Translations under genes and position numbers: made by a program | The notes under the pieces: generated by a model | Told to the model about the DNA's origin: nothing | What the model saw: the letters and a program-made list of their open reading frames with translations, nothing else | Databases searched by the model: none | DNA from: Prochlorococcus sp. MIT 1307 | Lineage (GTDB): Bacteria; Cyanobacteriota; Cyanobacteriia; PCC-6307; Cyanobiaceae | Direction of reading: 5' to 3' | Length of the DNA: 64,000 bases | Assembly: GCF_034092395.1 (NCBI RefSeq) | Contig: NZ_CP139301.1 | Location: 558,001-622,000 of the forward strand | In this document: one piece after another, positions 1 through 64,000 of the stretch | Layout: every line of letters begins with the position of its first letter | Numbering within the stretch: the stretch's first letter is position 1

Positions 1-1067
1 GTCTTAGTGCAGGAGAACCTAACTTCGATACGCCTGAATTTATAACAGAAGCGGCAGTCCAGGCTCTTCGCGATGGAATTACACGATATGGTCCTGCAGC
101 AGGAGATCCAGAGTTAAGAGAAGCTGTTGCTTCAAAGCTCAGCGAAACCAATCAAATACCAACAAGACCAGAAAACGTTCTAATAACTAATGGTGGAAAG
201 CAGGCAATCTACAATCTTTTTCAGGTAATCCTTAACCCTGGCGATGAGGTGATAATCCCAGCGCCTTATTGGTTGAGTTATCCAGAAATAACTCTTTTAG
301 CAGGTGCAATTCCAAAAACCCTTTCTTCCTCACCAGATGACGGCTTCTGTCTAGATCTAGAAAAATTGGAGCGCATGATCAATAATAAAACCCGCCTCTT
401 AATTCTCAATTCACCGGGCAATCCAACTGGTCGAGTGATGCCTCTAGTGGAGATGAAGCAATTAGCAGAAATTCTTCGAAGACATCCTCAAGTTTTGGTG
501 ATGTCTGATGAAATATATGAATTTCTTCTTAGTGATGGTGAAGTACATTACAGTTTTGCCGCAACTGCTCCAGATCTTGTGAACCGTATCTTCACAGTAA
601 ATGGTTTTGCAAAAGGCTGGGCTATGACAGGTTGGCGACTTGGTTATTTGTCAGGAAACTTAGAAGTTATAAAAGCAGCAAGTGCACTCCAAAGTCAAAG
701 CACTAGCAATGTTTGTAGCTTTGCCCAACGTGGAGCACTCGCAGCACTAACAGGTCCAAGAGATTGTGTTTTTGCAATGGCTAAGAAATATAATTCTCGA
801 AGAGAAATATTATTTAATGGGCTAAATACAATTAAAGGGCTCTCTTTGGTTTCACCCAAAGGAGCTTTTTATGCGTTTCCACAATTGCCCGCAGGCAGCC
901 CAAAGTCAATAAATTTCTGTGAATTAGCTCTAGAAAAAGTTGGCCTTGCAATAGTGCCTGGTGCAGCATTCGGCAACGATAATTGTGTAAGGCTATCTTG
1001 TGCTGTTAGAAGTGGAGTTATCTCAGAAGGTCTTAAGCGCCTAGATCAATTAATCTCACAGCTCTGA
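1..1067 (+). CDS. Class I/II PLP-dependent aminotransferase (5' partial)
   Basis: The reading frame is open from base 3, so the start lies outside the window. It encodes a fold-type I aminotransferase of the aspartate aminotransferase family, a cytosolic enzyme that moves amino groups between an amino acid and a 2-oxo acid using pyridoxal phosphate. Visible landmarks are SAGEPNFDTP near the beginning, RYGPAAGDPELR, the cofactor segment LNSPGNPTGR, SDEIYE, and GFAKGWAMTGWRLGY, which holds the PLP-binding lysine and the phosphate-binding arginine. The C-terminal VRLSCAV matches the carboxylate-binding arginine region. Exact substrate cannot be read from sequence; aspartate is the family default. 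The next gene starts 37 bases downstream on the same strand. Confidence 0.88.
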   Translation, partial: LSAGEPNFDTPEFITEAAVQALRDGITRYGPAAGDPELREAVASKLSETNQIPTRPENVLITNGGKQAIYNLFQVILNPGDEVIIPAPYWLSYPEITLLAGAIPKTLSSSPDDGFCLDLEKLERMINNKTRLLILNSPGNPTGRVMPLVEMKQLAEILRRHPQVLVMSDEIYEFLLSDGEVHYSFAATAPDLVNRIFTVNGFAKGWAMTGWRLGYLSGNLEVIKAASALQSQSTSNVCSFAQRGALAALTGPRDCVFAMAKKYNSRREILFNGLNTIKGLSLVSPKGAFYAFPQLPAGSPKSINFCELALEKVGLAIVPGAAFGNDNCVRLSCAVRSGVISEGLKRLDQLISQL

Positions 1068-1104
1068 AAATATCTAATATTATATGTAGGAAAGATCATA
1101 AATT

Positions 1105-2007
1105 ATGCCTCAAAAAACTCGACGTAGGTTCGTACTCCAATTATTACTGCTAGGAAGCTTATTCATTCCAAATAAAGTTTCTTTAGCCCAACCAAAACTC
1201 TTTATTAGTGCGATTCCAGATCAGAATCCTGAACATTTAAATCGTATGTATGGACTTCTATCCGCAGAATTAAGCAAACAACTGGGAATTCCGGTTAGAT
1301 ACGTTCCCATAACTAATTACCCTGCAGCTGTTAGTGCATTTCGTACAGGCAGCTTAGATTTAGTTTGGTTTGGGGGGCTAACAGGAGTGCAAGCTCGCCT
1401 ACAAAAACCTGGAGCAAAAGTATTAGCTCAAAGAGATATTGATCTTCGTTTCCAAAGTGTTTTCATAGCAAATCTTGCTAGCAAAATCCCAGTAATCAAG
1501 AATCAAGGTGAGCTCAAGCTTCTTAAAAACAGGCGGTTCACATTTGGCTCCGAGAGTTCTACTTCCGGAAGGCTAATGCCTCAATATTTCCTTCAGCAAG
1601 CAGGCGTAGAGATAAGTCACTTCAAAGGAAAGCGTCCAGGCTTTAGCGGAAGCCATGATGCCACACTAGCTCTTGTGCAAAGCGGCTCATATGAAGCTGG
1701 AGTCCTCAACAAACAAGTATGGGAAACGAATCTAAAAAGAAGAAGAGTAGATAAATCAAAAGTCAGAATTATCTGGGAAACACCCACATATAGTGACTAT
1801 CACTGGCTAGCACAAGGGAATTTAGATAGTCGATTTGGCTCAGGGTTTACAAAAAAACTCCAAAAAACAATTCTAGGCTTCAGTAGGGAATCGAAAGCTC
1901 AAGCTAAGATTTTAGAGTTGTTTGGGGCAAATCGTTTTATTCCTGCCTATGACTATCAATATAGAGAGATTGAACTTATTGGACGTCAACTAGGAAAGAT
2001 TAAGTGA
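1105..2007 (+). CDS. phnD: Phosphonate/phosphate-type ABC transporter substrate-binding protein (PhnD-like)
   Basis: A 300-residue exported binding protein. The N terminus has basic residues (KTRRR), a hydrophobic stretch (about 9-23) and a likely cleavage near SLAQP. The body matches the PhnD/PtxB periplasmic binding family, with the segment LDLVWFGGLTGVQAR lining the ligand cleft and TFGSESSTSGRLMPQ in the second lobe. It would capture a phosphorus oxyanion (phosphonate, phosphite or phosphate) in the periplasm and pass it to the permease. Its stop overlaps the start of the ATPase gene by four bases, and the permease follows with another overlap, so the three form a D-C-E operon. Ligand identity is not decided by the sequence. 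Confidence 0.85.
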   Translation: MPQKTRRRFVLQLLLLGSLFIPNKVSLAQPKLFISAIPDQNPEHLNRMYGLLSAELSKQLGIPVRYVPITNYPAAVSAFRTGSLDLVWFGGLTGVQARLQKPGAKVLAQRDIDLRFQSVFIANLASKIPVIKNQGELKLLKNRRFTFGSESSTSGRLMPQYFLQQAGVEISHFKGKRPGFSGSHDATLALVQSGSYEAGVLNKQVWETNLKRRRVDKSKVRIIWETPTYSDYHWLAQGNLDSRFGSGFTKKLQKTILGFSRESKAQAKILELFGANRFIPAYDYQYREIELIGRQLGKIK

Positions 2008-2747
2008 CAAAACTAATTGAACTAAAAGAGGTTTACGTTAGAAGCAAAATTCAATTTAGACTCAAGAATATTAACTTATCCATCGGCAGCGGAGAAAAGG
2101 TTGCACTCCTTGGTCAAAGTGGCTCTGGGAAGAGCACACTCATACAAGTAGCTAATGGTAGTTTAATACCAACTCTTGGCCAGGCCACATGGAGAGGCGT
2201 CCCACTTAAGCACTTAACATCTAAACAACGCCAAAGAATAGCAACACTATGGCAAGACTTACGCTTAGTGGAAGAACTTACAGTTTCTCAAAATATCAAC
2301 ACAGGAGCCTTGGGTCATCATAGTTTTTTGTGGGCATTCAGGAACTTGCTTGGAAGAATTGAAACCAAAGAATGTCTAACATGCCTTAAAGAAGCAGGAT
2401 TAGAACATAAGTATCTAAGAGTACCAGTTACAGAACTTTCAGGAGGACAACGACAAAGGGTAGCCATAGCACGTCTACTAATACAGCAAGGAGAGTTGCT
2501 CCTTTGTGATGAGCCATTATCAAGCCTTGATCCAACTCTTATCAATGAGGTCCTAGAACTTTTGCTGAAAAAAAAAGCAGTTCAAGTAATTAGAATTCCA
2601 GACACTTGTCTTATCAGTCTTCACCGTCCTGATTTGATTTCCAATTTCACACGTGTAATAGGATTAAAAGCAGGAGAAATAATTCTAGATTGCTCGCCAA
2701 ACGTACTTGGGTCATCAGAGATTAATTCTCTATACCGGGACAAATGA
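2004..2747 (+). CDS. phnC: Phosphonate-type ABC transporter ATP-binding protein (PhnC-like)
   Basis: A 247-residue ABC ATPase. It shows Walker A GQSGSGKST (about residues 37-45), the Q-loop region TLWQDLRLVEELT, the signature LSGGQRQR (about 145-152) and Walker B LLLCDEPLSSLDP. It powers import by the PhnD/PhnE partners encoded on either side. It is translationally coupled: it overlaps the upstream binding-protein gene by four bases and the downstream permease gene by four bases. The central stretch SFLWAFRNLLG resembles the PhnC-specific insertion seen in family members that drive phosphonate transporters, supporting this family rather than a generic importer ATPase. Confidence 0.85.
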   Translation: MTKLIELKEVYVRSKIQFRLKNINLSIGSGEKVALLGQSGSGKSTLIQVANGSLIPTLGQATWRGVPLKHLTSKQRQRIATLWQDLRLVEELTVSQNINTGALGHHSFLWAFRNLLGRIETKECLTCLKEAGLEHKYLRVPVTELSGGQRQRVAIARLLIQQGELLLCDEPLSSLDPTLINEVLELLLKKKAVQVIRIPDTCLISLHRPDLISNFTRVIGLKAGEIILDCSPNVLGSSEINSLYRDK

Positions 2748-4306
2748 GTCAATCTAAGCCTTCACTAGTATTAATTACGATCTTACCCGCACTAGCATTA
2801 ATCCCTGTGCTAGTTAAGATCTTAACAGAAATCCACAGCGGTGGGTTACATCTCTTATTTGAATTTTTCTCCGCATCTGTCCATCCATCTCTACATCCAG
2901 TAGTAATTCATAATGCATGGAGAGGGTTACAAGTCACTATTGCAACTGCATTACTAAGTTGGATATTTAGCATGTTGGGAGGAATAATATTAGGCCTACT
3001 AAGTTCAAATATCTTCTGGAAAATCTTTGAAGCCCCCCCCTGGCAGCCAATACTCATAAGACGACTCTTAGCAATACCAAGAAGCATCCATGAACTCATT
3101 TGGGGGTTACTTCTACTTCAATTATTTGGAATGAGTACATCAATAGCGATTATTGCAATATGCATTCCCTATTCGTCCTTAGTGGCAAGAGTTTTGTCTG
3201 ATCAAATAGACAGCTTGGATCACCGAAGTCTTATGGCTCTTAGGCAAGGAGGCGTTGCGCCTCTTAGCGCTTTAACAACAGCCTTGTTGCCAGCGATGAT
3301 TCCCATAATTAATAGTTACGGCGGGTATCGATTGGAATGTGCTTTGCGTGGAGCGACAATGCTTGGAGTGTTTGGGATGGGAGGAATAGGTACAGAGCTG
3401 CAATTAACGCTTCAGTCCCTTGAGTTTAAAGAGATGTGGACATCATTGTGGATGCTAGGTGGGGTGATGTTCACTCTAGAAACAATCTTAAACTGGAGGC
3501 GCATGTCCTTTAGAACCTCAAAGAAAATCAACGGAAAGCTCTGGATTTCACTTGTATTGATGTTCACAACCATAGGGATATCTTGGATATGGCTACAATC
3601 ACTAGATATTCAATTAATAGGAAGTTTTATTTGGCATCCAATTCCTTTACCAACAATCATTGATATAAAATACGCAATAATGGAATTACCATGGATAGAT
3701 CTAATTAGTAGTACGTTATTAATAACTATTCTTGCAGCAGGTATTGCAATTGGCACGCCTCCTTTAGGAATGATGCTATTTCCAAACCAATTAGGGCAAA
3801 CAATACAAAAAGTTCTTTGGGCATTTCTTAGATTAATTCCACCGCCACTATCTGCTCTTCTTTTATTGCTCTGCACAAGTCCCAGCCTTTCAGTAGCTTC
3901 TTTAGCACTAGGGCTCCATAACCTTGGGGTAATGGGACGCCTACTTAACGAAGGGATCAATCAACAAAGCAACAACATTTACGGTGCAATAAAGTGTATA
4001 GGTTCAGGAGATCGTTTAGCCTGGCTACATGGCCATCTATGTCCACAAACAAAAAGCTATCTAGCTTATGCCGCATACAGAGCAGATGTTTTGTTGAGAG
4101 AAACAGCTGTAGTGGGTGTCGTAGGTGGTGCTGGCCTTGGATGGCAACTACAAGAATCACTAAGTTCTTTTGACTGGAGCCAAGTGGCTGTGATCACGAC
4201 TACATTTAGCCTTATAACTTTAGTTGGAGAAAGCATGAGTGAAAAAGTACGCCATTACTGGCTCAAACCAGCAAATAGTTCACAAAAACTATTGATCCAA
4301 TCCTAA
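2744..4306 (+). CDS. phnE: Fused phosphonate-type ABC permease (PhnE-PhnE)
   Basis: A 520-residue inner-membrane permease, about twice the length of ordinary PhnE. It contains two permease halves in one chain: each has several hydrophobic helices and its own coupling-loop/glycine-rich motif, GATMLGVFGMGGIG in the first half (about 204-217) and VVGVVGGAGLGWQ in the second (about 455-467). One polypeptide can therefore supply the whole transmembrane channel. It sits last in the D-C-E operon and overlaps the ATPase gene by four bases. The fusion is real as read: there is no internal stop. Family assignment is firm; the substrate remains open among phosphonate, phosphite and phosphate. Confidence 0.85.
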   Translation: MSQSKPSLVLITILPALALIPVLVKILTEIHSGGLHLLFEFFSASVHPSLHPVVIHNAWRGLQVTIATALLSWIFSMLGGIILGLLSSNIFWKIFEAPPWQPILIRRLLAIPRSIHELIWGLLLLQLFGMSTSIAIIAICIPYSSLVARVLSDQIDSLDHRSLMALRQGGVAPLSALTTALLPAMIPIINSYGGYRLECALRGATMLGVFGMGGIGTELQLTLQSLEFKEMWTSLWMLGGVMFTLETILNWRRMSFRTSKKINGKLWISLVLMFTTIGISWIWLQSLDIQLIGSFIWHPIPLPTIIDIKYAIMELPWIDLISSTLLITILAAGIAIGTPPLGMMLFPNQLGQTIQKVLWAFLRLIPPPLSALLLLLCTSPSLSVASLALGLHNLGVMGRLLNEGINQQSNNIYGAIKCIGSGDRLAWLHGHLCPQTKSYLAYAAYRADVLLRETAVVGVVGGAGLGWQLQESLSSFDWSQVAVITTTFSLITLVGESMSEKVRHYWLKPANSSQKLLIQS

Positions 4307-4327
4307 ATTCCTTCCTATATTGTTGAA

Positions 4328-5005
4328 ATGATAGAGAATCCCAAACGACTACTTATCATTGGAGATAGTGGGGTATACGGATGGGGAGATATAGAAGAAG
4401 GAGGTTGGTGTGAGCGACTACGGCGAAAGTGGATGAACCTACCAGGAGCCCCAATTTTGTATCCCTTAGGGGTACGTGGAGATGGCTTAGAAAAGGTTGC
4501 AAAGCGCTGGCAAAATGAATGGGAATGTCGAGGCGAGCTACGACGACAAGTTCCTGATGGATTATTGATCTCAGTGGGAATTAATGACACCGCACGAGTA
4601 GGCAGACCCGATGGAAGACCACAACTATCGACAGAAGCTTTTAATTTTGGATTAATGCAACTCCTTAAGCAAGTCAAGAATCAAACCAAAGTAATGGTCA
4701 TGGGTCTAACACCTGTCGACGAAGCTGTTATGCCATTTGCCGACTGTTTATGGTATTCCAATGAAGCCGCCTCAATTTATGAAGCACAAATTGAGGCGGC
4801 TTGCTTAGAACTTGATGTGCCATTTTTGCCACTGCATCGAGCGATGCTCACTGAAACCAATTGGATCAGTTGGATTGAGCCCGATGGTATTCACCTGAAT
4901 ACCAATGGCCATTATTGGGTTTACAACAAAGTAATGAATTGGCCCGCGCTACTTAAATGGGCTGGACTTAAGCAACTAGAAAATTTAACGCCTTCAGTTC
5001 TCTGA
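4328..5005 (+). CDS. SGNH/GDSL-family hydrolase
   Basis: A 225-residue cytosolic SGNH-fold esterase or lipase-like hydrolase. Block I is IIGDSGVYGWGD with the nucleophile serine in GDS (residue 14). Block III is VGINDTAR with the oxyanion asparagine. Block V is EPDGIHLNTNGH, holding the catalytic aspartate and histidine (D-x-x-H). No signal peptide is evident, so it probably acts in the cytoplasm. It lies 21 bases after the transporter operon in the same direction and may be cotranscribed, but nothing links it to phosphonate use. The substrate is unknown; members act on acyl esters or carbohydrate esters. Confidence 0.82.
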   Translation: MIENPKRLLIIGDSGVYGWGDIEEGGWCERLRRKWMNLPGAPILYPLGVRGDGLEKVAKRWQNEWECRGELRRQVPDGLLISVGINDTARVGRPDGRPQLSTEAFNFGLMQLLKQVKNQTKVMVMGLTPVDEAVMPFADCLWYSNEAASIYEAQIEAACLELDVPFLPLHRAMLTETNWISWIEPDGIHLNTNGHYWVYNKVMNWPALLKWAGLKQLENLTPSVL

Positions 5006-5020
5006 GGAATTTAAGCATAA

Positions 5021-5764
5021 TTAGCCCCACCAATAGGCGATGGTCATTGCAGTCAAGGCTGCAAAACATGTTTGCAAGAAATTGATCATCTCGTTTGTCA
5101 GACCAACTAATCTTTGTTGAACGACAGCCCCTAAAAAACTTTCAAATAAAGTTGCTACAAAGCCCATAACAAAAATAAGAACGCCAAAAGATCCTATTTC
5201 TACAAAAAACAAACTCACTATTGAAAAAGTCATTAGGAAGCTTCCTAAAACACTCGCAAAGGTACCTTCAATGCTTATCGCTCCATCTGTTCCAACTGGA
5301 ACTTGCTTTAAAGAGGTAATAAGCACTGTTTTGGTCCCCCATCTTTTACCAATTTCGCTGCCAAAGGTATCTGCCAACTTCGCAGCAAAGCTTGCAGCAA
5401 ATCCAATAAGCAATAATTTTTGCGAGCCAAATTCTGCACCAATCAAAAGTGCTAGGCAAGCACCAGTAGCGGCAGACCCCCACAGATTTTCAGGTCCACG
5501 GCAACCATCACGCCCTTCAGCAAGTCCTGCCTTTTTCTTGCGTGCAAACCCAAGTCTTGTAACTAATGAGCCAAAACAAAGATATAAGACTACAGAAAGC
5601 CATCCACGCCAACCTAAACAGCCCCAAAGAATAGTGCCAAGTGCACCCGCATGAACCCAACCAGAACGTGTCAGCAAGGGAACACGTTGAGCAAATGCAA
5701 TTAAAAGTGCATTCAAACAAAAAGCCCAAAGCCATACAGATTCAATTGGAATTAAGGAGATCAT
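5021..5764 (-). CDS. DUF92/VTE6-like membrane protein (phytyl-phosphate kinase family)
   Basis: A 247-residue integral membrane protein with about six hydrophobic helices. It matches the DUF92 family that includes plant VTE6, which phosphorylates phytyl phosphate to phytyl diphosphate for tocopherol and phylloquinone/chlorophyll recycling. Characteristic segments are SAATGACLALL, GFAASFAAKLADTFGSEIGKRWG and VPVGTDGAISIEGTFAS, the last two being the polar conserved patches facing the active site. It is convergent with the SGNH hydrolase gene and is followed, reading on the minus strand, by nothing closely spaced. Function is by family; activity in this organism is inference. Confidence 0.8.
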   Translation of the reverse strand: MISLIPIESVWLWAFCLNALLIAFAQRVPLLTRSGWVHAGALGTILWGCLGWRGWLSVVLYLCFGSLVTRLGFARKKKAGLAEGRDGCRGPENLWGSAATGACLALLIGAEFGSQKLLLIGFAASFAAKLADTFGSEIGKRWGTKTVLITSLKQVPVGTDGAISIEGTFASVLGSFLMTFSIVSLFFVEIGSFGVLIFVMGFVATLFESFLGAVVQQRLVGLTNEMINFLQTCFAALTAMTIAYWWG

Positions 5765-5819
5765 TAATCCGTCAGGTGAACTTACAAAAACTAATCATGG
5801 CTAACAGTTCAAAAAATTT

Positions 5820-6590
5820 CTACTTGACAGAACAAGACTTATTTCGCCTCCACGCTACTAATAACTGAGTCGCAGAAACTGCTGCGGTAGATGTTCTCAT
5901 AATCGACTCTCCGAGGTGAACTTCAACACAACCAGCTTCTCTAGCCAACAACTGTTCTTGAAACGTCCATCCCCCTTCAGGCCCAATAGCAACCCATATC
6001 TCTTCTATTTCCTTCTCAAATCCAGAAACCCATTCTTGAAGATCCTCTAATCTCAGCAATCGAGGAGAAGCAAAAGCAAAGGCTGCTTTGCTTGGCTTTT
6101 TCTTTAACCAATCTTGAACATCTACAACCGAACGAAACTCCGGCTTCCAAAGACGCTCTGACTGCTCAACAGCCTCTCGAATAATCCCATCCCATCTAGC
6201 TAACTTCCCTTCTGCTTTTGTGCGCACAATGCCACGTTCAGAAATAAGCGGTTGAATAATGTCAACTCCAATCTCACAACTCATTCGAAGTAATTCATTC
6301 AACCCCCTCTTTGGCAAGACGACTGCTAATCCAACTAATGGCTTTGGAGACGATTGTACTTTTAAAGGGCATTCTAAAGATGTGGAGAGCTGTATTGAAT
6401 GCTGCTCAACCAAATTAGCTCTCCATAAATGGCCAATACCATCAACTATCTCTATGGCATCTCCCTGTCTAAGGCGAAGTACATGACATAGATAATGCAC
6501 CTCCTTTTGGTTCAGAGTTAAAACCCTGTCAATTTCACTTGTTGCATTTAATCGACCTCGCTCGATCAATAAGCGCCTTAATTCAGCCAC
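5820..6590 (-). CDS. rsmE: 16S rRNA (uracil(1498)-N(3))-methyltransferase
   Basis: A 256-residue SPOUT-class methyltransferase that methylates N3 of U1498 in 16S rRNA in the 30S subunit. The N-terminal PUA-like portion contains HYLCHVLRLRQGD. The C-terminal SPOUT knot includes AVVLPKRGLNELLRMSCEIG, IGPEGGWTFQEQ and LGESIMRTSTAA, the S-adenosylmethionine-binding loops typical of RsmE. The length matches the family. Its stop lies about 55 bases from the neighbouring DUF92 gene and its start is 8 bases downstream of the DUF3531 gene's stop, so the minus-strand genes DUF3531, rsmE and possibly DUF92 may be cotranscribed. Confidence 0.9.
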   Translation of the reverse strand: MAELRRLLIERGRLNATSEIDRVLTLNQKEVHYLCHVLRLRQGDAIEIVDGIGHLWRANLVEQHSIQLSTSLECPLKVQSSPKPLVGLAVVLPKRGLNELLRMSCEIGVDIIQPLISERGIVRTKAEGKLARWDGIIREAVEQSERLWKPEFRSVVDVQDWLKKKPSKAAFAFASPRLLRLEDLQEWVSGFEKEIEEIWVAIGPEGGWTFQEQLLAREAGCVEVHLGESIMRTSTAAVSATQLLVAWRRNKSCSVK

Positions 6591-6598
6591 AGAAATCT

Positions 6599-7048
6599 TT
6601 AATCCTCTGCAGAAAAAATTGCATCTGGATGATCATCCACCCCCCAGTCTTCATTAACCCCTCCAATCAACAACTCCTCTATCTGAACAAAGTCAACATT
6701 TATCCGATGCAATGAATTTATTAAAACATCTATTGCAATAGCATCACAAGTACCCAAGTCAACCCAACAGCGTGCCCACTTTCCTAGATACTCCAATTCA
6801 CCCAGGTTATGCATTAAAGAAGGCAAAGTATTAGAAATTTCTTCATTGTCGTAGACCATCCAACTCAAATCAGAGCCCTCCTCCTGAGATTGAAGGTTTG
6901 AAGCATTAAAACCGCCTAAGCGACCAATTACATACCAACTATCAAATACACCATCGACATAATCTCTTTCAGCCTTGCTCGGCACATCATGAAAGTGCAT
7001 CCAAATCCAACAATTGAATGGATCCACCTCTCGAAAACGAACTTGCAT
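6599..7048 (-). CDS. DUF3531 family protein
   Basis: A 149-residue soluble acidic protein, matching the DUF3531 family shared by cyanobacteria and plastids. It begins with MQVRFREVDPFNCWIW and contains the conserved VDGVFDSWYVIGRLGGFNA region and a C-terminal acidic tail. No catalytic motif can be recognised and the function of the family is not known to me. It directly precedes rsmE on the same strand (8 bases apart), suggesting cotranscription. No signal peptide or membrane segment is visible. Confidence 0.75.
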   Translation of the reverse strand: MQVRFREVDPFNCWIWMHFHDVPSKAERDYVDGVFDSWYVIGRLGGFNASNLQSQEEGSDLSWMVYDNEEISNTLPSLMHNLGELEYLGKWARCWVDLGTCDAIAIDVLINSLHRINVDFVQIEELLIGGVNEDWGVDDHPDAIFSAED

Positions 7049-7160
7049 AAAATTGAGAAATTGTTTGAATCATCACTATCGCAAGCTATAGGAGAATTAC
7101 CCAGAAATCATTAATGGCTCAAAATGCAAAATCATCTTGCGAAGTAAAGGTTGTATCCAA

Positions 7161-7799
7161 ATGCTAGAGCTAAAAAAACTTCTCTATCAGCCCGCCACTG
7201 CGGAAAAACCTATATTGAAAGAAGTAAGCCTACAAGCAAATCTAGGCGAACCAATCTTAATTGCAGGAGCAAGTGGAAGTGGTAAAACAACACTTGTAGA
7301 AATTATCAGTGGACTAAGCAAGCCTCAAAAAGGATTAATTTGCTGGAATAAAAAGCCACTTAAAGCATCTCAAAGGAGATTACTATGTGGTGTGGTTTTT
7401 CAATTCCCTGAACGTTATTTTCTAGGTCTGACAGTTGCACAGGAATTACGTTTAGGTCATCGTCGGCTTGAAGGAGAAGCACAATCAAAGGCTTTACAAA
7501 GTGTTGGGCTCTCTGAGATTGATCTGCGACAAGCGCCGGAGCGATTAAGCGGAGGACAACAACGACGCCTAGCTATTGCAGTGCAATTGCTAAGAAAACC
7601 AAATGTTCTTTTGCTTGATGAGCCAACTGCTGGCCTTGATTGGTCAGTAAGGAATGAGGTGCTTGAGCTACTGGCATACATTTCGAAAAAACAAGTCCTT
7701 ATTGTTGTGACCCACGAACCAGAACTCTTTAAAGGCTTGTTGAGTTCAACTTATCTGCTGAAAGAAGGCCATCTACTTCCTATGACAACATTGGACTAA
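7161..7799 (+). CDS. ABC transporter ATP-binding protein (ECF-like)
   Basis: A 212-residue ABC ATPase with Walker A GASGSGKTT (about residues 36-44), Q-loop FQFPERYFLG, signature LSGGQQRR and Walker B VLLLDEPTAGLD. The FPE Q-loop and compact size resemble energy-coupling-factor ATPases and the plant chloroplast ABCI (NAP14-like) proteins rather than importer ATPases with long C-terminal domains. I prefer the ATG at 7161, giving MLELKKLLYQ; an in-frame TTG at 7137 would add eight residues. No permease gene is adjacent, so the transport partner is elsewhere. The redox chaperone gene hslO starts 15 bases downstream. Confidence 0.8.
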   Translation: MLELKKLLYQPATAEKPILKEVSLQANLGEPILIAGASGSGKTTLVEIISGLSKPQKGLICWNKKPLKASQRRLLCGVVFQFPERYFLGLTVAQELRLGHRRLEGEAQSKALQSVGLSEIDLRQAPERLSGGQQRRLAIAVQLLRKPNVLLLDEPTAGLDWSVRNEVLELLAYISKKQVLIVVTHEPELFKGLLSSTYLLKEGHLLPMTTLD

Positions 7800-7813
7800 T
7801 TTAATTTCTATTT

Positions 7814-8719
7814 ATGACCGACCGCCTGGTAAGAGCAACAGCTGCAAATGGCGGAATAAGGCTTGTTGCTGTAACTACAACAGAAGCAACTAGAGAAGCA
7901 CGCAGAAGACACTCACTTTCTTATCTGACAACAGTAATGCTTGGAAGAGCCATGAGTGCAGGGCTATTACTTGCAAGTTCAATGAAAGTGAGCCATGGAA
8001 GAGTAACCCTTAGGGTCGGTTCAGATGGGCCATTAGGTGGGTTAATGGTCGATGCAGGTAGAGATGGAACAGTGAGAGGCTACGTCGGGAACCCGAAATT
8101 AGAAATAGATCTAATCAAGGACAAGAAGGGGCAATACTCATTTGACTTTAAATCTGCCGCTGGAACTGGTTATCTACATGTAGTGCGTGATGAAGGCAAA
8201 GGAAAACCTTTCACTAGCACAGTAGAGATTGTCAATGGCGGCATAGGAGAAGATATTGCTTCTTATCTTCTTCACTCAGAGCAAACTCCATCTGCAGTTT
8301 TTGTCGGAGAAAAAATAACAAAAAGCGAAATGAATTGCTGTGGTGGATTATTAGTACAAGTTCTACCAAAAGCAGCCGAAGAACCTGCCTTGGTAGCTCT
8401 ATTAGAAGAACGTTGTAAAGAAATAACTTGCTTTAGTGAAAGACTAGAAAAATACCAAAATGAGCTATTGAAACTTCTCAAAGATGTATTCCCAGATCTA
8501 GATTCTAGCTCTATAGAAGATTCTTCTAATTCACAAGAAATATATTTCAAATGTAGTTGTTCAAAACATCGTAGTCTTGCCTCGCTAAAATTACTTGGAA
8601 AGCAAGAGTTAACCGCTATGCTTGAGGACGATGGGCAAGCTGAACTGACCTGTCACTTCTGTAACAATGTCTATTTAATAACAAGTAATGAACTAGAAGC
8701 ACTTTTGAATGAAGACTAG
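7814..8719 (+). CDS. hslO: Redox-regulated chaperone Hsp33
   Basis: A 301-residue cytosolic holdase that is switched on by oxidation. Zinc is bound in the reduced state by four C-terminal cysteines, seen here as CSC near residue 249 and CHFC near residue 281. Upon oxidation these form disulfides and unfold the linker, exposing substrate sites. The N-terminal domain contains [13 protein letters not shown] and [16 protein letters not shown], typical of Hsp33. Length is normal. It sits 15 bases after the ABC ATPase gene. Such a chaperone suits a phototroph exposed to reactive oxygen. Confidence 0.93.
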
Positions 8720-8761
8720 GTGCCCCATTGGGTTCAAAATATAAAGAGTTAAGTACATAAA

Positions 8762-9451
8762 TCAATCAAGTAAAAGCGACCCAACCCAAATCAGAATTAC
8801 AGCAGGCAAAGCCTCTAAATGGGCACTAGAAATAGAAATCGCAAATGCCGATGATTCAGTAATTACATTACTTAGGAGGCCGCCTAATATCAATCCAAAA
8901 GAGAGTAAAAGTACACTCCAGCCCAATGAAGGTAAAGGACGTCTTCCCCTTTTAACTTGACTAATAAATAAACCTAAAGTTGATAATGAAAGAATTACCT
9001 GGATGCTTTCCTTTGGCGAAGCCAAAATAAGAACAGTTGCAAGCAATCCTAATGCAAGTCGTATTGTTAAACCTTGCCCCTCTACTAAGGCTAAGGTTGG
9101 TAAAAATCCGTTCGAATCAGATTCTTTCGTAGAGAAATTAAGATCTTTTAATCTTGTCAAAAGTGAGTTGTCACCATCACCTCCTGAACCAATATTCCGT
9201 TCCTCTCTCTTGGAGGCATTAACGGCAGCATTACTAACTTTTCCAAGCTGCCTTTCCTTGAGACTTACCATCAACAAAGCATCATAAGAAGATTCTATCC
9301 TTGCTTTTTCTAATGGATCCTCTCCAACCTCAATTAATCTCTTGTCTCTAGCCTTCTGTACTTCATCAAAACTTGCATTAGGCCCTACTCCAAGTGTGGA
9401 ATAGGGGTCTTGTGAGCCTGAAGATGAACTGGAGTTAGTGCCCGAAGCCAT
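8762..9451 (-). CDS. CPP1-like (DUF3353) J-like membrane protein
   Basis: A 229-residue protein with an N-terminal J-domain-like segment (DPYSTLGVGPNASFDEVQKARD, about 15-37) lacking a clear HPD tripeptide, followed by a linker and four hydrophobic helices (about 128-229). This is the layout of the CPP1/DUF3353 family of cyanobacteria and plastids, where the plant member protects light-dependent protochlorophyllide oxidoreductase. Location would be the cytoplasmic or thylakoid membrane. It is convergent with hslO. The role in this organism is inferred from the family only. Confidence 0.75.
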   Translation of the reverse strand: MASGTNSSSSSGSQDPYSTLGVGPNASFDEVQKARDKRLIEVGEDPLEKARIESSYDALLMVSLKERQLGKVSNAAVNASKREERNIGSGGDGDNSLLTRLKDLNFSTKESDSNGFLPTLALVEGQGLTIRLALGLLATVLILASPKESIQVILSLSTLGLFISQVKRGRRPLPSLGWSVLLLSFGLILGGLLSNVITESSAFAISISSAHLEALPAVILIWVGSLLLD

Positions 9452-9635
9452 AAGGAATAAGTAACAGAAGGCCTCTTGAAAGAGTTTTCAAAAGAATTCA
9501 AGTGACGTAAAACTAAAAATAGCAAAACTTTATCTTGATTTGATAGCTATTACTAGAATCGTTCCTAAAAAAAATGCAATTCTAGTAATCACCCATGCTC
9601 ATCTTTATCAATACCCAATCTAATTGGCTAATCAC

Positions 9636-11303
9636 TTAAAGCTTTATCGGATCTACTCCACTTACGACTGGGGCAACAGAACATAGTTCCAAATCAGGGT
9701 GATCTTCTTGGAGCTGACTTAAATTCCAATCATTTTTAAACAACAGAACAGGTCTTTGCCAAGCGTCTTGAACTGTCTTGCAATTAAAAATACGACCTAA
9801 TTCATCCAAAACCGTCCAACCACCAGTTACCCATCGAGCTACCTGAAATCCCATTGGTTCAAGTTGTGTTGAAACTCCATATTCATTTTCCAGCCTATGT
9901 TGAACAACTTCCAACTGAAGCTGACCCACCGCTGCCAAGATTGGGTCACGTTTACTTTGATCTGTGTCATAAAGAATCTGAACAGCTCCTTCCTCTCTTA
10001 ATTCATTTACTCCTTTCCTAAAATTCTTAAAAGAAGAAGGGTTGGGATTGCGCAACCAACTGAATATTTCTGGACTAAAGCAAGGAATACCTTCGTATTC
10101 AACTCTTTTACCAGTATACAAAGTGTCACCAATCACGAACATCCCAGGATTATTTAGTCCAATAACATCCCCTGGGTAGGCATCATCTACAACTGCACGA
10201 TCTTGTCCGAAAATCTTTTGAGGCCGAGACAATCGAAGCATTTTTCCTGTCCTCGCATGACGAACATTCATATCTTTTTCAAATCGTCCACTGCATACAC
10301 GAACAAATGCAACTCTGTCTCGATGTCTAGGGTCCATATTTGCCTGTAATTTAAAAACAAATCCACTAAAATTTGGTGTCAAAGGGTCTACCGGGCCATC
10401 ACTACTTATACGCGCAACTGGCAATTGTGCCATTTCTAAAAATGCATCTAAGAAAGGCCTAACTCCGAAGTTAGTCATAGCCGAACCAAAGAAAACAGGG
10501 GTCAGCTCTCCAGCATGTATAAGTTCTAAATCCATCTCAGAACCTGCTGCTTCGAGTAGTTCAATCTCTTCTAATGCTTTATCTAAAAGCTCATCTTCAA
10601 CTAGGTTTTGCAATTGTGGGTCATTAATTGCTAAGTGACGTTCACTTGATTGCTTTCCTCTTTCTGCACGGTCAAAAAGGATAACTTCCTTAGTGCGTCG
10701 ATCAACAACACCACGGAATTGTTCTCCGCTACCTATTGGCCAATTAACTGCCCAAGTTGCGAGACCCAGCTCAGCCTCAATCTCATCTAATAAGGCAAGA
10801 GGTTCTTGCCCAGGTCGATCCATTTTATTGAAAAAAGTAAAAATTGGAATCTGTCTCATTCGACATACCTCAAACAACTTTCTTGTTTGAGGTTCTAGAC
10901 CTTTTGCAGCATCTTCAAGCATTACGGCATTATCGGCAGCAGCAAGAGTGCGGTAAGTATCCTCGGAGAAGTCCTGATGCCCAGGAGTATCCAAAAGATT
11001 AATAGTGGTATCGCTGTAATCAAACTGTAAAACTGTAGAAGTTATCGAAATTCCTCTTTGCTTTTCAAGATCCATCCAATCAGAGGTCACCTTACGTTGT
11101 TCACCTCTAGCCTTTACTGCTCCAGCCTGTTGAATAGCGCCTCCATACAACAACAACTTCTCTGTAAGGGTTGTTTTCCCTGCATCAGGGTGAGAAATAA
11201 TCGCAAAATTTCTGCGCCTAACTACCTCTTGAGCAAGGGCAGCAGCAAACAACTCATCTTGATTGGATGAGGAGGATTCTTCAGCTGAATTAACCAGTCT
11301 CAT
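9636..11303 (-). CDS. prfC: Peptide chain release factor 3
   Basis: A 555-residue translational GTPase that removes class-I release factors from the ribosome. It shows the G1 motif [10 protein letters not shown], switch region and G3 [16 protein letters not shown], and G4 FFNKMDR, followed by domain II and C-terminal domain III ending in DPNRF-free RF3-type sequence. I chose the ATG at 11303 ([10 protein letters not shown]), since the only upstream start is a TTG at 11345 that would overlap the preceding methyltransferase gene. It follows that gene by 38 bases on the same strand. Confidence 0.92.
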
Positions 11304-11341
11304 CGATTCCAAATACAAACACCAGTTTCTCGAATGACCTT

Positions 11342-12037
11342 TCAAAAAGTACCAACCACTTCAAGATAACGGTCCTCTACCTCATACACGCAGAGGTTGG
11401 CCAATCCTTCATTATCAAGCTGAGCCCGCACTTCATCAACTGTAAATGCAGCTTTCAATGAAGCCACATAATCTTTAATAAGAACCTCTGGGCCATCGGG
11501 CAAATAAGTCTTTTGCAATTTGAGCACCTCATCAAAAGTGGAAGGCCTCCTCAAATCCCGATGCAAATGAATAGAACCATTAATAGACAAGGACTTTAAG
11601 GCTTTCCAAAATTGGATGGGATTATGAAGATGGTGCAGCAAACTATTACTCACAATCAAATCTGCTGGCTTCTCTAACTTGACTGATCCATTAGCTATCG
11701 AAAAAATATCCGAACATAAATAATTGAGCTTCCTGAAATCATACAAACTACATTTTTGTTTTTTACTACGCCTTGCTTCATTCAGCATTGCTTCAGAACC
11801 ATCTACCCCCAAGACCTCCACAAAAGGCCATCTACGGCTAAGACGCTCGGCGATATTGCCAGGCCCGCACCCCAGATCAACTATCAAGCTTCCTGTCTCA
11901 AGTGTTTTTTCATGTAAAAAAAGATATTCATCGATCCGATGAATGAATAAACAATCACTTTGAGCGAAATCAGCTTCTGCATAAGCTTTTACCTGAAAGG
12001 GATCTTGCATTAATTCCGGCTCTAAAACACGTTTCAT
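11342..12037 (-). CDS. SAM-dependent class I methyltransferase
   Basis: A 231-residue Rossmann-fold methyltransferase. Motif I is [14 protein letters not shown] (about 53-66), the acidic residue after strand 2 is in GVDGSEAML, and motif IV-like [11 protein letters not shown] follows. These are cofactor-binding features; the acceptor is not determinable. The C-terminal part includes [10 protein letters not shown]. It resembles trans-aconitate or menaquinone-type small-molecule methyltransferases in general shape only. It lies directly upstream of prfC on the minus strand and is divergent from nrdJ, with a 112-base intergenic region between them. Confidence 0.75.
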
Positions 12038-12149
12038 GAGAGTCTCAAAAGTCTCCTTATATTGTTTACAACACTGCAGATGGTGTTAAAAAAACTTGCC
12101 GCCCCCACAAGTGGCGTTAGCGTGCCGTTACTTCTGCGCATAGCTGAAC

Positions 12150-14489
12150 TTGACACTTACTCCTAATAAACCAGAAATCGTAATGCCTGCCTTTGGAATT
12201 GGAGATCACCGTGCAGATTTCCCAGCCACCGCACCAGCCGCAAACCCAGTCTTTTACAGGACATATAGTCGCAAAACCATTTCAGGGAGAGAGAGCTGGA
12301 GCGAAGTAGGAAAAAGAAATCTTGAAGGCCTACGACAACTAGGCAGGCTCAATCAAGACGAAATAAATCTCATGGCTCATATGCAAGCCGAGAAAAAAGC
12401 TCTTCCATCTGGTCGATGGTTGTGGATTGGAGGCACCTCATGGATAGAAAAAAAACAAAATTTCTCAGGTGCCTATAACTGCACATCGACCAATTTGGTG
12501 GATTGGAAAGCTTTTGCCCTCATGATGGATCTAGCAATGATGGGTTGCGGCACAGGTGCAGTGATTGAACCGCATCTTATTGATCAACTACCTGTAGTAA
12601 TTAACACTATAAAAATTAAAGAGGTTACTCAAATAGGCCTCACACCTTCGAGCGAAAGGCAAGAAATAACTACTTACAAAATCAATGGCAATGAAGTTTT
12701 TATAAAAGTTGGTGATAGTCGTCGGGGCTGGGTTGATAGCTACGAATTACTTCTAGAATTATGCAGTGATCAAAGATTCGCTGGAAGTGAAATTAATTTA
12801 TTGATTGACCTATCTGATGTAAGGCCTGTAGGTGAATCGCTAAAAGGGTTTGGAGGAATGGCCAACCCAGTAAAACTCAAGGATTTATATGGGAGAGTAG
12901 CTCATCTTCTTAACAAAGCAGTTGGTAGAAAGCTGACCTCTGTTGAATGTTGCCTCTTAATAGACGAAGCCGCTGTAACAATCGTAGCTGGCAACATAAG
13001 GCGCAGTGCGGGTATGCGTCAGTTTTCAGCAAACGATTTAAAGGCCGCAGGCGCTAAGGAAAATCTCTGGCAACAAGATTCAGATGGAAACTGGCGCATA
13101 GATCCTGAAAAGGATGCTTTAAGAATGGCAAACCATACTCGTGTTTATCACAATCGTCCAAGCCTCGAGGTTATTCTCGAAGCGGTTACAAAACAATTTC
13201 AATCAGGAGAAGGGGCAATTCAATTTGCCCCTGAATCAATAGCAAGAGCAAACGCTGATCTTCTAAATACACCAGAGCTGAAAACGGAATTCATAGATAT
13301 CTATTGCGACCAAGGGAAAGAAGAGGCAGGTCTTTGGCTACAAGCAAACCATGGTCCTTTTGATAAGGATGAGTTAGATCATCGACTAGGCAGATATGGC
13401 CTTAACCCCTGCGGAGAAATTCTTGGGGCAGATTTCCATTGCAACTTGGCTGAAGTTCACTTAAACCAGATTGATCCTTCTGACGAGCAAGGCCTAGCTA
13501 ACGCATTTAAAGCTGCTGCCTTATCAGTAGCTTGCCTCCTTAATCATCATTTTGAAGTAGACCGTTATAGACAAAGTCGTGAATGGGATCCAATTGTTGG
13601 CGTCAGTTTTACAGGCCTTTTTGATTTTTTTGTTCATGCTTTTGGTACTCCTTGGCTTAAATGGTGGGAATCTGGAAGACCAAACACCGAGGAGGGAATT
13701 ACTTTCAAAAAGCAGGAAGAGAAATATCTCACCAGTTGGAAAAAAACAGTAAGAGAAACTGTCTGGGATTATTGCGATAGGAATGGACTTCATCGCCCTA
13801 ACCGGTGCACTACCGTGCAACCAGCAGGGACCAAAAGTCTTCTAACAGGAGCTGCCCCGGGATGGCATCCTCCTAAAGCTCAACGCTTTATTAGAAGGAT
13901 AACTTTTAGAAAGAATGACCCAGTAGCAATGGCCTGTATGGATTACGGCTACACAGTTGTTCCATCACAATCCGACAAGGATGATAACGGTCGATTACTG
14001 GATGATCCATTCGATCCTCGTTGCACAGAATGGCTCGTAGAGATCCCAACCGAAGTTAGTTGGGCAAACTTGCCAGGAGCAGATGCTGTCGACATCAACA
14101 ATTTTTCAGCTCTAGCCCAATTTGATTTCTACATGCAAGTACAAAGTCACTACACAGAGCACAACACTTCAGCAACTATCGAATTTCGTGAAAATGAAAT
14201 ACAACCTCTAGCAAATGCCTTATACAAAGCCATAGAAAATAGTGAGGGCTATATATCAGCTGCCCTCCTTGCTCGCTTTGATGCAAATGCAACCTTTCCT
14301 AGGCTGCCTTTCGAACCAATTGATGCAGCAACATATGAAAGTCTCCAATCAGAGGTCATCAAAAGAAGGGTCAGTACTGACTTCTTCGAGGCATTGAGTC
14401 GCTATGACGAAGGAGAATTAACAGAGGCAGGGCCTGCAGGTTGCGATTCAGACAAGTGCTTACTTCCCCTAGAAAAGCCAAGTACCTGA
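12150..14489 (+). CDS. nrdJ: Adenosylcobalamin-dependent ribonucleoside-triphosphate reductase (class II, monomeric)
   Basis: A 779-residue class II ribonucleotide reductase that makes deoxyribonucleotides using a radical generated from adenosylcobalamin, so it needs B12 but not oxygen or iron. Landmarks are YNCTSTNLVDW (an active-site cysteine region), MGCGTGAV, GLNPCGEILG with the finger-loop cysteine and glutamate, TVQPAGTKSLL, and the C-terminal redox tail ending in GCDSDKCLLP. Length fits the monomeric Lactobacillus-type enzyme found in marine picocyanobacteria. The start shown is a TTG; an in-frame ATG at 12183 is the alternative. It is divergent from the methyltransferase gene. Confidence 0.92.
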   Translation: MTLTPNKPEIVMPAFGIGDHRADFPATAPAANPVFYRTYSRKTISGRESWSEVGKRNLEGLRQLGRLNQDEINLMAHMQAEKKALPSGRWLWIGGTSWIEKKQNFSGAYNCTSTNLVDWKAFALMMDLAMMGCGTGAVIEPHLIDQLPVVINTIKIKEVTQIGLTPSSERQEITTYKINGNEVFIKVGDSRRGWVDSYELLLELCSDQRFAGSEINLLIDLSDVRPVGESLKGFGGMANPVKLKDLYGRVAHLLNKAVGRKLTSVECCLLIDEAAVTIVAGNIRRSAGMRQFSANDLKAAGAKENLWQQDSDGNWRIDPEKDALRMANHTRVYHNRPSLEVILEAVTKQFQSGEGAIQFAPESIARANADLLNTPELKTEFIDIYCDQGKEEAGLWLQANHGPFDKDELDHRLGRYGLNPCGEILGADFHCNLAEVHLNQIDPSDEQGLANAFKAAALSVACLLNHHFEVDRYRQSREWDPIVGVSFTGLFDFFVHAFGTPWLKWWESGRPNTEEGITFKKQEEKYLTSWKKTVRETVWDYCDRNGLHRPNRCTTVQPAGTKSLLTGAAPGWHPPKAQRFIRRITFRKNDPVAMACMDYGYTVVPSQSDKDDNGRLLDDPFDPRCTEWLVEIPTEVSWANLPGADAVDINNFSALAQFDFYMQVQSHYTEHNTSATIEFRENEIQPLANALYKAIENSEGYISAALLARFDANATFPRLPFEPIDAATYESLQSEVIKRRVSTDFFEALSRYDEGELTEAGPAGCDSDKCLLPLEKPST

Positions 14490-14563
14490 AAAAGCAAAAA
14501 TTAGGAATCATCTAAGAAAACTTAGTTGATTTTCGGTTACTCCTAGACAAAGTAAAAATATTT

Positions 14564-14584
14564 ATGCCCTTTTCTTAAGGGCAT
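14564..14584. terminator. Hairpin, likely terminator after nrdJ
   Basis: An inverted repeat ATGCCCT/AGGGCAT with a short loop lies about 75 bases after the nrdJ stop. It lacks a strong following T-run, so it may act as a weak terminator or mRNA-stabilising hairpin. Confidence 0.5.
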
Positions 14585-14677
14585 AATCACAAAGTAAATA
14601 TTCCTTGGCCAGTTAGTCATAAAAAGAGCTAATAGTAAAGGAGTAGGCAAAGAGGCTTACTTCTTCAGTAAAAAAAA

Positions 14678-14929
14678 ATGACCACAACACAAAGGCCGGT
14701 CGAATCAATGAGCAGGGGAGTACGTGACGCCATTGTGGATCAGCTTCGTGCTTGTAAAACCCCAGAAGAAATACTCCATTTCGAAACCTGGTTCAATTCT
14801 GAAACCAACTCAGGGCCTTTGTATGAGGTTATTTGCGATTTCCTTCGAACAAGATCTATTTCACGCGGTCTAGCAGCCAAGTGGCTAGGAATACTATTAA
14901 ACGACAGAGATAGAAAATTAAAAGCCTAG
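14678..14929 (+). CDS. Conserved hypothetical protein, 83 aa
   Basis: A small soluble protein starting MTTTQRPVESMSRGVRD and ending NDRDRKLKA. It is rich in charged residues and probably helical (DQLRACKTPEEILHFETWFN). I do not recognise a named family. It has its own intergenic spaces on both sides and a codon use like neighbouring core genes, which supports it as real. No signal peptide or membrane helix is present. Confidence 0.6.
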   Translation: MTTTQRPVESMSRGVRDAIVDQLRACKTPEEILHFETWFNSETNSGPLYEVICDFLRTRSISRGLAAKWLGILLNDRDRKLKA

Positions 14930-14950
14930 CGACAATGAAGGCAATGAAAT

Positions 14951-15073
14951 ATGACAGGAGGATTACATAAAAAATCTTTATATGTTAATAAGCATCCTTG
15001 TACTTGTTGGCACAAGAATCAAAGGTATAAAGCTAGGAATTATAAAGATTTTTGGCTGCCAACTACTAACTAA
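14951..15073 (+). CDS. Possible 40-aa ORF
   Basis: An ATG-initiated frame of 40 residues (MTGGLHKKSLYVNKHPCTC at its start), preceded by no clear ribosome site, between the 83-aa gene and a convergent small membrane gene. The two closely spaced cysteines and basic character recall tiny zinc-binding proteins, but there is no complete motif. It may be chance or a remnant. Confidence 0.25.
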   Translation: MTGGLHKKSLYVNKHPCTCWHKNQRYKARNYKDFWLPTTN

Positions 15074-15270
15074 AAAGGGAATGGTCCACTTTGGCCAGCG
15101 GCTGAAGTGAAACCTGAGAGGGCCCATACTCCAAAAGAGAAAAGGGCACAACCCGCAAAAAACATTAAGTGACTGATGACACGAATGCGCTCTACATCAC
15201 CAATTTCCCCAGTCATAGGGAGATCACCCAAAAAGCGAGACTGTTCACTTTTCTTGCTGGAACTGGCCAT
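15070..15270 (-). CDS. Small single-pass membrane protein, 66 aa
   Basis: Encodes a polar N terminus (MASSSKKSEQSRFLGDLP), then GEIGDVERIRVISH, one hydrophobic helix (about residues 34-51, FFAGCALFSFGVWALSGF), and a short Gly/Phe-rich tail. The size and layout resemble small thylakoid or photosystem-associated subunits, but I cannot name it. It is the last gene before the island and reads toward the 83-aa gene. Codon use looks native. Confidence 0.6.
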   Translation of the reverse strand: MASSSKKSEQSRFLGDLPMTGEIGDVERIRVISHLMFFAGCALFSFGVWALSGFTSAAGQSGPFPF

Positions 15271-16052
15271 AAGAGGTGATAAGAGAATCTTTGAATCAAA
15301 ATTATCGCATATGAATCAAGAAAATCCCCAGCATTCTTTATGGTTTGTGAATTATTAATTCGTTTGGAGAGGAAGATCCCCTTGATTAAGTTGCAAATAA
15401 CAAATAATCATTTCTTTGAATTTCAAAAGGCATTAGGCAAGTCATAAAATATATTGTTTAAGGTTAACAAAAAGATTCGGACACAAAACACCAGGATATA
15501 AAGAGCTTTCAAAATGATAAAAAATCAAAATACTAGGCATTTCATTCTATTTAATTAATATTAGGGGAGGCGGCATCTTTATTTTAATTCACAGCAAAGA
15601 CTCTCCTCTAGAATTATGTGGATTAATATTACTTCCACCTTTATTGATCCTGAAATGAACTGAGATCTAAACATCACTATGCTAATTCCACGAAATCGTT
15701 AGAGACTAAGTTTTAACAATTAAAGATCCTAAAATATCTAGAATTTGAATTCAAGAAAAATGAAGAAGTATTTTCAAGCAAAGAAGTGTAAAAAGAAATT
15801 CTTGAAGGTTTAGCTAGGCAAATAACAGCAAATAGTTTAAGGTCAATCTAAATATTTCAAAATTAATCTAGGGTAGAGAAGAGAAAATTTTTAATAGCCA
15901 AAGAGCAACCTATAGAAGACTATGTAGTGATAGTTCTAGGGGAATGAACCATAAGACACACAAAATAGTAGAAATTATCCCGATTCAGAAAAGAAATTCT
16001 GTTATTAATTATTTGTCTAATGAACAGCTCTCCTCCATTAATTATATGCCAA
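15271..16052. other. A+T-rich gene-free stretch
   Basis: About 780 bases without a credible gene on either strand. It is very A+T-rich, with frequent stops in all frames. I see no RNA gene, repeat array or clear regulatory site. It separates chromosomal genes from the first recognisable element remnant and may be decayed element sequence. Confidence 0.5.
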
Positions 16053-16153
16053 CAAAGCTTCCTTGGCGCTCACAGCAACAGACGAATTCTTAAAGAACTC
16101 CATGGTCTACTGATACTCCAAAACCATTTAATTGCAAGGAAGTGGGATCGAAG

Positions 16154-16435
16154 CTATGCAGCCTCGAAGCACCAACTAAGCTCTTTCCGTCGTCGCTGAT
16201 GCCATAAAAGACATCTTGATGTCAGATGTTCACCATGAGGAATCAACCTTTCTTGGATGTGGCACGTAAGAAGAGTTCGGCAATGCTTATCGCAGCAATA
16301 GTTGAAGTGTTGGCACGTTATGCAAACGCAAGCTGAACGAGATTTTTTGAGCACTCCTTGGTCGAGATAGTCCCACTCGGATTCTTCGTTGAAGCGTTTG
16401 ACTGGAATCGCTTTCTTGGCCTGACTCTTACAGAT
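16154..16435 (-). pseudogene. Cys-rich mini-protein gene, copy 1 (start codon lost)
   Basis: An open frame of about 93 codons containing CVCITCQHFNYCCDKHC followed by IPHGEHLTSRC and a terminal EAA. The clustered Cys/His residues suggest a zinc-binding domain. The codon that is ATG in copies 2 and 3 is ATC here, and no in-frame ATG lies upstream before a stop, so normal initiation is lost unless the internal ATG at 16354 (MLKKSRSAC) is used. This is the only copy in which the C-terminal half is uninterrupted. Function unknown. Confidence 0.5.
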
Positions 16436-16585
16436 TGACCTAATCCAATAGGAGCCGCTGGAATCATCCAGTCATCAGCCTTGAAGACTGCATACGGGAA
16501 GAGGATGAAGCCATGAGCTTTAAAGTAGTACGCTTGTCCTGCCCATAGATGTCTGGACTGTCAATACAAGAAAAAACTCATTAGT

Positions 16586-16759
16586 ATGCCTGAAATTTTT
16601 GGCATCAAAGTGAAAGCAGTTCTTCCATTGGTTTTAGCTTTATCAGTTAGTGCAGCTCCAGCTTTGGCTTGGGGTGGTGGTGATTGTCCGTTTTCCAAGA
16701 AAGCTACAAATCAGGAAGCATCCACTGAAAAAGTAGAGAACTCCGACTCTTCCAATTAA
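16586..16759 (+). CDS. Secreted CPFSKK mini-protein, copy 1
   Basis: A 57-residue protein too short for most gene finders. It starts MPEIFGIKVKAVLPLV and has a signal peptide with hydrophobic core LPLVLALSVSAAPALA, a likely AXA cleavage (ALA), then a mature peptide of about 30 residues beginning WGGGDCPFSKK and ending in a charged, Ser-rich tail. The same gene occurs at 25161 and, inverted, at 48394, with mostly conservative substitutions, which argues that it is translated and selected. It always precedes the acidic membrane mini-protein and lies near an integrase. A single cysteine remains in the mature peptide. Function unknown. Confidence 0.65.
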   Translation: MPEIFGIKVKAVLPLVLALSVSAAPALAWGGGDCPFSKKATNQEASTEKVENSDSSN

Positions 16760-16800
16760 CGAGAAATCCATTAAGCTCACTGGAATTTAATTTTTAGACA

Positions 16801-16959
16801 GTGGGCTTCGATCTAGTAGCAATCAGCTTTTCTTCTGTGCTGGCTCTAGGTGCAATCTGGCTGCTGAGCAGCTTCTTTGAAGAAGATGATGACGACCAAG
16901 ACGGTGGTGGATTGGGTTCGCCTGTTTATGTACCTGCTTATGCAGGTAGTCCTGCCTAA
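16801..16959 (+). CDS. Acidic membrane mini-protein, copy 1
   Basis: A 52-residue protein starting at GTG: a short N terminus, one hydrophobic helix (LVAISFSSVLALGAIWLLSS), then a strongly acidic run (FFEEDDDDQDGGG) and a tail GSPVYVPAYAGSPA. It lies 41 bases after the secreted CPFSKK peptide gene and the pair is repeated three times in the window with both frames kept. The topology suggests a single-pass membrane peptide with a charged soluble tail. The family is not one I can name. Confidence 0.65.
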   Translation: MGFDLVAISFSSVLALGAIWLLSSFFEEDDDDQDGGGLGSPVYVPAYAGSPA

Positions 16960-16970
16960 CCGAAATAGCT

Positions 16971-17276
16971 TTAATTCCTGAGTTTCGCAGCAGCTTTTTT
17001 CGTATCAGCCAAATCGTATGTATAGGTGTATGTCCTGTAATAAGTAGCTAAATCATGCCCTAATGACTTGCATGCACTTCTTGGGTCGAGGTCGCTATGA
17101 ATAGGCCTGGTGCCCTAACTGTATCGAATGTCCATCAAAACCAAATCTTCTAGGCCTTCAACATCCATCTTCTTGACCTGGTCTTGTAAATACTTCAACC
17201 ATTGCCTTGCTTGATATTTGGTTTCTTGTGGGTCGTAATTGTCAAGATTAAAAGTAATAGGTCTTTCTATGTTCAT
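16971..17276 (-). pseudogene. Tyrosine recombinase C-terminal remnant (stop-interrupted)
   Basis: Translating the minus strand gives IERPITFNLDNYDPQETKY, then LVLMDIRYS, a TAG stop, then in the same frame SDLDPRSACKSLGHDLATYY and a final Tyr-containing segment. This aligns with the last 100 residues of the intact integrase at 25546-26805 (ERPYTFGLDNYDP; DLRHAWGIRS; LDPRQSCKSLGHDI). The catalytic RHxW box is destroyed: His has become Tyr and the Trp codon is a stop. The N-terminal three quarters are missing. It is therefore a dead recombinase marking an old integration. Confidence 0.8.
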
Positions 17277-17279
17277 CAG

Positions 17280-17309
17280 ATCCTTTTACTAACAACTAAT
17301 TTGCGTTGA
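17280..17309 (+). pseudogene. Last ten codons of the element replicative helicase
   Basis: The sequence reads ILLLTTNLR then TGA, matching IPLLTTDLR at the very end of the helicase gene ending at 30317. Homology continues downstream into the shared leader and mini-genes, so this is the deletion scar of a once complete helicase gene. Confidence 0.7.
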
Positions 17310-17372
17310 TTACTTCCTGTCAGGGATAGTCTGGACCACACCATGAAACAGGTGAAGGAAGTCATTACATGA
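17303..17372 (+). promoter_or_regulatory. Conserved leader between helicase and mini-genes, copy 1
   Basis: About 70 bases shared with 30311-30380. Both copies contain ATTACTTCCTGTCAGGGA and, about 25 bases later, GGAAGTCATTA, which are mutually complementary at ACTTCC/GGAAGT. The conservation of the arms and of the GGACCACACCATGAAA centre, with no protein frame, suggests a structured RNA leader, an operator or a promoter region. Confidence 0.4.
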
Positions 17373-17432
17373 TAAAAACTGGTTATCTCTATTGGCTACC
17401 AATAAGTCACTCGCTATCAAGATGTTTATTTT

Positions 17433-17576
17433 ATGAATCGCCTTTTATCTAATCAAAGATCTAAATGGTTGCTTGTCATAGGACTAGCGGTAATAGGCGC
17501 AGGTATCACAGCCAAGAATGTCATCTCTTATCCCACTGAATGCGTGCCTGGTGCACTTTCTGAAGTCAGAACTTGA
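17433..17576 (+). CDS. Membrane mini-protein, 47 aa, copy 1
   Basis: Starts MNRLLSNQRSKWLL, has one hydrophobic helix (WLLVIGLAVIGAGIT) and a short tail NVISYPTECVPG. The counterpart at 30442-30585 differs by a few conservative changes (for example LAVIG to LIAIG). Because only the frame from this ATG is open in both copies, I use it rather than the longer start available in copy 2. First of three tightly spaced mini-genes. Function unknown. Confidence 0.55.
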   Translation: MNRLLSNQRSKWLLVIGLAVIGAGITAKNVISYPTECVPGALSEVRT

Positions 17577-17579
17577 GAT

Positions 17580-17768
17580 ATGAATTTTGCTGATCACTGG
17601 GCGAGGATATTTGTTGTGATTACCTTTCTAGGTTTTGGAGAAGCGCAGATTATGGGAGGGATAGTTCCCAACCTGATCGCCTTCGGACTATTTGTGGGGG
17701 CGATTGGATACTTTGCTTTAACTGGCAAGATGGCAGAAATGATTGGTCTAAAGAAGTCATCCAAATGA
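17580..17768 (+). CDS. Membrane mini-protein, 62 aa, copy 1
   Basis: Starts MNFADHWARIFVVITFLG and carries two hydrophobic stretches (about 9-21 and 28-49, GIVPNLIAFGLFVGAIGYFAL) followed by a basic tail GLKKSSK. It begins 3 bases after the previous mini-gene and overlaps the next by four bases, so the three are translationally coupled. The copy at 30589-30777 differs at about five residues. Family not recognised; probably an inner-membrane peptide. Confidence 0.65.
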   Translation: MNFADHWARIFVVITFLGFGEAQIMGGIVPNLIAFGLFVGAIGYFALTGKMAEMIGLKKSSK

Positions 17769-17899
17769 ATGACAAATGGAAGCCAACAGAAGAGCAAAGC
17801 ACAGGACCTATATCCCGTATATCAGAGTTCTTCATTAATGAACTAAACGAACTGCAAGAAGAACTTGATTGCCCTGACGAATTTACGCGAACGTCTTAA
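17765..17899 (+). pseudogene. Truncated soluble mini-protein, copy 1
   Basis: Starts MNDKWKPTEEQSTGPISRIS and matches the 71-residue protein at 30774-30989 through DCPDEF, then runs into the repeated tRNA flank and stops after four unrelated codons. The break coincides with the junction of element I and the flank copy at about 17880, so integration or recombination removed its last 28 residues. Confidence 0.7.
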
Positions 17900-17988
17900 A
17901 TGATTTCCGTAAAGACATAGGCCAAGAACATTCACCCAAACCCTTTATAACTAGTGATTGCAAGCCAGTTGCTAGTATTGATCTGGCG
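17878..17988 (+). repeat. tRNA-Ser 5' flank, copy A
   Basis: About 110 bases nearly identical to the sequence just upstream of the intact tRNA-Ser (46506-46616), including CTAGTGATTGCAAGCCAGTT. Homology stops after GATCTGGCG, before the tRNA itself. It is interpreted as the displaced right end of element I. Confidence 0.85.
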
Positions 17989-18152
17989 CAGATTTATGAA
18001 ATTTATATCAACTTACTGGGAACCTGTATGATCAATATAGCACCCTTCAAAGTAAATACTAGTGTGCTACATACCGCAGGATTTAGATTATCAGGGTATT
18101 ATTTAAGAGCCACAGATAAGCACCTTAAAAGTAATCCTAGATCTGCACATCG

Positions 18153-18602
18153 ATGACAATTACAAGCCATGGAAAACGTGAGAGTAGAGGTCGTCCTCCA
18201 ATTGATGAAATACCACTACCACCACACGTACAAAGGGCGTTAACTCTTAGGAGTGGTGGTGCGTCTTGGAAAGATGCTGCTGCTGCAGTGGATATGGACT
18301 ACAGAACGTTGAGGCGATATGTGAGAGCACATCCAGACAGCCTCCAATTCTTAGAAGAACAAACTAAAGATCACTTAGATCAAAGCCACTCAGTCTTAAT
18401 TGCCAGTGCCCCCGCTGTGGCAGAACGTCTACTGCAAATCGCCTTAGATCCCAACACGAAAAACTATGCAGCTGTAAGTGCTTGCCAAGCAGTCTTTGCC
18501 ATCATCGATAAGGGTGTTACTGACAGGGAAAATGCTGAGCAATTACGAGCAATTAGAGAGTCATTGAATGCTTTAGAAGGCGGGAGGGTTATCGATATTT
18601 GA
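18153..18602 (+). CDS. Terminase small-subunit-like HTH protein
   Basis: A 149-residue protein. The N terminus is basic with an AT-hook-like RGRPP, followed by a helix-turn-helix (SWKDAAAAVDMDYRTLRRYV, about 42-62) and an all-helical C-terminal part containing ASAPAVAERLLQIALDP, YAAVSACQAVFAIIDKG and EQLRAIRESLNALE. This order matches phage terminase small subunits of the phBC6A51 type, which recognise packaging sites and feed DNA to the large terminase. No large terminase, capsid or tail gene is present, as in satellites that redirect helper-phage packaging. Alternatively it is a transcription regulator with the same fold. Confidence 0.65.
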   Translation: MTITSHGKRESRGRPPIDEIPLPPHVQRALTLRSGGASWKDAAAAVDMDYRTLRRYVRAHPDSLQFLEEQTKDHLDQSHSVLIASAPAVAERLLQIALDPNTKNYAAVSACQAVFAIIDKGVTDRENAEQLRAIRESLNALEGGRVIDI

Positions 18603-18619
18603 AGCTACAGCACTAAATC

Positions 18620-18652
18620 AAAAAAAAAGCTCCCACCATTTCTGGTGAGAGC
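18620..18652 (-). terminator. Rho-independent terminator of the porin gene
   Basis: Reading the minus strand, GCTCTCACC and GGTGGGAGC form a nine-base stem around a six-base loop and are followed by a run of Ts. It lies about 45 bases beyond the porin stop, in the convergent gap with the TerS-like gene. Confidence 0.85.
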
Positions 18653-18695
18653 AACTGTTAACACCTTGGACTTGATTAACGGGGTTCCCCTGAAA

Positions 18696-20231
18696 TCAGA
18701 ATTTGAAGGTTGTTTTAACTAATGCACCAGTGATGTCATCGTTACGCTCGTTATCTCTTTGAATGACAAAGATTGCAGGAGTAACTGTGATGTTGTCACT
18801 AACAGACATCTGGTAGAAAACTTCCCAAGCTAATGGGTCGTCATAACCAGTGTCATCTCTATGTGTTTCAGCAGTACCAAGGCCAAAACCGAGGTTATTG
18901 CCATCAACAAAAGCATCATTCCACAAAAGGCCAATAGTCCATGTTTGACCATCTTCTGTTTTATTTGTTGCGCTATCAGTAGGGTCTTCCTTGTCAGGAT
19001 TTTTCCAGCCCATGCCAGCACTTATCGATGATGGCAACCATTCAGAATCATTGTCGAGGTTATATACACCACTTATTGCATAGGCAGAGTAATCACTACC
19101 ATCAACACTGTCATTCCAGTTGCCATTGTCGGCATGGCTATACGCAGCGGCAACGGTGAAGTTGTCGTCCACCCAAGCAAGTTGAGTAGTAATAGTGTCT
19201 TTACCATGGGCCGTCAATATGCCACCAGCAGTGCCTTCCTGTGATGAGGAGTTATCAGCATCTTCTGAAACAAACAGAGCACTTGCTACCAAGTTCTCAT
19301 TCGACCAAGTAACACCTGCACCTGCACCCATTTTCTTAGAGTAGGCGTCCGGAGCACCTGCGAAAGTTAAAATATTTAGAACGGCATCAGTTGGATATGC
19401 GCTAGGCCAAACACCAAGCATGTCGTCTTGGCGTAGTTCTGGACCAATCGTTGCGGTCCATTCCTCACCAATTGGAAACTGGTAATAAGCACGATGAAGT
19501 CTCAACTCATCACCACTACCAAAGGCAGTTTCAAGTCGTGCAGGCCCCATCATTCCAAAGGGATCAGTCCCTGTGAAATTTGCGGTACGAACAACTGTTT
19601 TCAATAAATCTTTGCCAGTGAAACTAGTGTGGGCCATCAACTTTGTGTCGTAGTTGAAGGTAACAGCTTCTTTTTGTTCTGGGCTCGTTGCGGACCCTGC
19701 CGAACCTTGATCAAATCCAGTTCCTCTATTAGTACCAATACCGCCCACCACGAAAGTGGTTTTACCCATAATCATGGTCGTAGGCATGGAGCCTCCTCCA
19801 TGACCCATTCCAGAATGTCCGTGCCCGGAATGATCCATCATTCCTGCTTCTACGCCATCTAGGGCACTAGCTTTGATTGCAGCGAGTTCAGGTGCAAATT
19901 CATCGAGTAGGCGCTGTTCTTCTTCGTTGACCTTAGAAACATTTTCTAGGCACTTGTTCAAAAGAGCAGCAGCTTCATAGCGAGTCATGCTGCCAGTTGG
20001 GCGAGCAGCTGAACAGTCATCGCGCTTTGCCATGTCTGTCAACGCCTGATATGCCCAATCAGTTGGGTAGACGTTTGAGAACTGGGAAATACTCTCTATG
20101 TCGCCATTATTGGAGTATTTAGAGACTCCATTGACATTGAGCTCAGCACCCGTTGCTGCGATAGGAGCCATTAGCCCCAACGCTGCAGGAGCTATCAGCA
20201 ACTGCCTGAAAAGTTTCACGGTGTTCCTCAC
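18696..20231 (-). CDS. SLH-domain outer-membrane porin with His/Met-rich segment
   Basis: A protein of about 511 residues with a signal peptide (LLIAPAALGLMAPIAATGAE), an SLH domain (about 50-95, YPTDWAYQALTDMAKRD; RPTGSMTRYEAAALLNKCLE), a short coiled coil, then a beta-barrel ending in ALVKTTFKF with terminal Phe, typical of cyanobacterial Som/iron-uptake-type porins. Between coiled coil and barrel is a metal-binding-looking stretch (MMDHSGHGHSGMGHGGGS, about 132-149), unusual for this family. A GTG at 20219 (MKLFRQLLIAP) is a likely alternative start. It ends at a strong terminator. It may pass a metal ion across the outer membrane, a role inferred from the insert and the neighbouring DUF3721 genes. 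Confidence 0.8.
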   Translation of the reverse strand: MRNTVKLFRQLLIAPAALGLMAPIAATGAELNVNGVSKYSNNGDIESISQFSNVYPTDWAYQALTDMAKRDDCSAARPTGSMTRYEAAALLNKCLENVSKVNEEEQRLLDEFAPELAAIKASALDGVEAGMMDHSGHGHSGMGHGGGSMPTTMIMGKTTFVVGGIGTNRGTGFDQGSAGSATSPEQKEAVTFNYDTKLMAHTSFTGKDLLKTVVRTANFTGTDPFGMMGPARLETAFGSGDELRLHRAYYQFPIGEEWTATIGPELRQDDMLGVWPSAYPTDAVLNILTFAGAPDAYSKKMGAGAGVTWSNENLVASALFVSEDADNSSSQEGTAGGILTAHGKDTITTQLAWVDDNFTVAAAYSHADNGNWNDSVDGSDYSAYAISGVYNLDNDSEWLPSSISAGMGWKNPDKEDPTDSATNKTEDGQTWTIGLLWNDAFVDGNNLGFGLGTAETHRDDTGYDDPLAWEVFYQMSVSDNITVTPAIFVIQRDNERNDDITGALVKTTFKF

Positions 20232-20240
20232 ACTAGGAAA

Positions 20241-20255
20241 AGCTAGAAAAGCTAG
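20241..20255. promoter_or_regulatory. CTAG-A4-CTAG motif upstream of porin
   Basis: AGCTAGAAAAGCTAG lies 10 bases before the porin start. Nearly the same motif, CTAGAAAAACTAG, precedes the divergent lipoprotein gene at 20454. The sharing by two divergent genes suggests a common regulator site. Confidence 0.4.
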
Positions 20256-20453
20256 TAGGAGTTAATGCTTACACGTAACCCTTTCAGGGCAATGTTTTTG
20301 TGTGCTTTTTCTTACATAACTTTGTCTCTTTCCTTACTTCTAGTAGCTTTCCGAGCCATTTCTCTACCAACTTAAGTCTTAAACATCTCTAAGGGCTCAT
20401 CGAAAATATCAAGATCAGTGGCGACAAAATCGAGCTGATGATTAATATAAAAA

Positions 20454-20466
20454 CTAGAAAAACTAG
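20454..20466. promoter_or_regulatory. CTAG-A5-CTAG motif upstream of DUF3721 lipoprotein
   Basis: CTAGAAAAACTAG lies 14 bases before the lipoprotein start and mirrors the motif in front of the porin. It would sit in the 5' untranslated region. Confidence 0.4.
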
Positions 20467-20480
20467 AAAAGATTCAAACC

Positions 20481-20735
20481 TTGAAAAGCTTCAAACTCAT
20501 CCTTTCAGCTTTTATTGCAGGCCTCTCATTCTCATTAATAGGTTGTTCAACTGAATCGAAGCAAAGTGCTACTCCTGCTCTTTTCAATACCAAGGCAGAA
20601 GCAGAAGCAGCTGCTAAGAATTTCAACTGCACTGGTGCTCACAAAATGGGTGATCAGTGGATGCCTTGCAAGACTCATAAAGTTCATGAAAAGAACAAAA
20701 AGCATTCCGGTCATGGGCATCATCACCATCATTAA
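20481..20735 (+). CDS. DUF3721 lipoprotein with poly-His tail
   Basis: An 84-residue lipoprotein starting at TTG. The signal peptide ends in a lipobox (LIGC, Cys about residue 22). The mature part contains the DUF3721 hallmark: FNTKAEAEAAAKNFNCTGAH, KMGDQWMPC, and then a C-terminal HGHHHHH-type tail. The conserved Cys and WMPC plus the histidine run suggest binding of a transition metal such as copper at the cell envelope. It is divergent from the porin and is followed 11 bases later by a second DUF3721 gene. The biochemical role of DUF3721 is not known to me. Confidence 0.75.
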   Translation: MKSFKLILSAFIAGLSFSLIGCSTESKQSATPALFNTKAEAEAAAKNFNCTGAHKMGDQWMPCKTHKVHEKNKKHSGHGHHHHH

Positions 20736-20746
20736 GCCCTTTGAAC

Positions 20747-21187
20747 ATGGCAAATGCGAATACTCCTGATCAGCAACAATCAGAAGGTCCTTCTCATTGC
20801 GGAAGTAAACCAAAAAAAATTGCTTTTGGAATAGCTCCACTTGGATTTATCTCTATTGGGGTTGTACCAATGGGCATTGTCACCATTGGAATTGTTCCAA
20901 TGGGTGTGGTCTCTCTTGGAGTAGTAGCAATGGGAGTTGTGAATGCCTCAATTGTCGGGATGGGTATTTTTTCTGCAGGGATAACAACGATGGGGCTCAA
21001 AGTATGGAGCCCAGAAGGTGCAGCTCTTCAACAAACCCTTGAAAATTCAGGCCCCTCTTCAAAGAACATCTATGCTTACCCCACAAGAGCTAGGGCAGAA
21101 GCAGAGGCTAAGAAATTTGGATGTTTAGGTGTTCACAAGATGGGCAATCTATGGATGCCATGTGCTACCCATGGAACTACACAATAA
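20747..21187 (+). CDS. DUF3721 protein with V-x-M-G repeat membrane-like domain
   Basis: A 146-residue protein. The N-terminal part is soluble (MANANTPDQQQSEGPSHCG). Residues about 25-85 form a run of five- to six-residue repeats of the type G-[IV]-V-x-M-G (GIVPMGVVSLGVVAMGVV), hydrophobic and methionine-rich. The C terminus is a DUF3721 domain with TRARAEAEAKKFGCLGVHKMG and LWMPC. Methionines regularly spaced by glycines could form a metal-binding or membrane-embedded solenoid. I prefer the ATG at 20747; a TTG lies six bases upstream. Paired with the upstream lipoprotein. Confidence 0.7.
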   Translation: MANANTPDQQQSEGPSHCGSKPKKIAFGIAPLGFISIGVVPMGIVTIGIVPMGVVSLGVVAMGVVNASIVGMGIFSAGITTMGLKVWSPEGAALQQTLENSGPSSKNIYAYPTRARAEAEAKKFGCLGVHKMGNLWMPCATHGTTQ

Positions 21188-21236
21188 TCATTTAGATTTT
21201 CATTGAATTAGCGTTCTTGATATGAACAAACTTTTG

Positions 21237-21854
21237 CTAAGTATAAATATTATCAACTAATTTTGAGCCTTTTTCGCAAATAGTTTGCTGAGATGGAAAA
21301 CTTTTATCTGAGCAACAACATTGCCCTGGATTTGAGTTATTGATCCAATTAATTAAGCCCGTTCGAATTGGACAGGGGCATTCTTTCCCTTTTGTTAGTA
21401 AGTTCATTTCATTATGGCTTAAAGGGTCTCCATGCTCGATAAAAAGAGACTCTTTCAACCTCAAGGTGTATCTATCATTCCATTGATCAAAACATTCGAT
21501 ATGGCTAATTAGATCATTCCATGCATCTTTGATTGATTGATATTTCTTCTCTTTAACCTCATGATTAAAAATAGCGCTAATAAATTCATTGCATCTAATA
21601 GCTTCTTCAGGCGTAAATGGAGTTATCTTTTGATTTCCAGGAACTAATAATGCAAGAGTCTTTTCTATGGACTCCAATCTTTCTTCAATTGTGTTTAAGC
21701 GAGAATCTGTTGATTCGCTGGAGAAGTTTTCTACTTGATTAGCACAACAATCAGTGACATAATTAGTGATAGATTTCCCGGATTTCCTTGCTGACTCTTT
21801 GATTCTTTTTAAGAGTTCTGGATTAATACTTATATTGAGTTGACTTCTCTGCAT
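21237..21854 (-). CDS. Ribbon-helix-helix DNA-binding protein with Cys-rich C terminus
   Basis: A 205-residue protein. Residues 1-40 (RSQLNISINPELLKRIKE, then SGKSITNYVTDCC) fit an Arc/CopG-type ribbon-helix-helix. A predicted coiled coil follows (SRLNTIEERLESIEKTLALL). The C terminus holds cysteine pairs and triplets (KECPCPIR, QCCCSDK), possibly a metal- or redox-sensing part. As the only recognisable DNA-binding regulator beside the metal cargo it is a candidate regulator of those genes. It is convergent with the DUF3721 genes. Target and ligand are unknown. Confidence 0.6.
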   Translation of the reverse strand: MQRSQLNISINPELLKRIKESARKSGKSITNYVTDCCANQVENFSSESTDSRLNTIEERLESIEKTLALLVPGNQKITPFTPEEAIRCNEFISAIFNHEVKEKKYQSIKDAWNDLISHIECFDQWNDRYTLRLKESLFIEHGDPLSHNEMNLLTKGKECPCPIRTGLINWINNSNPGQCCCSDKSFPSQQTICEKGSKLVDNIYT

Positions 21855-22004
21855 CAGTTAATCAATGAAAAAGAATAGATCTACAAAGTTAAATACATAG
21901 TAATGGAGTTTCTTTGGCGCGCATAGCAATAAAGAAACTCTTAAAGAACATTATGCTCTATTGAGATCCAAAGACCACTTAGACGCAAGGAAACTGGATT
22001 GAAG

Positions 22005-22139
22005 CTAAGCAGCCTCGGGAGACCAACCAATCTCTTTCTCTCGTTGCTGCTGCCATAAGGGACATCTTGATGTCAGGTGTTCGCCGTGAGGAATCACCTT
22101 TCTTGGATGTGGCAAGTCAGAGGAGTTCGGCAATGGAAA
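22005..22139 (-). pseudogene. Cys-rich mini-protein gene, copy 4 (C-terminal fragment)
   Basis: Only the downstream half remains. It reads PHGEHLTSRCPLW and ends EAA and TAG, but one base is missing after the HIQER-equivalent point compared with copy 1, which puts the Cys-rich upstream residues out of frame. Sequence similarity to copy 1 continues for about 100 bases beyond its stop. Confidence 0.55.
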
Positions 22140-22363
22140 GAGGATTTGCCACCTGATTTTTTGTAAAAGTCAGTAGCAGCTCATTCCCACATTATTCACA
22201 GACAGCAATATCTGGAGATCTCTTGATATAGCTGGGGTCAACTGCTAGCCAATGAAAACTTCCTTTTGCGCAATAGCAGTCGATCTCTGCGAATCAGATA
22301 TTGCTATTCAAACTTGAGAAATGGCAGAAATGAAAGAAGAGAAAACTAGGAGCTTCGTAATGT
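22140..22363. other. Gene-free stretch before the CobW operon
   Basis: No gene or RNA recognised. It holds the presumed promoter of the downstream CobW/phosphoesterase operon. Confidence 0.4.
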
Positions 22364-22388
22364 AAATGGTTATCGTTTCCATTATCTG
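22364..22388. promoter_or_regulatory. Candidate metalloregulator operator
   Basis: AATGGTTATCGTTTCCATT has perfect AATGG/CCATT arms nine bases apart and ends 35 bases before the ATG of the CobW-like gene. The A+T-rich dyad loosely resembles Fur/Zur boxes but does not fit a consensus well. Confidence 0.35.
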
Positions 22389-22422
22389 GTATTTTCGTGG
22401 GACGATTGTCCTTATCCAAAGA

Positions 22423-23208
22423 ATGAGCCAGACATGGCTGATCTCGGGTTCGCCAGGCTGCGGCAAAACCAGCTGGATACTCAAAACAATGCGAAGCCAT
22501 CAAGGCAAATGCGGATATTTGCGACTAGATGGCTATCCCTCTAACGGGCTAGAGCAGGTGTCTGACTCAGGAATCGATAAGACATTTCTCAAGGATCAAT
22601 TCCCTGAACTAATAGATCTATCGGATTCCCATCATGCCTCCAGATCGCAACAAGGTGACCTACTCACATTGATTGAGCTCCCCCAGTTCCAGTCTCCTCA
22701 GCAGGCAGGCCTAATGGGTATGGATCCTCGCGTCAAAAATCAGCTTGAAGCCTTGCAACTTCATCCTGACAGGCATCTCCACTTTGGTCGGGATCCTGAA
22801 TTACCAAACAAAGACACATTGGAATTCAAAAAACTTGAATCTTTCAGCCTCAGTCTTAATGCCAGCGTCTGGGATCCACCCAGTCTGAATACCTTGTGGT
22901 TCGAACTAGTGAACGGAGCATATGGCGATGTCTATCGAGCTAAGGCCTTGATGAACTTGCCAGATGGGCGCTCTATGTTCTTCAACTGGATCGTGAGTCA
23001 AGAAAGCTCACAGTTCATTCCACTTGAAGAAATTTCAGCTCCAAATGGCAGGCCTGCCAGCTTGTCTGAGCTTGTCGTGCAAGGAAAACATCTTGATGGC
23101 TTACGTATTCAATCAACGATCGACCTCTGCCTGCTAAACGATGCCGTACTTGAGATGCATCAAATGCCTCTTAGGGATCGACAAAAAGAAGCTATTCCCT
23201 CAACTTAA
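22423..23208 (+). CDS. CobW-like (COG0523) GTPase, divergent
   Basis: A 261-residue P-loop protein. Walker A is SGSPGCGKTSW near the N terminus. The C terminus matches the CobW C-terminal domain (GAYGDVYRAKALMNLPDGR, then FFNWIVS). COG0523 GTPases deliver zinc, cobalt or iron to client proteins. It is shorter than canonical members and I do not see the CxCC metal-binding motif, so it may be a divergent subclass. I chose ATG 22423 (MSQTWLISGSPG) because an earlier ATG would place the P-loop unusually far inside. It leads a three-gene operon with two phosphoesterase genes, 5 bases apart from the next. Confidence 0.7.
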   Translation: MSQTWLISGSPGCGKTSWILKTMRSHQGKCGYLRLDGYPSNGLEQVSDSGIDKTFLKDQFPELIDLSDSHHASRSQQGDLLTLIELPQFQSPQQAGLMGMDPRVKNQLEALQLHPDRHLHFGRDPELPNKDTLEFKKLESFSLSLNASVWDPPSLNTLWFELVNGAYGDVYRAKALMNLPDGRSMFFNWIVSQESSQFIPLEEISAPNGRPASLSELVVQGKHLDGLRIQSTIDLCLLNDAVLEMHQMPLRDRQKEAIPST

Positions 23209-23213
23209 TCGCC

Positions 23214-24029
23214 ATGAATCACGCAATTATCTCCTGTCTACACGCCAATCTCCCTGCAGCGGAAGCTGTCTTGAATGACATTGATAGGCAAGGGATTGAC
23301 ACCATTACCTGTCTTGGTGATCTAGTGGGCTATGGCCCCCAGCCCAACGAAGTAGTTGAGCTGATACGAAAGCGTGGTATAGCGACCTGCCAGGGCTGCT
23401 GGGATGAAGATATCATCGATGGTCTTAATGCCTGCGAGTGCAGCTACCCTTCTCAGCTAGCAGAAAGACGTGGGCACCTGGCCCACCAATGGACAGATGA
23501 TCAGCTAACGGACGAAAACAAAAGTTTTTTGGCCAGCCTCCCAACATCATTACGTCGTGATCGACTCCTCTTCGTGCATGGCAGTCCCAACAGTCAGCAT
23601 GAGTATCTTCTTCCGGACATGGATGCATTTGCAGCTCTCGAGCGAGTAGAAACAGCGGGTGCCGATATCCTGTTTTGCGGGCATACTCACCAGCCTTATG
23701 TACGTGAATTGAGAGATGGATCTATTCGTGTGCGTTTACAAAACGCAGACCATGGCAACGATCAGGGTGAAGAACTGACCCTGCCGATGCGCAAAATCGT
23801 CAATGCTGGATCAGTGGGCGAGCCACGTCATGGAAGTACCAATGCCACCTATGTCATTCACAACGATGCAACTAATGAAATTGAGATAAAAGAGGTGGCC
23901 TATGACGTTAGTCGAACGTGTCAAGCGATTGTCGAGGCGGGGCTACCGAAAGTCTTCGCATGGCGACTGAGTCATGGGTTTGAATTCGCCGAGCAGGCCG
24001 AAGATGCAAGTCATGTGTGTGAACGATGA
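23214..24029 (+). CDS. Metallophosphoesterase, YfcE/diadenosine-tetraphosphatase-like
   Basis: A 271-residue calcineurin-like phosphoesterase. Metal ligands can be followed: SCLHANL near the N terminus (D-x-H replaced by C-x-H), CLGDLVGYGPQPNE (GDxxG), VHGSPNS, and CGHTHQPY (GHTH), then NAGSVGEPRHG. The first motif normally reads SDxHxN, so a cysteine replaces the aspartate. It would hydrolyse a phosphoester or nucleotide in the cytoplasm. It overlaps the next gene by four bases and follows the CobW-like GTPase, so a metal supplied by the chaperone may be its cofactor; that is inference. Confidence 0.75.
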   Translation: MNHAIISCLHANLPAAEAVLNDIDRQGIDTITCLGDLVGYGPQPNEVVELIRKRGIATCQGCWDEDIIDGLNACECSYPSQLAERRGHLAHQWTDDQLTDENKSFLASLPTSLRRDRLLFVHGSPNSQHEYLLPDMDAFAALERVETAGADILFCGHTHQPYVRELRDGSIRVRLQNADHGNDQGEELTLPMRKIVNAGSVGEPRHGSTNATYVIHNDATNEIEIKEVAYDVSRTCQAIVEAGLPKVFAWRLSHGFEFAEQAEDASHVCER

Positions 24030-24739
24030 TTGAAAGATGGGCACTAGTAAGTGGTCTACGCGGAGATCTCGAGACCTATGACCTAATTCAACGGGATCTA
24101 AAGAAGACTCGTGGAGTTACAGCCTTATTTGTCCTTGGAGACCTAGTCGGGCCCGAACGCAACTGTGACGCACTGTTGGATCGACTAAGAAATCCCCATC
24201 GCGGCGATTTAAAACCAGATTGCATCTATGGCTGGTGGGAAGAGCAACTACTTGCAGAGCGTGGGTTTCGTGGTGAGCGCAAAGCTGATGCTCTGCGGCT
24301 CAGCCAAGGTGAAGACGCAGTCAGCGCACTGCTGAATACGGTTAATCCTTCTCACCTGAAATGGCTGGCATCACTGCAATTTGGCTTCATTGAACTTGAC
24401 TGTGCACTCATCCATGGGAGCTCTTCAGACGTGGCTGACAACCTCACATCTGAAACATCTCCACTGATCCTCCTTGATCGACTCACCCGTCTCAATGTGA
24501 ACAGACTGTTCACAGCGCGCAGTAATAAACAATTTCATCTTGAACTGACTGGAGGAGGGATCAATTCACAAGTAAAGGATCTGAACGGTAAACGTGAACA
24601 ACAACAGGAAGTTCCCAAGCGAAGCGTGATTGGAATTGGAGCTGGCTTGAATTACACCCTTTATGACATTGGTAGCGATAAAACGCACTTCCTTACCGCC
24701 GGCAGCCAAAACAATTTCAAAGGCAAGGGTTTTGCCTGA
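24026..24739 (+). CDS. Degenerate metallophosphoesterase paralogue
   Basis: A 237-residue protein sharing the fold of its upstream neighbour: SGLRGDLETYD corresponds to the first motif, FVLGDLVGPERN to GDxxG, and IHGSSSD to the HG motif. The C-terminal GHTH motif has decayed to TARSNKQ, and the first-motif metal ligands are missing. It therefore probably lacks catalysis and may be a regulatory or heterodimer partner. It overlaps the active-looking paralogue by four bases, ensuring coupled translation. Last gene of the CobW operon. Confidence 0.6.
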   Translation: MIERWALVSGLRGDLETYDLIQRDLKKTRGVTALFVLGDLVGPERNCDALLDRLRNPHRGDLKPDCIYGWWEEQLLAERGFRGERKADALRLSQGEDAVSALLNTVNPSHLKWLASLQFGFIELDCALIHGSSSDVADNLTSETSPLILLDRLTRLNVNRLFTARSNKQFHLELTGGGINSQVKDLNGKREQQQEVPKRSVIGIGAGLNYTLYDIGSDKTHFLTAGSQNNFKGKGFA

Positions 24740-24749
24740 AAATATTCGT

Positions 24750-25009
24750 CCCAATCCCTTTCTCTCGTCGCTGCTGTCATAAGGGAAATCTTGATGTCAG
24801 TTGTTCGCCGTGAGGATTCAACCTTCTTGGATGTGGGAATTAAGAAGCGTTCGGCAATGTTTATCACAGCTGTAGTTGAAGTGTTGGCACGTTATGCAAA
24901 CGCAAGCTGAACGAGATTTTTTGAGCACTCCTTGGCAGAGATAGTCCCATTCGGCTTCTTCGTTGAAGCGTTTGACTGGAATCGCTTTCTTGGTCTGACC
25001 CTTACGCAT
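24750..25009 (-). pseudogene. Cys-rich mini-protein gene, copy 2 (frameshifted)
   Basis: Starts MRKGQTKKAIPVKRFNEEAE and keeps CVCITCQHFNYSCDKHC, but one base is lost in the A-run after HIQE so the frame ends early. The sequence beyond (HGEHLTS-equivalent) persists in another frame to about 24750. Compared with copy 1 the start is intact but the tail is broken. Confidence 0.5.
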
Positions 25010-25160
25010 TGGCCTAATCCAATAGGAGCCGCTGGAATCATCCAGTCATCAGCCTTGAAGACTGCATACGGGGAAGAGGATGGAGCCATGAGCTTTAAAA
25101 TAGTACACTTGTTCTACTCATGGATGTCTGAGCTGTCAACACAAGAAAAAACTCATTAGT

Positions 25161-25334
25161 ATGCCTGAAATTTTTAGCATCACAGTGAAAGCAGTTCTCC
25201 CATTGGTTTTAGCTTTATCAGTTAGTGCAGGTCCAGCCTTTGCTTGGGGTGGTGGTGATTGTCCGTTTTCCAAGAAAGGTGCAAACCAAGAGGCATCCAC
25301 TGAAAAAGTAGAGAAGTCCGACTCTTCCAATTAA
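25161..25334 (+). CDS. Secreted CPFSKK mini-protein, copy 2
   Basis: A 57-residue protein with signal peptide (VKAVLPLVLALSVSAG, cleavage after AFA) and mature start WGGGDCPFSKK. Against copy 1 it differs at a handful of positions, including IFSIT for IFGIK and KKG for KKA, and the length is unchanged. It sits between the Cys-rich gene remnant and the acidic membrane mini-protein, exactly as in element I. Confidence 0.65.
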   Translation: MPEIFSITVKAVLPLVLALSVSAGPAFAWGGGDCPFSKKGANQEASTEKVEKSDSSN

Positions 25335-25375
25335 CGAGAAATCCATTAAGCTCACTGGAATTTAATTTTTAGACA

Positions 25376-25534
25376 GTGGGCCTCGACCTAGTAGCAATTA
25401 GCTTTTCTTCTGTGCTGGCTCTAGGTGCTATCTGGCTTGTTAGTAGCTTCTTCGAAGAAGACGATGACGATCAAGATGGTGGTGGATTGGGTTCGCCTGT
25501 CTATGAACCTGCTTATGCAGGCAGCCCTGCCTGA
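25376..25534 (+). CDS. Acidic membrane mini-protein, copy 2
   Basis: A 52-residue protein from GTG, with helix LVAISFSSVLALGAIWLVSS, acidic run FFEEDDDDQD and tail GSPVYEPAYAGSPA. Many codons differ from copy 1 at third positions while the protein is almost unchanged (for example TTCTTCGAAGAAGACGAT against TTCTTTGAAGAAGATGAT), showing purifying selection. Its stop lies only 12 bases from the convergent integrase stop. Confidence 0.65.
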   Translation: MGLDLVAISFSSVLALGAIWLVSSFFEEDDDDQDGGGLGSPVYEPAYAGSPA

Positions 25535-25545
25535 CTTAAGTAGCT

Positions 25546-26805
25546 TTATTTGCTGAGTAAGGCGGCAGCCTTGTCTGCATCTAGTTGTTCATAAGTCGAG
25601 TTATAGGTTTTGTAGTGAGTAGAGATATCGTGCCCGAGCGATTTACAAGATTGTCTTGGATCAAGCTCTGAATAAATACTTCTAATCCCCCATGCATGGC
25701 GAAGATCAAGTAACTGGAAATTCTCAATTCCGAGCTTTTGAGCTTTGCGTTTTAGATAATTCAACCAATGCCCGCAGTGGTATTTGGTGATGGTTGGATC
25801 GTAATTATCGAGACCAAAGGTATAAGGCCTTTCTACCTCTAATAAGTTCCACCGTTCCACAAATTCTTGAGGCAACGCTAATGGAAATTTTTCATGCTTT
25901 TTCCGACCTTTTGGGAGGTTGATCGCATAAGCGGTGCCATTTTTCTTGGGTATTAAAGAAAAGGTTTCAGCAGGTCGAGTTCCGTAAACATATTGAGCAG
26001 CAGTTAGCCATCCATAAGGGAAGTGCTCTTTACTCCTGCCATGTTTATCCTTATATCCATCGAATCTGACTTGTAGTTTTCGCCTTCGTTCATCATCCTC
26101 CCGAACACTGTCGATCAACTGAATCAATAAAGCATCCTCAATAGCCTTTCTTTGCTTTGGCTCGTAGATCCCGACTAATTCATCAATAGCCTCTTCACCA
26201 CCCAAGTTGTTTGAAACAGCGAGGCGTTTTAGATACTGACAAGCCTTAATTCTTGAGTTTGTCTCAGGCTCAGTCTCGCTAGAAATCCAGTCCAACAAAA
26301 CATTTATGCTTAGATCAGCCTTTTGTGGAAGCTTCTTCAAAACAGAATCAATTCGCACCCAAGTTCGTTGGCTTTGAAGATTGGTATCTTTCTTTCCCTT
26401 CCAAAAAGATGCCTTTAAAACAGCGATTGCTTCTTCAAAGGTTCTAGTGCGTTGAGCAATTTGGATATCTGGAACGTCCCAAGGGTAAACATCAGGCAAG
26501 AAACCATTTGCCAGTATTGAATCCCAAAGTTGAACAACACGGTTTTCAACCGTAATCAAGGATCGAAGATCGGCAGGTAAGCGAAGAGAAACTTTTCTCT
26601 CCTTCTTTTTTTCAGTTCGAGTTGCGTAAGTACCTCTTAGATAGAAGTTGTTTTTGACGATTGTGATTCTTCCTCGAACACCTTTGATCTTTAATCTTGC
26701 GTTCAACTCGGAAACTAATTTCCGTATTTCTGAACCTGATTCCATATCGCTCTGGTCCTTAGAACCAGAGGCGCTTGCCAAATTTGTTGAAATATCCTGA
26801 ACCAT
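25546..26805 (-). CDS. Tyrosine recombinase (integrase) of element II
   Basis: A 419-residue site-specific recombinase that would integrate and excise element II at tRNA-Ser(UGA). An N-terminal arm-binding region is followed by a core-binding domain and a C-terminal catalytic domain with GTRPAETF (first Arg), a Lys in KNGTAYAINLPKGR, LRHAWGIRS (His/Arg box), LGHDI (His) and TYNSTY (Tyr nucleophile). An internal ATG at 26745 (MESGSEIRK) aligns better with the starts of the two other integrases. Between the two ATGs lies a mimic of the tRNA anticodon arm. The gene faces away from the adjacent att site. Confidence 0.88.
   Translation of the reverse strand: MVQDISTNLASASGSKDQSDMESGSEIRKLVSELNARLKIKGVRGRITIVKNNFYLRGTYATRTEKKKERKVSLRLPADLRSLITVENRVVQLWDSILANGFLPDVYPWDVPDIQIAQRTRTFEEAIAVLKASFWKGKKDTNLQSQRTWVRIDSVLKKLPQKADLSINVLLDWISSETEPETNSRIKACQYLKRLAVSNNLGGEEAIDELVGIYEPKQRKAIEDALLIQLIDSVREDDERRRKLQVRFDGYKDKHGRSKEHFPYGWLTAAQYVYGTRPAETFSLIPKKNGTAYAINLPKGRKKHEKFPLALPQEFVERWNLLEVERPYTFGLDNYDPTITKYHCGHWLNYLKRKAQKLGIENFQLLDLRHAWGIRSIYSELDPRQSCKSLGHDISTHYKTYNSTYEQLDADKAAALLSK
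26750..26770. other. tRNA-Ser anticodon-arm mimic at integrase 5' end
   Basis: CTCTGGT and ACCAGAG arms around a seven-base loop, the same stem as in tRNA-Ser, located between the two possible integrase starts. Candidate core-type recombinase site. Confidence 0.5.
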
Positions 26806-26818
26806 TTAGTCTTTAAAA

Positions 26819-26879
26819 AGTTTCCGAATAGTTTCCGGATCCATGACAGGAATTGTCAGGTAATGTCAGAGTGCTGTCA
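26819..26879. repeat. Clustered short direct repeats upstream of element II integrase
   Basis: AGTTTCCG occurs at 26819 and 26830. TGTCA occurs at 26854, 26864 and 26875, with its complement at 26844. The spacings are 10-11 bases, one DNA turn. They lie between the integrase and the att site, as expected for arm-type binding sites or an integrase operator. Confidence 0.5.
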
Positions 26880-26895
26880 AGACCAGGGGAACATC

Positions 26896-26988
26896 TTAAA
26901 TAGCTTTTTAATGACCCAAACCCGTTATTACTAGTAGTTGCAAGCCAGTTGCTAGTATTGATCTGGCGACGTTATCGATCGTCCAATT
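26896..26988 (+). repeat. tRNA-Ser 5' flank, copy B
   Basis: Partly diverged copy of the tRNA upstream region. The last 50 bases, from CTAGTAGTTGCAAGCCAGTT to the tRNA start, are close to copy C. It joins directly to the tRNA half. Confidence 0.85.
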
Positions 26989-27030
26989 GGAGGGGTGGTC
27001 GAGTGGTTGATGGCTCTGGTCTTGAAAACC
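26989..27030 (+). pseudogene. tRNA-Ser(UGA) 5' half (att remnant)
   Basis: Forty-two bases identical to positions 1-42 of the intact tRNA-Ser at 46636. They include the acceptor 5' strand, D arm, anticodon stem and loop (CTTGAAA), and stop inside the 3' side of the anticodon stem (ACC then TCCCTC instead of AGCATG). This cannot fold into a tRNA. It is the original 5' half displaced when element III integrated. Confidence 0.92.
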
Positions 27031-27362
27031 TCCCTCACCTGATAAAGATTTTCCTCAAGAAAGATTGATATAACTGATATTTAATACCAAGCAAAAAATC
27101 ACAAGTTCGCATCCGTTCCCCATTAGTTACCCATTCTCATAAATTTCTCAATCTTGTTGTTTATTTAGTGATGACTCTGGTCTTTTGAACCAGAGTGCTC
27201 GATTCGTTGTGAGTCGCCCCAAAAGGTTGCTTTTTTATGAATGAACTGGTTACTATTTCCCCATAGCGGAGGCATTCATTACGCCGACGCAGCACCGAGT
27301 GGGAACTGAAAAGTACTGATCCTCGGGAATCTCAAAACCAACTGATTCCCCCTTTTATTCCC
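27031..27362. other. Element III left end, non-coding
   Basis: Gene-free. It contains a near-copy of the anticodon arm at 27175 and a segment (27195-27220) whose reverse complement resembles 46490-46510 beside the right att site. These are probably the left recombination arm and the promoter for the replication operon. Confidence 0.5.
27175..27195. other. tRNA-Ser anticodon-arm mimic at element III left end
   Basis: A perfect seven-base stem CTCTGGT/ACCAGAG with a seven-base loop CTTTTGA, like the anticodon arm of tRNA-Ser. No other tRNA parts surround it, so it is not a tRNA. Candidate secondary att core. Confidence 0.5.
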
Positions 27363-27743
27363 ATGAAAAGAGCTGCCAACAGATACTCAGATAAACCACC
27401 CCAAATCAAAATCAACGGAAAGATAATGGAGTCTGGTGGACCTGAATATGAGTTCAACCGGTGCCATTTCATTTACTACAACTATTTAATTGAACTGAAC
27501 TGGAAGCCCGATGCTGTAAATCCTCTTGAATGTATTGAAGAATCTTTTTGGCCTGAGGTTTTCAAACTTCTAAAAGAGGCCAAATACATTGGTCAAACTC
27601 AAGAGTTCTATCTCTCCCAAAGCGATAAATATTGCGATCAATTAGGGAAGGGAGAAATCAAGCCTTATTCAGACAAAACTCGTCAGTTCGGATGGAAAGA
27701 TCCTGCTACTGGTGAGTTCAACTGGCGTAAAGCAGAAGCGTAA
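27363..27743 (+). CDS. Hypothetical protein, 126 aa, first gene of replication operon
   Basis: A soluble, mixed-charge protein beginning MKRAANRYSDKPPQIKIN and ending GEFNWRKAEA. It contains several aromatic residues (CHFIYYNYLIELNW) and ends with a tryptophan-rich tail. I recognise no domain. It starts the tight plus-strand operon leading to the excisionase-like gene (10 bases downstream), prim-pol and helicase, so a role in replication initiation or copy control is plausible by position only. Confidence 0.6.
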   Translation: MKRAANRYSDKPPQIKINGKIMESGGPEYEFNRCHFIYYNYLIELNWKPDAVNPLECIEESFWPEVFKLLKEAKYIGQTQEFYLSQSDKYCDQLGKGEIKPYSDKTRQFGWKDPATGEFNWRKAEA

Positions 27744-27753
27744 GGAATAGGAA

Positions 27754-28089
27754 ATGCAAATAACTGAATCAGGGGCCGTCCCCTCCAATGCTCATATCGA
27801 GCAAAAATTGGATTTTCTATTGCATCGAGTCGACCAGTTAGTTTCAGCCCAAGCTTCTAACCAAGTGAGTTGGCTCTCTACTGGTGAATTAGGGAAGAAG
27901 GTCAATCGTGATGGTCGAACAATCCTGAAATGGATTAATGCTGGGAAATTTCCTGAACGGGTCATCAGAAAAGTCACACGCGGAGATGGTTTTATCTATC
28001 GACTTAAAGCTCCTGAAGCCATAGAAATCGCTCATAAAATCTTGATTGGTGTTGTTACTAATGAACGCCTGAAGAAGGGAGGGCTATGA
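27754..28089 (+). CDS. Excisionase-like winged HTH protein
   Basis: A 111-residue protein. An N-terminal helical segment (HIEQKLDFLLHRVDQLVSAQ) is followed by a DNA-binding unit: WLSTGELGKKVNRDGRTILKW, INAGKFPERVIRK. The pattern, a helix-turn-helix ending in a GKFP-type wing, matches excisionase/MerR-like HTH_17 domains that select the direction of tyrosine recombinase reactions. It lies one base before the prim-pol start, in the operon with replication genes, as expected for an excision-then-replicate programme. Confidence 0.65.
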   Translation: MQITESGAVPSNAHIEQKLDFLLHRVDQLVSAQASNQVSWLSTGELGKKVNRDGRTILKWINAGKFPERVIRKVTRGDGFIYRLKAPEAIEIAHKILIGVVTNERLKKGGL

Positions 28090-28090
28090 A

Positions 28091-28975
28091 ATGGAACCCT
28101 CTAAAAATTGGCGTCATGATGCCCGAAGGTTGGCATCGATGGAGGGCGAGTATGGCTTCCTTCCAATTAGACCTAAATCAAAAGCACCATTAATTCAGTG
28201 GCGTAATCATGTAGGGCTAACGATTGCTGAATGTTTATCAATTCCAAATTGCAGTGCTATTTCAGTCATTACTGGTTTTGGTTTGTTATGTCTCGACTAT
28301 GACGGCGAAAGTTCTCTGGACTATGCGGCTGAACAGGGTATTGATTTCACTGCAAGGTCCTGGCATGTCCGAAGAGATGAAAATCATTGGCGGTTCAAAG
28401 TTCTCTTTAGACCAACACCTGAGCAAATAGCGCAACTTCCAAAGGGTGAGTTCATTTCAAAACAAATCACCAAAAAATCTATAGATGGTGCAAAAGGTGA
28501 GGCTCTTGAATGCTTCTTAGATCGGGGACGCTACGCAATTGTTATTGGGAAACATCAAGACGGTGGCAATTACATTTGGCCGCCTGATTTTGGCCCTGAA
28601 CAATTAGTTGCTCCATCTAAGGAAGTGTGGAGATGGGTTCTCAAGATGGCAGAACTAAAAAAAGAACCACAAAAAAAATCAGTTCATCGCTTAACGAATA
28701 CCACAAGGCTTAAACCTTGTCCGATATGTGGAAGGGATTCAGATCTTTGGTGTGAAACCGACGGCACTTTGATTTTCTGCATGCCTGGTACCACCTTTAA
28801 CGCCGAGGATAAACATGGGGCGCTTTCAGTTGGTGATGTAATCGATGGCTATGCCCTTGTTAAACGAACGCCGATAGGCAGTGGAGATTGCCTGACGTTT
28901 AAGCCACATCGTTCAAAAGTTTTTCGAAAATATAAGGTCCCAATACGCAGATGCAGGAGGTCCTCCCGTGTCTGA
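28091..28975 (+). CDS. Bifunctional primase/polymerase (prim-pol) domain protein
   Basis: A 294-residue protein. The N-terminal archaeo-eukaryotic-type primase domain shows FLPIRPKSKAPLIQW, CLDYDGES with the metal-binding DxD, and RYAIVIGKHQDGGNY with the catalytic histidine motif. A C-terminal zinc motif follows (CPICGRDSDLWC, then FCMPG). Such proteins make primers on plasmid, phage and integrative-element DNA. Its 3' end overlaps the helicase gene by eight bases. Lack of an in-cis helicase domain is compensated by the separate helicase, together forming a two-gene primase-helicase pair. Confidence 0.8.
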   Translation: MEPSKNWRHDARRLASMEGEYGFLPIRPKSKAPLIQWRNHVGLTIAECLSIPNCSAISVITGFGLLCLDYDGESSLDYAAEQGIDFTARSWHVRRDENHWRFKVLFRPTPEQIAQLPKGEFISKQITKKSIDGAKGEALECFLDRGRYAIVIGKHQDGGNYIWPPDFGPEQLVAPSKEVWRWVLKMAELKKEPQKKSVHRLTNTTRLKPCPICGRDSDLWCETDGTLIFCMPGTTFNAEDKHGALSVGDVIDGYALVKRTPIGSGDCLTFKPHRSKVFRKYKVPIRRCRRSSRV

Positions 28976-30317
28976 AGAACCAAAGGAGTTGGCTTACTCC
29001 GACTTAATTGCCGACATCATTACCAGCATCAAAGCAGCTGATATTGATAGTCAGATGTTCTTGAGGGCAGAGTTTAAATCTGCCTTTAGGCGCACTGACG
29101 AACAAATCAACAGCGCACTCTTTCAGGCACTTAGCGATAACGAATTACCAAACAAGTCACCAAAGAAAAGACATGTAGATCTTCAGTCAGTGGAAACTCT
29201 TCAATACTCAATGGAGGGGTGGATGCTGAGAGGAGATGTAGGTCTTACGTACGGCGCATTTGGAACAGGCAAAACTACGCTTGCTTTGCATAAGGCGTAC
29301 AACTTTGCAAAAGGGAAAAACATTCTTGATCGAAATAAACCTTGTGAACCAGGGAAAAGCCTATTCATTGCGACTGACTCTGGATTAAGTCCATTAAAAA
29401 AGGCAATGCAAGATCTTGGCATTTCAGACGATGACCCCCTTATTTCAAACGGTCCACAACAGATGATTTTCTTTTGGGGCTTTGCTCCTGAGCAAGGTCA
29501 TTCAGCTTGGAGTTGCGACATTGAGGGAGTGATCAAACTCAAGCAATTCATACAAGAAGAAGAGCTTAACTATGTCGTTATTGACAGCGCAAAGTCCGTT
29601 AGTTCAAGAGGTGGATGGAACTACAGAGATAACGAGTCGGTTCGTTGTCTACTGACTTATATGAGAGAAATTATTTGCCAACCCAATGGAATTTTTGTGG
29701 AATTTCTCTCGCATGACGGAACAGAAAAAGGAGCACATGCAGGAGCGAAAAGTTGGGCCGAAGAACCTTCAATAGTGATTCAGTTAACCCCAGCAAAAGA
29801 CATCGAAGGGAAACAAGTAGGAATAAAAGCACAATTCAAAAAAGATCGTGCAGCACATACAGATCCGCGGCGGACTCTTAGTTTCAATTTGGATGAAGGC
29901 GAGATGGTTCTTTTAGAAGGAAGCAATGTTGTAGGTAACTGCAAAGAAGCCATTACACAGATTCTTTGGGAGGCATATCAAAGAGGTAATACAACTCTTT
30001 CCCGAAAGGACATCACTAGCGAGGTTTATCGATTACATAGAGCTTCCTCAAAAACAGTTGATAACACACTCGGTGCAATGGCAGGGCGCAGAGAGTTAGT
30101 GCGGCCCCATCGTGGGCATTACGCCTTGTCCCCAGCAATAATGCAACGCCTTTCCTATAAGACTCCGGATAAATTGGGAGGAAATATAAGTAAAACCATT
30201 GATATGACTAAGAAAAAGCAATTACCCGACCATATTCCCGAAGGGAATAGTGTTTTACCCAAGGGAAAAGCGTTGGGAACTCATCAAATCCCTTTACTGA
30301 CAACTGATTTGCGTTGA
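28968..30317 (+). CDS. RepA/RecA-fold replicative helicase
   Basis: A 449-residue P-loop ATPase starting at GTG within the end of prim-pol. Walker A is YGAFGTGKTTLAL (about 86-98); Walker B is NYVVIDSAKS (about 201-210). These and the AAA_25/RepA-like arrangement mark plasmid and phage replicative helicases. The C terminus holds a winged-helix-like stretch (TLSRKDITSEVYRLHRAS) that may bind DNA or the primase. The last ten codons survive in element I at 17280, showing the gene is an ancestral part of this element family. Confidence 0.8.
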   Translation: MSEEPKELAYSDLIADIITSIKAADIDSQMFLRAEFKSAFRRTDEQINSALFQALSDNELPNKSPKKRHVDLQSVETLQYSMEGWMLRGDVGLTYGAFGTGKTTLALHKAYNFAKGKNILDRNKPCEPGKSLFIATDSGLSPLKKAMQDLGISDDDPLISNGPQQMIFFWGFAPEQGHSAWSCDIEGVIKLKQFIQEEELNYVVIDSAKSVSSRGGWNYRDNESVRCLLTYMREIICQPNGIFVEFLSHDGTEKGAHAGAKSWAEEPSIVIQLTPAKDIEGKQVGIKAQFKKDRAAHTDPRRTLSFNLDEGEMVLLEGSNVVGNCKEAITQILWEAYQRGNTTLSRKDITSEVYRLHRASSKTVDNTLGAMAGRRELVRPHRGHYALSPAIMQRLSYKTPDKLGGNISKTIDMTKKKQLPDHIPEGNSVLPKGKALGTHQIPLLTTDLR

Positions 30318-30380
30318 TTACTTCCTGTCAGGGAGAGTATGGACCACACCATGAAATAGGTAAAGGAAGTCATTAGATTG
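30311..30380 (+). promoter_or_regulatory. Conserved leader between helicase and mini-genes, copy 2
   Basis: Matches 17303-17372, with the same complementary ACTTCC and GGAAGT arms and GGACCACACCATGAAA centre. Its start overlaps the helicase stop. Confidence 0.4.
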
Positions 30381-30441
30381 AAAAAGACTGTTGATGTCGA
30401 TAGAGGACCAACAAGTCACTCGCTATCGAGATGTTTATTTT

Positions 30442-30585
30442 ATGAATCGCCTTTTCTCTAATGAAAGATCTAAATGGTTGCTTGTAATAGGGCTCATAGC
30501 AATAGGAGCAGGCATCACAGGCAAGAATGTCATCTCTTACCCAACTGAATGCGTGCCTGGCACACCTTCTGAAGTCAGAACTTGA
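30442..30585 (+). CDS. Membrane mini-protein, 47 aa, copy 2
   Basis: Starts MNRLFSNERSKWLL with one hydrophobic helix (WLLVIGLIAIGAGIT) and tail SYPTECVPGTPSEVRT. A longer start at 30391 exists but is out of frame in copy 1, so I favour the shorter protein. First of three coupled mini-genes that follow the helicase. Function unknown. Confidence 0.55.
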   Translation: MNRLFSNERSKWLLVIGLIAIGAGITGKNVISYPTECVPGTPSEVRT

Positions 30586-30588
30586 GAT

Positions 30589-30777
30589 ATGAGTTTTGCT
30601 GATAACTGGGCGAGGGTATTTGTCGTGATTACTTTTCTAGGTTTTGGAGAAGCGCAGATTATTGGAGGGATCGTCCCCAACCTGATCGCCTTCGGACTAT
30701 TTGTCGGGGCGGTTGGATACTTTGCTTTAACTGGCAAGATGGCAGAAATGTTTGGTCTAAAGAAGTCATCCAAATGA
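30589..30777 (+). CDS. Membrane mini-protein, 62 aa, copy 2
   Basis: Starts MSFADNWARVFVVITFLG with two hydrophobic stretches (about 9-21 and 28-49) and a basic tail. It differs from the copy at 17580 mainly by I/V and D/N exchanges. The start is 3 bases after the previous stop and the end overlaps the next gene by four bases. Retention of the frame in the decayed element I as well as here argues for selection. Not a family I can name. Confidence 0.65.
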   Translation: MSFADNWARVFVVITFLGFGEAQIIGGIVPNLIAFGLFVGAVGYFALTGKMAEMFGLKKSSK

Positions 30778-30989
30778 ATGACAAGTGGAAGCCAACAGAA
30801 GAGCAAAACACAGGACCTATATCCCGTGTCTCGGAGTTCTTCATTGATGAACTCAACGAATTACAAGAAGAGCTTGATTGCCCAGATGAATTTATTTATG
30901 ACTTCATGGAAGCAATAAGAAATCGTTGCTCACCTGATAGCTGCCATGCCCAAGCGAGGAAACTCAAAAGAGAGAATCCTGATTACTAA
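30774..30989 (+). CDS. Soluble acidic mini-protein, 71 aa
   Basis: Starts MNDKWKPTEEQNTGPISRVS, followed by an acidic helix FFIDELNELQEELDCPDEF and a basic end ARKLKRENPDY with two cysteines (RCSPDSC). The element I copy lacks the last 28 residues. It is coupled to the upstream membrane gene. Its amphipathic acidic middle suggests a protein-interaction role; nothing more can be said. Confidence 0.6.
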   Translation: MNDKWKPTEEQNTGPISRVSEFFIDELNELQEELDCPDEFIYDFMEAIRNRCSPDSCHAQARKLKRENPDY

Positions 30990-31011
30990 AAATCCTTGAT
31001 AGATTTCAGAG

Positions 31012-31110
31012 ATGCCTCTAAAGAAACCTATTCCTGATTCAGTTATTCGCTTTTGGAAAAAGCAGTTTCAAAAGATCAGAGAAATGATCGTTAAACCTTC
31101 TAAAAAATAG
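31012..31110 (+). CDS. Possible 32-aa basic peptide
   Basis: MPLKKPIPDSVIRFWKKQ begins a very basic peptide ending KPSKK. It lies 22 bases after the previous gene on the same strand. Too short for certainty. Confidence 0.3.
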   Translation: MPLKKPIPDSVIRFWKKQFQKIREMIVKPSKK

Positions 31111-31128
31111 AAAAAGACTTGCTTGTTA

Positions 31129-31293
31129 ATGACTCTTACCTCTCATAGACAACACAAGATTTACCTCGCAGCAACGATGGGATATGGACTTGGTTCAGAT
31201 GATCCGGAAGAGATCGCCTACTACAAAAAGGTCAAGGAGGAGATCAATAAGGACAAGGAGAACAGAAGTTTGGGAATACCCAGGGAGGACTAA
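31129..31293 (+). CDS. Small charged protein, 54 aa
   Basis: Starts MTLTSHRQHKIYLAATMGYG, continues with DDPEEIAYYKKVKEEINK and ends IPRED. Strongly charged and helical. Its stop overlaps the start of the next mini-gene by one base (TAATG), supporting translational coupling and reality of both frames. Function unknown. Confidence 0.45.
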   Translation: MTLTSHRQHKIYLAATMGYGLGSDDPEEIAYYKKVKEEINKDKENRSLGIPRED

Positions 31294-31421
31294 TGCGCTA
31301 CTTCTGGCCTATCGCTCGTATCGTTTTCTGTCCGCTCACAATCCTGTGTATTTACCTCACCGTCACAGAGCCACCAGCAGATAAGCAAGAGCAAAGCAGT
31401 AGCTACTCTGTATCTGATTGA
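31293..31421 (+). CDS. Small membrane protein, 42 aa
   Basis: Starts MRYFWPIARIVFCPLTILCI with a single hydrophobic segment (about 4-24) and a polar tail. It overlaps the upstream gene by one base and is followed by a terminator-like hairpin, so it ends the mini-gene operon. Family unknown. Confidence 0.45.
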   Translation: MRYFWPIARIVFCPLTILCIYLTVTEPPADKQEQSSSYSVSD

Positions 31422-31433
31422 CAGTCGACTTTC

Positions 31434-31462
31434 AAGGGGGCCATCTAGGTCCCTTTTTTATT
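31434..31462 (+). terminator. Terminator-like hairpin after mini-gene operon
   Basis: AAGGGGGCC and GGTCCCTT pair with one G-U and one bulge around ATCTA and are followed by a T-run. It fits the end of the plus-strand operon. Confidence 0.6.
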
Positions 31463-31603
31463 GCCTTATTGAGAACCTAAGGGTCCTTTTTTAGGTTTTG
31501 GAGTGGGTCGTCCGAAGGCTTCAAGTCTCTCTAGGTTTCAACCTTTCAAATAGGAGACACCCTTCACCAGTCTCAAATGCATAAGAACTCTTATAGATAG
31601 CGT

Positions 31604-31882
31604 TTAAGCAGGTTTAGGGGATGCAGCGATTTGTTTAGCTAACTCATTTAAATACTCATCAGGATCAAAGTCGATGATCTCAATATTTGTACTGCGATAA
31701 GCCAATACGCCCATGCAATGCCTTGCGAGAGAATCCTTCCCACTGGGCTTCATGTCTAAATATCGTTTACCTTCAATCGTCTCCTCATAGTCTTTTAGCC
31801 ATCCATCTCTTCTTAATCGATAGAGCGTCGCTCTTGATTTCCACCCCAAAAAGCGACTGGCTTCTGAATAACTACAAAGCAT
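31604..31882 (-). CDS. Helix-turn-helix DNA-binding protein, 92 aa
   Basis: Contains SYSEASRFLGWKSRATLYRL followed by RRDGWLKDYEE, an HTH_17-like winged-helix unit at the N terminus, then an acidic tail (DFDPDEYLNELAKQIAA). Similar small regulators sit in phages and integrative elements. It faces the opposite way from the replication operon and may regulate it or the cargo. It is the first minus-strand gene of the cargo half. Confidence 0.6.
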   Translation of the reverse strand: MLCSYSEASRFLGWKSRATLYRLRRDGWLKDYEETIEGKRYLDMKPSGKDSLARHCMGVLAYRSTNIEIIDFDPDEYLNELAKQIAASPKPA

Positions 31883-32179
31883 TGATTAAACAAGAAAAGT
31901 GGTATGACTGGACTTCGCTAGAAGAGCCCTAAATAAATTGTTATGAGAGATATGTTAGGTAGCTTTTTTGTTAACTGTCTCGAAACAAGAGTTCTGACGC
32001 TAGCGAATAAACGAGCATCGAATACACCCACAAACAATGCTCTAGGAAGGACCCTTAAAGGAGATAGGGTTGAGTTAACAAATTTCAGAATTAATCATAA
32101 GTATATACAGGAATTTGGAATGAATAGAGAGGATAGAAGTCATTCTATAAATATAAATAAGGAACCTAGCTAAATAAAG

Positions 32180-32593
32180 CTATCGACAAACAAATTCTAC
32201 GAGCTTAGGGTTTCCATCTGTCCATCCGGCGTTTGGTCCTTTGGTTAATCCCCGACTACAATCAGCTTGCCATGCATTATCTTTCCAGATGTGACCTTCT
32301 TTATTTCTACATGCTCTATCTAATTTTGTAACATCTAAATTAAAGTAGACATAATTACCTCTCTTGACGATTGATTTTGCATCAACGTTCCATCCCAATC
32401 CGTATGTACCATCTTCCCTGAAGGAACCATCTTCATTTCTATTAAGAATATGATATATAGTTCCCTTCTTCGGGTTGGGTGCGCATGCTGCAGAAACTCT
32501 TACCCATACACTTTTTTGTTGTGCCCAAACATTTAATGGTGTTACCACAAAACTAGTTACTGCTGTAATAATTAAAGTTCTGAGAATTGACAT
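32180..32593 (-). CDS. Secreted protein, 137 aa
   Basis: Signal peptide MSILRTLIITAVTSFVV with cleavage near VWAQ, then a compact mature domain with four cysteines (SAACAP, DRACRN, ADCSRG, EFVCR), likely two disulfides. Many Trp/Tyr/Gly residues suggest a beta-rich fold. I do not recognise the family. It belongs to the envelope-directed cargo of element III. Confidence 0.6.
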   Translation of the reverse strand: MSILRTLIITAVTSFVVTPLNVWAQQKSVWVRVSAACAPNPKKGTIYHILNRNEDGSFREDGTYGLGWNVDAKSIVKRGNYVYFNLDVTKLDRACRNKEGHIWKDNAWQADCSRGLTKGPNAGWTDGNPKLVEFVCR

Positions 32594-32670
32594 AAAGTCA
32601 GATTTTGAGTCCTTAGTATTTTATATTAAAACAAAAATAGAACTTACTTAACATAAAAGGCGTCATAAAA

Positions 32671-33876
32671 CTAATTACAATTTGCTGCCATACGTGGATA
32701 GTACTCTTTATCGTAAGAGGGATGAGAATCTAGTGAAGCCGCCTTTTTAAAATCATTACAAGCATCTTCACGATCATAGAACGTTAATTTGTCCTCTAGC
32801 ATTGCTCTCCCAAAATAAGCACCAGCATTATTGATATCTATTTTTAAGGCGCTTGTATAGCTATCAAAAGCTCCCTTGAAGTCTTGCATTTCTGTTTGAG
32901 ACTGAGCCAAGAGTGTGTAAACCATATCTAGCCCTTTATATGAAGTAACATTCATGGCGAGTGCATTTTTAATAGCATTTTTGTAATCATCTATAGCATC
33001 ATTATATTGTTCTAAAGACACCTTTTCTATAGCTCTAAAGGTAAAGGCAAGATGGGAATCTGGAAAAATGGATAGTGCTTTTGTATATTCAATTATTGCT
33101 CCTCTATGATTTTTTAATTGACTTTTTTTACGTGCCTTTTGCATATGGGAATCAAATTGAGTGGTCGCTATATTTCTAATATCTTGCATCACCTTATTTA
33201 CTTTAGGATGCATCTTTCTGTTCTTTTCTTGTTCTTTTATTTTTGAAATCTCTTGCTCTAAGCCTGTAGAGAACCAAATTATTGCCTTAGAGTAATTATA
33301 ATCATATACTAACTCGACACCTTTTGAAGTCATCGGATATTTAGACATAGTATCTTTGTCTGTATAAAGCTTACTCTTTTTGTTCTTTGAAAGTCGAGAA
33401 ATATAGTATACATCTTTAGAAAGTGTATTAACACATTTTTTAAAAACTTTCTTAGCATTAAAATCCGTTTTAGACTGATAATTAGAGATAAGATTACATT
33501 GATCATTTATTTTACCTTTATAAGGCCTAAGTGGATCACTGATTATTGAATTAGTGATTAAAGTAATTGGAACTGCAACAATTAAAATTCGAAAATAATT
33601 GTTCGCGTATAAAGACTTTAGGTTGTTAATAATATGATTAATTTGTACGTCAGATAATAAGCTTTGCTTTTTAATAAATGCTCTTAGGCAGTGATTAAAT
33701 GAGTCGCTGAAAGGTGTAAAAGATTTACTAAGCTTATTTCTTAATGAATCTAAGTCAAACGGACTATTCCTTAGAACATTTAATTGACCACAAAATTCAC
33801 ACCTTTCTTTCTTTGAATCCTTGCTCCAATTTATTGGGGCTCCACAACGACTACAATTGCTAGGAATATCATTCAT
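32671..33876 (-). CDS. Zinc-ribbon / transmembrane / TPR protein (paralogue 1)
   Basis: About 401 residues. The N terminus has a zinc ribbon CSRCGAPINW ... CEFCG, then a soluble linker, one hydrophobic helix (IVAVPITLITNSII) followed by the family mark DPLRPYKGKI, a middle domain, and C-terminal TPRs (for example AIIEYTKALSIFPDSHLAFT and GAFDSYTSALKIDINNAGAY). I use the ATG that gives MNDIPSNCSRCG because paralogues start MKNIP. The ribbon should face the cytoplasm and the TPRs the periplasm or thylakoid lumen. Four paralogues occur in element III (32671, 36212, 41943, 43896). Function unknown. Confidence 0.7.
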   Translation of the reverse strand: MNDIPSNCSRCGAPINWSKDSKKERCEFCGQLNVLRNSPFDLDSLRNKLSKSFTPFSDSFNHCLRAFIKKQSLLSDVQINHIINNLKSLYANNYFRILIVAVPITLITNSIISDPLRPYKGKINDQCNLISNYQSKTDFNAKKVFKKCVNTLSKDVYYISRLSKNKKSKLYTDKDTMSKYPMTSKGVELVYDYNYSKAIIWFSTGLEQEISKIKEQEKNRKMHPKVNKVMQDIRNIATTQFDSHMQKARKKSQLKNHRGAIIEYTKALSIFPDSHLAFTFRAIEKVSLEQYNDAIDDYKNAIKNALAMNVTSYKGLDMVYTLLAQSQTEMQDFKGAFDSYTSALKIDINNAGAYFGRAMLEDKLTFYDREDACNDFKKAASLDSHPSYDKEYYPRMAANCN

Positions 33877-33975
33877 TCGCATATGGGTCTTCACAAAGAA
33901 ATCATGACTGTATAACAATAAAGCACAGGATTATTATTTGATCTAGCATGTCTACATATATTAATTCATTATTAT

Positions 33976-34584
33976 ATGAAAAATCCCATTAGCTTATTCA
34001 ACCTTCATTCACTAGTAAATCAAGTGGGAAGGAGAACACTAATCAGTACTGGAATTGTATTAACGAGTACCGCACTAATAGCTTTTTCTTCTCAAAAATT
34101 ATATGCAGATGATGACACTTTTATTCAGGGTGTCAAGAAATTTACTGCTGGGGATCATTATGGAGCAATTTCTAATTTTACTAAAGCTATTGAAATATAT
34201 GGCCCTAAATCTATTAAGTTACCTCTTGTGTATACGTCACGGGGAAATGCAAAAAAAAATCTAGGTGACTGCAATGGTGCTATTGATGACTTCAATAAAG
34301 CAATTCAAATAAACCCAGATTTCGCAATTGCTTATCATTTTCGTGGACATTGCCGTACTATATTTGAGGATTTTCACCTTGGACTATCTGATTTTACAAC
34401 AGCTATTAATCTCGACAAAGAATTAGGAACGCAATTAAGAGAATATAAAGGTAGTACCTTTTATCTTAGAGGATTAACAAAATATATTTTGAATGATTAC
34501 AAAGGGGCATGTATTGATTACAGAAAAGCTTTGGCCTTTGGAGAAAAAGAAGCTGCTGCTCGCATTACAGAAGATTGTAGCTAA
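33976..34584 (+). CDS. Exported or anchored TPR protein, 202 aa
   Basis: An N-terminal hydrophobic segment (TLISTGIVLTSTALIAFSS) with probable cleavage before DDDTF, then about three TPRs: GDHYGAISNFTKAIEIYG, GDCNGAIDDFNKAIQINPD, and FHLGLSDFTTAINLDK. The C terminus repeats the DYKGACIDYRKALAFGE unit. TPRs bind partner proteins or peptides. Divergent from the zinc-ribbon paralogue 1, and followed by a similar gene. Probably periplasmic. Confidence 0.65.
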   Translation: MKNPISLFNLHSLVNQVGRRTLISTGIVLTSTALIAFSSQKLYADDDTFIQGVKKFTAGDHYGAISNFTKAIEIYGPKSIKLPLVYTSRGNAKKNLGDCNGAIDDFNKAIQINPDFAIAYHFRGHCRTIFEDFHLGLSDFTTAINLDKELGTQLREYKGSTFYLRGLTKYILNDYKGACIDYRKALAFGEKEAAARITEDCS

Positions 34585-34664
34585 AGGAATATAAAGAGTT
34601 AAGTTAATATTGTTATTTTACTACATTTATATTTTACTCTTTGTCTCTAATAGCATCAATTTAG

Positions 34665-35372
34665 TTGAACAATCTTTTCTTGAATTTAGTTCGAGCAAGT
34701 TTACTGACCCTTGCAGTGATGATTGCTTCCCCCAAAGTATATGCAGAATTGATCAAGGATCCCAAGATAGATCCAATAGCCAAAGCTGCAACCAAAATTG
34801 GGAATGAAGATTATTACGGAGCAATTTATGAGGCCAATAAAGCACTTGAAATTTATAAAGAAAAGCCTAACAGGGCTTTGGCTTATTACATCCGTGGTCT
34901 TTCAAAGAAATCTTTGAATGACTGCAATCAGGCTATATCTGACTTTGATAAATCAATTGAACTTGACCCAAAAAGAGCGTTATATTATTTCTATCGTGGT
35001 CAATGCAAAGGGGAATTAGAACAATTCTATGATGTGATTTCTGATATGAATCAAGCTATTAAATTAAACAGACTATCAAGTGTAGGAATAGGGAAGCAGG
35101 ATTTAGTTGGTATCTATTTTCAAAGAGCAGTAGCAAGATTTATGACTGGAGACAGAAAGGGATCAATAAATGATTACACTTTTATAATTGACTTTAACAA
35201 TGACTTCCCTAATACCCGAGGAGATACTACTAATAAAGGGGATGCATACTATGGTAGAGGGTATAATAAGAAGTTTTTAAATGATATAGTTGGTGCTTGT
35301 TATGACTTCAGAAAGGCCTTATCTTTAGGGCACATGCATGCTAATGAACAGCTCAAGGAGAGTTGTAAATAG
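34665..35372 (+). CDS. Exported TPR protein, 235 aa
   Basis: Starts at TTG with a signal peptide (NLVRASLLTLAVMIASPKVYA), then TPRs: EDYYGAIYEANKALEIYK, NDCNQAISDFDKSIELDPK and later units, ending in FRKALSLGHMHANEQL. It resembles its upstream neighbour in order and wording, so the pair arose by duplication. Likely periplasmic, with a scaffold role. Confidence 0.6.
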   Translation: MNNLFLNLVRASLLTLAVMIASPKVYAELIKDPKIDPIAKAATKIGNEDYYGAIYEANKALEIYKEKPNRALAYYIRGLSKKSLNDCNQAISDFDKSIELDPKRALYYFYRGQCKGELEQFYDVISDMNQAIKLNRLSSVGIGKQDLVGIYFQRAVARFMTGDRKGSINDYTFIIDFNNDFPNTRGDTTNKGDAYYGRGYNKKFLNDIVGACYDFRKALSLGHMHANEQLKESCK

Positions 35373-35499
35373 AGAACTTATTCTTATTCAAAATCTACTG
35401 CATTTATCGGAATTTGATTCCATAGCTGCGTTTTAACCTAAGAACTCTAGAAAACGGCCATGATTACAAGGAATTGCTAGATCTAACTGCGATTCTAGG

Positions 35500-36144
35500 A
35501 TGAGTCATCTTGTAGGCACCTCATTGAGTCGTTCAAGAAATAAAAACCTGCTTGCGGCTTCTGCCTTATCTCTATTGGTATCGCTGCTTCCTATCCCTGC
35601 CAAAGCAGCTTTGGATTGGACTGAAGATATGGAATCACTTATCAACGTCGTTTTGGCTGGTGCGTCTAAGACGATTGGCAAAAAAGCAGGTGCAGGACCT
35701 GTTCAATGGACATGGTGCGACAACACTTATTACGATTCCAGATCGAATTTGATCTGTTTAGAACAGGACTTCATGAAACAACTTTCAGAAGTTGGTGATG
35801 CAGCAGTTGCCTTTGTTGTTGCTCATGAATATGCCCATCACATTCAATTTACGAAGTCACAGCTAATAGCTAAGGCTCAAAGAAACACGATGAGAATTGA
35901 GCTTCAAGCAGATTGTTTTGCAGGGGTGATTTTATCCAGTATCCCTAATATCTCTTTTGATAAAGAAGACACAAAGGACATGATTGTGGCTGCAGCATTA
36001 CTTGGAGATAAAGAGTTTGATAGCCATGATCACCATGGTGCTGGAGAAAATAGAGCATTAGCTTTACGGTCTGGTCTTAGATTTGGTAGCACTAAAGGAA
36101 AAGTAAAAGACGCGTACTATAAAATGTTCTGTTTGCAAAATTAA
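35500..36144 (+). CDS. Exported neutral zinc metallopeptidase (YpfJ-like)
   Basis: A 214-residue protein with a signal peptide (LLAASALSLLVSLLPIPAKA) and the gluzincin-like core AHEYAHHIQ (HExxH, about 110-118) followed by ELQADCFAG (third ligand, about 137-145). This spacing and the ELQADC box define the YpfJ/COG2321 predicted neutral zinc peptidases. Predicted to act in the periplasm. It follows the two exported TPR genes on the same strand, which might bind its substrates. Substrate unknown. Confidence 0.75.
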   Translation: MSHLVGTSLSRSRNKNLLAASALSLLVSLLPIPAKAALDWTEDMESLINVVLAGASKTIGKKAGAGPVQWTWCDNTYYDSRSNLICLEQDFMKQLSEVGDAAVAFVVAHEYAHHIQFTKSQLIAKAQRNTMRIELQADCFAGVILSSIPNISFDKEDTKDMIVAAALLGDKEFDSHDHHGAGENRALALRSGLRFGSTKGKVKDAYYKMFCLQN

Positions 36145-36211
36145 AAAGTCCGTGGTGAAAGCCTAGGTCAATTTTTCTTGGTATTGATATTGGCTGTTAT
36201 AAAGTAAAAAC

Positions 36212-36739
36212 TTATATGACCAAAACAATAAAGATTAGCAAGGAAATTATAGTACCAATAAAAGCATATTGTCGACGGTTATTTTTTCTGACCAATTCCC
36301 GAATACCTGTAAATAAACCCAAAATGGAAAAAAGGATTGGAACAACAAATAGAATTGGTGTAGATCCTGTGGGAAAAACACTAAGGATAACAATCCCCAT
36401 TAATAATGTTAGCAAGGCCAATAAGGAAATAGGTAATGAAACAATTAACGAAGATTTTCGATTAATTCCAAACGCATTCTTAAGACATATTTTCAAACGG
36501 TCTTTTGAGTAAGACTGAAGTGAAGATGGTTTATTCGAATATTGTTTTGGCTTTTGAAACTCTGCTGAATTAGAAATAATTGTTTTACTTCGATTTTTAG
36601 TTGAAACTTGGTAAGTGCTAGAGCTTTTAACCTCTAAACTATGAACATAGCCGCAAAAATCGCATTCGATTATTTGACTAACTTTGTCCCAATAAATTGG
36701 GGCACTACATTTTTTACATTTATCAGGGACGTTTGCCAT
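36212..36739 (-). CDS. Zinc-ribbon membrane protein (paralogue 2, no TPR)
   Basis: A 175-residue protein starting MANVPDKCKKCSAPIYW with the ribbon completed by ECDFCG, then a Ser/Lys-rich linker (KDRLKICLKNAFG) and three hydrophobic helices at the C terminus (about 100-175). It shares the N-terminal design of the other paralogues but lacks the TPR part. Co-directional with the coiled-coil membrane gene and the SPFH gene downstream on the minus strand. Confidence 0.65.
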   Translation of the reverse strand: MANVPDKCKKCSAPIYWDKVSQIIECDFCGYVHSLEVKSSSTYQVSTKNRSKTIISNSAEFQKPKQYSNKPSSLQSYSKDRLKICLKNAFGINRKSSLIVSLPISLLALLTLLMGIVILSVFPTGSTPILFVVPILFSILGLFTGIRELVRKNNRRQYAFIGTIISLLIFIVLVI

Positions 36740-36825
36740 TAGTGATGAATTGATGAAATTTTTCTATTAGAGAAAAAAGTTGAAAGATATTTACAAAAAA
36801 GGATATGATCTAATTTCATATTTAA

Positions 36826-37503
36826 TTATTTAATTTGTTTTAGAGAAATTAAAACCTGGTTTTCATCATTATTAGCTTTAATCTTAGAGAGATTTTTTAT
36901 TGATTCTTTTGTTCTGAAATAGGAACTAAACTCTACTATCTCTTTAATTCGTGTTATCTCACTGATGATCTCACTGTTATCTAAATAATCAATTGATGCT
37001 TGCTGTAAATAACTTTTCCAGGCTTTTCGGTACTCTATGGACTTATTTCTGAATTGAGCATTCTCTTCTGAGACTTTCTTCTGTTGTTCTTCTAATTTTC
37101 GGTTGGTCTCAGTCCATGCTTTTTTCTTGTCCACTAATGCCTTATTAGATGCAGAAAATATCTCAGCAATGATGGTGTTTGCGATTAATGGGGTGACGAT
37201 GAGGAAAATTGAGACTTCATTATCGATGCTCTTCAATAGGTTCAATAAAATTGAAAAGCTAGAAATGGATAAACAGATGGACAATACATTTGCAGTTCCA
37301 AATTTAACGATTCCACTCTCTCTCTTATTGCCAAGAACTAGCTGAAGTTGCAGGACAAGCAGAAACGAAACAACTAAATAAGAAATAAATGGGACTACAG
37401 CTTCTAGATCTGTAGAAGCCGAATTGCTCTGAACAGCAAAGAGGAATGTCCAGACTCCTATTAATGGGAGCCAGAGAATCGGCAGGGCTCTTTTTAGCTT
37501 CAT
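36826..37503 (-). CDS. Membrane protein with cytosolic coiled coil
   Basis: A 225-residue protein with four hydrophobic helices in the first half (about 8-25, 37-57, 66-90, 98-118), then a long charged coiled coil (NRKLEEQQKKVSEENAQF) and a helical C terminus. No enzyme motif is visible. It follows the SPFH gene by 31 bases on the minus strand and may associate with the SPFH assembly in the membrane. Confidence 0.55.
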   Translation of the reverse strand: MKLKRALPILWLPLIGVWTFLFAVQSNSASTDLEAVVPFISYLVVSFLLVLQLQLVLGNKRESGIVKFGTANVLSICLSISSFSILLNLLKSIDNEVSIFLIVTPLIANTIIAEIFSASNKALVDKKKAWTETNRKLEEQQKKVSEENAQFRNKSIEYRKAWKSYLQQASIDYLDNSEIISEITRIKEIVEFSSYFRTKESIKNLSKIKANNDENQVLISLKQIK

Positions 37504-37534
37504 ATTCTTATGGCGTTATTTCTAGTCATTCTGT

Positions 37535-38503
37535 TTATAGATCATCCAGTATTTTGGCTTTCCGATCGTTATATTCACTTTCAGAGATCAGCCCAGAATC
37601 AAATAGATCCTTGAGTGATGAGAGTTTCTTTTTGAGATCACCGTTCGAATCAGTTTGACTTGAGCCGCCAAAATTAATACCTCCTAAACCCTTTGATAGC
37701 AATTGACCTGCAACACCTGTGTCTTTTTCTGCAGCTTTATTCAGAGCATCCAAAGCGCGTTCTTGTTGGTAAAAGCCTTGAGTCTCTGAGGCGGCTTTTG
37801 CACGAATGCGCAGACTGGCTGCATCAGCAAGACTTTCTTTGATCTTCTTGTATTCGGGATTGTCTCCAATGACTTCAATGCCTTGGATATAGAAATCGAT
37901 CAGTTTTAAGCCAAACCTTTCGAAGGTTCTATCAATAGACCTTTTCGTATCGGCAGAGGCTTCAACCAAAATTGATTCAATCGAGAAAATATCAAGTGAC
38001 CCTTTTTTGATTTTGTCGGCGATATAGTCTTTCAAACTTCTCTCGATATTAGGAATCAGAAATTCTTTTAGTTCTGTTTTATTCATTGACATCTTCTTGC
38101 CCACAACTTGTAGGACTAAAGATGCAGGGTCATCAATCCTCAACAGCATTGAGCCATAGGAACCGACAGGAACAATGAGTTGATGCGCTGTGTCTTTGAC
38201 TTGTAACTGAACACCCCATTTGTAGTCAGTTGATGAGGTCTTACTAACGAACCAAATATCAATCTTTATCGGAGAGTTATTTCCTAATGATCTTCTGATT
38301 ACACCATCTAAACCTGGGATATTTCCTGATTCGATTAAATGCCTTCCGGCTTTAAGGATGTGTAAAAGTTGCCCATTTTCAAATAGCAATGCCTCTTCGC
38401 TTTCATTGACAAGGACTTGAGAGCCAATAGCTATCTCTCGTTTGGGATGTTTCCATACCAAATAATCCTTGCCAGAGACGCTTTCTATGGTCGCTATCGC
38501 CAA
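37535..38503 (-). CDS. SPFH-domain protein of the YdjI/COG4260 type with SHOCT tail
   Basis: A 322-residue protein. LVWKHPKREIAIGSQVLVNE, EALLFENGQLLHILKAGRHLI and SGNIPGLDGVI are hallmarks of the COG4260 (YdjI, 'virion core'-like) SPFH proteins. The SPFH body ends near residue 215, followed by an Ala-rich coiled coil, a glycine-rich spacer and a C-terminal SHOCT motif (LKDLFDSGLISESEYNDRK). In Bacillus the relatives work with PspA and zinc-ribbon membrane proteins in membrane stress. The zinc-ribbon paralogues here make a similar partnership plausible. Confidence 0.75.
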   Translation of the reverse strand: MAIATIESVSGKDYLVWKHPKREIAIGSQVLVNESEEALLFENGQLLHILKAGRHLIESGNIPGLDGVIRRSLGNNSPIKIDIWFVSKTSSTDYKWGVQLQVKDTAHQLIVPVGSYGSMLLRIDDPASLVLQVVGKKMSMNKTELKEFLIPNIERSLKDYIADKIKKGSLDIFSIESILVEASADTKRSIDRTFERFGLKLIDFYIQGIEVIGDNPEYKKIKESLADAASLRIRAKAASETQGFYQQERALDALNKAAEKDTGVAGQLLSKGLGGINFGGSSQTDSNGDLKKKLSSLKDLFDSGLISESEYNDRKAKILDDL

Positions 38504-38590
38504 TGGTCAAAGCACGAGTCGATGCATTGTATATGAACCAAACCATTGATCTATACCTGTACAACAATTCCTATACGAATGAATCCTTAA

Positions 38591-39820
38591 TTATTCATCT
38601 TTATTTGAATATTTCATCACTAGAGATAGAACAACTACAAGGAATATAGGAATCAATATAAAGTATTTACGAAGCAATTCAGAAGCCTTATCAGTGAACT
38701 TCTCGAACTCATAATTCTCCTTGTTCTGTTCTATCTTCTTATCATCAATCCCTTTGCATGCAGCTACTAGGCTTGTCTCCTCGTCAAAAAGCTCATCGAG
38801 GAAGGAATCAGTATTAGCCTTTTCTTTGATAAGAAGATTACTTGTGTCTTCTGCTCCAAGTGATATGCCTTTGAGAATATCTGTACATGCTTCATCTCGA
38901 TCATCCCAAAACTTTTCTAATCCTTTTTGAAAATATGCTTGACCATTTAGTGGATCTATTTCGATAGCCTTTTCAAAGTCTTTTGCGGCTCCTTTGTTAT
39001 CACCAGTTTTACTTTTAGATAGAGCCCTCCTAAAATAGAATTTATCGAAGTTCGGGTTGATTTCGTTTAGATCAAGTTCTTCTCTCTCTTCTTCATTGAG
39101 TTTTTCCCATAAGACTACGAGTTTGTTTAAGTCGTTAATAGAACCTTTATAGTCGTTGATCTCGTACTTAGCCATACTGCTCAGGTTCAATGCCTGAATA
39201 TTATTTTTATCTGCCTTTAGCTTGATATTGGAATCTTTAACTGCACCCAAATAATCCTGAACCATATATTTTGCAAAGGCTCTTTGGTAATAAGCGTCTT
39301 TGTTTTTGGTTAACTCAATCTCAGAAGTGAAGTTCTCTATTGCATCTTGCCAATTCTCATCCTCAATATTTTTCAAACCTGCTTGCAAATAGTATCCATC
39401 TGGTCTGACACCTTTTAATAGTCTTTCACCTGGGCCATCACATTGATATTCCGAATCAACTTTTTTAGCTTTGCATGTGTATTGAACTAGCTCATCTTCC
39501 TCAATCTTATATTCATACAAGCTGATCGAACTCCGTCCCCAACCTTTCTTGACTCTGTCTTCTATTGCTTTATTCAGTTGCCCTTTCTCTTGAATAAGTT
39601 CACCTTGCTCATTAACCTTATTAATCATCCCATTTGATTTAATGCAGTATTTAAAAGTTTTATCTTTAGGAGTTACAAAATCTGGGTTATCAATACAATC
39701 AGACTTTTCTTTATAAGCTTCACTTGGATTAGCAAGACTTGGCGCAGGCAGTAGGCAATAAAGACTTGTAAGTAAGGCTAATGAAGTCTTTCTAGTTATT
39801 TCTTTTTTCAAGATGGTCAT
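38591..39820 (-). CDS. Exported, C-terminally anchored TPR protein
   Basis: About 409 residues from the ATG giving MTILKKEITRKTSLALL; a further 19 residues are possible from 39877. Signal peptide cleavage is likely near SLANP. The N-terminal part has six cysteines in the first 150 residues. TPRs follow (NWQDAIENFTSEIELTKN; GAAKDFEKAIEIDPLNGQAY; and more). The C terminus ends in a membrane helix (YFILIPIFLVVVLSLVM) and NKDE. Type I topology would put the TPRs outside the cytoplasm. Confidence 0.65.
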   Translation of the reverse strand: MTILKKEITRKTSLALLTSLYCLLPAPSLANPSEAYKEKSDCIDNPDFVTPKDKTFKYCIKSNGMINKVNEQGELIQEKGQLNKAIEDRVKKGWGRSSISLYEYKIEEDELVQYTCKAKKVDSEYQCDGPGERLLKGVRPDGYYLQAGLKNIEDENWQDAIENFTSEIELTKNKDAYYQRAFAKYMVQDYLGAVKDSNIKLKADKNNIQALNLSSMAKYEINDYKGSINDLNKLVVLWEKLNEEEREELDLNEINPNFDKFYFRRALSKSKTGDNKGAAKDFEKAIEIDPLNGQAYFQKGLEKFWDDRDEACTDILKGISLGAEDTSNLLIKEKANTDSFLDELFDEETSLVAACKGIDDKKIEQNKENYEFEKFTDKASELLRKYFILIPIFLVVVLSLVMKYSNKDE

Positions 39821-39883
39821 TTCTTTTGGAGCATTATCCCACAACTTTCTTAAATGCAATCTCAAGAGATAGGACACTGATGA

Positions 39884-40033
39884 TCAATCCTCTTCTTTGA
39901 GGAGAATTAAACCTGAAGCAACAACAACAACAGTAGAACTAATCACGACGGATCTCTCTACTTTTATTAGAGACAAGCCAGCAGCCGTGGCAGCACCAAA
40001 TCCAAAGGCAACTGCAGTCACTAGGGGCTTCAT
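39884..40033 (-). CDS. Small two-helix membrane protein, 49 aa
   Basis: Starts MKPLVTAVAFGFGAATAAG and has a second hydrophobic stretch (VVISSTVVVVASGLILL) ending KEED. The start overlaps the upstream nuclease stop by one base, implying coupled translation, so I prefer it to a longer TTG- or ATG-initiated frame. No known family. Confidence 0.5.
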   Translation of the reverse strand: MKPLVTAVAFGFGAATAAGLSLIKVERSVVISSTVVVVASGLILLKEED

Positions 40034-40887
40034 TAGAACAATGTCCCCTGCAAACTTTGACCTTGCTTGATTTCGTCTTGATGTATTGCCTTTGCATACT
40101 GCTCTGAATAGGCACAGTTCTTGCAGCATTCATTCGGTTCTGGAATCTGATGCTGGTTCATCAACGCAACCATCTCATCAATCTTGCTCTCGATCCAATC
40201 ACTATTCCAGTTGTAGGGAACGAGGTACTCATCGAAATTCATTCTCTTATGGAATCCATCGTCATCTCTTTTGGCATTGCAAACCAAGAAGTAAGACGTG
40301 GGGTGAACATCAAACCCCATACCTGAAAGAAGGTAGGCATAGAAATCCATCTGGATTTTGTATCCGTCATGGTATGGATCATCGAGGTAATCCTGCTTAT
40401 CTAACCGCCCATTCTTTGCTTGGGATTTGTAGTCCACCACAATCAATTTCTTAGTAATGGTGTCCTGCCAAATATCGTCTACGCCTCCCGTGAGAATGAT
40501 GCTGGTGTTCTTATGCCGCAGCATTAATCCATGGTGAAGAGAGTCTCTCCAGCGATCCATTTCTTGATGATCAAAAGGAACGACATGACTCAATCCATTG
40601 GCAGCAAATAATCGATGAGGAATCTGTTGTTCTCGGCAGTGATCAAATTCTTTTTTCAGTAGGAGATCAGTGGTTTCATTGAGCGTCCAGCCTGGAGTGC
40701 CAGGTGCATCAAGACCTTTGACTCGATCGAGATAGAAGCACCGTTGGCAGGTCAAGAAGTTAGAGAATCGACCTCGACTGATTTTGAAGTCGGTTCTTTG
40801 ATTAGGCGTATAGGAAGAAGTTTCTCTGGATCGAACTCCAGTTGCTTTAACGGGTTCTTTTTTGCTGTTCCGTTTGAGATCAATCAC
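40033..40887 (-). CDS. PD-(D/E)XK nuclease-superfamily protein
   Basis: A 284-residue protein with SRGRFSNFLTCQRCFYLDR near the N terminus, ILTGGVDDIWQDTITKK (active-site Asp), then LIVVDYKSQ (D-x-K), a QMDFYAYLL helix, and C-terminal cysteines (CCKNCAYSEQY). The order matches the PD-(D/E)XK families of Cas4/RecB-like nucleases, where cysteines may hold an iron-sulphur cluster together with the N-terminal CQRC. Cytosolic. Role could be element DNA processing or defence against other DNA. Confidence 0.72.
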   Translation of the reverse strand: MIDLKRNSKKEPVKATGVRSRETSSYTPNQRTDFKISRGRFSNFLTCQRCFYLDRVKGLDAPGTPGWTLNETTDLLLKKEFDHCREQQIPHRLFAANGLSHVVPFDHQEMDRWRDSLHHGLMLRHKNTSIILTGGVDDIWQDTITKKLIVVDYKSQAKNGRLDKQDYLDDPYHDGYKIQMDFYAYLLSGMGFDVHPTSYFLVCNAKRDDDGFHKRMNFDEYLVPYNWNSDWIESKIDEMVALMNQHQIPEPNECCKNCAYSEQYAKAIHQDEIKQGQSLQGTLF

Positions 40888-40931
40888 TGCTCAATCACTT
40901 ACGGAATAGAACTCTTTGATGATTTCAAGTG

Positions 40932-41333
40932 TCATTCTTTGTCCTCTTTCTTTTCCTTAGAAGCCACCTCTGCTTCGAGGGTAAATGTCACGCTCTCATT
41001 GGGGTTGAAACGATCAACTAACGATTGAAGCTCTTCTTTGAGCTGTGCTTCCGAGGTGGGTTCGATTGATTCTTGAGCTATGGCATCCTTCCATGCTTTA
41101 TCGATGAGTTGTTCTAGTGCTGAAGCTTTGATTCTTGATAGACCGACCTGCTGAAGAATGACTGGCTTAGGGATCTTGCCTGGACGAAAACCTGGAAGCC
41201 TTATAGAACTACCCATGCGAGCTAAGGCAGCTTCATAACTTGATTTACAGCGATTGGCTGGAACCTCAATATCTATCGCTATGCGGTTATCAGGCAGCTC
41301 ATTGATTTTGACTTTCAATGCCTCTTTACTCAT
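40932..41333 (-). CDS. Stand-alone trigger-factor N-terminal domain
   Basis: About 133 residues containing the trigger factor ribosome-binding signature GFRPGKIPKPVI and the preceding LKVKINELPDNRIAIDIEVP. The PPIase and C-terminal chaperone domains are absent; the protein ends in a charged Lys/Glu tail. Full-length trigger factor is about 430-480 residues. It could compete for the L23 docking site at the ribosome exit tunnel. Two starts (41348, 41333) are possible; the shorter leaves the smaller overlap with the nuclease gene. Confidence 0.8.
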   Translation of the reverse strand: MSKEALKVKINELPDNRIAIDIEVPANRCKSSYEAALARMGSSIRLPGFRPGKIPKPVILQQVGLSRIKASALEQLIDKAWKDAIAQESIEPTSEAQLKEELQSLVDRFNPNESVTFTLEAEVASKEKKEDKE

Positions 41334-41713
41334 CGACTCCAAGGACATTGATTTGCATACCTCTTGTAGATGCGAGCAAAACCTTTTTCAACCAGTCTTT
41401 GTTGGATATTCACGTCAGCCTTTGAGATCTCAGCAACAGTCCTGCCATACCTGTCCTTTGTTATTCGCCTAATAGCAACATCTTCTCCAGCAACTAAACG
41501 ATTGAGATAGTCCCTCGCTGCTTTAGCTGGAATTGGATCAGCCCTGCTGCCACGTAGTTCTGGGGTATCGATACAAGCAAGCCTGATCTTCTCTTTGGTT
41601 GTCGTGGTGCAGGTATCACCGTCGTAGCAGCTTTGGATCGTGACAGTCGGCAGGGCTAAGACAGGAGCACCAACTGCTAGTAAAAGAAGAAGAACGAGTG
41701 CATGCGGCTTCAT
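41330..41713 (-). CDS. Exported staphylococcal-nuclease-like protein, copy 1
   Basis: A 127-residue thermonuclease-fold protein with a signal peptide (LVLLLLLAVGAPVLA). The core shows CYDGDTCTT (Asp for calcium), KIRLACIDTPELRG (Arg and Asp/Glu catalytic region), and RYGRTVAEI (second Arg). It would cut DNA or RNA outside the cytoplasm. It begins seven bases downstream of an acidic mini-protein gene. A copy with about 85 percent similar wording lies at 43221. Confidence 0.8.
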   Translation of the reverse strand: MKPHALVLLLLLAVGAPVLALPTVTIQSCYDGDTCTTTTKEKIRLACIDTPELRGSRADPIPAKAARDYLNRLVAGEDVAIRRITKDRYGRTVAEISKADVNIQQRLVEKGFARIYKRYANQCPWSR

Positions 41714-41719
41714 ATCTTT

Positions 41720-41851
41720 TTAGTAGTGCGGAGGTGTTGACTCTTCTAGTGGGAAGTAAGCACGATCTTCGTCATCTGGGTCTCTATGCCTTAGATCTTC
41801 CTCTACTTCGTCATAGGAGTCATCATCAAAGTTTCTTTCTGGATAAGGCAT
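41720..41851 (-). CDS. Acidic mini-protein, 43 aa, copy 1
   Basis: MPYPERNFDDDSYDEVEED begins a peptide with about 20 acidic residues out of 43, ending PPHY. It directly precedes the exported nuclease gene. The other copy (43617) preserves the frame and most residues, so it is probably a real gene. High negative charge recalls DNA-mimic or nuclease-inhibitor peptides, which is only a hypothesis. Confidence 0.55.
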   Translation of the reverse strand: MPYPERNFDDDSYDEVEEDLRHRDPDDEDRAYFPLEESTPPHY

Positions 41852-41942
41852 TAAAATATTCTTTTCTCATTAATAGCTAAATTTGATTTTTAAATGTTCT
41901 TTTATAGTGAATTTATTGATATTTTTCTGCAAGGAATGCAAA

Positions 41943-43220
41943 TTATTTATAATTACACTTACTTGAACCAAAAAGTCTTGGTAGATCTATTCCTATTTCA
42001 TGTCCCATAAATTCAAATCGAATCCATTGGGTTCCTCTGTTGCTAGCGAGAACTTCATTATTTAACCACTTTATTAACCTCTTACTATCTTGAATATAGT
42101 AATTGATTCTAGATGATCGATCCTTCTGCATTTGAATGCTTTTTTTTAAATCTGAACAAGCACCTTTGAAATCTCCTAGTTCGGTCTTTATTCGTGCTGA
42201 TCCATGAAATGCTTGAAAGAACTTAGAGCCAGGAGTTAATTTAGTTACTTTAGTGTAAGCTTTTAGGGCTTCTTTTAGCGCTTTTATACGCTCTTGTTTA
42301 CTTGGACAAATTGGACTACATATATAAGGTTCATCCCAAGAAGATTTTTCATAAGAAGATCCCATTTCATAATAAGCCAGAGAATAATCTGGTGCGATCT
42401 TAATTGCTTTTTTATAATATTCTAAAATACTTTCTTTACATCTTTTCTCCTCAATCCAACTGTCGTATCTTTTCAAACATTTAGGAAGCCTTGCATTAAG
42501 CTTTGGATTATTTGCTTGCTTATAATAATGGTAAGCTTTAGCAATTCTTTCTTGTCTTTCTTTTTCTTCTGGTGTTATCAACGTAATAGAAGTCGATTCA
42601 CTATCAGATGTATAAACAATTGTTAATCCAGTTATTTCTCTTTCATCTCCGTAACTCCCAACCTTTTTTACATCAAGGAATGCATATTCCCATGAACCTT
42701 TCGAAGAAGCCTTTAATTTATTTATTGCGTTATTATTAATATAAATGTTTTTACTATCTTCCATTGGAAGACTTGCAAATATTCTTACTCTTCTAGAGAG
42801 GGAGTCCTTACATTGCTTCTGGTTGCTTGTAAGAACATTGCATTTATTTTCTATCTCAGCCTTATAGTGCCTAACTGGATCATTAATTATTGAATTAGCG
42901 ATAAAAGCAATTGGAGCAGCTATAAGTAAAACTTTAAAGTATCTACTGCTAGTGATATGAATCAACCTATTAGAGATTCTATCTACCTGATTATCTGATA
43001 AAAAATTTTGCTTTTCTAATAATTCTCTGCCAACATTGCTTAGACTTTTGCCTACAGGATCAAGGGTTTTATAAGCGCTATCTTTAACTCTTTGAACGAT
43101 GGCAAACTTGCTTCTTATGTATGTCTTACCGCCGCAGAACTCACATGTAATAGATGAAGAAACTTCGTCCCAGGTAATGGGTGCTCCACATCTTTGACAG
43201 CTTTGAGGGATGTTCTTCAT
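41943..43220 (-). CDS. Zinc-ribbon / transmembrane / TPR protein (paralogue 3)
   Basis: A 425-residue protein starting MKNIPQSCQRCGAPITW with the second half-ribbon CEFCGG, then a conserved basic linker (RVKDSAYKTLDPVGKSLS), one hydrophobic helix (VLLIAAPIAFIANSII), the mark NDPVRHYKAEI, a middle domain and TPR-like C-terminal helices (ALKAYTKVTKLTPGSKFFQA). It starts one base after the upstream nuclease stop, so they are cotranscribed. Over the first 130 residues it is very similar to paralogue 4; the C-terminal parts have diverged. Confidence 0.7.
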   Translation of the reverse strand: MKNIPQSCQRCGAPITWDEVSSSITCEFCGGKTYIRSKFAIVQRVKDSAYKTLDPVGKSLSNVGRELLEKQNFLSDNQVDRISNRLIHITSSRYFKVLLIAAPIAFIANSIINDPVRHYKAEIENKCNVLTSNQKQCKDSLSRRVRIFASLPMEDSKNIYINNNAINKLKASSKGSWEYAFLDVKKVGSYGDEREITGLTIVYTSDSESTSITLITPEEKERQERIAKAYHYYKQANNPKLNARLPKCLKRYDSWIEEKRCKESILEYYKKAIKIAPDYSLAYYEMGSSYEKSSWDEPYICSPICPSKQERIKALKEALKAYTKVTKLTPGSKFFQAFHGSARIKTELGDFKGACSDLKKSIQMQKDRSSRINYYIQDSKRLIKWLNNEVLASNRGTQWIRFEFMGHEIGIDLPRLFGSSKCNYK

Positions 43221-43610
43221 TTATTTCTGCTTTGCCCAGTCACATTGACTTGCATATCTTGTGTAGACCTTCGCTAAACCTAGGGCAACTAGACGCTCTT
43301 GAACATTGATCCCGTTTTTAGATAGTTCAGCGACGGTTCTCCCATAGCGGTCTTTTGTGATTCGCCTAATCCCTACGGTTTCTCCAGCTACTAAACCATT
43401 GAGATAGTCTCTGGCTAATTTAGCCGGGATTGGATCAGCTCTGCTGCCACGTAGTTCTGGGGTATCGATACAAGCAAGTCTGATCTTCTCTTTACTTGTG
43501 GTAGTGCAGGTATCTCCGTCGTAGCAGCGTTGAATCGTGACAGTCGGCAGGGCTAAGGCAGGAGCAACAATTGCTAATAAAAGTAGAAGAACGAGAGCAT
43601 GCGGCTTCAT
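43221..43610 (-). CDS. Exported staphylococcal-nuclease-like protein, copy 2
   Basis: A 129-residue thermonuclease-like protein with signal peptide (LVLLLLLAIVAPALA), CYDGDTCTT, KIRLACIDTPELRG and RYGRTVAEL. It differs from copy 1 mostly after residue 90 (ALGLAKVYTRYASQCDW). It follows the second acidic mini-protein by six bases and abuts paralogue 3. The pair of copies shows a tandem duplication of about 1.9 kb. Confidence 0.8.
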   Translation of the reverse strand: MKPHALVLLLLLAIVAPALALPTVTIQRCYDGDTCTTTSKEKIRLACIDTPELRGSRADPIPAKLARDYLNGLVAGETVGIRRITKDRYGRTVAELSKNGINVQERLVALGLAKVYTRYASQCDWAKQK

Positions 43611-43616
43611 ATCTTT

Positions 43617-43748
43617 TTAGTAATGCGGAGGCTTTGACTCTTCTCGAGGGAAGTAATCACGATCTTCGTCATCTGGGTCTCTATTCCTTAGATCTTCCTC
43701 TACTTCGTCATAGGAGTCATCATCAAAGTTTCTTTCTGGATAAGGCAT
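43617..43748 (-). CDS. Acidic mini-protein, 43 aa, copy 2
   Basis: Same length as copy 1, MPYPERNFDDDSYDEVEED then RNRDPDDEDRDYFP. A good purine-rich ribosome site (AAGGAG) precedes the ATG. It lies six bases before the second exported nuclease. Changes from copy 1 keep the charge. Confidence 0.55.
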   Translation of the reverse strand: MPYPERNFDDDSYDEVEEDLRNRDPDDEDRDYFPREESKPPHY

Positions 43749-43895
43749 TGGAGTACTCCTTCCAGCAAGAAAGAGCAATTTAATTTCTTTCCCATTATTA
43801 GTTTTAAATTTTTACTAACCAGATATAGATAGCAGGGCATGGAAAGTAATAGATCATTGAAAACCTAATAATCAGAAAACCACCTCGCAAAGTTT

Positions 43896-45182
43896 CTAGT
43901 AAGAAAGGTCATCACCTATTGATTTTAAAAATGAATCGCTTTCTTCAGGAGTCATACCCTGCATTAGCTTTAGAATTTCATCAATTGTTTCCTCAAATTC
44001 AATATATGGATTTTTTTCATCAGTACAAACTCCATAGTAAAAGTGAGCACCGTCTTTTGTCTCACTTGCTATTTTAAGATCTCTACACATGCCTTTTTGA
44101 TCATTGATTTTTGCCTTTGCATATGCACGATATAGGTAAGCTTCATAATAATAATTAGTAAATTTCTTGGCATAAATATTAATTGCTCTAGAATATTCTG
44201 TTATTGAATCCCTGTATCTACCTAGCTTCAACTTAGCATTGCCACGGTCAAGATAACCCCGATAATATGAATCATATTTTCTTATTGACTTAGTTTGCTT
44301 TTGAATATCCTTCTTTGCTTGATCTCTTTTGGACTTGTCAGTTTCTTCTTTTATGCCATTAAGATCATTCCACTTTATTAACATCTTTTTGATTTCAGGG
44401 TTCCTTCTTTCTTCTTCTCTTTTCCTTCTTTCTTCTTCTCTTTTCCTTCTTTCTTCTTCTCTTTTCTTTTTTTCTTCTCTAAACTCTTCTCTTTCACTTG
44501 CAACTTTTATTTTTCTTTTCACTATATCTGGAATTTTGTAATCAATACTTGCATATTCTCCAAAAGTCTGAAAATATTCAATTTCAATATCAGAGCCAGA
44601 TGTAATTCTGATGGTATTATATTTACTTCCACTGCCATTATAATTTCCTTTTATAGAAGCATTTAACTCATGTATACGGTCTAAACGTAAATCCTTACCT
44701 TTTCTGTGGATAATCCTGATATTTCTATATATTGAATTAGTACATCTAGAATAAGTATTTTTTGAACTGTATTCTGTTTTATTTTGACTTGCAACTAGCT
44801 TGCATTCTTCTTCTATCTCAGCTTTATATGGTCTAATTGGATCATTAATAATTGAATTAGCGACCAATGCAATTGGCACTGTTACCAGTAACAATTTAAA
44901 GTATCTATTTCTAATAACCTTATTCGCTTTTGTTCCAATTCTATTAACTTGATCATCTGATAAAATAGACTGCTTTTCTAATAATTCTCTACCAACATTG
45001 CTTAGACTTTTGCCTACAGGAGCAAGAGTTTTATAAGCGCTATCTTTAACTCTTTGAACAAAGATAAATTTGCTTCTAATGTATGTCTTACCTCCACAAA
45101 AATCACACTTAATACTTGAAGAAACTTCATCCCATACGATTGGAGCCCCGCATATATCACATTTTTTTGGGATGTTTTTCAT
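43896..45182 (-). CDS. Zinc-ribbon / transmembrane / TPR protein (paralogue 4)
   Basis: A 428-residue protein starting MKNIPKKCDICGAPIVW with CDFCGG, the shared linker RVKDSAYKTLAPVGKSLS, a hydrophobic helix (LLLVTVPIALVANSII) and NDPIRPYKAEI. Residues about 235-265 are a repeated charged helix (EERRKREEERRKREEERR) encoded by an imperfect 24-base DNA repeat. C-terminal TPR-like units follow (GRYRDSITEYSRAINIYAK). First gene of the minus-strand cargo operon. Function unknown. Confidence 0.7.
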   Translation of the reverse strand: MKNIPKKCDICGAPIVWDEVSSSIKCDFCGGKTYIRSKFIFVQRVKDSAYKTLAPVGKSLSNVGRELLEKQSILSDDQVNRIGTKANKVIRNRYFKLLLVTVPIALVANSIINDPIRPYKAEIEEECKLVASQNKTEYSSKNTYSRCTNSIYRNIRIIHRKGKDLRLDRIHELNASIKGNYNGSGSKYNTIRITSGSDIEIEYFQTFGEYASIDYKIPDIVKRKIKVASEREEFREEKKKREEERRKREEERRKREEERRNPEIKKMLIKWNDLNGIKEETDKSKRDQAKKDIQKQTKSIRKYDSYYRGYLDRGNAKLKLGRYRDSITEYSRAINIYAKKFTNYYYEAYLYRAYAKAKINDQKGMCRDLKIASETKDGAHFYYGVCTDEKNPYIEFEETIDEILKLMQGMTPEESDSFLKSIGDDLSY

Positions 45183-45281
45183 CTAGTCAGAGACGTCAGA
45201 GGAAGAAACAATCTGAGCAGGATTTGAGCATGACTTTAATGGGAGGGGCGATCCTGTTCCCCATGGCTCCATATCTCTTGT

Positions 45282-46400
45282 CTATTTCCTTAGGTCCGCA
45301 GCAGCTTTGATGGCGTCTATCTCTGCATAAGTGCTGTTATAAGTCCTGTAGTGAACTTCCAAGCTGTGCCCCATGGACTTGGATGAATGACGTGCATCTA
45401 GTTGCCTACCAATAGACCTGATTCCCCAGTAGTGACGCATATCCACCAAATCAAATTCACAGGCAGAGTTTCTTTGCCACCATTTGCGCCAAGCCTCTAC
45501 AAATTTCTTTCCCTGAACTGCGTCATATGGCTTTTCTTCTAAGTTCCATTCCCAATCTCGTCTGACCTTATATATCTCCCATCTATCAATTAATGGATCG
45601 GGGTCATAGACATTTTCTTCGATACCTAGCGCAAGAGGGAACTTCTCATGCTTGGCTTTGGCCTTTGGACAATTAATCGCAAACGCAGTTCCGTTTTTCC
45701 GAGGCAGCAAAGTAAAAGCTTCGACGGGCCTAGTTCCATAAACAAACTGAGCTGCTGTCAGCCACCCGAAACGAGAATCTGTATAGAGCCGATCAATAGC
45801 TTCAACCACTGCATTCTCATCAAATCTCGTTCTCTGCTTTGCCTGATACTTACCTCTTATCTTGTCTAATTCCTTTAGTTCGCCTTCAGCAAAAAATAAT
45901 TTGCTCATCCTTTTGTAGACCTTGCACATCTCAAGCCTTTTCCTCGTATCAGGCTCACTGTTCATATTGATAGTCACGACCAAGTCATTCACAGACAAAG
46001 GCAGATCTTCTATTGATTTGAGCTTGTGCAATTCCGATTGATACCTTTTCAAGGTTCTCTCTGTTTCTGAAGTCCTCTTCTTTCCTTCCCAATAGTCTCT
46101 TTCAAATGCTGCTATTGCATTCGCGAAGGTTGGTTGATCTCTTACCTCTAGATGCTGCCAAGGAAAAGTTTCAGGTAAGCAATTTAGTTTTCTATAAATC
46201 CGAGCAAAGTCATGGATTCGATCTCTAATTAATTGAATATTTGAATCATACGCTTCAAGAGAAAGAGGAATTTCAACTCTTTTTTTTGCTCCATCTGAGT
46301 GGTAGAAAGTTCCTCTTATATAAAGAGACTTTTTTAATTGCCTTACAGACCCTTTAACTCCATGGCTCTTTAGTAAATCAGTAAGGCTGTCTAAGTCCAT
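45282..46400 (-). CDS. Tyrosine recombinase (integrase) of element III
   Basis: A 372-residue recombinase. The catalytic domain shows YGTRPVEAF (Arg I), KNGTAFAINCPKAKAK (Lys region), VDMRHYWGIRS (His/Arg box), KSMGHSLEVHY (His) and TYNSTY (nucleophile Tyr). The N-terminal GVKGSVRQLKKSLYIRG aligns with the other two integrases. It is transcribed away from the tRNA, with its start 235 bases from the intact tRNA-Ser. It should catalyse integration of element III in the anticodon arm. Shares about one third to one half of residues with its neighbours by eye. Confidence 0.88.
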   Translation of the reverse strand: MDLDSLTDLLKSHGVKGSVRQLKKSLYIRGTFYHSDGAKKRVEIPLSLEAYDSNIQLIRDRIHDFARIYRKLNCLPETFPWQHLEVRDQPTFANAIAAFERDYWEGKKRTSETERTLKRYQSELHKLKSIEDLPLSVNDLVVTINMNSEPDTRKRLEMCKVYKRMSKLFFAEGELKELDKIRGKYQAKQRTRFDENAVVEAIDRLYTDSRFGWLTAAQFVYGTRPVEAFTLLPRKNGTAFAINCPKAKAKHEKFPLALGIEENVYDPDPLIDRWEIYKVRRDWEWNLEEKPYDAVQGKKFVEAWRKWWQRNSACEFDLVDMRHYWGIRSIGRQLDARHSSKSMGHSLEVHYRTYNSTYAEIDAIKAAADLRK

Positions 46401-46451
46401 AGTGGGTAACGTTCCAAATCTCCCCCACTTCGAGAAGGCTCAGACAGGAAG

Positions 46452-46489
46452 ACCAGAGCAATTAGGTTACCCAAAAAGTTACCCAAAAA
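46452..46489. repeat. att half-site and tandem 12-base repeats upstream of element III integrase
   Basis: The minus strand reads GCTCTGGTCTTCC here, matching one arm of the tRNA anticodon stem. Next to it GTTACCCAAAAA is repeated exactly twice in tandem (46466 and 46478). GTTACCCA also occurs at 27126 near the left end and, inverted, at the integrase start (about 46391). Candidate arm-type integrase sites. Confidence 0.55.
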
Positions 46490-46505
46490 GGTCGCAACTC
46501 GCAAC

Positions 46506-46616
46506 GAATTTACGCGAACATCTTAAATGATTTCCGACAAGAAATAGGCCAAGCCCATTCACCCAAACCCTTTATCACTAGTGATTGCAAGCCAGTTGCT
46601 AGTATTGATCTGGCGA
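46506..46616 (+). repeat. tRNA-Ser 5' flank, copy C
   Basis: The flank next to the intact tRNA. It presumably holds the active tRNA promoter. Copies A and B are the displaced versions. Confidence 0.85.
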
Positions 46617-46635
46617 CGTTCGCGATCGTCCAATT

Positions 46636-46722
46636 GGAGGGGTGGTCGAGTGGTTGATGGCTCTGGTCTTGAAAACCAGCATGTCCGCAAGGGCATCGTG
46701 GGTTCGAATCCCACCCCCTCCG
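46636..46722 (+). tRNA. tRNA-Ser(UGA)
   Basis: A complete 87-base serine tRNA. The acceptor strand GGAGGGG pairs with CCCCTCC, with discriminator G. The anticodon stem CTGGT/ACCAG holds loop CTTGAAA with anticodon TGA. There is a long variable arm (CATGTCCGCAAGGGCATCG) as in class II tRNAs, and the T arm has GGTTCGAATCC. CCA is not encoded. Its 5' half derives from element III and its 3' half is the chromosomal original, by the repeat evidence. Confidence 0.97.
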
Positions 46723-46762
46723 TTTGCAAACACTAGAAAGTCATTGATACAACTTTTATCTG

Positions 46763-46787
46763 CCAGGTTAAGACGCCTGTTTTTTTA
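46763..46787 (+). terminator. tRNA-Ser terminator
   Basis: CAGG and CCTG form a short stem followed by an eight-T run, 40 bases after the tRNA. Confidence 0.6.
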
Positions 46788-46808
46788 TTGGGCCTACCTA
46801 GTCATAAA

Positions 46809-46820
46809 CGGTTAAAACCG
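46809..46820. promoter_or_regulatory. Perfect palindrome CGGTTAAAACCG
   Basis: A twelve-base dyad between the tRNA terminator and the integrase start of element IV, 35 bases before the ATG. Possible operator or recombinase accessory site. Confidence 0.35.
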
Positions 46821-46854
46821 GTAGCATTTAAGCCAAATTCATAAGCCATTTTTT

Positions 46855-48009
46855 ATGCCTGATGGCTCTGGTCTCCAGAACCAGCTACACGTAATCAATA
46901 ATAGGCTAAAGGCTCAAAATGCAGGTGTGGCAATCCAATTGAGGGGAAATTCACTTTGTCTTTCTGCAATCCTTCCATCTAAAATAGATGGTAGAGATCC
47001 TCATCAACAGAGAGTAAGAATCAAGCTCAAAGCAACCAAAGAAGGAATTGCAAGAGCACATAAACTTGCAATTAAGCTTGCAAGCGAAAAAGCATCAAAT
47101 GCTTTCAATTGGAAAGATTGGGAATTAGAGAAGCAAGGATTAACTATCAGGGCAAAAAGATCCAATAATTCAGTTGAAAAATGGGTAAAAAGATTCAAAC
47201 AAAATTGGTGGAATCATAGAGATATAAGAACTACAGCCCAGCAAACTCAAGCTGAAAGGACTTGGAATCGAATTAACTGGGAATTTAGAAGGATAGAAAA
47301 TCAACGAGCAACATTAACTATCAAGCTATTGGTAGCTATTGCTGAGACAACTGAAGCAGGGTCAAAAAGTAGAGCTGAGTTTTGTAAGCAAGCCAAGGCA
47401 CTTGCAAAATTTGCAGACCTCAGAGGTATCAAGGAACTTGAGGCCGTCACTACTAAATACAAACCCAAAGTAAGAGCACTCCCTGATGAGGAGACATTAT
47501 TTGAATTAGCCAAAACTCTCAGATATGAGGATCCTTTTGGATGGTGTTTTGCTGCATTAGTTACTTATGGATGCAGGGTGTCAGAAGTTTATTCACTTAA
47601 ACCAGACAAAGATGGGACTGCTCAAGTATTAGGAATCAAGCAGAAGGGTGAGCCACCTCAACCAAGAACAGCATTAGCCCTGCCTAGAGCTTATGTAGAA
47701 AGTCTTGACCTCTATAAAGTATCCAAACCAATTGAGATTGAGAGTGCAGAAGATTACAACTCACTCAAAGTCAAACAAGTAACTGACAGATTCGCTAAAT
47801 GGATAAAAAAGCATTGTGGACACATGAACCTGCAAGGGAAAGACCTTCGTCATAGTTGGGCTATTCGTTCAATTTTAGAAAGTGATATTGGCGATGTTCT
47901 TGCAGCAAAGAGTATGGGCCATGCAATTGGCATCCATCAGAAAACCTATTCAGCAGCTATAAACAAGCGCGATATGGCAAAAGCAGCCAAAAAACCAGAA
48001 AGGAATTAA
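46855..48009 (+). CDS. Tyrosine recombinase (integrase) of element IV
   Basis: A 384-residue recombinase. Catalytic landmarks are YGCRVSEVYSL (Arg I), LRHSWAIRS (His/Arg), KSMGHAIGIH (His) and KTYSAAI (Tyr). Its first codons, MPDGSGLQNQ, are encoded by a sequence that mimics the anticodon arm of tRNA-Ser (GGCTCTGGTCT ... AACCAGC). It is transcribed away from the tRNA on the opposite side from the element III integrase. It is more distant from the other two, mainly in the core-binding domain. Confidence 0.88.
   Translation: MPDGSGLQNQLHVINNRLKAQNAGVAIQLRGNSLCLSAILPSKIDGRDPHQQRVRIKLKATKEGIARAHKLAIKLASEKASNAFNWKDWELEKQGLTIRAKRSNNSVEKWVKRFKQNWWNHRDIRTTAQQTQAERTWNRINWEFRRIENQRATLTIKLLVAIAETTEAGSKSRAEFCKQAKALAKFADLRGIKELEAVTTKYKPKVRALPDEETLFELAKTLRYEDPFGWCFAALVTYGCRVSEVYSLKPDKDGTAQVLGIKQKGEPPQPRTALALPRAYVESLDLYKVSKPIEIESAEDYNSLKVKQVTDRFAKWIKKHCGHMNLQGKDLRHSWAIRSILESDIGDVLAAKSMGHAIGIHQKTYSAAINKRDMAKAAKKPERN
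46863..46884. other. tRNA-Ser anticodon-arm mimic inside integrase codons 3-10
   Basis: GATGGCTCTGGTCT is identical to the tRNA, and AACCAGC repeats the 3' stem, with a changed loop (CCAG in place of TGAA). It lies inside coding sequence right at the integrase start. Confidence 0.55.
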
Positions 48010-48020
48010 AGCTATTTCAG

Positions 48021-48179
48021 TTAGGCAGGACTACCTGCATAAGCAGGTACATAAACAGGTGATCCCAATCCACCACCATCTTGGTCGTCATCATCTTCTT
48101 CAAAGAAGCTGCTAAGCAGCCAGATAGCACCTAGAGCCAGCACAGAAGAAAAGCTGATTGCTACTAGATCGAAGCCCAC
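48021..48179 (-). CDS. Acidic membrane mini-protein, copy 3
   Basis: A 52-residue frame from GTG, same length as the other copies: membrane helix LVAISFSSVLALGAIWLLSS, acidic run FFEEDDDDQDGGG, tail GSPVYVPAYAGSP-type. Convergent with the element IV integrase, 12 bases between the stops, as in element II. Confidence 0.65.
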   Translation of the reverse strand: MGFDLVAISFSSVLALGAIWLLSSFFEEDDDDQDGGGLGSPVYVPAYAGSPA

Positions 48180-48220
48180 TGCTTAAAAATTAAATTCCAG
48201 TGAGCTTAATAGATTTCTGG

Positions 48221-48394
48221 TTAATTGGAAGATTCGGAATTCTCTACTTTTTCAGTGGATGCTTCCTGGTTGGCACCTTTCTTGGAAAACGGACAATCAC
48301 CACCTCCCCAAGCCAAAGCTGGACCTGCACTAACAGATAAAGCCAAAAACAATGGAAGAACTGCTTTCACTTTGATGCCAAAAATTTCAAGCAT
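48221..48394 (-). CDS. Secreted CPFSKK mini-protein, copy 3
   Basis: A 57-residue frame starting MLEIFGIKVKAVLPLFLALS, signal cleavage after ALA, mature WGGGDCPFSKKGANQEA. Upstream of and co-oriented with the acidic mini-protein. Third independent preservation of this two-gene unit. Confidence 0.65.
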   Translation of the reverse strand: MLEIFGIKVKAVLPLFLALSVSAGPALAWGGGDCPFSKKGANQEASTEKVENSESSN

Positions 48395-48545
48395 ACTAAT
48401 GAGTTTTTTCTTGCGTTGACAAGCCAGGCATTCATGAGCAGAACAAGCGTACTACTTTAAAGCTCATGGCTTCATCCTCTTCCCCGTATGCAGTTTTCAG
48501 CGCTGATGACTGGACGATTCCAGCGGCTCCTATTGGATTAGGTCA

Positions 48546-48740
48546 ATGTGTAAGAGTCAGGCCAAGAAAGCGATTCCAGTCAAACGCTTCAACGAAGAAT
48601 CCGAGTGGGACTATCTCGACCAAGGAGTGCTCAAAAAATCTTGTTCAGCTTGCGTTTGCATAACGTGCCAACACTTCAACTACTGCTGCGACAAACATTG
48701 CCGATCTTCTGACTTGCCACATCCAAGAAAGGTTGACTCT
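48546..48740 (+). pseudogene. Cys-rich mini-protein gene, copy 3 (frameshifted)
   Basis: Starts MCKSQAKKAIPVKRFNEESE and keeps CVCITCQHFNYCCDKHC, but two bases are missing shortly after the last cysteine relative to copy 1. The frame then ends in unrelated SSDLPHPRKVDSQL. The HGEHLTS segment is absent. Confidence 0.5.
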
Positions 48741-48758
48741 CAACTTTGAACACCTGGC

Positions 48759-49145
48759 TCAGTAAATTGCATTCTGATCATCTAGAAGTAAAAGATCATT
48801 AATAGGCTGAGTTAATTTTGTCCCTTTAAAGAAACCATTGCCGTCAAAACTATTTAGATAAGCCCTATCACCATCTACCAAAAAGAAAGTATAAAAACCT
48901 GGTTTCAATGAAAATTTAAAAATACCATTTTTGTTTGTGCTTGTTTCAATTATGCTAGAAGAAATCTGATTCAAAAGAATTCTTGGTTGTCCATTAATTG
49001 TTTTGACAGGGCCTGAAACTGCGATAACTTTTACTCCTTTCAATGTAATAGGTTTATCGATTGATTCTTTGATTCCTGTCATTTGATTGCCAGAAATTAT
49101 CTTCGCATAGCCTTTTACTGAAATGTATTCTAGATAATGAGCCAT
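48759..49145 (-). CDS. Small carboxypeptidase-regulatory-like protein
   Basis: About 128 residues from the ATG giving MAHYLEYISVKGYAK; a longer start at 49205 adds 20 hydrophobic residues. The body GVKVIAVSG ... STNKNGIFKFSLKPGFYTFF resembles a carboxypeptidase-regulatory (transthyretin-like) beta-sandwich. It lies 69 bases, or 9 with the longer start, after the giant protein gene on the same strand. It may be an accessory or co-secreted factor. Confidence 0.5.
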   Translation of the reverse strand: MAHYLEYISVKGYAKIISGNQMTGIKESIDKPITLKGVKVIAVSGPVKTINGQPRILLNQISSSIIETSTNKNGIFKFSLKPGFYTFFLVDGDRAYLNSFDGNGFFKGTKLTQPINDLLLLDDQNAIY

Positions 49146-49214
49146 TAAAAAATGGTTTGGATGAAAAGTAGTTAAGTGAAGCCCCAAAATTATAGAAATC
49201 GGCATTGATAATTT

Positions 49215-52200
49215 TTAGGCTCTCCAAGATCCTTTGATGTGATCTAAAAGATTTGAGATTGGATTAACTAGATCTCTTATAAGAGAGTTGGAATTAAAAA
49301 TGGAACCTTTATTTATCTGCATGGTTTTGTCTCTGGAGATATCAGAGATTATTGAAGGGTATAATTTATTTTTCTGTTGATTTTGAGGCTGCTGTAACTT
49401 TACGGTCTGCTCTTCGCCTGAAGATGCATCCTCATATTCCATAGAATAAAAACCATTGGCTTCTTGTGAGATTGAAATTGATTCTGTAAATTCAAGGTCA
49501 ACATGGATATTTTCATTTACTGCTTGAGCACTTAGTGCATTTGCTGAATTCGACCCTGAACCTGAGGAATTGTTCTTCTCAGTTGAATTTGTTCCCGACA
49601 TCATTATTAAGTCCTCAACTCTCTCTGAACTGAGACTCTTGTCATAACTTTTTAATAGTGCTGCTACTCCTGCTACATGAGGAGCGGCCATTGAAGTTCC
49701 ATTCCATCTTGTGTATCGATCACCTGGCAGTGCAGAGTAGACATTAACTCCAGGTGCAGTGATGTAATCCATGGTTGTATTACCAGCTCGGTCTGAGAAC
49801 CAAGCCATCTCTTTATTGATATCTACTGCACCTACGGCAATACCATAGTCAATTGCATATCTAGCTGGATAGCCTGGTTGAGAAGCAGCAGAGTTACCTG
49901 CAGCCATGACTGACACAACACCACTCTCACTTGCATATTTAGCAGCTTCCCAACCTTCTTGCATAAAACCTCCACCTCCTAATGAAAGGTTAATGACATC
50001 AGCTCCATTATTAATTGCGTAGTAAACACCTTTGAGTACATCACTTAAGTAGCCACTACCGTTATTATTAAGGACTCTAATAGGCATTATTTTTGCATTA
50101 TAAGCAACACCTGTAATACCTACTCCATCATTCGCACCTGCAATTGTTCCAGCAACATGAGTGCCATGTCCATGGCCGTCTTGGGCTATTGGGTCGTTGT
50201 CAACAAAGTCCCATCCTTGAACAATACGACCAGCGAATTCGCGATGACTGTAATCAATACCTGTATCTATAACTGCAACTGTAACTCCTTCCCCTGTTAC
50301 ACCTTTAAAGTCTCCAGTTCCCATCCAAACGTCCTTCGCATCAATCGCATCCAGTCCCCATAGATTTCCACCATCATCCGGTCGTGATTGCAGATCAATT
50401 CCTAGCAATCGTTCAAAGGCTCTTGCTGCACTGATATGGCCATAACCATCTGTAGAGTTAAATCCAGATTTCTTATGAGCGACAATTGAAAAGGATTGTG
50501 TTGCAGATGCATTACCACCATTGCCATCGGTGACGGTGTAGTTGAGATCAACTTTGCCGTTGTAATTAGCTGTTGGTTTAAAGGTCCAGGTGCCGTTGCC
50601 GTTATCCGATATAGAACCATTAGATGCTTTTAAGCCAGCAACCGAGAGGGTGTCGCCATCAACATCTGTGTATCCCTGTAGAAGATCGGTTGCCTTGATG
50701 GTGTAAGCAGTATCTTCTGTGCCGTTAGGAAGCTTGGCCTGGTCACCAGTAAGGATTGGTAGATCGTTAACCGCTGCTAAGGAGAAGGATTGCGTCGCAG
50801 ATGCATTACCACCATTGCCATCAGTGACGGTGTAGTTGAGATCAACTTTGCCGTTGTAATTAGCTGTTGGTTTAAAGGTCCAGGTACCGTTGCCGTTATC
50901 GGTTAAGGAACCATTAGAGGCTTTCAAGCCAGCCACTGAAAGGGTGTCACCCTCAACATCGGTGTATCCCTGGAGAAGGTCTGTTGCTTTAATCGTGTAA
51001 GAAGTATCTTCTGTGCCGTTAGGAAGCTTGGCTTTGTCACCAGTAAGGATTGGTAGATCGTTAACCGCTGCTAAGGAGAAGGATTGCGTCGCAGATGCAT
51101 TACCACCATTGCCATCAGTGACGGTGTAGTTGAGATCAACTTTGCCGTTGTAATTAGCTGTTGGTTTAAAGGTCCAGGTGCCGTTGCCGTTATCCGATAT
51201 AGAACCATTAGATGCTTTTAAGCCAGCCACTGAAAGGGTGTCACCATCAGCATCGGTGTACCCCTGAAGAAGGTCTGTTGCTTTAATCGTGTAAGCAGTA
51301 TCTTCTATGCCATTCGAAAGAACAGCTTTATCGCCAGTAAGGATTGGTAGATCGTTAACCGCTGCTAAGGAGAAGGATTGCGTCGCAGATGCATTGCCAC
51401 CATTGCCATCAGTGACGGTGTAGTTGAGATCAACTTTGCCCTTGTAATTAGCTGTTGGTTTAAAGGTCCAGGTGCCGTTGCCGTTATCGGTTAAGGAACC
51501 ATTAGAGGCTTTCAAGCCAGCCACTGAAAGGGTGTCACCCTCAACATCGGTGTATCCCTGGAGAAGGTCTGTTGCTTTAATCGTGTAAGCAGTATCTTCT
51601 GTGCCGTTAGGAAGCTTGGCTTTGTCACCAGTAAGGATTGGTAGATCGTTAACCGCTGCTAAGGAGAAGGATTGCGTCGCAGATGCATTACCACCATTGC
51701 CATCAGTGACGGTGTAGTTGAGATCAACTTTGCCGTTGTAATTAGCTGTTGGTTTAAAGGTCCAGGTGCCGTTGCCGTTATCCGATATAGAACCATTAGA
51801 TGCTTTTAAGCCAGCCACTGAAAGGGTGTCACCATCAGCATCGGTGTACCCCTGAAGAAGGTCTGTTGCTTTAATCGTGTAAGCAGTGTCTTCTGTTCCA
51901 TTTGAAAGAACAGCTTTATCACCAGTGAGGATTGGTAGATCGTTAACCGCTGCTAAGGAGAAGGATTGCGTCGCAGATGCATTACCACCATTGCCATCGG
52001 TGACAGTGTAGTTGAGATCAACTTTGCCGTTGTAATTAGCTGTTGGTTTAAAGGTCCAGGTGCCGTTGCCGTTATCGGTTAAGGAACCATTAGAGGCTTT
52101 CAAGCCAGCCACTGAAAGGGTGTCACCATCAGCATCGGTGTACCCCTGAAGAAGGTCTGTTGCTTTAATCGTGTAAGCAGTATCTTCTGTGCCGTTAGGA

Positions 52201-55200
52201 AGCTTGGCCTGGTCACCAGTAAGGACTGGGAGATCGTCAACCGCTGCTAAGGAGAAGGATTGCGTCGCAGATGCATTACCACCATTGCCATCAGTGACGG
52301 TGTAGTTGAGATCAACTTTGCCGTTGTAATTAGCTGTTGGTTTAAAGGTCCAGGTACCGTTGCCGTTATCGGTTAAGGAACCATTAGAGGCTTTCAAGCC
52401 AGCCACTGAAAGGGTGTCACCCTCAACATCGGTGTATCCCTGGAGAAGGTCTGTTGCTTTAATCGTGTAAGCAGTATCTTCTGTGCCGTTAGGAAGCTTG
52501 GCTTTGTCACCAGTAAGGATTGGTAGATCGTTAACCGCTGCTAAGGAGAAGGATTGCGTCGCAGATGCATTACCACCATTGCCATCAGTGACGGTGTAGT
52601 TGAGATCAACTTTGCCGTTGTAATTAGCTGTTGGTTTAAAGGTCCAGGTGCCGTTGCCGTTATCCGATATAGAACCATTAGATGCTTTTAAGCCAGCCAC
52701 TGAAAGGGTGTCACCATCAGCATCGGTGTACCCCTGAAGAAGGTCTGTTGCTTTAATCGTGTAAGCAGTATCTTCTATGCCATTCGAAAGAACAGCTTTA
52801 TCGCCAGTAAGGATTGGTAGATCGTTAACCGCTGCTAAGGAGAAGGATTGCGTCGCAGATGCATTGCCACCATTGCCATCAGTGACGGTGTAGTTGAGAT
52901 CAACTTTGCCCTTGTAATTAGCTGTTGGTTTAAAGGTCCAGGTGCCGTTGCCGTTATCCGATATAGAACCATTAGATGCTTTTAAGCCAGCCACTGAAAG
53001 GGTGTCACCCTCAACATCGGTGTATCCCTGGAGAAGATCAGTGGCTTTTATTGTGTAAGAAGTATCTTCTATGCCATTCGAAAGAACAGCTTTATCGCCA
53101 GTGAGGATTGGCAGATCATTAACTGCCTCAACGTTTAATGATGCAGTTGTGAGAACTCCTGATAATTTTTCAAGTGAATCATTTGTCTTATCGTTCGCAC
53201 TACTGATTACTCCACTCTGGAGTTGATCAAATACATTAGAGATATCAGTTAGTGGATTCTTACCCGAACTTCTAGTATGAGTTGAGCCCCAAACTACAGC
53301 TGAGCCGTCTTCTTTGATAGCTAGATATGTACCAAAACCATTCTTTTGAATTGAAATTACACCGTCTTGTAATTGGTCTGAGACTTTCTCGAAGCTTTGT
53401 GTTGGCGTTAGTTGATTCCGATAGGCCCCATTCATGTTCCCCCATGCAATCACGGCTCCGCTTTCTTTTAAAACTAGATTGTCCCCATACCCCCAGCTAA
53501 TAATTTCTTTAACACCATCACTCAAGTCATTTTCTACTGAGCTGATATCTGCATGGTAATTCAAAAGTCTTCCTCTTGAGGAACCATTATCACTAACTGC
53601 TGTTGTCTGAATAGAGCCATCTCCATTCAAAACAATCGCCGACCAACCAATCTGATGACCAGTCGGATACGTAATCCTTACATCTTTAAAACCTGAACCG
53701 TTGGAATACTGTTTCGTTAACCAATTAGACATTTGATGGAGCTCTCCTCCCCCATAAATTTGGCTACCTTTACCATGAAAATCCTGATAAAGATTGCTCT
53801 TATTTGCTCCAAAACCTATTGCTAAAACAGTCTTGTCTTCCTTAACAGCTAAGAAACCACTGTACGTGGATATTAATTTCTCAACCCCACTACTGAGTTC
53901 TTCTTGGTAATAACTGCTATCTCCTCCACTCGCACTCCACCCCCAAGTAACAACAGAACCATCATCTTTCAAAGCTGCATAAGCTCCACTTGACTGGATT
54001 ACTTCTGTAACCCCACTCTGAAGCTTCTCTTTGACATTCTCAAAGCGATGTGAGTAATAACCATGATAGCCAGGATTATCTCCACCGTAATCGGCATTTC
54101 CCCAAACGACAACAGAACCATCTTCCTTAAGTGCACAGAATGCATTATGTGTAGGGATAATTTCTTTAACACCACTACTTAACTCTGCACTCACACGACT
54201 TATGTCCGAACCGTTGCTATAAGCGGTGTCTCCCCAAGCAAAAACTGAACCATCATTTTTCAGAGCTACAAAACATCCCGAACCGGGGTAAATCCTTTTT
54301 ACACCGCTAGATAATTCATCAGCAAGATGATTGGATCTACCACCAAGGTTGGTGGAATGGTAAGGCGAACCCCAAGTAATAACTGATCCGTCCTTCTTTA
54401 AGGCTGCAAATGCAAAGCCATTGCTATAGATATGGACTACACCGCTTTGCAGTTTTGAAGAAACACTTGAAGAGTCGCCACCTCCAAATCCATCACTACC
54501 CCAAGTAACAACTGAACCATCAACTTTTAATGCTGCATAAGATTCACCACAAGCAAATAGCTGTTTGACTCCACTCTTAAGAAGGTGAGCTACGGATGAA
54601 ATGTCTCCACCCATAGATGGGTCACCCCAAACAACGACCGAGCCGTCTGACTTAAGTACAGCAAATGTTTTTCTAGCGTTAAGCCCTACATCTTCAAATT
54701 CAGCTGACGTAACATTGAAGACATTTATTCCATCAGAAGTGACTGACTCTATTGACTGTCCATCTGTAACTCCATACGAGAATTGAACGTCTCCATTCCA
54801 GTCTTTTTTAGGAGTGAAGGTCCAAGATCCATCCTCATTATTAGTGAGAGTTCCATTACCTTTTGCGACCTTGAGATTGACGATTGAGAGTTCATCACCA
54901 TCAGCATCGGAAGCGTTGGCGAGAAGATCAGCGGCTGTAATCCGAATACTCCGATCTTCATTGATGGCGCCTAAATCAACAGGACCAGAAACAATAGGAG
55001 AAGTATTATCGGCAACTCTAAAAGATTGGCTACTATTTATATTCCCGCCATTACCGTCAGTGATGGTGTAGTTGAGATCAACGTTGCCGTTGTAATTAGC
55101 TGTTGGTTTAAAGGTCCAAGTACCGTTGCCATTATCAGTCAAAGAACCATTGGATGCTTTCAGTCCAGTCACCGAGAGGGTGTCGCCATCAGCATCGGTG

Positions 55201-58200
55201 TATCCCTGAAGAAGATCGGTTGCTTTAATCGTATAAGCAGCATCTATATCTCCACGAGGAAGAATCGCTTTATCACCGGTGAGAATTGGCAGATCGTTAA
55301 CCGCTGCTAAGGAGAAGGATTGCGTTGCAGATGCATTGCCACCATTCCCATCAGTAACGGCGTAGTTGAGATTAACGTTGCCGTTGTAATTAGCTGTTGG
55401 TTTAAAGGTCCAGGTACCGTTGCCGTTATCGGTTAAGGGACCATTAGAAGCTTTTAATCCAGTCACCGAGAGAGTGTCGCCATCAGCATCGGTATATCCC
55501 TGTAGAAGGTCGGTTGCCTTAATGGTGTAAGCAGTATCTTCTGTTCCGTTAGGAAGCTTGGCTTTATCACCAGTGAGGGTTGGCAGATCATTAATGGAAT
55601 TGACTGTTAGGTTTGCTGTTGTGGAAACACTAAAGTCTAATTTAATTTCTGCTATCCCTTGACTGTAATGGGTATAGTTGTTCCAAGTGTCTTCCCATGC
55701 ACCAGGGGACCAAAAATCAACATTAGTTTTACCTAATTGCAATGATGAAACATCTTGATCAATAAATGCTTTGATCAACGGCAAAGAATCATCAACGTAT
55801 CCTGTGTCTGGATTAAATCTTCCATATGTCTCATTCATTCCACTAAAATGAGTGTCGATTGTACCTCGATAAGTAACCTCTTCTCCTGAAACCCACTTGT
55901 AAGTTCCTTCTTTCTCTTTGTCATTTAATCCAATCCATGCTCTAGGGGTAAAGTTATAGTCTCCGCTTGTATCTCCCTCTCTTCCATTGTAGGTAATTTG
56001 ACTAGCAAATATATCAACTAACCATTCATTTTCTGCAGCATCATTAACAGTAACTAAGTGTCCACCTAATTTAACTGCATTGGCTTCTGCTTCTTCCCAG
56101 GTTGGACCATTTACGACTGTATACGCAGAGTCACCTCTAACATAAAAATCCTTTCTTAGATATACATTCGAGTCAGTAGTGAATCCCTCACTCCATATCC
56201 ACTTTGCTGGACTATCAATTGGGAATCGACTCTTCTCAACAGAGGCTCCTGTAGTGTCGTGAGAGAGATCACGATTCCACCACGTAGTGGACTGGACATC
56301 TCCGTATTCAATAGCATTGCTCCATGAGTTCTCCCGCAAAGTTTCAGAAGTAAGCCAGTCAGAGCTAAGCGTTGTCTTGATCTTCCAGCTGGAATCAGTT
56401 GCAAGATTTAAGTTATTAAATCTTAAATTGGCAATGACAGCTCCTGGATGAGTGCCATTTGCGTCATTTATTCCTTCTATAGCAATTGAATTTAAGCCTT
56501 CCCTTAGTTTGACAGAATAATTTTCTGATATTATCCATCCATCTCCGCTATCCTTCCCAACAAAGACTCCATTTAAGTAGGCATTATACCTGTCATCACC
56601 ACTAACAGTTAATTGACTGTCAGATTGGTCAATAGTTAAATTCCCATCAGTAACTCCATACGAGAATTCAATATCTCCATTCCAGTCTTTGGTAGGAGTA
56701 AAGATCCAAGATCCATCTCCATTAGAATTTAAAATGCCATCGCCTTTGGCTACCTCGAGATTGACGATTGAGAGTTTATCTCCATCAACATCGGATGCGT
56801 TAGAAAGCAGATCGGCAGATGTGATACGAATACTCCCGTCTTCATTAATGTCACCTAAGTCAACGGGTCCAGAGATAGTAGGTGCATCATTAACCGCTGC
56901 TAAGGAGAAGGATTGCGTTGCAGAAGTATTGCCACCATTCCCATCAGTAACGGTGTAGTTGAGATTAACGTTGCCGTTGTAATTAGCTGTTGGTTTAAAG
57001 GTCCAGGTACCGTTGCCGTTATCCGTTAAAGAACCATTAGAAGCTTTTAAGCCAGTCACCGAGAGAGTATCGCCATCAGCATCGGTGTACCCCTGGAGCA
57101 GATCGGTCGCTTTAATTGTGTATGCAGTGTCTTCTGTTCCATTCGAAAGAACAGCTTTATCACCTGCGAGGGTTGGAACTTTATTTATTACTGACTCTAT
57201 ATCTTTGAGCTGATCTTTAAATTGTAAATATTCAATGTCTTGTAAAGTATCAATGCCATCAGAATCAGTTGTTCCTCGGAGATCTTCAACCCTTAATAAA
57301 TCCCCTACCTTTCTGAATAAGTAGTCAATAAAGTTGCCGCTAAATAAAGCAGTGTCATCACCAGCATTACCAATCAATTCATCACTACCACGACCGCCGA
57401 TTAAAAAATCATTACCTAAGCCTCCATACAGCTCATCATTACTATCTTGTCCATAGAGCCAATCACTACCACGACCGCCCATTAAAGAATCAGCACCATC
57501 TTGCCCATAGAGCTGATCATTGCCATCTTGTCCATAGAGCCAATCATTACCACGACCGCCGATTAAAGAATCATTACCATCTTGCCCATAGAGCTGATCA
57601 TTCCCGCCTTGTCCATAGAGCGAATCATTACCTAAGCCTCCAAACAGCTCATCATTACCACCTTGTCCATAGAGCCAATCATTACCACGACCGCTGATTA
57701 AATAATCATTATCTAAGCCTCCATAGAGCTGATCATTACCATCTTGTCCATAGAGCCAATCACTACCACGACCGCCGACTAAAAAATCATCACCACCTTG
57801 TCCATAGAGCTGATCATTCCCATCTTGTCCATAGAGCGAATCATTACCTAATCCTCCATACAGCTCATCATTACCACCTTGTCCATAGAGCCAATCATTA
57901 CCACGACCGCTGATTAAATAATCATTATCTAAGCCTCCATAGAGCTGATCATTCCCATCTTGTCCATAGAGCCAATCACTACCACGACCGCCGACTAAAA
58001 AATCAGTGCCATCTTGTCCATAGAGCTGATCATTCCCATCTTGTCCATAGAGCCAATCATTACCTAAGCCTCCATACAGCTGATCATTACCACCTTGTCC
58101 ATAGAGCCAATCATTACCACGACCGCTGATTAAATAATCATTATCTAAGCCTCCATAGAGCTGATCATTCCCATCTTGTCCATAGAGCCAATCACTACCA

Positions 58201-59486
58201 CGACCGCCGACTAAAAAATCAGTGCCATCTTGTCCATAGAGCTGATCATTCCCATCTTGTCCATAGAGCCAATCATTACCTAAGCCTCCATACAGCTGAT
58301 CATTACCACCTTGTCCATAGAGCCAATCATTACCACGACCGCTGATTAAATAATCATTATCTAAGCCGCCATAGAGCTGATCATTCCCATCTTGTCCATA
58401 GAGCCAATCACTACCACGACCGCCGACTAAAAAATCAGTGCCATCTTGTCCATAGAGCTGATCATTCCCATCTTGTCCATAGAGCGAATCATTACCACGA
58501 CCACCGATTAGAGAATCAGTACCGTCTTGTCCAAACAACTGATCATTACCACCTTGCCCATAGAGCCAATCATTACCCCGACCACCGATTAAAGAATCAT
58601 TACCATCTTGTCCATAGAGCTGATCATTCCCGCCTTGTCCATAGAGCGAATCATTACCTAAGCCTCCAAACAGCTCATCATTACCACCTTGTCCATAGAG
58701 CCAATCATTACCACGACCGCTGATTAAATAATCATTATCTAAGCCTCCATAGAGCTGATCATTACCATCTTGTCCATAGAGCCAATCACTACCACGACCG
58801 CCGACTAAAAAATCATCACCACCTTGTCCATAGAGCTGATCATTCCCATCTTGTCCATAGAGCGAATCATTACCTAAGCCTCCAAACAGCTCATCATTAC
58901 CACCTTGTCCATAGAGCTGATCATTACCACGACCGCTGATTAAATAATCATTATCTAAGCCTCCATAGAGCTGATCATTACCATCTTGTCCATAGAGCCA
59001 ATCACTACCACGACCGCCGACTAAAAAATCATCACCACCTTGTCCATAGAGCTGATCATTCCCATCTTGTCCATAGAGCGAATCATTACCTAATCCTCCA
59101 TACAGCTCATCATTACCACCTTGTCCATAGAGCTGATCATTACCACGACCGCTGATTAAATAATCATTATCTAAGCCTCCATAGAGCTGATCATTACCAT
59201 CTTGTCCATAGAGCCAATCACTACCACGACCGCCGACTAAAAAATCAGTGCCATCTTGTCCATAGAGCTGATCATTCCCATCTTGTCCATAGAGCCAATC
59301 ATTACCTAAGCCTCCATACAGCTGATCATTACCACCTTGTCCATAGAGCCAATCATTATCTAATCCTCCGTATAGGTAATCATTACCACTATTTCCCCAA
59401 ATTTTGTCATTACCATTCAACCCCCAGATGCTTTCACTATCTGGAGTGCCAGTCAGGAAATCATTGGATTCAGTTCCTTCAAGCAT
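49215..59486 (-). CDS. Giant RTX / cadherin-like / C-type lectin / RCC1-like / subtilase protein
   Basis: A 3,423-residue secreted multidomain protein. In order: an N-terminal RTX nonapeptide block (about 1-710, units like GGxGNDxLYGQ); cadherin-like repeats (about 768-960); a PA14/galactose-binding-like region (960-1115); a C-type-lectin-like domain (about 1119-1285, WIGLNDKEKEGTYKWVSGE); three more cadherin-like units (1296-1585); RCC1-like repeats (1590-2110, ALKxDGSVVxWG); nine near-identical 98-residue cadherin-like units (2116-3000); and a subtilase (3020-3295) with DTGIDY, HGHGTHVAG and NGTSMAAPH triad motifs. A 128-residue tail follows. There is no N-terminal signal, in keeping with type I secretion by the upstream genes. 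Likely a surface adhesin or protease. Confidence 0.85.
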   Translation of the reverse strand: MLEGTESNDFLTGTPDSESIWGLNGNDKIWGNSGNDYLYGGLDNDWLYGQGGNDQLYGGLGNDWLYGQDGNDQLYGQDGTDFLVGGRGSDWLYGQDGNDQLYGGLDNDYLISGRGNDQLYGQGGNDELYGGLGNDSLYGQDGNDQLYGQGGDDFLVGGRGSDWLYGQDGNDQLYGGLDNDYLISGRGNDQLYGQGGNDELFGGLGNDSLYGQDGNDQLYGQGGDDFLVGGRGSDWLYGQDGNDQLYGGLDNDYLISGRGNDWLYGQGGNDELFGGLGNDSLYGQGGNDQLYGQDGNDSLIGGRGNDWLYGQGGNDQLFGQDGTDSLIGGRGNDSLYGQDGNDQLYGQDGTDFLVGGRGSDWLYGQDGNDQLYGGLDNDYLISGRGNDWLYGQGGNDQLYGGLGNDWLYGQDGNDQLYGQDGTDFLVGGRGSDWLYGQDGNDQLYGGLDNDYLISGRGNDWLYGQGGNDQLYGGLGNDWLYGQDGNDQLYGQDGTDFLVGGRGSDWLYGQDGNDQLYGGLDNDYLISGRGNDWLYGQGGNDELYGGLGNDSLYGQDGNDQLYGQGGDDFLVGGRGSDWLYGQDGNDQLYGGLDNDYLISGRGNDWLYGQGGNDELFGGLGNDSLYGQGGNDQLYGQDGNDSLIGGRGNDWLYGQDGNDQLYGQDGADSLMGGRGSDWLYGQDSNDELYGGLGNDFLIGGRGSDELIGNAGDDTALFSGNFIDYLFRKVGDLLRVEDLRGTTDSDGIDTLQDIEYLQFKDQLKDIESVINKVPTLAGDKAVLSNGTEDTAYTIKATDLLQGYTDADGDTLSVTGLKASNGSLTDNGNGTWTFKPTANYNGNVNLNYTVTDGNGGNTSATQSFSLAAVNDAPTISGPVDLGDINEDGSIRITSADLLSNASDVDGDKLSIVNLEVAKGDGILNSNGDGSWIFTPTKDWNGDIEFSYGVTDGNLTIDQSDSQLTVSGDDRYNAYLNGVFVGKDSGDGWIISENYSVKLREGLNSIAIEGINDANGTHPGAVIANLRFNNLNLATDSSWKIKTTLSSDWLTSETLRENSWSNAIEYGDVQSTTWWNRDLSHDTTGASVEKSRFPIDSPAKWIWSEGFTTDSNVYLRKDFYVRGDSAYTVVNGPTWEEAEANAVKLGGHLVTVNDAAENEWLVDIFASQITYNGREGDTSGDYNFTPRAWIGLNDKEKEGTYKWVSGEEVTYRGTIDTHFSGMNETYGRFNPDTGYVDDSLPLIKAFIDQDVSSLQLGKTNVDFWSPGAWEDTWNNYTHYSQGIAEIKLDFSVSTTANLTVNSINDLPTLTGDKAKLPNGTEDTAYTIKATDLLQGYTDADGDTLSVTGLKASNGPLTDNGNGTWTFKPTANYNGNVNLNYAVTDGNGGNASATQSFSLAAVNDLPILTGDKAILPRGDIDAAYTIKATDLLQGYTDADGDTLSVTGLKASNGSLTDNGNGTWTFKPTANYNGNVDLNYTITDGNGGNINSSQSFRVADNTSPIVSGPVDLGAINEDRSIRITAADLLANASDADGDELSIVNLKVAKGNGTLTNNEDGSWTFTPKKDWNGDVQFSYGVTDGQSIESVTSDGINVFNVTSAEFEDVGLNARKTFAVLKSDGSVVVWGDPSMGGDISSVAHLLKSGVKQLFACGESYAALKVDGSVVTWGSDGFGGGDSSSVSSKLQSGVVHIYSNGFAFAALKKDGSVITWGSPYHSTNLGGRSNHLADELSSGVKRIYPGSGCFVALKNDGSVFAWGDTAYSNGSDISRVSAELSSGVKEIIPTHNAFCALKEDGSVVVWGNADYGGDNPGYHGYYSHRFENVKEKLQSGVTEVIQSSGAYAALKDDGSVVTWGWSASGGDSSYYQEELSSGVEKLISTYSGFLAVKEDKTVLAIGFGANKSNLYQDFHGKGSQIYGGGELHQMSNWLTKQYSNGSGFKDVRITYPTGHQIGWSAIVLNGDGSIQTTAVSDNGSSRGRLLNYHADISSVENDLSDGVKEIISWGYGDNLVLKESGAVIAWGNMNGAYRNQLTPTQSFEKVSDQLQDGVISIQKNGFGTYLAIKEDGSAVVWGSTHTRSSGKNPLTDISNVFDQLQSGVISSANDKTNDSLEKLSGVLTTASLNVEAVNDLPILTGDKAVLSNGIEDTSYTIKATDLLQGYTDVEGDTLSVAGLKASNGSISDNGNGTWTFKPTANYKGKVDLNYTVTDGNGGNASATQSFSLAAVNDLPILTGDKAVLSNGIEDTAYTIKATDLLQGYTDADGDTLSVAGLKASNGSISDNGNGTWTFKPTANYNGKVDLNYTVTDGNGGNASATQSFSLAAVNDLPILTGDKAKLPNGTEDTAYTIKATDLLQGYTDVEGDTLSVAGLKASNGSLTDNGNGTWTFKPTANYNGKVDLNYTVTDGNGGNASATQSFSLAAVDDLPVLTGDQAKLPNGTEDTAYTIKATDLLQGYTDADGDTLSVAGLKASNGSLTDNGNGTWTFKPTANYNGKVDLNYTVTDGNGGNASATQSFSLAAVNDLPILTGDKAVLSNGTEDTAYTIKATDLLQGYTDADGDTLSVAGLKASNGSISDNGNGTWTFKPTANYNGKVDLNYTVTDGNGGNASATQSFSLAAVNDLPILTGDKAKLPNGTEDTAYTIKATDLLQGYTDVEGDTLSVAGLKASNGSLTDNGNGTWTFKPTANYKGKVDLNYTVTDGNGGNASATQSFSLAAVNDLPILTGDKAVLSNGIEDTAYTIKATDLLQGYTDADGDTLSVAGLKASNGSISDNGNGTWTFKPTANYNGKVDLNYTVTDGNGGNASATQSFSLAAVNDLPILTGDKAKLPNGTEDTSYTIKATDLLQGYTDVEGDTLSVAGLKASNGSLTDNGNGTWTFKPTANYNGKVDLNYTVTDGNGGNASATQSFSLAAVNDLPILTGDQAKLPNGTEDTAYTIKATDLLQGYTDVDGDTLSVAGLKASNGSISDNGNGTWTFKPTANYNGKVDLNYTVTDGNGGNASATQSFSIVAHKKSGFNSTDGYGHISAARAFERLLGIDLQSRPDDGGNLWGLDAIDAKDVWMGTGDFKGVTGEGVTVAVIDTGIDYSHREFAGRIVQGWDFVDNDPIAQDGHGHGTHVAGTIAGANDGVGITGVAYNAKIMPIRVLNNNGSGYLSDVLKGVYYAINNGADVINLSLGGGGFMQEGWEAAKYASESGVVSVMAAGNSAASQPGYPARYAIDYGIAVGAVDINKEMAWFSDRAGNTTMDYITAPGVNVYSALPGDRYTRWNGTSMAAPHVAGVAALLKSYDKSLSSERVEDLIMMSGTNSTEKNNSSGSGSNSANALSAQAVNENIHVDLEFTESISISQEANGFYSMEYEDASSGEEQTVKLQQPQNQQKNKLYPSIISDISRDKTMQINKGSIFNSNSLIRDLVNPISNLLDHIKGSWRA
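50480..53140. repeat. Nine tandem 294-bp cadherin-like repeats
   Basis: Nine consecutive units of 98 codons, almost identical in DNA, differing at a few blocks (AVLSNG/AKLPNG; DADG/DVEG; SISDNG/SLTDNG). Pairs of units recur, implying duplication of 588-bp blocks. Prone to copy-number change and assembly collapse. Confidence 0.9.
57360..59440. repeat. RTX-encoding 27-bp repeats in 216-bp higher-order units
   Basis: Back-to-back nonapeptide codons, arranged in 72-residue super-units that start GGRGSDWLYGQ and include LISGRGND. About eight super-units are visible with small variations. This is coding DNA, not a CRISPR array. Confidence 0.9.
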
Positions 59487-59652
59487 TAATGAGTTTTAAC
59501 CACATAAAGAAGTGGGCAGATCTATAAAACACCTAGATCGACTAGACCAATTATACATGAGTCATTAGAAAACCTTAAGAAACAAGTAATTGGCTCAAGA
59601 TAAACTCATCAATTACGACTAAAGTAGCTTTCCTAAGCTGACTTCTCTAAAC

Positions 59653-60825
59653 TTATATTTTTTTTAATGATTCGGATTTATCTTTAAAACTACCCAGTAG
59701 AAGTTGAAGATAGGTGACTCTACGTAGTTTTATATTTGCTCGAAGAGACATTCCTGTCTGTAGTGGAAGTGCAGTTCCATTCTTGAGGTTTAGTTGTTGA
59801 CTTTTAAGTCTAATAATAGCAGGAAATTGATACTCTTTTGCTTCTCTTTCCTGCCCTACTGGTAGAGCATCAGATCCGATAGAGATTACTTCACCTTTTA
59901 AAGATCCAAAATCACTAGCAGGAAAAGAATCAACACTTATTTCAGTTGGCATTCCAATGCGCACAAATCCAATCTTATTACTTGGGATTGAAACGCTAGC
60001 CTCAAGCTTATTCAATGGAACAACCTTGAGTATTGGTTCACTAGATTGTGCTACAAACCCAGTTGCTGTTGGCTTTAGATCAAATATTACTCCATCTACT
60101 GGAGTACGAACTGACTTGTACTTAAGTAAAACGTTAGCCTCGGTCTTCTTTGCTTCTAATTGAGAAATTTCTGAATTTATAGTCTCTAATTGTTGATCAA
60201 GTAGCAACTGCTGACGTTCACCTTCTTTTTTCTTTTCAGAAATTTCTCCTAAAGTCTCTTTTCTCTTTTGTGATTGTTGTAGGTATTGTAACTCTGCAAT
60301 TGCGCCTTCTTCTAATAAGAATTTTAGGCGCTGAGTGATCTTTAGTTCTAATATATACTTTTCTCGAAGAAGCTCCATTCTCTCATTGATTAGTTCATAA
60401 GCATTTTGCTTCTCCATCCTTTTGAGCTTAAGTTGGTTATTTTTTTGAACGAGTTGAGCTCGTAAGGACTTGACATTCTGATTTGAAGCTTCTTTATCCA
60501 GAACAATTAATATTTGCCCTTTTTTGACTCGTTCACCTGATTTGACCAATATTTCTTTAATTACGCCACCTACTGGAATTTGGATTTCTTTCACCTTTCC
60601 AATGGGTTCAAGCTTCCCTTGCACCATCACAATCTCATCTGTTTTTGCCAAAGCTAGCCAACTTATTCCGCAGCCTGTAGTTACTATCAATGACCAGGTC
60701 ATGGCCCGCATGAAGAATCTGCTTTGTTGAAGTACGTTTTGATCTGCTTCTAATAAAGGTGCTTTCTCTTCAACTTGACTTTGAAAACGTCGAAGTATTG
60801 AAAGGATTCGGTCACTTATACTCAT
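59653..60825 (-). CDS. Type I secretion membrane-fusion protein (HlyD family)
   Basis: A 390-residue adaptor with one N-terminal membrane helix (MTWSLIVTTGCGISWLALAK, about 38-57), a lipoyl-like half (PVGGVIKEILVKSGERVKKG), a long coiled coil (about 125-245) and the closing half (YKSVRTPVDGVIFDLKPTATG), then the beta-barrel and end domain. It connects the ABC exporter to an outer-membrane channel. It starts one base after the exporter gene's stop. The presumed substrate is the giant protein encoded 166 bases downstream. Confidence 0.88.
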   Translation of the reverse strand: MSISDRILSILRRFQSQVEEKAPLLEADQNVLQQSRFFMRAMTWSLIVTTGCGISWLALAKTDEIVMVQGKLEPIGKVKEIQIPVGGVIKEILVKSGERVKKGQILIVLDKEASNQNVKSLRAQLVQKNNQLKLKRMEKQNAYELINERMELLREKYILELKITQRLKFLLEEGAIAELQYLQQSQKRKETLGEISEKKKEGERQQLLLDQQLETINSEISQLEAKKTEANVLLKYKSVRTPVDGVIFDLKPTATGFVAQSSEPILKVVPLNKLEASVSIPSNKIGFVRIGMPTEISVDSFPASDFGSLKGEVISIGSDALPVGQEREAKEYQFPAIIRLKSQQLNLKNGTALPLQTGMSLRANIKLRRVTYLQLLLGSFKDKSESLKKI

Positions 60826-60826
60826 A

Positions 60827-63751
60827 TTAGCTCCATTCCTGTTGTCGATATAGAGCGTAGTATCTACCTTGATTTACCATTAATTCGTCGTGTGTTCCTA
60901 TTTCTTCAATTGTTCCTTGATGCATCATGATAATAATGTTGGCTCGTCTTACAGTTGCAAGTCGATGAGTAATAAAGAAAACAGTGCATTCATTTAATTC
61001 ATTCAATAAATTACTGCATACCTTTTGCTCGCTTTCATAGTCAAGGGAACTGGTAGCTTCATCTAATATCAGAAGCTTTGGATTTCCAAGAAGTGTTCGA
61101 GCAATAGTTATACGTTGGCGTTGCCCTCCACTCAATGAGCTACCACGTTCCTTTACTTCAGTGCTATACCCATCAGGAAGTTCCATAATGAAATCATGCG
61201 CATTAGCAAGCTTTGCCGCTTTGACAATGTCATCATTGCTAGCTTCTGGCTGGGCAAGAGAAATGTTTTCACTAATTGTTCCGGTAAAAAGAAGAGGCTC
61301 CTGAGGAACAATTCCGATTTGTCTGCGTAATGAGTCGAGCTCGACTTTTTTAACGTCAACCCCATCCACTAGGATTCGACCATTCTCTGGTAAATAGAGA
61401 CGAGGCAAGAGCTTCATCAATGTGCTTTTTCCACTTCCACTTTGACCTACGATGCCAATAAATTGATGAGCAGGAATGGAAAGGTTGATGTTCTGAAGAA
61501 TAGGTCTACTACCTTTAACAAAGCTAAAATCAACTGCCTCAAATGTTACGAATCCCTCGATAGGAGGCATGATAAGTTTTGTTTTTTCAACTTCATTTGA
61601 TTCCTTAGGGGTATCGATCACATCAGCAAGTCTCTCAAAGCTAACCTTGAGTTCTTGTAGTCCTTGCCAGATTGTGGAAAGTCTCAAAAGTGGTTGAGTT
61701 ACATATCCAGAGATGATTCGGAAAGCAATTAGTTGACCAAGAGTCATCTCACCTCTGAGGACCATGGTTGCACCTACCCATAGCACAAGTAATTGTGAGA
61801 TCTTTTGTAGAACCTGGCTTAATTGATTAAGTGTCGTTCCACTAATTGTTTTTTCGAAACTGCGATTGATGTAGAGACCATATAGTTCTTGCCATTTCCA
61901 GCGACTATTGATTTCGACATTTTGTGCTTTGACAGTTTCGATCCCTGTTAGCACCTCGACAAGGTGGCTTTGGGTTTTTGCATTCGCTTCAGCAACATTA
62001 CGAAATTGACGTCGAAACAATGGTGCTCCTATAAGAGTAAGGCCTATTTGAATTGGTAGTACTAACAGGGATATCAAGGTAAGAGTCACGCTATATAGCA
62101 GCATTACCACTACATAGATCACAGAAAAAGCTGCATCTAGGATTGTGGTAAAGGCTTGGCTAGTAAGGAAAGTACGAATTTTTTCGAGCTCACTGATTCT
62201 CGATGAAAGTTCTCCTGTAGGACGTCGGTCAAAATAATTAAGTGGCAGGCGTAGAAGATGGTCGATAACTTCTGCTCCAAGACGTTGGTCTATGCGGTTA
62301 GTGGTTTCAGATAACAAAAAAGTTTTTAGGCTGCCAAGTACCCCTTCCATCAGTGTTACTAAAAGCAGCGCAATTCCTAATACTTGTAATGTATCTAGAC
62401 TGCGTTGAGTAATAACTTTGTCAATTATTACTTGTATTAGAAGCGGATTGGCTAATGTAAATAATTGCACTACAAAACCAGCAAGAAGGACTTGAAGAAG
62501 TACCCCTTGATGACTACGTAATGCTGGCCAAAACCAACTAGGCCCAAATAATTTCTTTGGAGTAAAGTTCGATTTTTCAAGTAGAAGGATCTCTATACCT
62601 TCTGTAAAGAATTCTTCAAGTTGATTAGATTTGATAGTTAGGTATCCTTCGCTCGGTGAGGCAATAGTGATGCCATCTTGATTGCTTTCAATGACAATGG
62701 CGAAATTACCTTTCCATGGAATTAATGAAGGTGTTTTGAGTCTCAATCCCATCTGAGCTTTCACTCGTGAAATGGCTACTTGTAGGCCATGATTAGAAGC
62801 AATTTGACCGCATAACCGTAAAGAAGGAGCGCGATTATTCTTCGTAAATTCTTTTAGCATTTTTTCAACCGCATCTCTCCTAAAGGGGAACTTCATTAAG
62901 GTTGAGAGCATTTGAAAGCAAGCAATTATCCCTAAAATCGTGCCTTCACCCTTGACTAATAATTTCTCAGTTATTTTACTTTTGCTAAGGCTACTTACTG
63001 GAGGTGAGGATGGACCAACTGGAACAGACTTAAAAACACCTTTTTCAAGGTTATTTTCTGAAGACCCTAAAGATTCTTCATTAAAATTCTCACCATTAGA
63101 GATCATTACTCTTGCAGGGAAACTAACTATACGTAGAGGGAAAGAAGTTTCAACAGCTTGAATTTCCTGTAGCTTTTTTGTGGATTTTAGTTCAATACCA
63201 AAAGAAGAATTATAGTGATGAGATCCTATAAATAAGATTTGCTCTTGTGCTAGTGCTTTATTTAGATCAGATTCATTTGGCAAAACAACTTTTGCGTGAT
63301 TTTTTGCTTGATTATAACAATCCTGTATTGAAAATTGATTCTTATAAGGTCCGTCTAACATATACTTTTTGATAAAGAAAATTATTTCTGCCTCCCATAA
63401 ATTCGAATCACAGCAATTACGAACTTCTTTATTAATTGTATAAAGCTGTTTGAATTTTGTATCTGAAATGCTCCAAACGACTAAATCTTTTGCAGCTCTA
63501 ACTTCTTCACAAGATTTGCCCCTTAGTAGAGATGCGACTCCTATAAAACTATCTGGTCCAAACTTGTCTAGAGTTGTTAGATTACCATTATGAGTAGTCA
63601 GTAATCTTGCTGTTCCACTTTTAATTAAATAGATCTGGCCAGGCAAATATTTTTCTTGGCATACTGATTGACCAATTTGGAATCTAAATTCTTTTCCATT
63701 CTCTTTAAAAAACTTTCGGAGTGGTTCAAGGTTTGTTTTCTTAGAGTGCAT
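60827..63751 (-). CDS. Type I secretion ABC exporter with cyclic-nucleotide-binding domain
   Basis: A 974-residue ABC exporter. Residues about 20-140 form a cNMP-binding-like beta barrel (YLPGQIYLIKSGTARLL). A C39-peptidase-like domain follows (about 265-395), in which I do not see the catalytic Cys context, so it is probably a non-cleaving C39-like domain as in HlyB. Six membrane helices (about 410-690) precede the ATPase with GQSGSGKST (about 770), LSGGQRQR (about 874) and LLILDEATSSLD (about 897). It follows the PpiC-like gene by nine bases. Confidence 0.88.
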   Translation of the reverse strand: MHSKKTNLEPLRKFFKENGKEFRFQIGQSVCQEKYLPGQIYLIKSGTARLLTTHNGNLTTLDKFGPDSFIGVASLLRGKSCEEVRAAKDLVVWSISDTKFKQLYTINKEVRNCCDSNLWEAEIIFFIKKYMLDGPYKNQFSIQDCYNQAKNHAKVVLPNESDLNKALAQEQILFIGSHHYNSSFGIELKSTKKLQEIQAVETSFPLRIVSFPARVMISNGENFNEESLGSSENNLEKGVFKSVPVGPSSPPVSSLSKSKITEKLLVKGEGTILGIIACFQMLSTLMKFPFRRDAVEKMLKEFTKNNRAPSLRLCGQIASNHGLQVAISRVKAQMGLRLKTPSLIPWKGNFAIVIESNQDGITIASPSEGYLTIKSNQLEEFFTEGIEILLLEKSNFTPKKLFGPSWFWPALRSHQGVLLQVLLAGFVVQLFTLANPLLIQVIIDKVITQRSLDTLQVLGIALLLVTLMEGVLGSLKTFLLSETTNRIDQRLGAEVIDHLLRLPLNYFDRRPTGELSSRISELEKIRTFLTSQAFTTILDAAFSVIYVVVMLLYSVTLTLISLLVLPIQIGLTLIGAPLFRRQFRNVAEANAKTQSHLVEVLTGIETVKAQNVEINSRWKWQELYGLYINRSFEKTISGTTLNQLSQVLQKISQLLVLWVGATMVLRGEMTLGQLIAFRIISGYVTQPLLRLSTIWQGLQELKVSFERLADVIDTPKESNEVEKTKLIMPPIEGFVTFEAVDFSFVKGSRPILQNINLSIPAHQFIGIVGQSGSGKSTLMKLLPRLYLPENGRILVDGVDVKKVELDSLRRQIGIVPQEPLLFTGTISENISLAQPEASNDDIVKAAKLANAHDFIMELPDGYSTEVKERGSSLSGGQRQRITIARTLLGNPKLLILDEATSSLDYESEQKVCSNLLNELNECTVFFITHRLATVRRANIIIMMHQGTIEEIGTHDELMVNQGRYYALYRQQEWS

Positions 63752-63760
63752 CTGAATAAT

Positions 63761-64000
63761 TTATTTAATAATTAATTGCTTTGAACTCTCTAGGGCTTTG
63801 TCAATTTCTTCTTCAATATATATCTGGAAGAGTTCAAATGCCATTCTTCTTTTCATATTGGAATCAAGCTTTGCTAATCTCCTCTCTTCTAGTCTAAGTA
63901 TTAACCAGTAATTTTCTATTTGAAAGGGCTCTTGTAAAACACCTAGTGTGGATGCTCTTATTGCTGTCTTAATTAATGGATGAGCTCCAATTAGGCTTCT
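63761..64000 (-). CDS. PpiC/SurA-like peptidylprolyl isomerase (partial, C-terminal end)
   Basis: The last 79 codons of a gene running off the window. The sequence includes GVLQEPFQIENYWLILRLEERR, the end of a parvulin domain, where Y-W-I/L-I-x-R-L-E is typical, followed by a helical tail. It ends nine bases before the exporter start, so the isomerase is in the same operon and may help the secreted protein. Confidence 0.7.
   Translation of the reverse strand, partial: RSLIGAHPLIKTAIRASTLGVLQEPFQIENYWLILRLEERRLAKLDSNMKRRMAFELFQIYIEEEIDKALESSKQLIIK

Follow-up and report, generated by a model that had tools for sequence, protein, structure and literature searches.

An integrative element in Prochlorococcus sp. 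MIT 1307 appears to supply the 5' half, and probably the promoter, of the only intact tRNA-Ser(UGA) gene

In the 2.03-Mb one-contig genome of Prochlorococcus sp. MIT 1307 (G000), a stretch of ~19.6 kb, hereafter element B-C, lies between a displaced 5' half of tRNA-Ser(UGA) (copy B) and the intact gene (copy C). With a probability of roughly 0.87, this stretch is an integrative element that belongs to a picocyanobacterial family with lambda-Int-like recombinases, has the anticodon loop of tRNA-Ser(UGA) as its recombination site and supplies the upstream flank and nt 1 to ~42 of the gene. The element would thus contribute the front half of the tRNA and probably also its on-switch. Positions refer to the window, the whole 64-kb stretch of DNA that was analysed (G000:C1:558001-622000), and the features are collected in Table 1.

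Repeated 5' halves of tRNA-Ser(UGA)

Copy C is 87 nt long, from G46636 to the discriminator G46722, and the exact 42-nt match of copy B to its beginning confirms the preliminary description, in which the half tRNA ended at base 42 of 87, in the 3' side of the anticodon stem. Identity between the two copies stops after ACC, in the 3' strand of that stem, and the bases directly after it are TCCCTCACC in copy B (from 27031) and AGCATGTCC in copy C. Upstream, the likeness continues into the flank, with 95% identity over 117 bp between 26914-27030 and 46561-46677, including ~75 bp of upstream flank. The ends of the element can be moved within the 42-nt repeat, inside which the crossover cannot be placed from G000 alone. 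A chance origin of the copy B stump was excluded by the 42-nt identity, by the same stump in the relative G003 and by stumps in further genomes.

The inventory of tRNA-Ser(UGA) in G000 consists of the intact copy C, the half copy B, copy A, of which just the flank is present, and a 3' remnant, copy D, at G000:C1:622816, ~0.8 kb past the window end. The region to the left of copy B (26890-26988) belongs to a sequence with 87% identity over 2.3 kb to the IntB right end of G004. As copy B adjoins, on its left, the right end of an IntB-type element, the promoter now in use has probably replaced an earlier one that was itself a replacement. Further to the left, positions 16019-17988 are a fossil patchwork of an Int-downstream module, a stopped Int C-terminal fragment, a helicase-downstream region and a tRNA flank.

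Table 1. Positions of tRNA copies, recombinases and element features in the window
Feature	Position	Strand	Remarks
Fossil Int C-terminal fragment, TAG stop	16980..17282	-	53% to IntB aa 320-417
Copy A, fossil upstream flank lacking its tRNA	17877..17988	+	94% to 46504-46615
IntB, tyrosine recombinase of older stacked element	25546..26805	-	88% ortholog beside intact tRNA in G004
Anticodon-arm-like palindrome, start of IntB	26750..26770	.
Copy B upstream (promoter) flank, right end of older IntB-type element	26890..26988	+	89% to flank of copy C, 80 nt
Copy B, displaced tRNA-Ser(UGA) 5' half (nt 1-42), left attachment site	26989..27030	+	identical to 46636-46677
Integrated element B-C, ~19.6 kb, left junction to end of element-supplied tRNA 5' half	27031..46677	+	direct repeat; G003 left junction
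Anticodon-arm-like palindrome, 145 bp inside left end of element	27175..27195	.
Small left-end element gene, weak excisionase-like match	27754..28089	+	phrog_66 E 0.018; 80% in G003
Primase-polymerase-like protein	28091..28975	+	Pfam Prim-Pol E 2.7e-4, just under curated cut-off
AAA ATPase/helicase-like protein	28968..30317	+	Pfam AAA_25 E 1.7e-12
IntC, tyrosine recombinase of element B-C, pointing away from tRNA	45282..46400	-
Element-borne upstream flank of copy C	46504..46635	+
Copy C, sole intact tRNA-Ser(UGA): nt 1-42 element-derived, nt 43-87 resident	46636..46722	+
IntD recombinase, downstream of tRNA	46855..48009	+	remnant D beyond window end
Anticodon-arm-like palindrome, start of IntD	46866..46884	.

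A family of divergent tyrosine recombinases

IntB, IntC and IntD are homologous, with 26-36% identity (26% for IntB against IntD), and neither Pfam, PHROGs nor NCBIfam provided a family name for them, marginal integrase or XerC matches excepted. Four residues (R224, R322, H345 and Y354 in IntC numbering) are invariant across 19 homologs, and the predicted structure of IntC, a single 372-aa ORF that is not split (pLDDT 86.5, pTM 0.62), has lambda integrase 1z1b as its best match (Foldseek E 3.8e-5). In addition, the family profile matches an archaeal XerC-like recombinase (E 0.005). Therefore, on the conserved R, R, H and Y and the match to the lambda Int fold, the three proteins are lambda-Int-like tyrosine recombinases.

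IntD, on the other side of the tRNA, is probably of the opposite (3') polarity, and its side may correspond to the classical 3'-restoring type. This assignment draws on where IntD lies and on remnant D, because IntD itself clusters with the Int of G284, and the G284 element has left a 5' stump; remnant D begins in the variable arm and not at the anticodon loop.

The same site in close relatives

The chromosomal frame of the site runs from nrdJ (12150-14489) through tRNA-Ser to a conserved gene at ~69.9 kb on the window scale, an interval of 3.4 kb in G006, 5.6 kb in G005 and ~55 kb in G000. In G003 an identical 42-nt stump (L041:9757-9798) is followed, from the same base, by a homologous left end (TCCCTTGCC) encoding proteins with 80% and 59% identity to those at 27754 and 28091, and the flank upstream of this stump is unlike that of G000. 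The IntB ortholog of G004 (88%) stands immediately before an intact tRNA-Ser, and in G002 a decayed 5' half precedes ~4.8 kb with Int remnants and then an intact tRNA. Therefore, the junction is not confined to G000. G005 and G006 have no Int match, and their flanks are 88-91% like those of copies B and C; these flanks may be leftovers of inexact deletion, or may be native there.

Origin of the upstream flank and 5' half

The native arrangement was observed in another Cyanobiaceae genus, g35, where the end of nrdJ is followed after ~85 bp by tRNA-Ser, and where the intact tRNA carries this nrdJ-linked flank in G300, G276, G304, G282, G294, G144 and others. In G270, of the same genus, the native flank, 96% identical over 80 nt to that of G300, stands before a 5' stump only, and the intact tRNA-Ser, ~28 kb from the stump, has a flank with 59% identity, which is background (shuffled mean 50.5%, 95th percentile 60%), while genus-typical terminator-like sequence follows its 3' half. 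Similarly, the two flanks of G026 are 61% alike, and the one on the element side is 75% identical to that of G000 and 72% to that of G050, both from other genera. Such elements therefore put sequence of their own in place of the promoter region and the 5' half of the gene. At the level of sequence, the anatomy and the junctions are established, and the displacement of the native promoter region is seen directly when the occupied site of G270 is compared with the empty site of G300.

For G000 itself, no native 5' half was found near nrdJ, the best score being under the shuffle maximum; the promoter swap in this genome is consequently argued by homology with G270, G026 and G003. That the element carries the flank and 5' half while the chromosome keeps the 3' half, as originally proposed, is thus directly visible in G270 against G300 and extends to G000 by homology. 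A simple sigma-70 scan of the element flank returned no promoter, and we infer that this flank would act as the active one.

Two polarities across Cyanobiaceae

Of 300 Cyanobiaceae genomes sampled, 31 had a match to IntB. Among those in which a tRNA adjoins the Int gene, Int points away from the tRNA 5' end at tRNA-Ser in G004, G270, G050, G026, G281, G228, G287 and G073, at tRNA-Arg in G009 and at tRNA-Leu in G163. It lies downstream of the 3' end of tRNA-Ser in G052, G259, G068, G140 and G188, and elsewhere downstream of tRNAs for Arg, Leu or Met.

Displaced tRNA pieces were located by a separate search with the tRNA as sole query, which revealed 5' stumps (nt 1 to nt 39-56) in G026, G287 (two), G270, G284 and G178. 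The 3' pieces, beginning at nt 26, 29 or 31 and reaching nt 88, came from G188, G294, G052 and G178, and each piece of either kind lay on the side and strand that its polarity predicts. As the two classes of pieces share just the anticodon loop and its adjacent stem, the crossover would fall in the loop if it is common to both, which is likely, and its position at nt 32-38 is what we infer from the overlap. Together with the end of the stump, this overlap upholds the earlier placement of the crossover within the anticodon arm. In G284 and G178 the Int gene adjoins the 5' stump and not the intact tRNA, so its position is an imperfect guide to polarity.

Five IMG/VR contigs with Int homologs (L138, L139, L140, L141 and L144; 17-70 kb) contain tRNA-Ser from nt 24-31 to nt 86-87, with the 3' fragment ~140 bp before Int and the 5' half absent, apparently a 3'-polarity attP on viral DNA. 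A free 5'-polarity attP was not found in IMG/VR: a 34-nt motif of the 5' half retrieved 46 contigs, none of them with a stump, as 45 contain an intact tRNA-Ser (ARAGORN) and in the last, at the end of the contig, the sequence continues into the 3' half. With IntD and G284 in the tree, the AU test rejected a single clade for the 5' polarity (p 7e-8), but it did not do so once the ambiguous rows were removed (p 0.16); given this conflict, no number of polarity switches is claimed.

Proposed course of integration and alternative explanations

In the proposed mechanism, the attP of the element would consist of the tRNA upstream flank, nt 1-42 and TCCCT, and IntC would recombine it with the anticodon loop. 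Integration would cut the tRNA gene at this loop and carry the old 5' half with its promoter to the far left end, as copy B, whereas copy C would be rebuilt from the flank and 5' half of the element joined to the resident 3' half. The element would have landed beside an older IntB element of the same polarity, so that the 5' side of the island would have grown by stacking.

Because the crossover is unreadable within a long repeat in one genome, and because G005 and G006 carry C-like flanks (88-91%) without Int, it could be argued that the crossover took place upstream of the tRNA, with the flank and half of copy B belonging to the element and copy C, promoter included, wholly resident. This is very improbable, since the flank of the stump differs from the element flank in both G270 and G003, that of G270 being the native nrdJ-linked one, which sets the switch inside nt 1-42; moreover, relatives of 3' polarity break at nt 26-31. 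Still less credible is that copy B was left behind by a segmental duplication of, or homologous recombination in, the tRNA region, with no attachment site involved. Duplicated segments do abound in the island (the A flank, the Int-downstream module and the helicase-downstream region), but G003 breaks at the identical base with a homologous element after it, and the 5' stumps of other genera end at nt 39-44 in genomes with a recombinase of the same family.

If integration at the anticodon loop is accepted, the consequence for the host has to be considered. The preliminary description had the host tied to retention of the element, which would be unable to be lost because its DNA drives the only tRNA-Ser(UGA). 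The single intact gene in G000 would fit such a lock, as would the element-like flanks kept by G005 and G006 without the remainder. However, copy B retains 42 of 42 nt of the 5' half and a flank 89% identical over 80 nt, so the host should regain a complete tRNA gene, promoter included, if the element leaves precisely, and integration at tRNA genes is reversible in both polarities. A lock is therefore improbable, although less so than the two preceding alternatives. From this arrangement just imprecise deletion appears to be constrained, forced retention is unsupported, and element B-C would still be able to excise.

Relation to known systems

Elements that restore the 5' end are already known but rare, with precedents in PMC8371274, PMC6563490 and PMC4383910. 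Among the 3,919 islands of the Islander survey (PMC4383910), 3,760 have 3' fragments and 159 have 5' fragments, in agreement with the initial remark that the majority of elements restore the 3' end. At its far end, element B-C carries a 5' stump, where a classical 3'-restoring island has a 3' fragment.

The closest parallel is offered by archaeal pTN3-like integrases of Thermococcales (PMC8371274, PMC5495485), which have an attB in the tRNA 5' half, a 41-bp attP/attB identity with a minimal site at nt 2-44, comparable to the 42-nt repeat here, and a rebuilt tRNA that is separated from its original promoter and expressed from the integrase promoter; PMC8371274 states that use of the 5' half is seldom seen in bacteria. 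In contrast to element B-C, where IntC is whole beside tRNA-Ser, the integrase gene of pTN3 is split on integration, and its target is tRNA-Leu. The 5' tDNA islands of Islander (PMC4383910; Zhao and Williams 2002 via PMC6563490) likewise have a displaced 5' fragment upstream of the intact tDNA in the same orientation, and anticodon-centred sites are common among them, as here. Islander requires a match to Pfam PF00589, which the present recombinases lack, so its method should miss such elements. The passages available from either system, pTN3-like or Islander, describe no relative of opposite polarity or two-polarity family at one tRNA, unlike the family found here.

Within the group, Prochlorococcus tycheposons (Hackl 2023, via PMC10872708) resemble element B-C as tyrosine recombinase elements in tRNA islands with replication-type genes and cargo. 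The integrase of PMC10187409, compared by description only, is also a divergent tyrosine integrase upstream of tRNA in Prochlorococcus/Synechococcus islands, but its family occurs at tRNA-Phe or tRNA-Cys, instead of tRNA-Ser with homologs at Ser, Arg, Leu and Met, and its crossover and promoter were not mapped. What is new here are the recombinase family, the occurrence of both its polarities at a single tRNA and the documented promoter swap.

This is a clear natural bacterial case in which a single-copy tRNA gene has had its upstream promoter region exchanged by a mobile element, and in which occupied and empty sites can be compared. It suggests that the turnover of islands could change how tRNAs are expressed in microbes abundant in the ocean. 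The recombinase family has both attachment polarities at one tRNA and should escape Pfam-based island finders; with both polarities in one family, the question of why most elements restore the 3' end becomes testable. A more tentative reading, which we regard as possible but would not favour, is that one family uses the near-symmetric anticodon arm both ways, its members having switched the half they supply. The tRNA of G000 might then be all mobile DNA with no native part, its promoter and 5' half from the IntC element and its 3' half from the IntD element.

Further features of the island

Among the cargo of element B-C (32180-45182) are genes for TPR proteins, a Band-7 protein, a nuclease of the PD-(D/E)XK/Cas4-like type and two SNase-domain proteins that are related to each other. 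Beyond the tRNA, on the side of IntD, positions 49215-63751 (minus strand) hold a type I secretion locus composed of a 3,423-aa RTX/cadherin/subtilase protein, an HlyD protein and a C39/cNMP ABC exporter. The sequences downstream of IntB (24751-25500) and of IntD (48004-48729) both match one stretch of G004 with 80-87% DNA identity; such alike regions beside two recombinases with just 26% residue identity suggest exchange between elements.

The anticodon-arm palindrome of tRNA-Ser, CTGGT-n7-ACCAG, recurs in perfect copies at several Int gene starts and inside the element left end, and also in L047, L049, L053 and L056. A scan of the window gave six matches to it versus 0.12 expected, and these copies could serve as additional sites for Int to bind, for instance to regulate its own gene.
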